Shown here piece after piece: positions 1-44,695 of a DNA stretch of 44,695 bases. The stretch is from Ectocarpus siliculosus (taxonomy: Eukaryota > Sar > Phaeophyceae > Ectocarpales > Ectocarpaceae). Positions within the stretch are counted from its first letter, which is position 1. Each line of letters starts with the position of its first letter. The position numbers and the translations under genes were made by a program. The stretch spans positions 10,843 through 55,537 of the forward strand of contig FN648743.1 of NCBI GenBank assembly GCA_000310025.1, read 5' to 3'. The notes under the pieces were generated by a model that saw only the letters and a program-made list of their open reading frames with translations, searched no databases and was not told the DNA's origin.

Positions 1-2763
1 AGTACCACAGTATAGGCAGTAGATTGGATCTGGAAAGGATATTTGTCCCACGTCAGAGAGATGAGGCATGGGTGAATAATAGTGTTGTACCATGTGAGTC
101 CTGTGCGCATTGCTGATAAGCGTGCTTTTGGGGTGGGCTGCCTGTGTCTCCCTGCTGGTCTCTATGTAGTTTTTTAACTCTCAGCCGAGGCACAACGGCG
201 ATCTTCGGGCACCCAAAGTGATGGGCGCTGTGAGAACGGAGCTGAATCGGCCTGTAGTCACGAAGGGTTAATTAATTGCTCGGAGTAAGAAGTTTGTTTT
301 TCAGAAACAAAAAGGCTCACTTTCCACGAAAAAATAGGAAAATAGGGTTACGTAACATAATAGCTCCACCTGGGCCACACCATAGAAGAAACGTCTCAAT
401 AAGAAAACTGAGGAGCGACCCCTAAAATGCTCTATTCATAAGACACGAGAGAGAGGGGTTACTGGGGGGGGGAGTGTGTCGAATAATTAAACTAAGAAAG
501 AAACATCAAGCAACCAGCTTTTCTCTCTCTTCCCCCCCTCTCTCCCATGTATGTGCTACCCACCCCCTCAGCGAGACGTTGTAGCTGAAAAAAGTTCGCT
601 ACTTCTCGGGTGTGCGGTCTTCGTATGTGATCTGATGTACAGCCGTCGGTGATGAGAATCGAGGTTGAGTACGGGAGGCGAGGAAAAGCAGCGCAAATCA
701 TTACGTATGCATACGGTAGTTTTTTAGTTGTTCAGCACGTTGTGTGTACATAAGCAAAAGCAGAGAAAAGCAGACAACTTTTTCTGCCGATTTATGAAAA
801 TAAATATGGAAACCCACAGCAAGCAGCAGTAGTATTTCTACATGTTCTGCTATTATAGAGGGTTTTGGGAGTCAGATGACTGTAGAAGTTGTGTGTTGGT
901 GTGTGTTGGTGGGATGCGGAGCATGTGCCGGGAGCCGCTCTACAATAAAGTGCGGTAGGTATCCAGAAGTAGTTTCCGGGAAAAAAAAAAGTATTTCCAT
1001 GAAAACGGAGGAACAAACAACGTATTTCATTTTTTTTTTTTCTCGGGCGGGTGTAGTTGTGCAGACAGCTGCGCACGACACTGGCCGCTACCCCCCCGCC
1101 TTTCGCCTGGATCAAAAGGGAGACGCACTACAGCAGTAGAGTACTTTGTCTCGTCTCATGCGGAGACTTGGTAGCTTGGTTGTCGTGTGTGGCAGGGTGT
1201 GTGGTGTGTAGCCAGCGCACACGCACAATCCACGTCAGCCGCTTGCCGAATGTATGTATGATGAGTGTGGCCTGCACTGTCAAGAAATCGGGGTGTGATT
1301 GCTGAATCCATGGTAGATGTCGGAGACGCAACTTTCTGCCCTCGCTAGCGCTGCACGCAGTCCGCCCCGAGAGCGCGCGGCACGCCGGGAGGGCCCTCGC
1401 AGCACAGGGCTATCGGTAGGTGCAAGTCTCGTTTCGAGGCGAGGTCAACGGGCGGAGAAACCTCGAAAAAAGGGCTCTAGGCTCACCAGAGCATCAGGAT
1501 TGCGTTTCCTGCGATCTCGTGAGCCCTCAGCCCCTAGGAAATCCGTCTATAGGTCTAATAGGTCTATATGTAGGATTGGTTGTGGTACGCCATGCCTGCC
1601 TCCATGTGCAAATTATTGTTTTGCTAGTGATCTCCCTGCAAGCTTTTCATGTACTAGATGACTAGATGAATCATGCAAATATATATGTTCGAAGAAGAAG
1701 GTGAAGCATCGCCCCCCCCGCACATGGTGGGCGGGGGTGATAGGTCTGCGATATCGGCCGACGTGTGCTGCCCAACTATGGTCGATGCCGTTAATCATTT
1801 ACATCTCTCAATTACGACTATTCCATTTTTCACGGGAAATGTAAACTTTGCGTTCAAAGCAGTCGTCTCTACAACCAACACACGCGTCACCAATCAATCC
1901 CACATTGGGTGCGGCAATAATAGTCGATTCATTACTTTTTTCCGTGCCAATAATACGTTGACGATATCGACGATTGTGAGATAGATTGTAAAGCAGCAGT
2001 ACAAAAAAATGAAGGGACCCTACTGCCGTACTTTCCAGCTAAAAAATAGAGGGCACTCTATTTTTTTCTAGTTATTGTAACGGGCAGACAACGACGATCA
2101 TTTGCCTGTGATAGTCTCGACTTTATCAACAAGAAGATACGTGTGCATGTGTGCCTGCAAAAGTGCGGCTAAGACCAACGCGTCAGGCACGCGCCTTTGT
2201 ACGCTGCCTGCTGCTTGCCTCGACTTTGACTCGCGTTGGATGCACCTGGGTACCCCCACCGGAAACGGTTGAAGGCAAACACACTCTTTACGCTCGTTTG
2301 AAAGGTCTGCTTTTTGTCTGGAAACCCCAGAATCAAGTGGGTTGGAATTCCCTGGCAAAGAGAGAACAGGTGGGTCATATCAACAGATCAAATCAACCCT
2401 TTATGGTCGGAAAATGACAAACAATGTGTGTGGCTTTTTCTCGACAGACCGCTGGTTCCCTTCGAACCACCACACACACAGGCGGGTGTGGGAAGCGCTC
2501 CTTTCCCCCTGTTTTTTTCGGCCTTTATTTTCAGGTCTTGTTTTTTTTTTATCGGTTTCCTAGGGCTCCTTTTCTCAACCGGTTGGTGGTGCGGTTACCA
2601 CGGTAGCTGTTCTTTCCTTTCTATCATTTTGTTTTCTTTTTACGAGTGGTTTTTACCCTGTTCTTGTCTTGCTTCCCCGCGGCGTCGTATGTGCCGGGTT
2701 TTGCGACCACGGGCTCCCCATTTTTGTAGACTAGCTATAGTCTAGAGCTAATAATGTGAGAAA

Positions 2764-2765
2764 GC

Positions 2766-2796
<31 letters not shown>
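2764..2796. repeat. (AAC)n microsatellite
   Basis: About ten consecutive CAA/AAC triplets. On the opposite strand they read as a polycysteine run inside a spurious open frame, which is why that frame is not reported as a gene. Confidence 0.9.
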
Positions 2797-3916
2797 CGAC
2801 AGACAGACATCAACAGCCGCTACTACTGCGGTACGCTGTAACCATAAATAATTGGTGAGATGTTTGCAGATTTTTTCGTCTGGTCGTGCCTCCGAAAACT
2901 TCTGCATCACGCACGTAAATAGCCTTGGCGCTAGACAAACAGAACATACGTCCATCTCAGTCAGGGCTACAAGTGAAGAAAGAAGAAGCAAAATTTCACA
3001 TGTACGCTACTACTATACTGGAGTATCAGATTTCAAGTACTTTCTGAGCAGCACTGTCCAGCACTTTTGTTCTCCTCTAGCCGCGTACAGCAATTCATAC
3101 AGTTATTCCGTTGTCGTGCTGGGGGTACGGAAAGTGTCTCAGATCGATAGTGTCCGCATTCGCCATTCCTTGTTGAATCTTAGTCATAGGGGCGCTGCCA
3201 GGTGAAAAGAACCCTATGACGCCGCCAATCAACAGCGCTCTAGGTCCGCGGATTGTCACCACCCCCGCCACGTTTTACTGCACTCTGTCGTGTCCGGCCA
3301 CTTGTGCCCAAGCCTTCCGAGCCACACCACACTCATTCAACAGTCTTTCCCCGAAGACAGCACAAGTACTGCATCGACCGGCAACCATCGATACCCCGGG
3401 CGGTGAGCGTGTCAATTTTGGTGTCAGCGATTGCTAGCTCTGGTCTTGCGCTACCTTACATGTAGATCTCAATGAAAACCCGATGATCGGTGATAAGGTC
3501 TTTTTGGCCGTAGCTTCAAACGCTATCAATTTCAAGTCGGCCGTAACCCGAAGTAGTGGGATGAGAGGTTTTGAACCGCAGCTCCGAAAGCTCGCAGCAC
3601 AGCAAGTCGGCGGCGTTTTCACTGTCACCGCTGTGGTTTTGGCGACGCCGGTGTCGGCAGCACTTCGACGCGAATATGTGGGATGAGGTCCCTCCAGACT
3701 TAGCAATGGTCACGATTACTCGCCGTCGGTCAAGCCCGAAAATTGAGAGTGGGCCTTTTGAGCCGTAGCGCTAAAGGCTGACACCGACCAGGCGGTCGAC
3801 GGCGTTCTGGCTGTCAAATACCTGCTGGGCGGCGTCATCACCCCGTTGACCAACAATCAATATCATTGCTGGTTCCACCCAGTGCATCGAGCGCGAACCG
3901 AATAACCTCTATTGTA

Positions 3917-4271
3917 GATCCGGCATGCTCGGAGCACAACACCGAATACTGTCATTCATTCGTGCACAGGCAATTCGTGGCGCCATGGACTTTTTGTTTC
4001 TAAATTCAAGAACTATAAAACACTTACCGCGAACAGCTGTTCGAAAAATGTACTCTTTCGCGTTTCACTTTTTACAGCATTGCCTACCATGCTGATCCGG
4101 CACGGACGGAGCACAATACCAAATATTGTCATTCATTCGTGCACAGGCAATTCGTGGCGCCATGGACTTTTTGTTTCTGAATTCAAGAACTATAAAACAC
4201 TTACCGCGAACAGCTGTTCGAAAAATGTGCTCTTTCGCGTTTCACTTTTTACAGCATTGCCTACCATGCTG
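3917..4271. repeat. 177-bp tandem duplication
   Basis: Two adjacent copies, 3917-4093 and 4094-4271, both starting with gatccggca and ending with tgcctaccatgctg. They differ at only a few positions, mainly in the first 35 bases. The offset is exactly 177, which is divisible by three, but no convincing coding frame crosses the unit. Confidence 0.9.
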
Positions 4272-5603
4272 TAGGCCGATGGGGTTGAAAAAACGACCTC
4301 GAGAAACTGTCGACGTCGCGCCACCATTTGAGCATGCGTTGCAAATCATGACCACTGTCAAAATTTCAGTATTTCTGATTATGTGCAGCGGGACTACTCA
4401 TGCAATCGAGTGGTGTTTTTCGAATATGGACCCGTTCTGCATCTCAACCTTGAGAATCTCAATATAGTCTACCACACAGCCTGGAATGGGCCCTGATGGG
4501 ACATGAGCACACGGCGAGATGGGCAATCCGATGGGCTTGATGATGTTGATAAAATACAGTTGAAAAACGCATGCATGCCCCTTACGTACGGACGTGGGCT
4601 CGTGGATGCTTTTCTTTTTCGATATTCATGACCTTCATGAATGCTAGGACAGAGGGTAGATTCCTTGCCACTACGTAATTTGTTCCCGGTTGCCTGTCGG
4701 GTATGTGTTGTGAAGTCATTATATTTCGATGGCGAAAATGCGAACACCCGGGCGGTCCGCAACGGTGCGTAGTGTTGTTATATGGTTTGCCAAAGGGATG
4801 GGGTGCTTGTTGTGTGGTTTGCCACATGGGGTGCTTGTGATTTGTATCCTCCTTCCATTAAAAAGGAACTCGCTTGGGCGCTGAAGAGAGCGACTTGTTC
4901 TCGCCTGCTGAAATTTTTTTAATGTCCCCCCCACGGAATCCCCACTTAAGACAAAAGTACGTCTATACCAACGATAAGGCGGTATTGAAATGTCCGTACC
5001 CGTGATTCCGAAACATTTTTTCGCGCACACAACAGCGTCAAATATTCAGTAGTTGTTGGTCAAGGCCGTCATGTTAACATACAACACCTTATTTTTACTC
5101 AAACTCAAACCCCGACCATGGCTCTCGTTGGCTCCCCAAAAAACATGTTTTCAAGAGACATCGCTTTTGTCATATTTACCACCTCTTTCGGTCATTCCCG
5201 AAGATACCACCGCCACATTCCTTTCCTTGGCGAGTTGTTTTTTGAGAACTTCACATTGCGCTTCCTCCGTTAGACGTTCAGCTGGACACAGAAGCCCGAC
5301 CAAAAAGGTGGCGAATGTCTGTAACATGTAGCGGTACCCGACGGTGTTGAGTGTTGATTTATTCTACACGGACGGCTGCATGAAGAAATCAGCACCAGAA
5401 AAGCGTCCAATTTAGTTGGCACGCTGACCCGGTTGACGTCAAGTGGCCACCTCGCAGGTTCCATTGACCCCGAAGCATAGTGTGCCGTAGGCAGGGTGGC
5501 GGACGCATCCTCTCGAGGTCCCCCTTACCTCGTTGAAATTATCTTTTTTCGCGATTTACATAACCGTGTACTGTTAAGCGGGCCGACCGATCGGCCATGT
5601 AAA

Positions 5604-5609
5604 TATAAA
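5604..5609 (+). promoter_or_regulatory. TATA-like box upstream of the Cys-module gene
   Basis: A TATAAA hexamer in an AT-rich patch about 100 bp upstream of the proposed start codon at 5708. The spacing would suit a short 5' leader. This rests on motif and position only. Confidence 0.25.
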
Positions 5610-5684
5610 CATGGGAAATTATCCCTCCCGTTTCCCGCACCCTTTTGCGCTTTCGTTCTCGACCGTTCTGTGCCCCTTGCCTTC

Positions 5685-5711
5685 ATGAACCCAGGAGGAC
5701 CACAACGATGA
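5685..5711 (+). promoter_or_regulatory. Eight-codon upstream ORF overlapping the main start codon
   Basis: An ATG at 5685 opens an eight-codon frame (MNPGGPQR) whose TGA stop overlaps the main ATG as ATGA at 5708-5711. If the transcript starts upstream of 5685, this uORF could lower or gate translation of the secreted protein by a termination-reinitiation mechanism. The arrangement is visible in the sequence; a regulatory role is inference. Confidence 0.35.
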
Positions 5712-5830
5712 AGCTCATGACGTCAGGGACGATGGGCGTCGTGCCTTATCTTCCGATCGTCCTACTTGCACTCAGTGGAAGCCCGACGTTGGCCGGCTCG
5801 GCGTTCAGGGGCGCGAACATTCGCAACGAG
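5708..5830 (+). CDS. Exon 1: signal peptide
   Basis: The exon encodes 41 residues and ends in phase 0 before a gtattg donor. It starts MKLMTSG, continues with a hydrophobic core ([14 protein letters not shown]) and ends with small residues around TLAG/SA, a plausible signal-peptidase site near residue 30. This ATG is chosen because the upstream ATG at 5685 stops immediately and this one gives a classic secretion signal that splices in frame to exon 2. Confidence 0.8.
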
Positions 5831-8800
5831 GTATTGTGCATCGCACACTTCGACTTTTGATTCTTTGCGCAGTCAATCCTCCAAAACGTTCTCAAACCAG
5901 ATGAAACCGAAACAAATAAATTCGCCATCCAAACTTACAGTGTGCTTTGGGCGTCAGCTTTCTCCCTCTTCCTCTTTCATGACGGGAAAGCCGCGGCCAT
6001 GCCGGATAAACCATAGATACAATACAATTCATTCACCCCGAAGAAATGCAAGTGGCCTGTGTGTACAACGGTTCCTTCGTGTAATTTTTGAGTCAGTCCT
6101 CCCTCAACGCGTGGGTTGGTAGCTTCCGAATGATTTCAAATACCGAAAAGTCAATCGTTTTTGTGTGTTCAGGGCAACAACATGCTGCGGCCCGTGTTCG
6201 AATGGCAACCCATCGTTGTCCGTGACAGTTTTTCCTTTGCAGTTATATCGTAAAGGCTTCTGCATTCTGCATACCACTCGTGGTCATGTTTGGCCTCAGG
6301 TAGCCTAGGTGCAGGGGAAAAACCGTTTTGTCACCATTTTTGTGCCACATATAGGTTCCAACGCGCGCGATGGCGTTCAGCCGTTTTTTTGTCTCAGATC
6401 TAAGGTGTCGCTGGGAAAGCATTTCTTCTGTGAATCGCTGTCTTGTTCGTCGTGATAGAATTTGAACTCCGCTCGGTGTGTGCTTAGCCACTTTTGGGAG
6501 TCGAATCGAATGACAATATTGCCTCCAATGTTGAATACGTCGACGACCCACATGTACAAACTTTGTCAATTTTGACCCTCTTCTTCTGTCAACAGGCAAA
6601 CCTCTCTGAAACGGATAACATCAACTGGCGCAACCTCCAGGCCGACGGTAAGAGGACGGGGCAAAGAACGCCGACAACATGTGGTGTTTCTCGTGTCCAG
6701 TTGGTCTAAACATAGTGACAGCCATGTGCTAATGCGGAACGTGATCGATGGTGTCTTGCCCGTGTCTTCAAAAGATCTTTTGTGCCAGGAAGCGCGCACG
6801 TTTTGAGGCGGACCCGATTGATCCTGGGTACACTGACTGTTGATCCGATTTCCTCGACGCACGGGCCACTCTCTATGGTTTGGAAAACATTGTCTTTCGC
6901 AGCTGCATGTAGACCAAAAAGTAGCCACTTGGCGCTGGGCTACCTTGCCCAGGGTACAGTAGTCAATGCATAGCGCAAGCCAAGGGTGCCCTGAAGTGCT
7001 CCGGGGCCTACCTACAGTTTAGCAGACGAACACCAGCACCGTCGTGTCGGCTGCCCGCCGAAACGTCTCCTCAACTAGAATCCTTTCTTGCAGATACTTA
7101 TCCCCGGACAGGAAAGATTCAAAACCGCCCCACCGCGATGAATTTTTGCTATACACCCAAAGTTAGGGAGGATTCGATGGGATGATGTCGATGGCATTTC
7201 GGGCGCTTCGAGTTGATGTTGAAATGCAGCGTTACTGACGCCGACGGGAACTGCAAATGGCACGGATCCACATGTACGACAGCCTTATTTTTTCTGTTGT
7301 TTCTTGAAGCTACATGTACAATGCTAACCGAATTTTTTCCATTAACTGTTTACTCCGACCCTTTGTCAAGCACAATGGGTCTACCTGACGTCCCACACCC
7401 ACCCCCTTGTGGTGCGTTGGTTTTGACTTTAAACAAAAAGGTCGATCGCTCAACCTCTTCGTGTTCAAAACGAACTACACTAGATAGTTGTGCATATCGG
7501 GCAGGCCAAGAACGCAAGCGATAGAAATGTTGCAACAAAAGTGGTCAGAACTCCTGACCTGGCTTGTGTAATATTTTCTTCGTTGCTTACTATCGGTATC
7601 TATTTTGATAGCAACGGAGGGGGCATGATAGACTTGTATTTTTTTGTCCATGAGCAACAAAGGTCCATAGACCTGCGCAGTTGGAAGAGTGAAATTTCCC
7701 CAGTTAGAATTACAGCTGGACTTGTTCCTTGTTTTGCAGATACATTTGATCCGAGGTATCGCTTACTGGAGTCCGAAAATTGATTCATTCAAAGAGAGGC
7801 AACTGACGAAATTACGACCAATACCCAATGACTTCTCTTCCTGCATCAAGCAAATATGAACGCCTTGCCGCTAACTTGCGCGCGTTTTTTTCTATTCCCG
7901 ACCAGATTCGGTGTGCACTACCAGCACCGGCGATATTCCCGGGATCCAGGACAAGGATGTGTGGTACGGTTGCTTTTTCTTTTGCCTAGCTTCTGTTGCT
8001 GCAAATGTGGAGCTTCAGATTTTTGTCTTTTTTGATGGAGCAAGAAGGAGCGAGAAATAATTAGAGTCCACATGGATGGGAGGAATCCAAACGAACATCG
8101 GAATGGAACAAACGATCCGTCCTACCGGCACCAATGCACGGATCCCACCAAGACTTTGCCCACGTGCAATGATTGATATTGCCGCATCTCGCACTCAGAT
8201 CATCACGCGGGTGGACTGTTTTCGCCTGTCTACTTCCATTGCGTAAAATTCTGTCCACGGAACTAACGCACATGCACTTTTATTCCATCCTGTCCACGGT
8301 CTGCACATACATGCAGTTTGTAAGTTTGGCTGAGACATGTCACGACCCTTTTCCTTTTCCCCTGCCCAGCTGCCCGGTTACCTGTGGTCAGTGCGGGGGA
8401 TCAGGATGCTCGAGTGCCCCCGGTGGGGAAGATTCATGTTGCACGTCGGCCATCCTCGAAGCCGGCGACGAATGTGGCGAAGCGCCTTGTGTAATCGGTG
8501 GTGAGTTCATTCGCTCAACAACTTATTGTATACATATGAGGTTCGAGAAACGAAATGGATGAGGAAATGGTGAATCGTTTTTGTCCTTTCTATAGTATGT
8601 ATGTCGTTCTCAATGTTTTCTGGGATGTACTTCGCTAACCCTTACTTCCCCGGTGATTTGGTAACGATTCAATGTCTGTCTCTGGTTGCGATTATACTAC
8701 CGGTGATGGTGGAAAATCGGCGCGCGACTCTATCTGACTATTCTGCCATTTTTGTCAAAACTTTATAACGTTTCAGAATCGGCTCCAACCCCTGCAGCGA

Positions 8801-11800
8801 CCACCCCTACACCCGTGGCTGCACCTACCCCGGTGAGACCTACGAAAGTGTTTCTCGGCAGTGCATGGTGGCAATTTCTCGCCCTAGCCATGGGATCTTC
8901 GTTGAAGTACATGCATATTCGCATTGGTGTGTAGGCATCCGAGAAGATCTATTGCGTACCAACATCAACGTATATGTTCAACACGTATTTAAAGAATGTG
9001 TTCACCCTTTCGCCCATTGGTTTCCCCTCTACACGGGCTGCAGTTATTTGAATTCCGCCACAACGTGTGAAGTCGCGTCGTGTTGGTGGGGGGGTGTTCA
9101 TTGCTGATTTTACTCGCGGTTTGAAGTCTGGTCGCGATGCGAAAACTTCGCGCAACGTCCTGAGGCCAATCAACGTCTTCCTGGTGTTCCGCGGCCCCTG
9201 GGCCCAAGTCTTGACAAGATCTCGACAGGACAACCTTTCGTTTTTCTTTATCTGCTCCGCGTAGTATTTCTGTAGTGAAGTACACAAGTCACCATGCTGG
9301 CTGCATGTCATTATACAACTTATGAAACATCAATAGCTCCTTCTTCGACCGCTAATATTCGTGAGCAAAGAATGAAGCCACTCAGAATAAAGAGGTTTGC
9401 TTGCATCGCGGTTTGGTTGAGTGCTCGTCGGCTTGATAAGGGCGTTATGGCCACGGGATTGAATGGTCATCAAACCTGATAGCTTAACTGATGCGTATGT
9501 TTCTGCAAGCCAATGAATTGACTGATGTACCGCGTGCATCAAGACCATATCTCGTAATTCCGCGGCGTTCAAACAGCCCCGTTGGCGTCTTTGAAGCGTA
9601 AACAAACGGTGGACGCTGTAGACATTGTGCTGTATTGCAAGCGTACGTGGCTTACTTTGTTTTTCTCAATGTCGGCTGTTCATGTTAGAGAGGTCTTCAT
9701 GTACGTCATTCACGACTTTCAATCCTCAAATGGGATGAATTTCGCTCTTACCGGTTTCGTCCAACGGGCCATCTTATTTCTCAGCAATGACCTGATAAAG
9801 GCTTGGTTATGCACTCACGTAACCGAACGGCAACAATAGTGTACGCCATGTGTTCACCTAGAGCGGACAACGAAACAGGACGCGACCAGTGTGTGCATCA
9901 ACACAAAGGGTTGAAGTTGTTATCCTTTCCTGTTGCGCAGGTCGCGCCAGTGACAACGACGATGTGCACCGACGACACAGAGGGCGTACTCAGCTTTGAC
10001 GGAGTGGTATGCTGCTCGCTCGGGTGTGATGGACAGTGCGGCGGGCCAGGATGCGGCTCGTTCGGGTCTGGTGCTGGGCTCGGCTCCGAATCTTGCTGCA
10101 TCGGAGCAATCATGGATTCCGGCATTACATGCGGCGGAGAGCAGGGAGCCCCTTGCATCGTTGAGACCGAAGAAGGTAAATCGGGACGTCGCATCAACCC
10201 ACTAGGGGTACCCGGCTAGGCCGTTCGAGAGGGGTTTTTCCCCACAGGCCACGCAGTCAAAAGTTGTAGAACTGTTTGGCGTGATGTTGCGGAATTACCA
10301 TTCGATACTTCACGGAACAACTTCAAATTTAAAGAGGGAAGAGGATTGCGTAAACGCGGCAAACGTACAAGAATAGCACGAGATTGATGCATGGAGTTGT
10401 AATGGATACCGGTTATGTATCTTCACATGAATAGTCCGACGGTTACACCATGAACAAATGTGCGCCGTCTGCTTAAGTTGTTTGGCTCGGGGTATATTTC
10501 TTCCATTCAAGTGTAATTCAACCGCCAGAAGTTGATTTTAAAGCGGAAAAGGCTGAAAAGCCTACAATAGGAAAAGAGGTTGTGCGAAAATTTAAATTTT
10601 GAAATTCACGTCGCCAAAGGCGGTAGAAACCAGCACTGAAAAAAAATGTAACGGCCAGTCTCACGTTGATTTAGAGGTGTTGTTTTGTTTGTGCGAAGCA
10701 ACCCCATACATCTCAAATGTCCTTCCTTTTAGGCGCTTATATCGACAAAGTGTGAGACCCCCACCCGAAACAATAAAATTGTATCCCTTTTTGTCCTCCT
10801 TTTTTGCCATACTGCGGAAATAACACCACCACGCAAAAGTCTCGGCCCCTACAACGCCGGCCCCTGCCACGCCGACCCCTGCCACGCCGGCCCCTGCTAC
10901 GCCGGCCCCTGAAGGTGTGGGAGGTGTGGTTCTTGTCTGCCGCTTTTCATGTCTTGGCATCGGATGTATCTAACAGACCCGACACGTGTCTCCCGTACAT
11001 GACTTCTGTCTCAACACGGCGTCTGAAACCACGGCACATGTAGGTGAACGTGCCTCGTCCTGCAGTTGCGACCGGCATCTGAAGTTTTGAACACCAATGT
11101 TATTTCATTATCCAGATGCTTCAAAAACTCTTGAGCGAAGATACTCTGTGGCGAAGACGTGGACTGCCAATGCCGAATACTGTTGTAACTTCAGCACATG
11201 GGTTTGCCTCTGAGGATGAGGAATACCTGACAACATGGCGATTTCCCCGCCCTTGACACTGCTGTACCAGATACCGTATACCGTTTTGCGTGTGATGTGA
11301 ATGTCCTGTTCATTCCTGTATCACATGCCTGAACGATGTGCTGTGCCCAGATCAGGATCGCTGATAACGATTGCTCTGTTACGGGAGAAGCGCCTTGCAT
11401 TGTGACGAGTAAGCCGATTGGAATGAAGCATGTGGGAACGTCGAACAGACTCACACTCTGATAACGTCTTTCAATGTGGTAGGGTATGGTGACATCTCTC
11501 TGGCCCTGTCTCCGCAAATATGTGCCCTTGGCTTTCCCCACCGCCCTTGGAAAGGTATTTCGAACGCCTCATCTTGATATACTCCATTTTCGATAAACGT
11601 TTTGAATGGAAGAAATTCAACATCTGGTATGAAACGGCCTTCGTGGCGAGTCCTAAGCAGCTGCATCATACCTCTAGGCTCTCACCCACAAATTGTCAGA
11701 GCCCTACCTGAAAGAAGTGTTGAGCTTAATGTCCGTTCCTCTACTCTAACGAATGTATTCCGTCAACGTCCAATTCCCACACGTGCTTGTCAAATATGAC

Positions 11801-14800
11801 ACCTATGTACGGACCCGTCCGCCGGCACGCAACAGGCCCGGCTCCTGCTACGCCGGCCCCTGCTACGCTGGCCCCTACAAGTGAAGGTGTGGCTCTTGTC
11901 TGCCGCTTGTCGCCATATTTTATGTCTTGGGCATCTATGTATCTCAGACCGTCTTGTGTTTATGACTTGTGCCTTAATAGCGGCTGCTTGCAACCACGGC
12001 ACATGTATGTGAACGTGCCTCGTTCTACAGGTGCGACCAAACTTGGGAATATGATACGTCTTTATAATTTCCATGATACTTCGAATACTCTGTTGCGAAG
12101 ACGTGAACTTTCTCTTTACGTTACGGAAAATACCGTCGTTACTCTGGAACTGTGTGTTAACGCACATGGGTTCGCCACTGAAGATGAGAAATTCCGGACT
12201 ACATGGCGACCTGCCCCCGCCCTTCACCCTGCTGTACCGTTTAGCGTGTCCTGTGAAGGTCCTGTTGTCCTGCTATCACATGCCTGAACGATGTGCTTGG
12301 CATAGCAACATTGTTTTCTCGAAGTGACCGACCATTAATTTCTTAATTTCGCTTATCGTTCAACCGCTCACTTCAACGTCAAATAGACGAGATGTGCGAG
12401 GGCGGAATTGTCGGAGTCCAGGCTCTTGACGTTTGTTGCGCCCTGAGCTGCGGTTCTTGCGGAGGTGTCGGATGCAGTTCCAGGGACGGTGGAGAAGACA
12501 ACTGCTGTGGTGCCCAAATCAGGATCGCTGATAACGATTGCTCTGTTACGGGAGAAGCACCTTGCATTGTGACGAGTAAGCCGATTAGAATAAGGCTTGT
12601 GTGAACGTCGAAGCGACAAACTCACACTCTTGATAACGTTTTGCGAAACGGTAGACTTGCGTCGAATCTCTTGGGCATTACGCTGCAAAATATGTGCCCT
12701 TCTCTTCCTAACCTACACCTGGTATGATAACTGGCCTTCGAGGCAAGTGTCCTAAGCAACTGACGCATCATACCTCCAGGCGCTCAACAACAAATTGCTA
12801 CAGTAGACCCACCCGAATCAAGTCAAGTTGAACGCGTAACGTCCCTCTACTTAACGAATGTATTCGGTCCACAGTTCCTTTCCACATTTGCAATACTGCA
12901 CAAACACGGCACAATGTACGGACCTTATCGCCGACACGCTATAGGCCCGGTCCCCGCTACGCCGGCCCCTGCTACGCCGGCCCCTGTTACGTCGGCCTCT
13001 GCTACGCTTGCCCCTACACGTGAAGGTGTGGTTCTTGTCTGCCAACACATTTCATGTCTCGGGCATCGGACGTATTTAGACCGAAACACGTCTTTTCTGT
13101 TATGACTTTATGTCTCAATGACGGCTGCTTGAAACCACGGCACATGCATGGGAACGTGCCTTGTCCTGCAGTTGCGACCGGCATCTGAACTTGCGAACAC
13201 GAAATATTTTTTTCTTCCACGATACTCCGAATACTCTGTGGCAAAGACGGTAACTATTTCTATACGGAAAATATATTGATTATTATGCGTTAATGCACAT
13301 GAGTTCGTCTCTGAAGATAAGAAATTCCGGACTACAAGTCGACGTGCCCCCGCCCTTCACACGACCAACCATTTAGCGTGTGAATGTCCTGTTCATCATA
13401 TGTCTGAACGATGTGCTTGGCATTGCAAATTGTTTTGTTTCAAGGTTATCAACCACTAATGTCTTGATTTCGCCTATCGTTCAACCGCTCACGTCAACGT
13501 ATATAACAGCGGGGACTTGCGAGGGCGGAATTGTCGGCGTCCAGGCTCTTGATGTTTGCTGCGCCCTGAGCTGCGATTCTTGCGGAGGTGTCGGGTGCAG
13601 TTCCAGGGACGGTGGAGAAGACAACTGCTGTGGTGCCCAAATCAGGATCGCTGATCGCGATTGCTCTGTTACGGGAGAAGCGCCTTGCATTGTGACGAGT
13701 AAGCCGATTGGAATGAAGCATGTGGGAACGTCGAAGCGACAAACTCACACTCTGATAACGTTTTGCGAAACGGTAGACTTGCGTCGAATCTCCTGGGCCC
13801 TCAGCCGTTTGCCCTTGCCTTCCCAACCGCGTTGGACAGGTAATTCGAACGCTTTATTTATAATATACTCCATTTTCAATTCAAACGTACCGATAGAACG
13901 AGATTCAACATCTGGTATGAAACTAACCCTTACCCTCTGGTATGAAACGCCTTTCTAGGCGAGTTCTAAGCAACTGAAGTATCATTCCTTTAGGCGCTCT
14001 TTACAAACTGTAGACCTCCATCCGAGACTATGACAGTCGAACGTTTAATTTCCGTCCCTCTACTTCAACGAGAGTACTCCATCCACAGCTCTCTTCCACA
14101 ATTAATTGCAATACTTATGACACTTTTTACGGATCTGTCTTTCAACACGCAACAGGCCCGACGCCGGCCCCTGCTACGCCGGCCCCTACCCCCGAACGTG
14201 AGGTTCTTCGTTGCCGCCTGTTGCGATATACTAAAGCGATATACTAAATCATCTGCATCTCATGTATCGCAAAATGTGTGCTCATGTCTTCGGTAGACAA
14301 ACGTTGTCGGCCTGCAGCTGGGACTGGCACCTGATTTCCACAACAGTGTGACCTGATATTGCTTTTTCAATATGATGTCATAGAGCTTGTGTGGCGAAGA
14401 CATGTCGTCTGCGTCTCAATGAAATAGTGTCGTTAGGTTTAGGGTTAGGGTGAGCTGCATCCGCCGTCCACACCGTATGGTAAGGCTGTTTTGCGAATCT
14501 TATTATCTCGTTTTGTCCCATAACCGATCGATGATAGCTCGATAAATATAGATATCCCACGCCGATGTCAGGTACCACGTAGTGCGCATCTTACATTGAT
14601 GACGCGTTGTGGGAATGCTTTCGCCTGAAGTCCTCGCGTATGTTGACCGCTGTGATATCAAACGGTGTCTTTATCCAAACCGAACAGTGTCGATGTGCGA
14701 CGGCGGGATTGTCGGGATCCAGACGAGCGACGTATGCTGCTCCGCAAGCTGCGGGTCTTGCGGAGGCACCGGGTGCTCTGGCAGGGACGGTGGCTCAGGT

Positions 14801-17800
14801 GCCTGCTGTGGTGGCGGAGTCAGGGCCTCCGGTCGCTACTGCTCTGTTACGGGAGAAGCACCTTGCATGACCGGTGAGCCTGTTGGAAGTGACCCAAGTT
14901 TGAACATCAAAAGTGACGAACTAACACTGGGTAACGTTAGTCGGTCGTTCACAACGTTGGGTCTGAAACTCTATATTGTAGCTATTTATGCTTGCTCCGA
15001 TACGCTTCCCCGATCTCGAAGAAGAAATTTTAGGCAATATGATGTTAGCAATTTACCTTCAAAAACTGACCAAAGTTTATTACGGTGGGCAGGATTAACC
15101 CCAGTGAACCGTGAATCATGCATGTTATGCAGCTGCGATTCAGGCACATTAAGCTGTAGCAGTGTCTGACCCCATCGAAAACAGGCAGCGCTATCCGAAG
15201 CCATATTTCAGTTTTGTTTCGTCGACATGGTGTGTTGAATGTCAACGATACTACGAACGGGCGCTTGCTCCATTCGTGAAACAGGCGCGGCCCCTACTCC
15301 GGAACCTACACCGGCCCCTACGCCGCCCCCTACGGTTGAAGGTAAACGGTGGCCGTTGCAGTGTTGCGCCATGAAACTTCAGCCTGTCTCCAGGACAAGA
15401 TATCTCGTCGACGTCGACCGCGTCCACCGCACATGACTCGATACTCTGTATATAGGTCAGCATATACTTTCTACCAACACGTAATGGTGCTGTCGAAAGT
15501 GAGCTCTACCTGAAACAACTTCACCCACGATTACGCCAGGTCTCAGGTAGAGATTGACCAATGGATGACGTCTGGCCTTCTTTGTACTTGAAGTTATTCA
15601 TGCAAGTGAATAATGCGGCTGTGATTTTTTACGCCTGCATCCAAACCGAACAGTTCCGATGTGCGACGGAGGTATCGTCGGCATCCAGGCGAGCGACGTA
15701 TGCTGCTCGGCAAGCTGTGGGTCTTGCGCAGGCACCGGGTGCTCTGGTAGGGACGGTGGCTCAGGTGCCTGCTGTGGTGGCGGAGTCCAGGCCTCCGGTC
15801 GCTACTGCTCTGTTACGGGAGAAGCACCTTGCATGACCGGTGAGCCTGTAGGCACGAGCGACGCAAGTGTGAATACCAAAAGTGACAAACTCACGTCAGG
15901 TTTTCTCATTCTCTACTTGGACGGCTAGGTAGGATTTACCTCAAGTGAACCATGCATGTTCGTGCAGCTGCTTTATTATCTTTCATTACGCCCATGATGG
16001 GAAAGGAGTGTCAGACTACATCGGAACACACACACATGAAGGCACCAGAGGGTCAGACCCCATCGGAAACAGGCAACGCTGCCGGAAGCCCAATTCAGCT
16101 TCTGTGCTTCAAAATCGTGCGTTGAACGTCCTCTTCCTGTAACACTGTACCAACACTAATATCAACGGGCGCTTGCACCATTCGTGTAACAGGCCCGGCC
16201 CCTACTCCGGAGCCCACGCCGGCCCCTACGCCGCCCCCTACCGTTGAAGGTAAGCGGTGGTTGTTGGAGCCTTGGCGCCAAAACACTGAGCATGTCTCCA
16301 AGATCAGATATCTTGGCGACCTGACCCGCGTCCATCGTACATGACTTAATTGTTGTGGCTGAACAAAATTGGACAGGCTTGGTGGTACAGCATGTTACAT
16401 GTCGCGCCTATATCGAAGCTATCCTGTGTAGAGTCAGCACATATTGGGTTCTTCTGCAGGACAGACATGACTGTCGGCAATTTTCCCCGCGTTTGGCGCT
16501 GTCACGTGACCGACTTTCCATTCTTCCAACACGTTACGGTGTCGCCGAAAATAAATTCTAAACTGAAATTTCACCGACGACTACTCCAGGTTCCAGCTAG
16601 AGCGGGAGTGACTCATTGATGACGTCTTACCGTGTCTCTAAAGTTGAACACATCCCTTCCAAGGAAATAATGCGGCTGTGATTTGAATGACGTCGTTATC
16701 CAAACCAAACAGTTCCGATGTGCGACGGAGGAATTGTCGGCATCCAGACGAGCGACGTATGCTGCTCCGCAAGCTGTGGGTCTTGCGGAGGTACCGGGTG
16801 CTCTAGCAGGGACGGTGGCTCAGGTGCCTGCTGTGGTGGCGGAGTCAGGGCCTCCGGTCGCTACTGCTCTGTTACGGGAGAAGCACCTTGCATGACCGGT
16901 GAGCCCGTAGGCACGATCGACGCAAGTTTGAACATCGAAGGGGACGAACTCACACATTGTAGTAACTTAGACGTTTCTTCCTTCGACTTTGAGCCTGTCC
17001 CTTTCATAGCTAGGTACGAGTTACCCCCAGTGAACCATGCAAGTTTGTGGAGCTTAATTGTCGTCTTTCTTCAGGCGCACGACTTTCATCAGGCACACGA
17101 TAACACAGCAGTGTCAGACCCCATCGGGAACACGCAGCGATATCGGAAGCCTTACTTCTGGTTATTTTTGTCGGCGTACAGTAGTGCGTTAAACATTTCC
17201 TTCCTTGCAACGGTGCGGCGACAAAACCATTAACGTGATCTTGCACCATTCGTGAAACAGGCGCGGCCCCTACCCCTGAACCAACGCCGGCCCCTACGCC
17301 GCCCCCTACTGTTGAAGGTAAGCGGTGGCCGCTAAAGCCTTGCGCCAAAACAGTCTAGCATGCCTTCAGGATCAGATATCTTGGATGATAACAGGTCAGA
17401 GCATGTTTTCTTGCCTCTGCAGGAGACACTCCGACGCTTTGACTGATCCGCGTATTCCCCCCGCTCTTTGTGTGTCACGTCAATGTGTGTGACTGTGCAT
17501 TGCTCGGCTGTCGTCTCTTACCGATGGCTATGACGAGGGCATGGTGAGCCACAAAATGAACTCGTACTAACACAACTGAATTACTACGACAGGTCCCACG
17601 TTTGTATTGGATATTTGAATTTGTCTGGTTGGCATCCTTCAGTTGAAATCACCTCCGTAAAGTTCGACCGCTGCGTGAAATCGAACAGTTCCTATGTGCG
17701 ACGGCGGGATTGTCGGCATTCAGACGAGCGACGTATGCTGCTCCACAAGCTGCGGGTCTTGCGGAGGTACCGGGTGCTCCGGCAGGGACGGTGGCTCAGG

Positions 17801-20800
17801 TGCCTGCTGTGGTGGCGGAGTCAGGGCCTCCGGTCGCTACTGCTCTGTTACGGGAGAAGCGCCCTGCATGACCGGTGAGCCTGCAGGCACGAACGATGAT
17901 GGTTCGGAAGTCAACGAGAGAAATCCACAGGTAACTCCCTTTTCCTCCATCTTTGCCATCTTGATCGTTTCGTACCTCGATATCTTCATATCTGGTTATC
18001 CTTCCTTCAACAACCTTCTCCCCTCTTTGAGAGAGGGATGTCGACCTGTCGCAACTTGATATTTGTACGCCAAATTTAAAAACGTTAGAAAGTTAAAGTT
18101 TTAACCTGGTACAGTAGCAGTAGTGTAGCATTATGATTAAAAACACATCTATCGTGCAGCTGCAATTCTCGTCTTCCATACAGCTTGATTAAAAATCGAT
18201 GTCAGACACCATCGAAAACAGACACAACCGGAAGCCTGACTTCCGGTTCCATGCGTCGACGTATTGAACGACCTCCTGCAACACTCCGCCAACAATCCTA
18301 CGAACGGATGCTTGCACAATATGTAAAACAGGGTCGGCCCCTACCCCGGTCCCTACGCCGGCCCCTACCCCGCCACCTACAGTTGAAGGTAAGCTGTGTT
18401 GCGTTGCCGCCTTGCCCTAAAATCTAAGGTACCTGAGTGCGTGTGGTGACGCAGCTTTTATGTCCTGATGATCATTAGAAAAGTAGAACGACGCGATCGT
18501 GCACTTTGAAAAGAGGTCATTCTACACGGATACCTGTGTCATTTCCGTCTGCAGGACATACTTTGACTTGTCAACTGATCCGCAAAAGACTGTGCACACA
18601 TGTTTCGCACTGTCGCGTCTTGATAATCTGTGAGGCGCGTTAAAAATTTAACTTTCCCGGAATGACGTCATCCCCAAGTGAACGATTGACCATCATGTTG
18701 TCTGGTCGATGAAGTTTGGTCGGCTTCGTCGTCTCTCTGGAACCCACCCAACATAAGCTGTCTTGACGTGAATTTTTTGGCGTCTTCATCCAACAAAACA
18801 GTCCCGAAGTGCGACGGCGGAATTGTCGGCATCCAGGCGAGCGATGTATGCTGCTCCTTGAGCTGTGAATCTTGCGGAGGTTCCGGGTGCAGTGGCAGGG
18901 ACGGTGGCGAAGACGAGTGCTGTGGTGGCGGAGTGAGGGCGTCCGGTCGCGATTGCTCTGTTACGGGAGAAGCGCCTTGCATCGTGACGAGTAAGCTATT
19001 TGGAATACGCTTGTGGGAACGTTGCAGGGACAAACTCACACCCTGATAACGTTCTTTGAAAGGGTAGAGATGCGTCGAATCTATTGGGCCTCCGGTCCCT
19101 GCAAACATGTGCCCTTCTCTTCCCTTACCGCCTTTGGATAGGTTTTTGGGCCCTCGGTCGCTACAAATATTCGCCCTTCTCTTCCCTTTACCGCCATTTC
19201 GGACGCTTTATTTTTGGTACACTTCATTTTCGATACAAATATCGATAGGAAGAGATCCAACTCCTGGTATGAAACTGCCTTCGAGGCGAGTCCTACGCAA
19301 CTTAAACATCCATTCTCCAGACGCCCATCTACAAGTTGTTAGACGCCCACCCGCAACAAGTAAAGTTGCGCTTCAAGACCGTTCCTCTACTAAAACGGAT
19401 GATTTCCTTCAAACGTCCTTTACCACAAATAAATGCAATACTGCGCAAACATAACACACTATCTACACATCCCGTTTACACGTAACAGGTCCGGAACCTT
19501 CGACGCCGGCCCCCACGCCAGCCCCTACACGTGCAGGTGCGGTTCTTGCTGCGATTTGTCGCCATGAGTCATGTCTTGGGCATCGGAAGTATCGCAGACC
19601 GACACTTTGGTTTTCTTCATGACTGCTGTCTCAACAACGTTTTTTCGAAACCACGACACATGAATGTGAAGTTGCCTCGTTCATAAGGTGCGACCGGCAT
19701 GTAAAGATTTGAACACGAGATGTGTTTTACCATCCATGATACACTCCGGATACTCTGTGGGAGAAGATGTGGACTGCCTATATACGGAGTACTGTAGCAA
19801 CTTCAATACCGTCAGGTGACTTGCCCCCGCTCTTAACACTCTTAACACTGCTGTACCAGTCAGCGTGTCCTGGAATGTCCGTATCGTACGTCCGAACGAT
19901 GTGCATGGCATAGCACCATTGTTTTCTCAAGGTGACCATAAATTTTGTTTGGCTTTTGTCCGCGTACTTCAACGTAAAACAGCGGGGACGTGCGATGGCG
20001 GAATTGTCGGCGTCCAGGCTAGTGATGTTTGCTGCGCCTTGAGCTGTGGTTCTTGCGGAGGTGACGGGTGCAGTGACAGGGACGGTGGAGAAGACAACTG
20101 CTGTGGTGTCGAAATCAGGACGGCTAATCTCGATTGCTCTGTTACGGGAGAAGCCCCGTGCATCGTGACGAGTAAGTTGATTGGAATGAAGCTTCCAGTA
20201 ACGTCGTAGGGACGAACTCACACTCTCATAACTTATTTCGAAACGATAAAATTGCGTCAAATCTGAGTGGTTCCTGCACATATTTGCCCTTCCCTTTCTT
20301 AACCGTATTCGTCTTCTCTTCCCTAACCGCCTTTGGATAGATATTTCGAACGCTTCATTTTTTGCCGCACTTTATTAATGATAGGACCTGGTGTAAAACT
20401 CTCTTCGAGGCGAGTCCTACGCAACTTGAACATCCTTTTCCAGGCCCCCATCGACAAATTGTGAGACTCCCACCCAAAACAAGTGAAGTTAAAACGCTCA
20501 ACGACCGTTCCTCTACCACAACTAATTCATGCCGTCCAACGCCTATTTTCCTCATTTCCTCATATGGACTACTGCGCAAATATCCATTATGTGAAAAATA
20601 TTTCGCCAACACGCAACAGGTCCGGAACCTTCAACGCCGGCCCCCGCTACGCCGGCCCCCGCTACGCCGGCCCCCACGCCGGCCCCGTCACGTGCAGGTG
20701 CGGTTCTTGCTGCGACTTGTCGCCATAGTCATGTCTTGGGCATCGGATGTATCACAGACCGACACTTTGGTCTTCTGTTCATGACTGCTGTCTCAACAAC

Positions 20801-23800
20801 GTTTTTTCGAAACCACAACACATGAATGTGAAGTTGCCTCGTTCATAAGGTGCGACCGGTATCTTAAATTTTGTACACGATATGTTTTTTACTATCCATG
20901 ATACACTCCGGATACTCTGTGGAGATGTATGTGGACTGCCTACATACGGAGTACTGTAGCAACTTGAACACGTTTCGTCAATGCGCATTGGTTTGCCCTT
21001 GAAGATGAGGAATACCTGACTACATGCACATACCTGGTTTTGATTATGACTTGCCCCCACTTTTAACACTTGCCCCCCCTTGTACCAGTGCTGTACTGTC
21101 TAGCGTGTCCTGGAAGGTCCTGTTCATTCCTGTATAGTACGTCTGAACGATGTGCATGGCATAGCAACATTGTTTTCTCAAGGTGACCGACCATTAATTT
21201 CCTCTGGCTTTCTTCCGCTCCCTCCATCGTAAAACAGCGGGGACGTGCGAGGGCGGAATTGTCGGTGTCCAGGCTAGTAATGTTTGCTGCGCCTTGAGCT
21301 GCGGTTCTTGCGGAGGTGACGGGTGNNNNNNNNNNNNNNNNNNNNNNNNNNNNNNNNNNNNNNNNNNNNNNNNNNNNNNNNNNNNNNNNNNNNNNNNNNN
21401 NNNNNNNNNNNNNNNNNNNNNNNNNCAGGTGCGGTTCTTGCTGCGACTTGTCGCCATAGTCATGTCTTGGGCATCGGATGTATCACAGACCGACACTTTG
21501 GTCTTCTGTTCATGACTGCTGTCTCAACAACGTTTTTTCGAAACCACAACACATGAATGTGAAGTTGCCTCGTTCATAAGGTGCGACCGGTATCTTAAAT
21601 TTTGTACACGATATGTTTTTTACTATCCATGATACACTCCGGATACTCTGTGGAGAAGATGTGGACTGCCTACATACGGAGTACTGTAGCAACTTGAACA
21701 CGTTTCGTCAATGCGCATTGGTTTGCCCTTGAAGATGAGGAATACCTGACTACATGCACATACCTGGTTTTGATTATGACTTGCCCCCACTTTTAACAAT
21801 TGCCCCCCCTCGTAACACTGCTGTACCAGTTAGCGTGTCCTGGAAGGTCCTGTTCATTCCTGTATAGTACGTCTGAACGATGTGCATGGCATAGCAACAT
21901 TGTTTTCTCAAGGTGACCGACCATTAATTTCGTCTGGCTTTCTTCCGCTCCCTCCATCGTAAAACAGCGGGGACGTGCGAGGGCGGAATTGTCGGTGTCC
22001 AGGCTAGTAATGTTTGCTGCGCCTTGAGCTGCGGTTCTTGCGGAGGTGACGGGTGCAGTGACAGGGACGGTGGAGAAGACAACTGCTGTGGTGTCGAAAT
22101 CAGGACCGCTAATCTCGATTGCTCTGTTACGGGAGAAGCGCCTTGCATCGTGACGAGTAAGTTGATTGGAATGAAGCTTCCAGTAACGTCGTAGGGACGA
22201 ACTCACACTCTCATAACTTATTTCGAAACGATAAAATTGCGTCAAATCTGAGTGTGCACATATTTGCCCTTCTCTTTCTTAACCGTATTCGCCCTTCTCT
22301 TCCCTAACCGCCTTTGGATAGATTCATTTTTGGCGAACTTTATTATTGATAGGACCAGGTATAAAACTGCCTTCGAGGCGAGTCCTACCCAACTTAAACA
22401 TCCTTTTCCAGGCCCCCATCGACAAATTGTGAGACTCCCACCCGAAACAAGTAAAGTTAAAATGCTTTCGACCGTTCCTCTACCACAGCTTATGCATGCC
22501 ATCAAACGCCTATTTTCACATTTGCACTACTGCGCAAATATCCATAATGTACAAACTTTTTTGCCAACACGTAACAGGTCCGGAACCTTCAACGCCGGCC
22601 CCTGCTACGCCGGCCCCCGCTACGCCGTCCCCTGCTACCCCGGCCCCCGCTACGCCGTCCCCTGCTACGCCGGCCCCCCGCTACGACGGCCCCCACGCCG
22701 GCTCCTTCACGTGCAGGTGCGGTTCTTGCTGCGACTTGTCGCCATAGTCATGTCTTGGGCATCGGATGTATCACAGACCGACACTTTGGTCTTCTGTTCA
22801 TGACTGCTGTCTCAACAACGTTTTTTCGAAACCACAACACATGAATGTGAAGTTGCCTCGTTCATAAGGTGCGACCGGTATCTAAAAAATTGTACACGAT
22901 ATGTTTTTTACCATCCATGATACACTCCGGATACTCTGTGGAAAAGATGTGGACTGCCTATATACGGAGTACTGTAGCAACTTGAACACGTTTCGTCAAT
23001 GCGCATTGGTTTGCCTTTGAAGATGAGGAATACCTGACTACATGTACATACCTCGTTTTGATTATGACTTATCCCCACTCTTAACACTGCTGTACCAGTT
23101 AGCGTGTCCTGGAATGTCCTGTTCATTCCTGTATCGTACGTCTGAACGATGTGCATGGCATAGCAACATTTTTTTCTCAAGGTGACCGACCATTAATTTC
23201 GTCTGGCTTTCTTCCGCTCCCTCCAACGTAAAACAGCGGGGACGTGCGAGGGCGGAATTGTCGGTGTCCAGGCTAGTAATGTTTGCTGCGCCTTGAGCTG
23301 TGGTTCTTGCGGAGGTGACGGGTGCAGTGACAGGGACGGTGGAGAAGACAACTGCTGTGGTGTCGAAATCAGGACGGCTAATCTCGATTGCTCTGTTACG
23401 GGAGAAGCCCCGTGCATCGTGACGAGTAAGTTGATTGGAATGAAGCTTCCAGTAACGTCGTAGGGACGAACTCACACTCTCATAACTTATTTCGAAACGA
23501 TAAAATTGCGTCCAATCTGAGTGGTTCCTGCACATATTTGCCCTTCCCTTTCTTAACCGTATTTGTCTTCTCTTCCCTAACCGCCTTTGGATAGATATTT
23601 CGAACGCTTCATTTTTTGGCGAACTTTATTATTGATATGACCTGGTATAAAACTGCCTTCGAGGCGAGTCCCACGCAACTTGAACATCCTTTTCCAGGCC
23701 CCCATCGACAAATTGTGAGACTCCCACCCGAAAGAAGTAAAGTTAAAATGCTTTCGACCGTTCCTCTACCACAACTTATGCATGCCATCAAACGCCTATT

Positions 23801-25311
23801 TTCACATTTGCACTACTGCGCAAATATCCATAATGTACAAACTTTTGGCCAACACGTAACAGGTCCGGAACCTTCAACGCCGGCCCCTGCTACGCCGGCC
23901 CCCGCTACGCCGTCCCCTGCTACGCCGTCCCCTGCTACGCCGGCCCCCGGTACGCCGTCCCCTGCTACGCCGGCCCCCGCTACGCCGGCCCCCGCTACGC
24001 CGGCCCCCACGCCGGCTCCTTCACGTGCAGGTGCGGTTCTTGCTGCGACTTGTCGCCATTAGTCATGTCTTGGGCATCGGATGTATCACAGACCGACACT
24101 TTGGTCTTCTGTTCATGACTGCTGTCTCAACAACGTTTTTTCGAAACCACAACACATGAATGTGAAGTTGCCTCATTCATAAGGTGCGACCGGTATCTAA
24201 AAATTTGTACACGATATGTTTTTTACCATCCATGGTACACTCCGGATACTCTGTGGAGAAGATGTGGACTGCCTACATACGGAGTACTGTAGCAACTTGA
24301 ACACGTTTCGTCAATGCGCATTGGTTTGCCTTTGAAGATGAGGAATACCTGACTACATGTACATACCTCGTTTTGATTATGACTTATCCCCACTCTTAAC
24401 ACTGCTGTACCAGTTAGCGTGTCCTGGAAGGTCCTGTTCATTCCTGTATCGTACGTCTGAACGATGTGCATGGCATAGCAACATTTTTTTCTCAAGGTGA
24501 CCGACCATTAATTTCGTCTGGCTTTCTTCCGCTCCCTCCAACGTAAAACAGCGGGGACGTGCGAGGGCGGAATTGTCGGTGTCCAGGCTAGTAATGTTTG
24601 CTGCGCCTTGAGCTGTGGTTCTTGCGGAGGTGACGGGTGCAGTGACAGGGACGGTGGAGAAGACAACTGCTGTGGTGTCGAAATCAGGACCGCTAATCTC
24701 GATTGCTCTGATACGGGAGAAGCGCCTTGCATCGTGACGAGTAAGTTGATTGGAATGAAGCTTGTGGTAGGATCGATGCGAACAATTCATTCATTACTGG
24801 TGATTCAAAAGTGTGCTTCCCGAACCTTGGGGTGGTGTGTCGAGCGGTTTAAATTTATCTCTAACGTGCTGCATTAATACTGAAAATCCCAAACGGCCCG
24901 CCACCAGCTTCTTACAACATGTCTCGTTTCTTGCACCCGCGATTCTCTTCTTTCAAGCACCTGTGACACAGCAGTGTGAGACATCCACCCGAAAATACAG
25001 CACGATCGAAAGCCTTACTCCATATACTTGTATCAAATTTGCAAGGCAAACGTCCTCATCGAAATTCTACGCCAAAATGATTGCGTTCGAACGATTGGAT
25101 CATTTTCGAAACAGGCCCCGCCCCTACCCCGGCCCCTTCGACTACGGTCACCACGACGGCCCCTCCGACCACGGTCACCACGACGGCCCCTCCTACGATG
25201 GTCACCACGACCGCTCCTCCTACGACGGTCACCACGACGGCCCCTCCTACGATGGTCACCACGACCGCCCCTCCTACGCCGGCCCCTGTTGGTGGTCGTG
25301 GGGGTCGTTGA
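5708..25311 (+). CDS. Multi-exon gene for a secreted multidomain protein of repeated 10-Cys modules and Thr/Pro/Ala-rich linkers
   Basis: About 30 GT-AG exons join in one frame to encode roughly 1,350 residues. The order is a signal peptide, a short N-terminal segment, 14 readable 10-cysteine modules alternating with Thr/Pro/Ala linkers, and a VTTTAPP-repeat tail ending in TGA. The module core is C-x-GGI-x-G-[IV]Q-x-x-[DN]VCC-x3-C-x-x-C-x-G-x-GC, then CC, C and APC. No transmembrane helix, GPI signal or catalytic motif is visible, so an extracellular matrix, cell-wall or adhesion role with O-glycosylated linkers and disulfide-bonded modules is inference. Exons from exon 4 onward are almost all phase 1-1. 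The model breaks in two places: an assembly gap in the eleventh module, and a one-base frameshift in the linker at 22578-22716. I recall similar modules in stramenopile secreted proteins but cannot name a family. The function is unknown. Confidence 0.82.
6596..6647 (+). CDS. Exon 2: N-terminal spacer
   Basis: A 52-nt exon bounded by a pyrimidine-rich acceptor (tgtcaacag) and a gtaaga donor, entering in phase 0 and leaving in phase 1. It encodes [17 protein letters not shown], polar and with one N-x-S sequon (NLS). It bridges the signal peptide and the first Cys module. Intron 1 is 765 bp. Confidence 0.65.
7906..7963 (+). CDS. Exon 3: first part of Cys module 1
   Basis: A 58-nt exon after a pyrimidine-rich acceptor ending accag. 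It completes the phase-1 codon and encodes [18 protein letters not shown] plus the first two bases of the next Cys codon. This is the N-terminal third of the module (first Cys, the GIQ turn, DVC). The following intron splits the VCC pair, unlike every later module. Confidence 0.75.
8370..8500 (+). CDS. Exon 4: remainder of Cys module 1
   Basis: The acceptor ctgcccag joins phase 2 to phase 2, giving [15 protein letters not shown] and, further on, SCC, C and APCVIG. With exon 3 this restores ten cysteines. I place the end at the strong gtgagt donor at 8501; a gtggtg three bases upstream would give the same phase. It leaves in phase 1, the phase used by almost all later exons. Confidence 0.8.
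8777..8832 (+). CDS. Exon 5: linker 1 (Thr/Pro/Ala-rich)
   Basis: It follows a tttcag acceptor and encodes [19 protein letters not shown] before a gtgaga donor. It enters in phase 1 and leaves in phase 0. Its composition suggests an extended, O-glycosylated spacer. It is less regular than the 15-bp-repeat linkers downstream. Confidence 0.7.
9941..10175 (+). CDS. Exon 6: Cys module 2 (divergent)
   Basis: A 235-nt exon from acceptor tgcgcag to donor gtaaat, phase 0 in and phase 1 out. The ten-cysteine spacing is kept ([27 protein letters not shown]), with extra Gly/Ser residues between the GC and CC pairs. Unlike module 1 it is carried on a single exon. It is clearly older than and distinct from the downstream array. 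Confidence 0.8.
10840..10914 (+). CDS. Exon 7: linker 2
   Basis: A 75-nt phase 1-1 exon starting after acaaaag-type acceptor sequence (acgcaaaag) and ending GAAG before gtgtgg. It consists of about four copies of a 15-bp unit encoding PATPA with an initial VSAP. Repeat number varies among linkers, as expected of a coding minisatellite. Confidence 0.7.
11338..11411 (+). pseudogene. Relic of a Cys module (3' third only)
   Basis: The sequence matches the 3' third of lineage-B module exons (from the CC...IRIADNDC part through EAPCIVT and the gtaag donor). It is joined directly to intron sequence (cctgaacgatgtgct) that normally lies about 80-120 bp upstream of the exon. The acceptor, first eight cysteines and most of the exon are deleted. 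The flanking linkers are both phase 1-1, so skipping the relic keeps the frame. Confidence 0.75.
11836..11886 (+). CDS. Exon: linker 3
   Basis: A 51-nt phase 1-1 exon between a gcaacag acceptor and a gtgtgg donor, with two PATPA-type repeats and a TSEG end. With the relic module skipped it should be spliced straight to linker 2, giving a double-length spacer. Confidence 0.65.
12387..12575 (+). CDS. Exon: Cys module 3 (lineage B)
   Basis: A 189-nt phase 1-1 exon with acceptor aaatag and donor gtaag after GTGACGA. Diagnostic residues are [15 protein letters not shown] and AQIRIADND, ending APCIVT. It starts DEMCEG instead of the AGTC seen in most B copies. All ten cysteines are present. Confidence 0.85.
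12945..13025 (+). CDS. Exon: linker 4
   Basis: An 81-nt phase 1-1 exon with acceptor gctatag and donor gtgtgg. It holds four 15-bp units with substitutions (one unit reads VTSAS), so it is older than the perfect repeats in the later linkers. Confidence 0.7.
13510..13698 (+). CDS. Exon: Cys module 4 (lineage B)
   Basis: A 189-nt phase 1-1 exon with acceptor tataacag. It shares GVQALDVCC and AQIRIAD with module 3, and differs by SCDSCGG and ADRDC. The intron just downstream matches the intron after the relic module closely, which marks module 4 and the relic as close relatives. Confidence 0.87.
14156..14197 (+). CDS. Exon: linker 5
   Basis: The shortest linker, 42 nt and phase 1-1, with acceptor gcaacag and donor gtgagg. 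It encodes [13 protein letters not shown]. It marks the junction from lineage B modules (3, 4) to lineage A modules (5-8). Confidence 0.6.
14433..14451. repeat. Short telomere-like TTAGGG tract inside an intron
   Basis: Two and a half degenerate-to-perfect TTAGGG units in the intron between linker 5 and module 5. It resembles the longer tract near 28.7 kb. Confidence 0.6.
14688..14873 (+). CDS. Exon: Cys module 5 (lineage A)
   Basis: A 186-nt phase 1-1 exon with acceptor cgaacag and a gtgagc donor after ATGACCG. Lineage A marks are [23 protein letters not shown] and [11 protein letters not shown], ending APCMT. It is one codon shorter than lineage B. Confidence 0.87.
15285..15341 (+). CDS. 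Exon: linker 6
   Basis: A 57-nt phase 1-1 exon encoding [18 protein letters not shown], with acceptor gaaacag and donor gtaaac. It is the founder type of the lineage A linkers. It lacks the Ala-Thr alternation of the B linkers. Confidence 0.7.
15654..15839 (+). CDS. Exon: Cys module 6 (lineage A)
   Basis: A 186-nt exon. It differs from module 5 by [16 protein letters not shown] (Gly to Ala beside the sixth Cys) and GGGVQASGR. The acceptor context ccaaaccgaacag is shared with module 5. Confidence 0.87.
16193..16249 (+). CDS. Exon: linker 7
   Basis: A 57-nt phase 1-1 exon with acceptor tgtaacag and donor gtaagc. It encodes [18 protein letters not shown], nearly the same as linkers 6 and 8. 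Confidence 0.7.
16713..16898 (+). CDS. Exon: Cys module 7 (lineage A)
   Basis: A 186-nt exon very close to module 5, with CSSRDGG in place of CSGRDGG. The donor is gtgagc and the acceptor context is ccaaaccaaacag. Confidence 0.87.
17261..17317 (+). CDS. Exon: linker 8
   Basis: A 57-nt phase 1-1 exon with acceptor gaaacag and donor gtaagc. It encodes [18 protein letters not shown]. Confidence 0.7.
17689..17874 (+). CDS. Exon: Cys module 8 (lineage A)
   Basis: A 186-nt exon and the last pure lineage A copy, marked by STSCGSC. Its upstream intron differs from those of modules 5-7 (acceptor context gaaatcgaacag). Confidence 0.87.
18332..18388 (+). CDS. Exon: linker 9
   Basis: A 57-nt phase 1-1 exon, acceptor taaaacag and donor gtaagc, reading [18 protein letters not shown] after the split first codon. 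It is lineage A in type although it precedes the hybrid module 9. Confidence 0.7.
18802..18990 (+). CDS. Exon: Cys module 9 (A/B hybrid)
   Basis: A 189-nt phase 1-1 exon. The first part ([22 protein letters not shown]) and GGGVRASGR are lineage A. GGEDECC and the end CIVT with the gtaag donor are lineage B. The intron downstream is of B type. It looks like a product of unequal crossing-over or gene conversion between the two lineages. Confidence 0.87.
19489..19536 (+). CDS. Exon: linker 10
   Basis: A 48-nt phase 1-1 exon with acceptor cgtaacag and donor gtgcgg, reading [15 protein letters not shown] after the split first codon. It is the first of the PEPSTPAP-type linkers, which continue through linker 14 and expand stepwise in repeat number. 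Confidence 0.7.
19983..20171 (+). CDS. Exon: Cys module 10 (lineage B, recent array)
   Basis: A 189-nt exon with acceptor taaaacag. Marks are [21 protein letters not shown] and [11 protein letters not shown]. It keeps the Asp of DVCC, which becomes Asn in modules 11-14, so it is probably the oldest member of the terminal array. Confidence 0.87.
20620..20697 (+). CDS. Exon: linker 11
   Basis: A 78-nt phase 1-1 exon with acceptor gcaacag and donor gtgcgg. It encodes a PEPSTPAP start followed by repeated AP(A)TPAP units and an SRAG end. Confidence 0.7.
21238..21325 (+). CDS. Exon fragment: Cys module 11, cut by gap
   Basis: The first 88 nt of a lineage B module ([21 protein letters not shown]) run into a 100-N gap. 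The rest of the exon, the next intron and nearly all of linker 12 are missing; only cag before a gtgcgg donor is seen at 21426. The upstream half is identical in type to modules 12-14. Confidence 0.8.
21326..21425. other. Assembly gap (100 N)
   Basis: The flanks are a module exon on the left and a linker exon end on the right. In neighbouring units these points lie about 620-630 bp apart, so the round 100 N is a placeholder and roughly half a kilobase more sequence is absent. Confidence 0.9.
21968..22156 (+). CDS. Exon: Cys module 12 (lineage B, recent array)
   Basis: A complete 189-nt phase 1-1 exon with ASNVCC and [11 protein letters not shown]. The 500 bp upstream, including intron, is nearly identical to the sequence upstream of module 11. 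Confidence 0.87.
22578..22716 (+). CDS. Exon: linker 13 with +1 frameshift
   Basis: The exon encodes a PEPSTPAP start and alternating PATPAP/PATPSP units up to 22673. There a run of six C replaces the five C found in equivalent units. The 139-nt length leaves one extra base, so the exon ends in phase 2 instead of phase 1 and the next module would be read out of frame. It is either a real inactivating mutation or a homopolymer error. The unit just after it also reads gacgg where others read gccgg. Confidence 0.75.
23237..23425 (+). CDS. Exon: Cys module 13 (lineage B, recent array)
   Basis: A 189-nt exon almost identical to module 12 at nucleotide level, including acceptor context cgtaaaacag and the gtaagttg donor. 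It uses the ccccgtgc variant in the EAPC codons, as module 10 does. Confidence 0.87.
23863..24030 (+). CDS. Exon: linker 14 (longest A/T/P linker)
   Basis: A 168-nt phase 1-1 exon with about nine PATPAP/PATPSP units and an SRAG end. It keeps five-C runs throughout and stays in frame, so it is the intact reference for linker 13. The ordered substitutions (one unit reads PGTPS) suggest repeat-number growth by slippage. Confidence 0.75.
24552..24740 (+). CDS. Exon: Cys module 14 (lineage B, last)
   Basis: The last module, with ASNVCC, TANLDC and a Val to Asp change giving CSDTGEAPC. The upstream intron is nearly identical to that of module 13. The downstream intron diverges from the array about 30 bp past the donor, which marks the right-hand end of the amplified region. 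Confidence 0.87.
25115..25311 (+). CDS. Terminal exon: VTTTAPP repeat tail and stop
   Basis: The exon enters in phase 1 after acceptor cgaaacag. It reads PAPTPAPST, then five copies of a 27-bp unit encoding T-[TM]-VTTTAPP, then [11 protein letters not shown] and TGA. A Thr-dense tail of this kind is a typical mucin-like O-glycosylation region. The hydrophilic Gly/Arg C terminus argues against a GPI anchor or a membrane span. Confidence 0.82.
25140..25277. repeat. 27-bp coding minisatellite
   Basis: Five tandem units around the core ggtcaccacgacggcccct, alternating acgacggtc and acgatggtc variants, inside the terminal exon. Confidence 0.85.
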
Positions 25312-27400
25312 GGCACTACGCCGGCCCCTACGGTTTAACATAATTGAAGTCATACGGTCAGTAGTGGTGCTCGGTTACGGCCTTAGGCCATTCAGTACAG
25401 GTTCCTGGGGTCAACTATTCCTAAACCATTCTCCACTTACAACCTCCCCCCGGCGGATACTCCTGGGCCATTGAAAAGGGATAAGTTGTTCAACCGTTTT
25501 TGGAGGTTGTGCTCTGCGCATAGGCGGGTTATCGAGCAGGGTTGGTTGTGTTGATTCAAGGTGTACCCTCTCTTGGAGGTTGCGAACGATGTACGGCCGG
25601 ATGTTGCCAAAAGCATTAGTCGTTGGGGTTATATCTCGCATCATACGTTATAAGACCAGGTAACATGTTAGTGACTTTGATAGGATGAGTCGATTCGGTT
25701 GTCCCTTTGGGTGTTTTAGTCCTGTCGTTTCCCAGCTTCATTCCAGGTTTTGACATATCTAAATTAGTCGTATCACTTACCCCAGTACGTCAAAAGAGTT
25801 ACTTGTTGATGGCTGGAGACTCTCAATGTGGCAGAGACGAATGATTATTTGTCAACCTTGTGTTGAGTACGTTGAGTACAATATACGCACGAGACGTCTG
25901 TAGTCGGATCTGGGCCAAGGCTTCTTGTCATCCGCTTGTTTTGACAAACTGCAACCCAAGTGTTGCCGTCGATATCTCTGTGCTTGCATGGTGCAGGCCT
26001 CATCCGGCCACTTTGTCCTCCTTCTGGTCTAACCGACATAATAACTAATTTTATTTTTTTCTCTGGGTACTCGGTATAAGACGCGGCCGGCTTAATCTCT
26101 CACGGAGGTAGATAACCACGAGCAGTGTATGCCGTGTCGCAACCCACCAAGCGGCGAATCGCCGTCCTTCGAGGACATGTTGTGTCCGACTGAAAACTCC
26201 ACGTGACTCTTTTCGGCTCGCTCAGCAAGTCGACCGTACGGTTTTACTATCGCCAAACATACCTAACTTCTAGCTCGGGTCTCTCCAGACTAAAGTCTTT
26301 TGTTCTGTGTGTTATAGGGTATCCACTATGGATTGACGCGGAATTTTGACCTTTGAGGATTGACGCCAACATAAAGTGACGGTTGAGGGTTTTGACGGGA
26401 AAAAATTCGCACCGCGTGTGCCCGTTGACACGTGAGAGGTGAAAAAAAAAAATGGTGGAGGTAGAGTTCAAGGTTGGTTCGGGCTGCCACCCAGGGTCGA
26501 CATTCCGAAGCGAAGACTCACACCCCCAGGCTCCCAGGAGACTAGGTGTACCCCTTCGCCTCATCCCGCCGACCTTCCCTCCTTTGCCGCGGCGACTTTT
26601 CCCAGGCGTCAAACTGCGACTTCCCAGGCGTCAAACTGCCGTTCGTTGCTGATGAGTAAGTAAGGCAGCTGCTCGCTGCACTGCTGTGTATATACCGATG
26701 TCACTGCGGCAGCAGAGCACCGAACCCCGTGAGGGGGCGGGCGAAATGCACCTACTGACTGGCAAAGTCCGTGTACCCTCCCTTACTCCTCTCCATGTGC
26801 TCCCTTCGAGGGCGAGACTCCCCCAATCACTCCCCTGCCTATGCCCCTTTTTGCTGCTGAAAGCCCGTGCGCAATCGCGACGGCGCATCTACCGAACGCG
26901 CGCGCCGAACACGCGCGTCTGGCCACTTGGCCGCCGTGAGAACTGCCGAGACGCGTGGGTGCAGGACAGCTAGGAGCAATCAGTATAGGCATGGCCAATG
27001 TGTTCGCTGCTGACCGCGCACAGCAGACCGCAGCAGAGCAAGCGTGTGTGAGCCACAGTCTGGCGATGTTTGAAGCGTCAATCTTTTCGCGTCGGTTTAA
27101 GTTTGGGTGAAATTTAATTTTGACGCTTCCTCACAAAAATTTCGCCGTCAGAGTTTGCCCCCAAAAAAGCGGCGCAACCTCTTCACGTCAAAACTTCCTG
27201 AAATGTCAATCTTTCACGTCATTTCAACAACACGTGGATTCCCTCTGTTATTTCCCAATTCTGAAGCTTTGGCGTCAGTCATATTCCCAAGCTCTAGCTT
27301 GGGTCTCAGTCGATCAAAAGTCTTTTTTTTCCGTCTGTGGAGTTTTCAGTAGCATAGCGGACCCCTTGCCCGACCGGGTCGAAAAGGCCGATCTCAGCCC
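25312..27400. other. Intergenic region with clustered TGACG motifs
   Basis: No gene is supported. The sequence is GC-rich around 26.5-27.0 kb. It carries many TTGACG/CGTCAA-type words on both strands near 26.33-26.40, 26.60-26.64 and 27.07-27.27 kb. A roughly 40-bp direct repeat (tctagct-gggtctc through aaagtctttt) occurs at 26269 and again at 27291. No polyadenylation signal can be assigned with confidence to the upstream gene. Confidence 0.5.
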
Positions 27401-27410
27401 ACACTGCGAA

Positions 27411-28060
27411 CCTCCGAGAACTACCAGCAGTTCTGGGTAGCTAAGACGATTTCAAGACCTTTCACAGTCGTTTGAGCAGCTATCGCTTGCTGTGGGGCGA
27501 AAACCAGTTTCTCCGTCGACAAGAAGATCTGCGTTACATCGTCACATCGGAACGACCAGATTGATTGGTTGACTTGTCGTTGAGGGTCCTCTTTTTATAG
27601 ATCTTTTTGTATAAGAGTCGTCTTCATTTCTTTCGCCGCCCGCGCCAAGCCTTCTTTTTAAACAGATCTTTTTATATAGAGTCGTCTTCTTTTTTTCGCC
27701 GCCCGCGCCAAGCCTTGCTTGCTTCTCTCGTGTCCCGCGCCAAGTCTTGCTTGCTGGCCACGCTTCTCTCGAGATGCTGACCGACCTCAGCACACAGCTG
27801 GACATTCTGTGTACATACAGCGGAGCTGCTTTTGTTCTGTTGTTGCAGCTTTCTGCATGGCTCTTTTGTGGTGCGAAAACTAGCATTTATTGTTTGTTGT
27901 TGTTGATGTGCGGACGAGAGGACGAGAGTGGTAGGCAAAAAAAGCAGTACGTACCTGCAAATCTCCGGCAACTGCCAGCAGTTCTGGGTAGCTGAGACGA
28001 TTTCAAGACCTGTCACAGTCGTTTGAGCAGCTATCGCTCGCGGAGGGGCGATAACCAGTG
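27411..28060. repeat. Direct repeat pair of about 100 bp
   Basis: Copies at 27411-27507 and 27961-28060 share agcagttctgggtagct and a following stretch of about 65 bp (gacgatttcaagacct, then cacagtcgtttgagcag). They have the same orientation, roughly 550 bp apart, with only scattered differences. Confidence 0.85.
27596..27725. repeat. Tandem repeat of about 64 bp, two copies plus a partial
   Basis: Units contain agatctttttgtataagag and cgccgcccgcgccaagcctt. A partial third unit keeps only the cccgcgccaagtcttgcttg part. Confidence 0.8.
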
Positions 28061-28720
28061 ATTTTACGACTATAGTGACCGTTGTACACATGCGGTGGCT
28101 GCTGTTATGCTCGGAAGATGCTGCAAAGGTCATAATAAGGTTATCGTCTCTGTCGATTTGGATGCACGCCGTGCTCGCGTAGGAGATGCGCATTCCTCAT
28201 TTTTCCTCTGTGCCGATATCCATGAAGAAAAGCAACGGCAGCACGGTTGAAGATACAGACAACAGACGGTCCGCCATAGTTTTTTTTTCTTCCCTTACAT
28301 GCATGGATGGGTGGTAAAGCATCGTAAGCGTGTTGCTGCCTTACTTACCTTTAGTGTGCTGCGTAGTCGTAATTTGAGCGATAAGGGGTAGATGGCAGGA
28401 CAATCTTATTTGCGTAGTGAGGTTTGACAACTGGTCGTTCGTGGAACGGTGCGCGTCTATCGCGACGGCAAGCGTATGCATTGAGAAAATAGTTCGTCCG
28501 TGGTGCTTCTCGTCATCATTTTCTATTTCGTTGTCACTTCCTACTTCATACCACAAGTAAGTAAGTGATGAAAGAGAGTCTCCACAGTTAGTTCGGAAAC
28601 GGCGACTTTATATATTTATTTGGTTTGTTGCGTTTGTTTGTTGTTGCTGAGCGCACATCGGATGTCGCCGTTCGTTACAGCCTGCGGTGGGCCACAGGGA
28701 CGAGAGTGAGTGTCTTCGGT

Positions 28721-28750
28721 TAAGGTTAGGGTTAGGGTTAGGGTTAGGGT
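28721..28750. repeat. Interstitial telomere-like (TTAGGG)n
   Basis: Four perfect TTAGGG units preceded by one degenerate unit (taagg), within repeat B. The corresponding position in B' lacks the tract. Confidence 0.85.
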
Positions 28751-29230
28751 CTCGAGAGTTAATTAATGCCTTCTCTACGTTTTCTTCTGTTGGTGTACGT
28801 AGTAGTAGTAGCACCTGTCTCTCTCTCGCCTATTATCGCCGTTGGGGTCCCAACAACATCGAACGTCAACCAACCGCAATCGTTTTGCTTCTTTCTGAGT
28901 ACGAGGCTATTTGTGTAGTACGTACCCGGCTGCTGTATGTGAGGCGATGGGCGCTGCCTCTTTACTTGAAGCAACGGGGGCATGATGGCCCCTATACTGT
29001 TTGCTGCATGCTGTGCTATGTGACAGCTTCCAGCGGTTCAGAGTGGCGACGGTGGTTTTCGTATGCTCTTTTTTGCCACCTCCCTGAAGCCTGTCGCGTC
29101 TGGCTCACTTGTCTTTGTCGTCCCTTCGTTTTTTTCTTTTTTTTCTTAACATAGTCTATATTTTATTTTTCAGCTTGCTTTTTGGGGTCCGCCGGTCATC
29201 CGCCCACCACCCATTAGTTCAGTTTTAAAT

Positions 29231-29250
29231 GTTGTTGTTGTTGTTGTTGT
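29231..29250. repeat. (TTG)n microsatellite
   Basis: Six to seven GTT/TTG triplets just downstream of repeat B. Confidence 0.85.
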
Positions 29251-29309
29251 CTTCGCATTAAAAACCGTTCCGATCTCTCTCTACCCAGTACCTTCATTTG
29301 TCCTTACTG

Positions 29310-29366
29310 ATCCAACACTTGACGCGGTCGATTCCCGTGGTCACAGGCTAACTTGCCATAAAGAGG
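29310..29366. repeat. Dispersed repeat, copy 1
   Basis: It contains caacacttgacgcggtcgat followed by the ggtcacaggctaactt word. A second copy lies at 35101-35165, just upstream of the Helitron coding region, in the same orientation with a 4-base insertion. Confidence 0.75.
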
Positions 29367-31686
29367 CACGCTAAAACAAACTGGCCACGAAAGGTCCGCA
29401 AGTCAATAAAAATCAACGACAGATATTCTTTGGAACGGGGTGTTTACTTGCCATGTCTATGACTCTGCAAGTTTCACAATTAATTTTGAAGCTTTTCTGA
29501 AGCTAATTGAAACAGTAGTGTGAAGGTTCGATATCCGTTCGGTGAGGAATCAATCGCAAATCATGACCCGTCCCCGAGTTTGAGCAGCTTCCGCCTCCTG
29601 GGGCCGGCAAGAGTCGGCCTTCACTGCTGTACCTTGTCTGTTTCGCCATGGGAATGGCCGGTTGATGAACAGCGAAAGAGGGTCCTGCGTGCTGCGTGCC
29701 ACCACCTTTTTTTTTTTGCGTTTGTTATTGTGATTTTCTTCCTGAGTGACCGTTGTTGTACACAACATGCGGCTGCTGCTGTACACATACGTACTTGCGG
29801 TTGCTGCAGTATATGCTCGGAATGAATGAATGTGCTGAAAAGAAAGGTCGTAAGGTTATCGTCTCTGTTGCTTTGGGCTGCACGCGTTGCTCGCGTAGGC
29901 GATGCGCGTCTCCTACTTTTTTCCAGTGTCGTTGTCGGCAGCACAGTTAGTTCAAGAGACAAACAACAACAGACGGTCCGCCTTTTTTTGTTTTGCTGCA
30001 TGCATGGGTGGTATGCATCGGCACGCGTGTTGCTTCCTTGCCTTGAGTCTGCTGCGTAGTCGTAATTTGAGCGATAAGTAAGGTAGATGGCAGCACAATC
30101 TTAGATACTACGTAGTGAGGTATGATAACCAACAGCTCGTTCGTGCAGCGGTGCGCATCTATGGCGGACGGCAAGCGTATTGCGATAATAGTTCGTCCGT
30201 GGTGCTATCGTGCTCTTTTTAGTTCTCACTTCCTACAACAAGATAGTCCACAGCTCGCACACGGCGACTGACTATATTTGTTTGTTGTTGTGCTTGTTTG
30301 CTGTTGCTGAGCCGACATCGGATATCGCCGTTCGATACACAACGTGACATCATGTGTGACAGCCTGCGGTGGGCCAGAGGGACGAGAGTGAGTGTCTTCT
30401 CGAGAGAGTCAATGCCTTCTCTTCTCGAGAGAGTCAATGCCTTGTCTTCTCTCCGCTCTCTTCTTTTTGTCTACCTCTCTTTCTCTCTCTCTCGCCTTTC
30501 GCCGGTAGGGTCCCAACAACATCGAACGTCAACCAACCGCAGTCGTTTCACTTTTTGCTTAGTAAAAGGCTACCCGTGCATCCGGCTGCTGCATGTGAAG
30601 CGATGGGCGTTATGCCAAGCAATGGACTTGGGCCCTACCTAATATTTGCTCCATATGTAGTGCTATGTGAGAGTTTCCAGCGGTCCGGAGCGAGCGGCGA
30701 CGGTGCTTTTCTTCTATGCGCTCTTTTGCCTCCTCCCTGAAGCCTGTCGCGTCTGGCTCGTTTGTTCTCGCTTCTTTCTTTCTTTTGTTTTTCATGCTTT
30801 GTTTTTTGGGGTCCCCCGGTTCCTGTGTGCTCATCGGGCGTCTTCTTGGTGTCTACCTTGATTGTTGCCCGCTGCAAAAATCGAAAGCTTCAGACAGGCA
30901 ACGCGACGATACTCGTCGAGATGCCATACACAATGAATTCATTGCTAATCTGTCTCAGACTCTTTTCTATGATGGAGATGGATTCGTTGTGTCATATTAA
31001 GAAGAATAAAAATAAAAAAACATCCTGTCGTTACTCTATCGATACCTCACACCCACCCCTACTCACGCCGACGCAGACACAGACAGGCAGACTGAGCTCC
31101 TTCGCCTGTGCTGTATCTGTTGTTCGTGCGTGCTGAAAAATGGTACATACAGCAGCAGCTTACAGCAGCAGGAGCTGCTTTTTGCTTGTTTGTACAGCTT
31201 TTCCTGCAGGGATGGCTCTTGTTGTGCGGCAAGTTGCATTGTTTGTTGTTGATGCGGACGAGAGGACGAGAGTGGTAGGCAAAAGCAGTACGTACCGTGT
31301 TAAAGGGACAGACAGAGTGCCTACCGTGTGTACAAGGGAAGACAGTGTGTATGTAGACGTTGCATTTCGTGTTTCCCGAGGATCGGATGTATGTGTTGCT
31401 TTTTATTGCGTACCCGCGTCCATCACGACCATTATTGCGTAGTGTGTCGGCTAATTAAGGTCCTTCCCGTTCGTGGTGTCAGCACACGCGCAACACGCGA
31501 CTAAAATAAAAATAAAAAGCTTGGGACTAGCAACGCCGACGATATTCGTCGGCTTGCTTTCAACAATGCTGTATTAGCAACTCTATTTTCAACTTCATGC
31601 CCATGCACACTTCACGCAGAGCTCTCTAAACGAGGAGGAAAAGAGCACACACAACGAGTACTTGCATCGTTTTCAATCCTCGCCCT

Positions 31687-32500
31687 TCACTTGCATGAGA
31701 CCACCCCTGTCAAGCCCACCATCCCCTCGTCCGTAAGCTTCCCGTACTTGGGCGGCACTCGAATGAACCGCGAGGCCTCCGGGTTGAAGTCCGGGGTCTC
31801 CGCGAACCGCAAGAACAGGTTGCGGATGCGCTGCCGGAGCGGCCGCAGGCTGGCCTCCCCCCGCCCCCGGCTCAACAGGTCCGCCTCCCTGTCGACCAGC
31901 TCCGCGATGTCCCGGGTCAGCCGGCAGTCGAACTCGCTGACGGTCCACTTTAGGTGCAAGAGGACGTCTAGGCGCTCTTCGACGCTCAGGAGTGGGGCCT
32001 CGAGGGCTTCGTACATGTCCTTGAGTCGATCGATCGGGCAGCGGTCGGGCGGCACGACGCGAAACGACGTTAGGCTACGAAAGCAGACGGTGAAATGATT
32101 AGACACGCTGTTACAGTAAATGGCATTTTTTTTTGTCGTTGAATCTTGCGTGCCACAGGCGGCGTACTGAGTGTTGTGAATAAGTGGCTCTCTTGTCGGC
32201 AACAAAGTACTAGCAAAGTAAAGGTTAGGGTCAGGTCGTACTCACGTGATCCGCTGGTGTCTCCCTTGTTTTCTCTGCATATTTCGTTTGATCCAACCCT
32301 TTCAACAAGGTGCATCTCCTATCTTGCCCAGGCACGCCAATGTTGGGACGCCATCCAGTAGTCACCGCAACCACAAGCCCTTTCAGGATTATTTCACCTT
32401 ACGGTTGACGCGATCAATGTCTCGACATGTGTTTGGGTGCAACACAACCACAGAAATTACCTGAAGGTCTCGTGCTCGGTTCGTCCAAGGCGTGTGGATC
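31687..32500 (-). CDS. 3' exons of an IQUB/FAP253-like ciliary protein gene (partial)
   Basis: Reading leftward, an exon at 32461-32500 emerges from the gap and encodes IHTPWTNRARDLQ. It ends at a gtaattt donor in phase 0. After a 441-bp intron the last exon (32019 down to 31687) begins DMYEALEAPLL and contains LKWTVSEFDCRLTRDIAEL, DREADLLSRGR and FLRFAETPDFNPEAS, then a TGA. This charged helical stretch resembles, from memory, the C-terminal region of IQUB (Chlamydomonas FAP253), an adaptor at the base of radial spoke 1 in motile flagella. I see only about 125 residues, and no IQ or ubiquitin-like domain is in view. The start of the last exon could also be the tag at 32075-32077. Without a homology search the family name is tentative. 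Confidence 0.6.
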
Positions 32501-33266
32501 NNNNNNNNNNNNNNNNNNNNNNNNNNNNNNNNNNNNNNNNNNNNNNNNNNNNNNNNNNNNNNNNNNNNNNNNNNNNNNNNNNNNNNNNNNNNNNNNNNNN
32601 NNNNNNNNNNNNNNNNNNNNNNNNNNNNNNNNNNNNNNNNNNNNNNNNNNNNNNNNNNNNNNNNNNNNNNNNNNNNNNNNNNNNNNNNNNNNNNNNNNNN
32701 NNNNNNNNNNNNNNNNNNNNNNNNNNNNNNNNNNNNNNNNNNNNNNNNNNNNNNNNNNNNNNNNNNNNNNNNNNNNNNNNNNNNNNNNNNNNNNNNNNNN
32801 NNNNNNNNNNNNNNNNNNNNNNNNNNNNNNNNNNNNNNNNNNNNNNNNNNNNNNNNNNNNNNNNNNNNNNNNNNNNNNNNNNNNNNNNNNNNNNNNNNNN
32901 NNNNNNNNNNNNNNNNNNNNNNNNNNNNNNNNNNNNNNNNNNNNNNNNNNNNNNNNNNNNNNNNNNNNNNNNNNNNNNNNNNNNNNNNNNNNNNNNNNNN
33001 NNNNNNNNNNNNNNNNNNNNNNNNNNNNNNNNNNNNNNNNNNNNNNNNNNNNNNNNNNNNNNNNNNNNNNNNNNNNNNNNNNNNNNNNNNNNNNNNNNNN
33101 NNNNNNNNNNNNNNNNNNNNNNNNNNNNNNNNNNNNNNNNNNNNNNNNNNNNNNNNNNNNNNNNNNNNNNNNNNNNNNNNNNNNNNNNNNNNNNNNNNNN
33201 NNNNNNNNNNNNNNNNNNNNNNNNNNNNNNNNNNNNNNNNNNNNNNNNNNNNNNNNNNNNNNNNNN
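32501..33266. other. Assembly gap (766 N)
   Basis: It hides the 5' part of the IQUB-like gene on the - strand and the 5' part of a + strand ORF whose tail emerges at 33267. Open frames computed across it are artefacts of N. Confidence 0.95.
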
Positions 33267-33337
33267 AGCGTATTAAACGCGAGAACAACTCCACTCCGCG
33301 GAAGCGCCGCCGCGTCAACGACGACGACGACGCCTAA
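33267..33337 (+). CDS. C-terminal tail of an unidentified ORF emerging from the gap
   Basis: Frame reading RIKRENNSTPRKRRRVNDDD and two more residues before TAA at 33335. PRKRRRV resembles a nuclear localisation signal and the tail is acidic, so this looks more like a true protein C terminus than chance. The identity is unknown. The two genes flanking or sharing the gap would diverge from it. Confidence 0.35.
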
Positions 33338-33800
33338 AGTGAGATGGTTTGTTTTTTTATTGAATGCTGTTGTTTTGTTTCCTGTGCTGTCCCTTTTTTG
33401 TTACATGCTTGTTTCCTGTGTGCTGTTTTTCCTCTTATTACTGGTTGCTTTTTGGTTGCATGCTATTGGTTATCTAATTTACCTTATGTCATCTATCTTT
33501 TGGTGCACCTCTTCCTGGTTTCCTTTATTTACTCGTTTTCCTCTCTTCTTATTTTATTTTGCTGTTGTTGCAGTTTTATGCCATCTTTTTTGTTTCCTGT
33601 GCTGTCCCTTTATTGTTGCATGCTTGTTTCCTGTTCTTACTTTATTTGTTACAGCCTCTACATCTCCCACAGGATCGTCGTCTTCCTTTTATTATTGCCT
33701 GCCTGCCCCTTTACCCTCGCTCATCGGTTCCCCTCCGTTTTTTCTCGCAATTTTTTCCGTGCCGTTCTTCTTCGTTCCCCTATAAACAGGCTTGAACAGT
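33338..33800. repeat. Pyrimidine-rich region with internal duplication
   Basis: Strongly T/C-rich on the + strand. The phrase gtttcctgtgctgtcccttt with a following cgt-free gcttgtttcctg part occurs near 33375-33420 and again near 33592-33635. The long + strand frames here encode only hydrophobic low-complexity peptides and are not reported as genes. Confidence 0.6.
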
Positions 33801-33985
33801 TTCGGCTCGACGCATCATGACCATCACTAGCTTCAGTCAGCCTGGAGAGTATCATTTCTCTTGTCGATATTTGTTTACGTCATGTATGAGCGAACGTGTT
33901 GGCGGTGTTTTCGTGGGTACGAATCGGTTGGTGTTTGGCTGTGGTGTCGTTGTGGACACGTAGTAGTAAGACATACATCTCTTTC

Positions 33986-34642
33986 GTACCGACAACGGAA
34001 TATTGCACGAGAATGTCTGTGTTGTTGTCGTTGTGCGCAAGTAGGAGAGGGGGGCGGTACGTAAAGGCAACAATTTGAATGAAAATTGCCAACGGTCACA
34101 GTCTCGGTATTAAATTGGTTTGGTGAGAGTCAATCGCACTCTTTCCTTTTGTAGTGGTAGTGTGTTGCAAAGAGATACAGAAACTTTTACAGCCACGCAT
34201 TATTGCACAAGAATGGCGAACATAATGAATGATCGGCATTATTCAAGAATGCTCGATTGATTCGGGCGAAATGGAACTCTCTCTACCGGCAACGGAGTAC
34301 TGCACGAGAATGTCTGTGTTGTCGTTGTGCGCAAGTAGGAGAGGGGGGCGGTACGCTTTGGTACCGACAACGGAATATTGCACGAGAATGTCTGTGTTGT
34401 CGTTGTGCGCAAGTAGGAGAGGGGGGCGGTACGTAGAGGCAACAAATTGAATGAAAATTTGAATGAAAAGAATGTCTGTGCTGTTGTCGTTGTGCGCAAG
34501 TAGGAGAGGGGGGCGGTACGTAAAGGCAACAATTTGAATGAAAATTGCCGACGGTCACAGTCTCGGTATTAAATTGGTTTGGTGAGAGTCAATCGCACTC
34601 TTTCCTTTTGTAGTAGTAGTAGTGTGTTGCAAAAAGATACAG
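33986..34642. repeat. Four-copy direct repeat cluster
   Basis: Copies at about 33986-34180, 34288-34352, 34360-34455 and 34470-34642 share gagaatgtctgtgttg and gtgcgcaagtaggagag with ggggggcggtacg. The first and last copies extend through cacagtctcggtattaaatt and agtcaatcgcactctttcc. The inner copies are truncated. A separate word (gaatgctcgattgattcg) flanks the cluster at 34247 and 34643. Confidence 0.85.
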
Positions 34643-34684
34643 GAATGCTCGATTGATTCGGGCGAAATGGAACTCTCTCTATCG

Positions 34685-34775
34685 TAGCACACGTTCCGAT
34701 TCCATCACGTCATGACAGATTGATTCAGACGAAATGGAACTCTAGCACACGTTCCGATTCCATCACTTCATGACA
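34685..34775. repeat. 33-bp direct repeat
   Basis: tagcacacgttccgattcca and the following tcac-tcatgaca occur at 34685-34717 and 34743-34775. Just downstream, gaacgaatcgcact and tttcggagtacac words are also doubled. Confidence 0.85.
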
Positions 34776-35100
34776 ACATTCGGCTGTTGGTTCGGACGAA
34801 TCGCACTCTTTCGGAGTACACGATAAAAGGTTCGAACGAATCGCACTAACTCTTTCGGAGTACACAATACAATTCGATCAACGTACACAGGACGATCGAT
34901 TGTGGTATCATGCGCCATGATGATGATGACAGAGGGAAGAGAAGACTGACGTTGGACAAGAAACACGCTGCTGCTGCTGTGGGTTCAACAAACATTCTGA
35001 AGGCAGCAAAATATGAACGAATCGCCTGTACACCCCGTCTGTACCGAACAACATGGTCACGACAGGACGACCGACCGCGTTTTGCTATATGTAAGTACGG

Positions 35101-35165
35101 ATGATGCAACACTTGACGCGGTCGATTCCCCCCATGGTCACAGGCTAACTTACCCTAGAAACGGT
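35101..35165. repeat. Dispersed repeat, copy 2
   Basis: Second copy of the element at 29310-29366. It lies about 390 bp before the first Helitron exon and could belong to the transposon's 5' non-coding part or to older flanking DNA. Confidence 0.7.
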
Positions 35166-35558
35166 GCACTCACTCTGGGCCCGTATAAACAACAAACGAG
35201 AATTACATCGAAGGGCACATGGCACGCGCATCCTCAAGTACAGGCAATCAGATTGTATACCGTATTGCTACTCTTCAGGAATAATAAAAACACATGCTCT
35301 GTTGTAACACTCTGTTGTAAGAAGCGGCTACCCACGGTGAAAAATGCTACGGTTCGGTTATATCTGCGGACCCGCTCTTCGTTATCCTCCCATCACTTCC
35401 TCACAGTCCCGTCAACTTCGCCCGGTTGGTCTACCCCTGTCCTCTCCGGTCACGAGGCACACCTGCTGACGTGACCCTTTCCTTTCGGTGTGCCAGTCAT
35501 GCTTTTGTCCTTTGTACGCATCGGTCTATTGCTGGCCTTGTCATCGTTCGTTGCAGCG

Positions 35559-35854
35559 ATGCCGTCGAAACAGTCCACTGCTGCTGTTGGCCGCAGCAGG
35601 GGCCGACGCCCGGTTCGTCCGTCAACTTCCAACCGCTCCTTCTTTGCCAGCGATGGACCTAGTGACGTTCAAAACCTTGATCTCTTAGCTCTTGGATCTG
35701 GCGGGTCTGGTAGACGTGCAACACCGACCTCTACGGGGCAGCGCCTTACTCGCGACAACCTGCGCGCGCAGCGGATGAATCGCATGGCGCTTGAACGAGA
35801 GGCAGCGACCCGCGCGCGCGCTCAAGCTCGAGCGGCGGCTGCCGCTACAACGAG
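35559..35854 (+). CDS. Helitron exon 1: basic N-terminal region
   Basis: It starts MPSKQSTAAVGRSRGRR and ends in an Arg/Ala-rich helix, leaving in phase 2 before gtgtgg. An in-frame ATG at 35490 would add 23 hydrophobic residues. I prefer 35559 because a nuclear transposase should not be secreted, and ttgcag just before it could be a 5'-UTR intron acceptor. Confidence 0.55.
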
Positions 35855-38800
35855 GTGTGGTGATTTTACACAACCATCGTCGTAGGTTTTTGTATTGGGG
35901 TTCAACAATTGACCATGACTACTTTAATACTACTTTTTGTATGCGATCTTACAATACAGTAAAATATCGCGCGCACGATGTTCTCGTCGAAGAATTCGTT
36001 AACTTTCAATAGGCAGATTACGTAGTGACCTCACCTCTTCTTCTAAATTGCGTTGCGATGTTGTATGTTGCTTAACAGCATCTTATCAGAGGGAGAGATC
36101 TAAGGGAATACTTCACGTGTGTTCTATTTGCGTATATTGTTTCTTGCTTAACAGACAACTTATCAAAGGGAGAGATCTAAGGGGATACTTCACGTGTGTG
36201 TGTCTACACTTCCTTACTGTTGGTTTTTTTTGCAAGGAGATACTACTGTTCGTTCTTCGGTGTTTTTGCAGGGACGCCCTCCTCAACAAAAAGAGAGAGT
36301 CAGTAGCAGCTCGGAAAAGGCTGACACCTGCCGCGAAAGCTGCCTACCAGAAGAGAGACCGCGACGCCAAAGCTGCAGCACGGAAGCGTATGACGCCGGA
36401 AGCCAACGCGGAAGAAAGACAAAAAAGTCGGGAAGCTAAAGCAGCAGCTACTCGGAGAATTCGGGGACCGCCACCTTTTGTACCTGTCGTCAAGACTCCT
36501 CCGGTGTTAGCATGCGACAGCCCGGAAGGGAGGATGGACGGTCACGACCGACCCCATATGCTCGACAACATCCACCATCCGTCTGTCCTGCATAAGTGCC
36601 TTTCAGACTTCACCAACCACATCGTCAACTCCGTGCGAAGGTACGTTGATGCACGTCGTTTCTTTGCGATCCCCCGCTTTTGTTCCGCTCTTGTTCGCGA
36701 CTATATATATTATTCGTCTTCAATCGTCTCAAATTTATTTAACCGTTGCACTTAATTCATGCGCGTCTTGTATTTCGGTCTGATTATTTCCGGATTGGAT
36801 TTGGAGGGGGGGTCCTTTTCTGAGCCAAAAAAATAATTTGCGTCCCAGAAGTAGAGCGTATTGTCCAGTTTTGATTGCAGACGGCCTGCAAGCGTGAACC
36901 GAGGTGTGGTTCGTTGTTGCCTTTTTTGGACGTTGCTTTTTTTTGCTACCGCTTGCTCCGAAAGATGTACAACGCATGCCACCAGAGAGAGGCCTTTCGC
37001 CGACGACATCCACAAACATGCCCTGTGCAGGCGACCCATAAACAGGACGCTCGGTGCCTTGTTGGTCGCACACGAGCCAAAACCGTGTACTGAAGCACAA
37101 GAACATGAATCTCTTTTTTCCCTTGAGAAAAAAAAAATGTGACTCAGCCTTCTTGCAAACGGATTTTATTAGTTTTCCGTCGTCCCCGATTGATTGAACC
37201 CCTTGCGTCATCTAATTCTGTATTAATCCTGTGTTCTCTATCCTCGCTCTGTTTTTAAGTACTTCGTGTGGCATCTGCGACCGGAACTGCAAAAGCATGG
37301 ATTGCAAGTTGGTCGCCGCCAAGGACTTGCCGCACAAGGACCTTCTCAAGGCAGATGACAAGCTTCTCGCATGCAGCGCCGTCCGTGGTACTTTCTTCAA
37401 CTACCCTGGCGACGATTCCGTTCCGAAACTTCTCGACGGGCTTGTTCTTGAGCGGTTGGGATTCGAGTCGACATCCCCCTACCGCATGCAGGTGAGATCA
37501 CTTCGTAAATGAGACCGTCGTGAAGGATCCGGACACTATCATTTCGGAGTCGTCGTCTACCTCAGTTGCCGGCTGATTTCGAACTACCTCAGTTTTCGGG
37601 TGATACGCCCCGTGCACCGCCCTCACCTCTACCTCAAACACTCCACTCACGCAAATCTGTTAGGTGTGTAAGGAATGCCTACAAAGCCTGTTGAAGAAAC
37701 GGATTCCGGAGGCGGCCCTTGCCAATGGTCTTTGGCTTGGCGACTTCCCCGAACACTTGCGATCCGCTACGTTCGTTGAAATGATAGCAGCAAGCCCAGT
37801 TCGGATTAGCGGCATGGTTCTTGCGCTGGACGAGTTGAAGACGGGGAGTGTGAGTGGTTCTGCCAAGAGTCAAATGCGCGGCACGTTCACGTTCTACATG
37901 CAAGACGCGTACGGTGTACAGTTGAGGCTTCCTGCCTGCGACACCGACATCGCAGGGTCGTTCACTTGCGCTCTTGTCGGGTGCAAGCCAAATCTTGCGC
38001 AGCTGCGGCGATTGCTTGGCGCACGACGCCAAATGGTGCAGGATTTACTGGACTTTCAGCTGGACAAAGACAACCGCTTAGTAGGTCAACACACCTTGGC
38101 TCGTGAAGCTCAGCTAGCACCGGAAAACCTTCATGGCTACAGCAACGACGGGTCTATCCCTAAAGCTGTGCTGGACGCCATTCTACCAATTAAGGACAGC
38201 GCCAAAGCCTACTCTAACGCGAGATCAACGCATGCCCATGGTAACCGCGAAGACGACCCGACACCGGACGGTGGGATAGAGAGCACGGATGACGGTCCGA
38301 CAGCCCCTTTCGTGATCGAAACCAACGCCGTCGTTGACACCGGCGATGACCTTGCGGTTGCCGGCGCATGCAAGCCAAACCGGCTAAGAGATCTTGGTCG
38401 CGCCATGCAAACTGCCTCTGGCAGTCCATCCCTGGCGCAAGCCGCTGCCGCACAAGCTGCCGTTCTAGCGGGAAGGCCTTCTCCACTTGGGAACCGACAA
38501 TGCTTTGGTGCTCACACACTCCGGGCGCATGGTTTCGGACTTCAAGAACGCCGGGCTGTTCGTGGGTGCGTACTTCGACCTATTCCCGCACGGTGTCGGA
38601 GGACATTTGGACAGGCGTTCGAGACCTCTCACCCTCAAGAAATGGGCGCAAATTCTTCTTCGACGGCGTGATGCACGGTTCAGAAAAAGCCGCACCTTTC
38701 TTTACTGCGTATGCGCGCTTATCTTTCGAAGGGAGGCGATAGAGAACGCCCGTTGGAAGTTGACCGGGAGAATTTCTCCGGCAGACTCTCGCACGCTGTC

Positions 38801-41800
38801 GGCAGTTACTCCGGAGGACCTCGCTGATGCTGCAGCAGCTATGGAAAACGGCCGTGGCAATGGTTCGGTCTTGTCTGACCGGGCCGGGATTGCGGCTCTG
38901 ATCAAAACCATGGAGTCAGTCCATGCCGGGGCGTCTTGGACCCCCCACAACAAGAGGTCTACACGGATGATTGCTATTTCGTACATTATGCAAATGGGCC
39001 AGCCTCTCATTTGGATGACGATCAACCCCGCCGACGTCAACAGCCCAATTGTTGTCAAAATGTGCGGGGTCGACATTGATGTGTCGAGCAAGCTCAAGGC
39101 AAACTTTCCGGACTACGTCGACAAGCTCAGATTGGTTGCGAACGACCCTGTCGCCTCGGCTGATTTCTTCCACAACACCATCGACGGCGTTTTGTCATGC
39201 TTGCTTCGCTTCGGTGCTTCTGACGGTGATGGAGGAATTCTCGGTCGGGTTAAAGGATACGTGGGGATGACGGAGGAACAAAAGCGACTCGTACTTCACT
39301 GTCACCTTCTCGTCTGGGTCTTCGGCTACAACGATTTCGCCAGCTTCCGAGACCTTATGGATAGGACTCCAGCGCGGTACACGGAACTTGCTCAGTACCT
39401 CGACAACATCATCTTCAACCAGGTGGCGACCCTTGCCGACATCACCCGCGTGATGCACGGCGGTGTAGAAGGTATTTCAACATTGCCTGTCGGCGACACG
39501 TGTCAAACGGACCCAAACCATCGTCATGCCAAGGAGTGCTTGCCGACCGCGCCGCCAACCAACTGTTTTCCGCGGGACGGGGAAGATCGGTGTCCTGTTC
39601 ACGACCAGGACTACGCCCGTCTCATGTATCTGGACCTTGCCGGGATCACGCCTGGAGCTAACCTGCACAAGTGTAACGCCACCTGCACAAAGTACAACCA
39701 TCTGAACTCCTGCAGGTGAGCCATGTCACGTGTTCCCATTGTCAACTTGTCTCCATCACACCTCGCGCTGACCTACATATGTGCAGGCCACCTGTACAAC
39801 CTTTTCAAACCATGAGGTCAGATATACATGTTGCATGCTTCCATTCTCAACTTGTCCCGCCTACAGTCGCACTTCTTTCCTACACGACACACTGCCAAGT
39901 ACCACTTGCTTCTTTCCTCCTCTGTCCGTGCAGGTTTGGCTATGGGGAAGAAGGGAAGCCACTTGTCGCTGAAACCGTCGTGAAACGGGGACGATGCGTT
40001 TTCGACACGAAGGGCAACATGATCATCGATGGAGTCGTGTATTCCGTTCACTCAACCGACGATGCCGCCGCCGCTGCATCCACTCCAGCCTTCCAGACAG
40101 CTTTTGATGAATCCATTGCAACACTCATCGGGGACGACGGACTGCCGGATCCGTTGTCCGATCGCTTCAGCGCCGATATTCGTCGTCTGCACAGCCACAT
40201 CAACAGCTTCAACCCTGTCATCCAATTTGCCATTCGGAGTAACATGGACCTCAAGGTTTTGCTCAGAGACAGCGACGCCAAAGGAATCCTCTTCTACATC
40301 TTAAACTACAGCACCAAAACTGAGCAAACCTTGGACGTTTTGCTGCCCCTTCTTGTGCCAGTAGTGGAACGGATCCGAGACGAGGCCGACAGAGTGGACG
40401 ACAAGGAACTTGCGGTGCGCCTTGTGCGATCTTGCCTCTGCAAACAGCTATCCAGTCTTAACATTGGCGGGCCGGCGGCTGCTAGCAAGGTACTCGACAT
40501 GCCGGACCACAAGATCTCCCACCACCCCGTGCCATGCCCAATGTCACCGTTGCTGACGTGGGCATGTTCAAGAGACGGCCCTTTGGATGGTGACACCAGC
40601 CGTCCAGACGATGGGAGCGACAGCGACACGGAAGACGCTATGGACAGTGATGTCATCATCACACCATTCAAAGGGAAGCTAACGGTGGCGCAACGTGCGT
40701 ACTTGCTGTACCGCAATCGTTGCCATCCTGATGACACCGGCCACGTACTTCACGGGATGTCTTACGTCTTTTGGCACAAGCTTGTCCGCGTAATACGGTA
40801 TGACCCGCTGGACAACAGACAACCGGACCTCGCGCAGTCTTCCGATGCGTCCGACACTGACTCCGACTGTGACACCGTGCAGCCGGGCGACCCCGTTAGC
40901 CCCTCCGGAAGACGTGCATCTGCCCGGACGGGGAGACCCCGCGCGTGTCGGTACGACTTCGTTGGAGAGTACAAGCACAAGTGGCAACAGGTCAGCTTAC
41001 AGCACGAGGCAGAACGCGTCGCATCTAACGCGTCGCATCTAGAGTACATCTATTAACTGCTGTAACCATCCCCTTATTTGTTGTACTAACTCGGGCGTGT
41101 TTCTCCTGCTGCAGGTTCTGCGGGAGAAACCGGCGATGGTCAACATCATGCGAGACATACCGCGCAAGGACACTCAACCCGTCGCGCACTGCCGTCTTCT
41201 GCTGTGCATGTACATTCCATTCTTTACTTTGGACGACCTTAAGACCACCGGTGAGAGTTGGACGGATGCCTTTACCCGTGTCGACACGTCAGACGCGTGG
41301 GACCCGCGTACGTATCCCTTGCGGCTTTTCGTTAAAGGGATGCTGGCTCAGAAGTTGGCCGCAGCAGAAGAGACCGCGAAGCGGGAAGCCCAAAATGCTT
41401 CTTTCACCGCGTCACCGGACAAACAGCAGGATAACAGCGATAAAGCCGAGGTCCACTTGTGTGACTACGGGGATGATGAGCCTGGACGAAGCGTTATCCC
41501 AACTTCTGCGCGTCGGTTGCAGACGGAATTTTTCGTAAACGATGCCTTGAGATCTTTCCTTGCGGCTGGTTTTAGCGGAGACGACTCCTTGCCGGAATCT
41601 GCATTTCCTTTGCTGAGCGGCCGGACACGCCAACAGACTATGGAAGACGCTTCGCATATCACCCTTGGCACCGACGTAGCGGCATCGACGCTATTTGTGG
41701 CACGGCAGGAGTCTTCGCTACAGCAAAAGTCGACTTCTTGCGCGGCGTCAATGGCCGACGACGCACAGCCTGTTTCATCACCGTCGTACTCTACCGGTAC

Positions 41801-44695
41801 CGACGGTGGCCCACCGGTTCAGCCGTACCTTATCCGATTGAGAGCAGCTTCCCAAGAAGGCCTATCGGACCAAGCACGGGGAGAACGGGACGCCAGGCGT
41901 GTAGCGACGAACGCTGCTGTTGCTCAAACTGACGTCGGGCGTACTTCAAACTTGCAACATTCTGTCGCCGTCAGTATTGCGCAAGAGTTCGGCCTCAACC
42001 GAAGGCAGAGGCTGGCCTTCTTCATCTTCGCTAACGGGCTGCTCGCTCAAAGTCGTCCCAATCCACCCGAGGCACTTCGCATATACATCGGTGGAGGGGC
42101 TGGGACGGGCAAGAGCCACGTCCTTAAGGCCATCAAAGCCTTCATCGAGTGCCCAGCAATCGCAGCAGAAGTACCGCGCGGACGATTGCTGACGGTGGCT
42201 TATCAAGGAAAGCAAGCAGCTAGTGTCGGTGGAACTACCGTTCACTCTGTCTGCTCCACGGGTAGTCGGGACGGCGGGAACCTCTCTGGCGATCATGACG
42301 ATCAGAGTTCTCTGCCCGACGCGAAGGCCATGCACTGGAAGGGTGTGTCTGTGCTTGCCATAGAAGAAGTAAGCATGGTCGGGTGCAACCTTCTCGTTCA
42401 GCTTCACAAGGCCGCGTGCTCCATGTTCCCCATCCACAAGGCCAAACCATTCGGGAACAGGGTCGTCGTCATGCTCGGCGACTTCCATCAATTGAGGTAC
42501 GTTTCTTTTAGAGTTGATCCTTCACGAGTAGGTGTCGCGCTTTCATGGGTCTGTCTCTCTCGGATCACTGTCTTCGAAACATAGATTAACATCTCCCGTT
42601 TCCTTCTCTTCCTCTCTTTTGTTGTCGTCTTACTTTTCGTTCCAGCCCGGTCAAAGCCAAATCACTCGCGTGTGGTGCCGGAGTCTCCACTCGCCGTCGT
42701 GACATGACCGTTACCGAACGGTATGGTGCTGATCTCTTCAGAAGCGCCAACGCTTGTGTCATGCTTGATGAGTCCAACCGTTTCACGCCCATCTACGCGC
42801 CCATAATGGAGCGTTGTCTTCGTTCGGAATGCATCTCCGATGACGTCGACCTCATCAACAACCATGTCATGGGCACCAGCCGCAAGGCAGACTCCCTGTT
42901 CGACGCGCGCGTCATCGCCTTCCGCAACAAGGTATCATTGTACTACATTCCGTATGATTCTTCTTCTATAACCCTTCTTTTCGCTCCGTTCTACCTCATC
43001 CGCTTCCGAAACAAGGTATCTGCCTAGATGCTACTGATTCTTTGCTCCGCCTGATCTACCTGCCATAATATTTCGCCATCCCTTCACTTCCCGCTGCAGG
43101 TTAACACCGTCTTGACTGTGCCGATGATGCGGACCTGGTGCAAGGCTAAAGGTACCACTCTCTTCATCGCGGCAGCCCATGACGTATACGTCGGGCACCA
43201 ACGTCCGGGCGCCACCGCGGAGGTGAGAACATCGCATGTACTCTGCTGTTCAGCTTGAGTCTTGCCCTGGGTTTCCAAACATTCCAAACATAAAGAGTCA
43301 AGCATGACTGAGGGCCTTTGCAACTTCCGTACTCGAACAGGTACCACCAACGGACGCTCCATGGCCTGCAGGACTTCGTCGCGAAATAAAGTCGCTCGAC
43401 GACGGCAAAACAAACGACCTCCCCACCAGCGCATGCCTTGCTATCGGTGCGCCAGTCGTTCTTCACAAAAGCCCACAGTTCGTCCTACTTGGGGTATGTA
43501 ACAACTCCGACGGCATCATCCGTGGCATTGAGCTTGACCCACGTGAAGGTTACGCCTCCAGTACCGCAGGCTACTCCGTTGTCACCCTTCGGTACGCGCC
43601 ACTCAGAATCTTCGTTTACATCAAGTCTGCTGATGCCGCCGGCCTGCACTTAGATGGGTTGCAGAGGGGAGTAATTGCCGTGGCACCGGTTGAGCGTAAG
43701 TTCACAATTGTCGGCATCAACAAAAGGAAGTTCACCTTCAAACGGCGACAGATACCATTGACGGCCGGATGCTTATCGTCGGTGTACCGCAGCCAGGGCC
43801 AAACCATGCCAAAGATCATCCTCGACATTCGCCGCCCTCCGGGACATGCTGTGGACTGCGCCGCCGTCTACGTTGCCCTTTCGCGTGCAACCGGTCTTGG
43901 CGATTTGAACCTTCTCTTCCCTGTAACCCTGCAAGATCTCAATCAGCCTCAGAATCCAGACATCGTCGCCATCGTCAACTACCTACACCGTCTGGACGAG
44001 ACTACTATGGTGCTTTTCCTCAAAGACCCGGGGTCTTTCACCCCTGCCTACGCCACCTTGGACGGCATCGAAGAAGCCGGCCCAAGGCCGCCCCACAAAC
44101 AACCAAAACGCGTTGGTCGCCACGGTCCAGGTGCCACCCGAAGAGTCGCGCACCTCATCCCCAACGAGGACAACAATTGCTTCTTCAATTCTGCGCTCGC
44201 TTTGGCACTCGCGGCCTGGGATGGTCAGCCGCTTCCAGATACTACAGCCGGCACCCCTGCTGCCGGGTCTTTTTTTGCGGCTTTGCAGTTACTGAGGGAC
44301 TCCATGTTCGACGAGTGCGACCTGTCGCCGAATATCGTGGTGAGCGTTCCGTCTTTGTTGGTATCTTGGCTTCACTTCCATCGCCAATTCTTCGTCTTGC
44401 ATGCTCTTACCTGCCTTGCCGTCTCATGTCGTTGCCGTGCCATCTTCTTGCCTGACGCTTTCCACGTGCCTACTTGCCGAACGCTTTACTTCCCTTCTTC
44501 ACGCCTGCATCTGCCGTCCACACCTCAGCTTGAAGCGCGACAAGCGCGTCAAGCCATATTTTCCAATTCGTCTCTGCCCGGGGTAGGCTCTCAGATGGGA
44601 GACGTCGCTAGCGTCTTCGAGGCAATTGCGGCTCGTTGCCCACAGGAAGGGTCACCCATATGGCCAGACAACTTCAACGATCGTCAAAAACGGGT
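35559..44695 (+). CDS. Helitron Rep-helicase transposase with C-terminal peptidase-like box (partial, runs off the window)
   Basis: At least ten exons joined by phase-compatible GT-AG introns encode more than 2,300 residues. In order: basic Arg/Lys/Ala repeats; a Cys cluster and DUF6570-like region; the Helitron Rep domain, with LHCHLLVWV as the HUH motif and YILNYSTK supplying the Y-x3-Y pair; a PIF1-family helicase with GGAGTGKSHV (Walker A), IEEVSMV (Walker B), GDFHQLSPV, SVYRSQGQT and YVALSRATG; and a Cys-peptidase-like box. Helitrons move by rolling-circle replication, with Rep nicking a strand and the helicase unwinding it. One apparent frameshift lies near 38.48 kb, and no stop codon is reached before 44695. 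The transposon termini were not identified. Apart from the frameshift the frame is well preserved, so the copy is fairly young. Confidence 0.88.
36070..36221. repeat. 76-bp tandem duplication in Helitron intron 1
   Basis: Two copies starting gcttaacag at 36070 and 36146 share gggagagatctaagg and atacttcacgtgtg, with a few differences. Confidence 0.85.
36272..36640 (+). CDS. Helitron exon 2: Arg/Lys/Ala repeat region
   Basis: Acceptor tttttgcag completes the split Arg codon. It contains two copies of a motif of about 19 residues, AARKR[LM]TP-x-A-x-A, followed by R-x-R-x-AKA. Charged repeats of this style are common upstream of the Rep domain in Helitron proteins and may bind nucleic acid. The C-terminal part (HHPSVLHKCLSDFTNHIV) is more globular. 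It ends in phase 2 before gtacgt. Confidence 0.7.
36641..37259 (+). other. Helitron intron 2 (619 bp)
   Basis: It lies between the gtacgt donor and the tttttaag acceptor. Short frames on both strands inside it have no recognisable motif. It holds A- and T-runs only. Confidence 0.6.
37260..37491 (+). CDS. Helitron exon 3: Cys cluster
   Basis: Acceptor tttttaag, phase 2 to phase 0. It starts TSCGICDRNCKSMDCKLV, a likely zinc-binding cluster, and ends with ERLGFESTSPYRMQ before gtgaga. It leads directly into the CKEC of exon 4. Confidence 0.75.
37664..38486 (+). CDS. Helitron exon 4, 5' part: DUF6570-like region
   Basis: It reads VCKECLQSLLKKRIPEAALA followed by NGLWLGDFPEHL and MIAASPVRISGMVLAL, the pattern I recall for DUF6570 upstream of Helitron_like_N. 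The later part is acidic and Ala-rich. The frame continues to 38671, but the conserved reading resumes in another frame from about 38487, so the 3' boundary is set by the frameshift. Confidence 0.78.
38487..39715 (+). CDS. Helitron exon 4, 3' part: Rep (Helitron_like_N) domain
   Basis: It resumes with TDNALVLTHSGRMVSDF and LFPHGVGGH. Then come the Rep core IWMTINPADVNSPIVV, the ANDPVASADFF segment, ILGRVKGYVG and the HUH motif LHCHLLVWV near residue 285 of this part. It ends with a C-x3-C zinc-type segment (CNATC) before gtgagc in phase 2. The usual QGRG just before the HUH motif reads QKRL here. Confidence 0.88.
39934..40990 (+). CDS. Helitron exon 5: Rep domain end with catalytic tyrosines
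   Basis: Acceptor gtgcag restores RFGYGEEGKPLVAETVV, a conserved Helitron segment following the Cys motif. Further on come FNPVIQFAIRSNMDLKVLL and YILNYSTKTEQ, whose two tyrosines, four residues apart, fit the catalytic Y2 motif. The 3' half is acidic. It ends in phase 0 after KHKWQQ before gtcagc. Confidence 0.85.
41115..42496 (+). CDS. Helitron exon 6: helicase Walker A and B
   Basis: Acceptor tgctgcag, phase 0. It opens with a conserved segment before the helicase (HCRLLLCMYIPFFTLDDL) and a variable linker. The PIF1 core follows: LNRRQRLAFFIFANGLL (Q-motif-like), GGAGTGKSHVLKAI (Walker A, motif I), TVAYQGKQAASVGGTTVHS (motif Ia), VLAIEEVSMV (Walker B, motif II; usual form D-E) and VVMLGDFHQL (motif III). 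It ends in phase 2 before gtacgt. Confidence 0.88.
42646..42931 (+). CDS. Helitron exon 7: helicase middle region
   Basis: Acceptor gttccag completes HQLSPVKAKSLACG, the conserved proline-valine after motif III. It continues with FRSANACVMLDESNRF (motif IV area). It can end at 42931 or, with an in-frame alternative donor 84 nt downstream, at 43015. Confidence 0.82.
43100..43222 (+). CDS. Helitron exon 8
   Basis: A 123-nt phase 0-0 exon with acceptor gctgcag and donor gtgaga. It encodes NTVLTVPMMRTWCKAKGTT and about 20 more residues, equivalent to the segment where PIF1 proteins of Helitrons describe substrate and nucleotide contacts between motifs IV and V. Confidence 0.75.
43341..44339 (+). 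CDS. Helitron exon 9: helicase motifs V-VI and start of the peptidase-like box
   Basis: Acceptor cgaacag, phase 0. The frame is open from 43341 to the window end without a stop. It includes GAPVVLHKS, SSVYRSQGQTMPKIILDI (motif V) and VYVALSRATGLGDLNLLFPV (motif VI). A basic linker (PPHKQPKRVGRHG) follows, then PNEDNNCFFNSALALAL, a Cys box like that of ubiquitin-specific (C19) or OTU peptidases. I end it at a strong gtgagc donor at 44340. Confidence 0.85.
44529..44695 (+). CDS. Helitron exon 10 (truncated by window end): peptidase-like continuation
   Basis: After a pyrimidine-rich acceptor (ccacacctcag) it reads LEARQARQAIF and VGSQMGDVASVFEAI. The latter resembles the G-x-Q-x-D-A-x-E-F segment that follows the Cys box in USP-type peptidases. 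The His box would lie beyond the window. Confidence 0.6.

Follow-up and report, generated by a model that had tools for sequence, protein, structure and literature searches.

A brown-algal gene assembled from class 1-1 exons for a ten-cysteine module, with a proposed role in the cell wall

Introduction

The locus described here raises the question of how far a gene outside the animals can be built from symmetric exons that each carry one extracellular module, and what such a gene is for. In animals, EGF and kringle domains are examples of extracellular modules spread by class 1-1 exon shuffling. A 2021 review by Patthy describes exon-shuffled modular proteins as restricted to animals and asks both why this is so and why the modules are of class 1-1 (PMC8001218). 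The window analysed in this work comprises 44,695 nucleotides of the Ectocarpus siliculosus genome (C207:10843-55537; assembly of 189 Mb in 492 contigs). An initial annotation had read it as containing a 20-kb gene made of symmetric exons that can gain and lose whole modules in frame.

Results

Architecture of the gene

On the plus strand the gene reads from an ATG at 5708 to a TGA at 25311 as 31 exons with about 3.9 kb of coding sequence (summed exon lengths). The chain opens with a signal-peptide-like exon and a short exon 2, continues with 14 Cys modules and linkers rich in Pro, Thr and Ala, and closes with a Thr/Pro-rich last exon (Table 1). The chain was rebuilt from splice sites that we specified. 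Linker ends were picked with the phase known, so that the count of linker phases is no independent test; several linker donors are weak (GTGTGG, GTGCGG), and alternatives 6 nt upstream, found by eye, preserve the phase. Evidence that is independent of the splice choices is provided by dN/dS ratios and by the fall in sequence identity beyond the borders of the module exons, both given below. A short possible exon at 7740 was discarded after visual inspection: it would break the phase, and exon 2 joins the first part of module 1 directly. Exons 1 and 2 also find support in comparison, as related sequences with the same exon ends are present at other loci. Exon 1 was judged signal-peptide-like by eye, its sequence is conserved at other loci, and it matches once only within contig C207. 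From the sequence of this chain we infer one continuous mRNA.

Table 1. Exons and related features of the gene in the window (M, module; L, linker; phases given as in-out; 3n, length divisible by three).
Feature	Position	Strand	Description	Basis or remark
Exon 1	5708..5830	+	start codon and signal-peptide-like N-terminus, phase-0 end	with upstream sequence conserved in C229, C303, C417, C204, C472
Exon 2	6596..6647	+	short segment near the N-terminus, 0-1	related exon in C303, C417, C204, C472; not cleanly recovered in C229
M1	7906..8500	+	split at CC pair by phase-2 intron (7906-7963, 8370-8500)	exon chain
L1	8777..8832	+	1-0	exon chain
M2	9941..10175	+	divergent, 0-1, 235 bp	exon chain
L2	10840..10914	+	1-1	exon chain
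Relic	11339..11401	+	roughly the final third of a type-B module, 5' part absent; preceding AG phase 0 (by eye)	
L3	11836..11886	+	1-1	exon chain
M3	12387..12575	+	type B1, 1-1	exon chain
L4	12945..13025	+	1-1	exon chain
M4	13510..13698	+	type B1, 1-1	exon chain
L5	14156..14197	+	1-1	exon chain
M5	14688..14873	+	type A, 1-1	exon chain
L6	15285..15341	+	1-1	exon chain
M6	15654..15839	+	type A, 1-1	exon chain
L7	16193..16249	+	1-1	exon chain
M7	16713..16898	+	type A, 1-1	exon chain
L8	17261..17317	+	1-1	exon chain
M8	17689..17874	+	type A, 1-1	exon chain
L9	18332..18388	+	1-1	exon chain
M9	18802..18990	+	type A', 1-1	downstream intron resembles those of C229_e and B units
L10	19489..19536	+	1-1	exon chain
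M10	19983..20171	+	type B2, 1-1	exon chain
L11	20620..20697	+	1-1	exon chain
M11	21238..21325	+	cut by assembly gap 21326-21425	exon chain
M12	21968..22156	+	type B2, 1-1	exon chain
L13	22578..22716	+	139 nt, +1 frameshift in C run	exon chain
M13	23237..23425	+	type B2, 3n	exon chain
L14	23863..24030	+	168 nt, 3n	exon chain
M14	24552..24740	+	type B2, 3n	exon chain
Last exon	25115..25311	+	Thr/Pro-rich mucin-like tail, ends GGRGGR and stop	

From L2 to M14, 22 of the 23 complete exons have a length divisible by three and fit phase 1-1, and each complete module exon from M3 to M14 has two bases ahead of its first full codon and one base after its last. In the chain translation M13, L14 and M14 come out as 2-2, because L13 shifts the frame before them. 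Compared with the pattern seen in its siblings, this linker has an extra C, which may be a sequence error; its inclusion breaks the frame and its skipping does not. All 25 module exons in a set of 11 from the window and 14 from paralogues, drawn up without M1, M2, M11, C472 and the first C204 copy with its stop, are multiples of three with AG and GTRAG borders. Among 38 full-length module hits at six other loci a donor-like site lay within the scanned stretch in 35, the first such site being in phase 1 in every case (35/35); on the acceptor side the nearest AG fits phase 1 in 30 of 37 and the next AG does so in six of the remaining seven.

Exon borders coincide with module borders throughout the window gene except in M1, which has one internal intron and accordingly shows phases 1-2 and 2-1; the phases of L1 and M2 are 1-0 and 0-1. 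Taken whole, M1 is still 1-1, and so is L1 together with M2. The relic retains the donor of a type-B module, and L2 and L3 on either side can be spliced together with the relic left out. Only 28 of the approximately 62 residues of M11 precede the 100-N gap, so that 13 modules are fully readable. Taken as a whole, what the initial annotation had observed is therefore confirmed: Cys modules and linkers do sit on separate exons of the rebuilt chain, and the 14 modules and the relic that it had listed are all present, M11 in part. Its statement that nearly every exon from the first Cys module onwards is of phase 1-1 holds from L2 to M14 and was too wide for M1, L1 and M2.

Some other modules (L012 near 8195; L026; L027) are apparently interrupted by an intron close to the CC pair just as M1 is (window 7906-8500), and the amplified modules have no intron at this place. 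Many further matches in the genome begin at query residue 19-20 or so, as expected if these modules share the internal intron of M1.

The ten-cysteine module

The module comprises about 60 residues with ten cysteines in the pattern C..., CC, C, CGGxGC, CC, C, APC, and its exons measure 186-189 bp with the exception of the longer M2. None of the 14 modules matches Pfam at E up to 1, CBM1 (PF00734) and WSC (PF01822) included. A single NCBIfam match (E 0.034) and three PHROGs matches (E 0.24-0.98), each involving one of the 14 members, were dismissed as chance level, and the best PDB match (E 4) is no credible relative. In viral contigs and bacterial and archaeal genomes no relative was confirmed at E 1e-3 by scans that reach only close relatives, and no description of the module appeared among the search results from the openly licensed PMC literature. 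The earlier remark that the module cannot be assigned to a named family thus stands for Pfam, NCBIfam, PHROGs and PDB. AlphaFold, run on 11 window modules, returned a mean pLDDT of 44 and no usable model. The module has few aromatic residues, and the usual carbohydrate-binding modules are richer in them.

Within the genome the module is frequent. Three module queries gave at least 111, at least 144 and at least 55 matches at E 0.001, the three sets overlapping, and a second array with 25 full-length modules (E below 1e-15) is located at C4:5.400-5.439 Mb (L022-L025, C4:5399500-5439100, minus strand). An open frame of 1814 amino acids at C8 turned out to be an N gap and was discarded.

Type-A exons are under purifying selection overall. 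When M5-M8 of the window were compared with the type-A modules of C229, C303, C204 and C417, all 36 between-gene pairs gave dS values of 0.33-0.73, dN values of 0.04-0.10 and dN/dS ratios of 0.09-0.23, and these modules are therefore regarded as coding and constrained. The signal is weaker for type B, for which the ratios of window modules against C229_f range from 0.16 (M3) to 0.89 (M12) in comparisons that hold only 3-7.5 synonymous changes. In ungapped comparisons of type-A pairs, identity amounts to 85-95% up to the acceptor; 10-20 bases before it the value is about 45-55%, and beyond that about 25-40% in the window; on the donor side it declines over approximately 20-40 bases. This confinement of identity fits translated, constrained exons.

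Related loci with different numbers of modules

Loci that share exon 1 differ in their number of modules. The 14 modules of the window compare with six at C229, four at C204, of which the first carries an in-frame stop, three at C303 and a single degenerate one at C472. C417 and C212 have one module each and are both cut by contig ends; exon 1 was not seen at C212. Some of the near-alike loci C303, C204, C417 and C212 may be haplotypes or assembly duplicates. The C229 modules follow the order A, A, A, A, A', B, which is that of M5-M10 in the window, where extra B units are present on both sides. M3 and M4 group with C229_f (support 97/99) and not with M10-M14. In M12-M14 the exons are 98-99% identical and the 250-bp upstream flanks 96-99.6% identical, from which it follows that whole units were duplicated recently. 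Likewise, about 2 kb of terminal units (21426-23448 versus 22714-24763) is 94.6% identical over 2071 bp including the introns, which indicates a recent duplication bounded by introns. The number of 15-bp units varies in several linkers.

The near-identical terminal units of the initial annotation are thus real in the assembly, and its interpretation finds support in these units and in the counts of 14, 6, 4 and 3 modules among exon-1 paralogues as far as in-frame gain and loss of modules is concerned. It had overlooked the frameshift, the assembly gap, the older modules that are alike in their exons and diverged in their introns, and the genome-wide spread of the module, including its company of wall domains.

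The tails of the window gene and of its C229 paralogue also differ. At C229 (C229:33000-51281; L019, L001, L002 and L021 joined) a mucin-like tail of several hundred residues with TTPAP/SVGG repeats is found at position 14002 of the joined sequence and ends in GGRGGRGP, versus a tail of about 65 residues in the window gene.

Similar exons between dissimilar introns

Type-A exons form one clade per gene, with support of 97/94 for the window and 98/97 for C229. At 4-fold sites, 30/198 differences were counted within the type-A exons of the window and 9/185 within those of C229, compared with 169/460 between window and C229, 127/460 between window and C303/C204 and 119/432 between C229 and C303/C204. 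The introns do not follow this pattern. In seven of 12 within-gene module pairs (4/6 in the window, 3/6 in C229) both flanking introns are less than 55% identical, shuffled controls lying at 41-49%, and the exons of these same pairs are 91-96% identical. The intron upstream of C229_b aligns with a score of 62 to that of C204_b and with scores of 27-34 to those of its own siblings (maximum of 300 shuffles, 27), and the C229_b exon is 98.4% identical to that of C229_c. The intron upstream of W_M8 likewise reaches a score of 48 with C204_b and of 19-25 with its siblings, the maximum of 300 shuffles again being 27. There are counter-cases: W_M6/M7 and C229_c/d share their introns too, C229_b/c share the downstream intron, and since the type-A introns of C303/C204 are still 61-91% alike the discordance is not general.

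Where exons are alike and introns have diverged, as in the window and C229, the similarity of the copies does not simply date their duplication. The comparison points to a homogenisation at the scale of the exon that would act besides unit duplication in these two genes, and gene conversion over the exon would be its simplest cause.

Neighbours of the module elsewhere in the genome

WSC domains were searched by scoring 150 of 244 candidates, which yielded at least 102 hits. At least eight of 66 module clusters have a WSC exon on the same strand within 6 kb, compared with 0.17 WSC clusters expected under uniform placement, and none of the 66 has one on the opposite strand (150/244 candidates scored); within 3 kb the same-strand count is at least six of 66. 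At C21 the two domains are fused in one open frame of 172 residues that runs from a WSC match into a module, and at C8 a module, a linker and, as judged by eye, an apparent WSC start occupy one open frame. One of 18 CBM1 hits adjoins modules (C11). Four of 16 Beta_helix hits (C26, C8, C14, C475), again as judged by eye, share the strand of modules that lie upstream of them at a distance of up to about 10 kb. The beta-helix at C26 matches Pfam Beta_helix at 3e-17, and when compared with PDB at E up to 0.01 it retrieves four chains, all of them poly-mannuronate C5-epimerases (E 0.002-0.004). PMC8307928 names WSC proteins among the wall proteins of brown algae and describes C5-epimerases as large families.

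The contig of the window itself, C207, has no CBM1 hit listed, no WSC hit among the 150/244 candidates scored and no PF13229 Beta_helix hit among 26/26 candidates scored, and a wall role of the window gene is accordingly one by association.

A WSC exon is also seen at C4:5398523, about 2 kb downstream of the 25-module C4 array and on the same strand. The region C11:2171000-2190900 (minus strand; L014, L030) contains two kinds of 10-Cys modules together with Pro/Thr-rich stretches, WSC and CBM1.

Discussion

We consider it probable that the gene codes for a secreted protein with a scaffold or binding role in the wall, and that it arose by duplication and shuffling of class 1-1 exons; the wall function is proposed on the basis of domain company and the signal-peptide-like start. 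The product would be a multivalent protein of the cell wall (extracellular matrix) without a catalytic domain, in which a signal peptide is followed by disulfide-rich 10-Cys modules spaced by Pro/Thr/Ala linkers, probably O-glycosylated, and by a mucin-like tail. The modules may bind or cross-link wall polysaccharide. The placing of modules and linkers on different 1-1 exons means that whole units could be added or removed in frame by unequal recombination in introns, and that a damaged exon such as the relic, possibly also L13, could be skipped in splicing with the frame kept. Short-tract gene conversion would keep the module exons of one gene alike while the introns drift.

Several other explanations have to be weighed against this proposal. 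A reading of the array as a tandem repeat that is decaying or does not code, or as several small genes, with its open frames as a leftover, appears very improbable to us: the frameshift in L13, the part-module relic, the in-frame stop in the first C204 module, the degenerate C472 copy and type-B ratios of up to 0.89 against C229_f would suit such decay, but the low dN/dS of type A in 36/36 between-gene pairs, the intact borders and 3n lengths of 25/25 module exons (11 window, 14 paralogue), the drop of identity just outside the exons and the single match of exon 1 in its contig would not. Hardly more probable is a variable molecule for pathogen or self recognition that owes its diversity to module number and exon skipping, as proposed for the ROCO and NB-TPR receptors of brown algae. 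Module numbers do differ among paralogues, symmetric exons do allow skipping, and phase-2 LRR exon shuffling with splice variants is described for brown algae in PMC11378527; against recognition speak the homogenisation of type-A exons within genes, their overall dN/dS well below 1 and the wall domains with which the module keeps company elsewhere.

Two further alternatives, each unlikely and yet to be rated somewhat above the foregoing, concern parts of the evidence. Dense tandem repeats are prone to mis-assembly, and the near-identical terminal units M10-M14 might in part be an artefact of this kind, given the 100-N gap inside the array, the 98.4% identical stretches that flank it and the position of the gene on a 55.5-kb contig; however, the copies differ synonymously (four synonymous and no replacement changes between M12 and M13) and in linker length, and comparable arrays are present at other loci. 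The discordance of exons and introns, on the other hand, might reflect selective constraint at synonymous positions or a very rapid turnover of introns instead of gene conversion. It is compatible with this that type-A exons are conserved between genes as well, that there is little discordance in C303/C204 and that Ectocarpus introns are rich in transposable elements, as noted in PMC12477816. Constraint or turnover would leave two observations aside, namely that synonymous similarity is gene-specific, with 4-fold differences of 0.05-0.15 within the window and C229 and of 0.28-0.37 between genes, and that some introns are more alike between genes than among siblings. Gene conversion therefore remains our preferred reading for these two genes.

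The window gene combines symmetric exon shuffling as found in brown algae with putatively extracellular class 1-1 modules of the animal pattern. As in animal class 1-1 proteins, one disulfide-rich module is present per exon with phase-1 introns on both sides, and the module has multiplied inside single genes and is found joined to a different domain (WSC, C21), though not in the window gene; unlike these proteins, the gene comes from a non-animal and its module matches no family searched. Cys-rich repeats are likewise reported from brown algae for the EsV-1-7 / IMMEDIATE UPRIGHT family. The EsV-1-7 motif, with its spaced Cys/Cys/Cys/His, requires a His, whereas the module consensus is without His. 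WSC wall proteins and mannuronan C5-epimerases are approached in that the module elsewhere adjoins or is fused to WSC and lies upstream of an epimerase-like beta-helix; in contrast to them, C207 has no WSC (150/244 scored) or Beta_helix hit listed. Symmetric repeat exons and changes in copy number are shared with the LRR exons of brown-algal ROCO genes and the TPR exons of NB-TPR genes. The ROCO LRR exons, characterized in PMC11378527 as 72-bp exons of phase 2 in candidate immune receptors with positively selected sites, differ from the module exons, which are 186-189 bp long, of phase 1 and without Pfam match, and the window gene has a signal-peptide-like start and a low overall type-A dN/dS. 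Shuffling of symmetric phase-2 LRR exons in brown algae is thus already known from that source; new are the exon-1 paralogues with differing module numbers, the constraint on type A, the signs of exon-scale homogenisation and an unmatched module beside wall domains.

More tentatively, and at somewhat less than even probability, a brown-alga-like lineage may independently have evolved matrix proteins in the style of animals, from a private disulfide-rich module that became mobile as a class 1-1 exon, grew into long arrays and was brought beside WSC, CBM1 and alginate-epimerase domains, its copies in some genes being held uniform by conversion confined to exons. If so, the number of modules would be a means of adjusting wall mechanics that changes fast and keeps the frame, at the level of the genome and perhaps also of splicing. 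A complex multicellular lineage outside the animals with secreted Cys modules on phase-1 exons would make Patthy's question testable by comparison, and a module that is absent from the searched libraries and has more than 100 genome matches would help to annotate wall proteins and alginate-modifying enzymes.

The surroundings of the gene hold three further features. Upstream, an open frame at 3918-4274 of the window (plus strand) consists of a unit of about 59 residues in two tandem copies. On the minus strand an open frame at 31687-32238, next to a run of Ns (32501-33266), contains an IQUB-like domain (E 1.5e-37). A Helitron-like element lies some 12 kb downstream of the gene, at 37664-42581 on the plus strand; its adjacent open frames match DUF6570, Helitron_like_N and PIF1 helicase.
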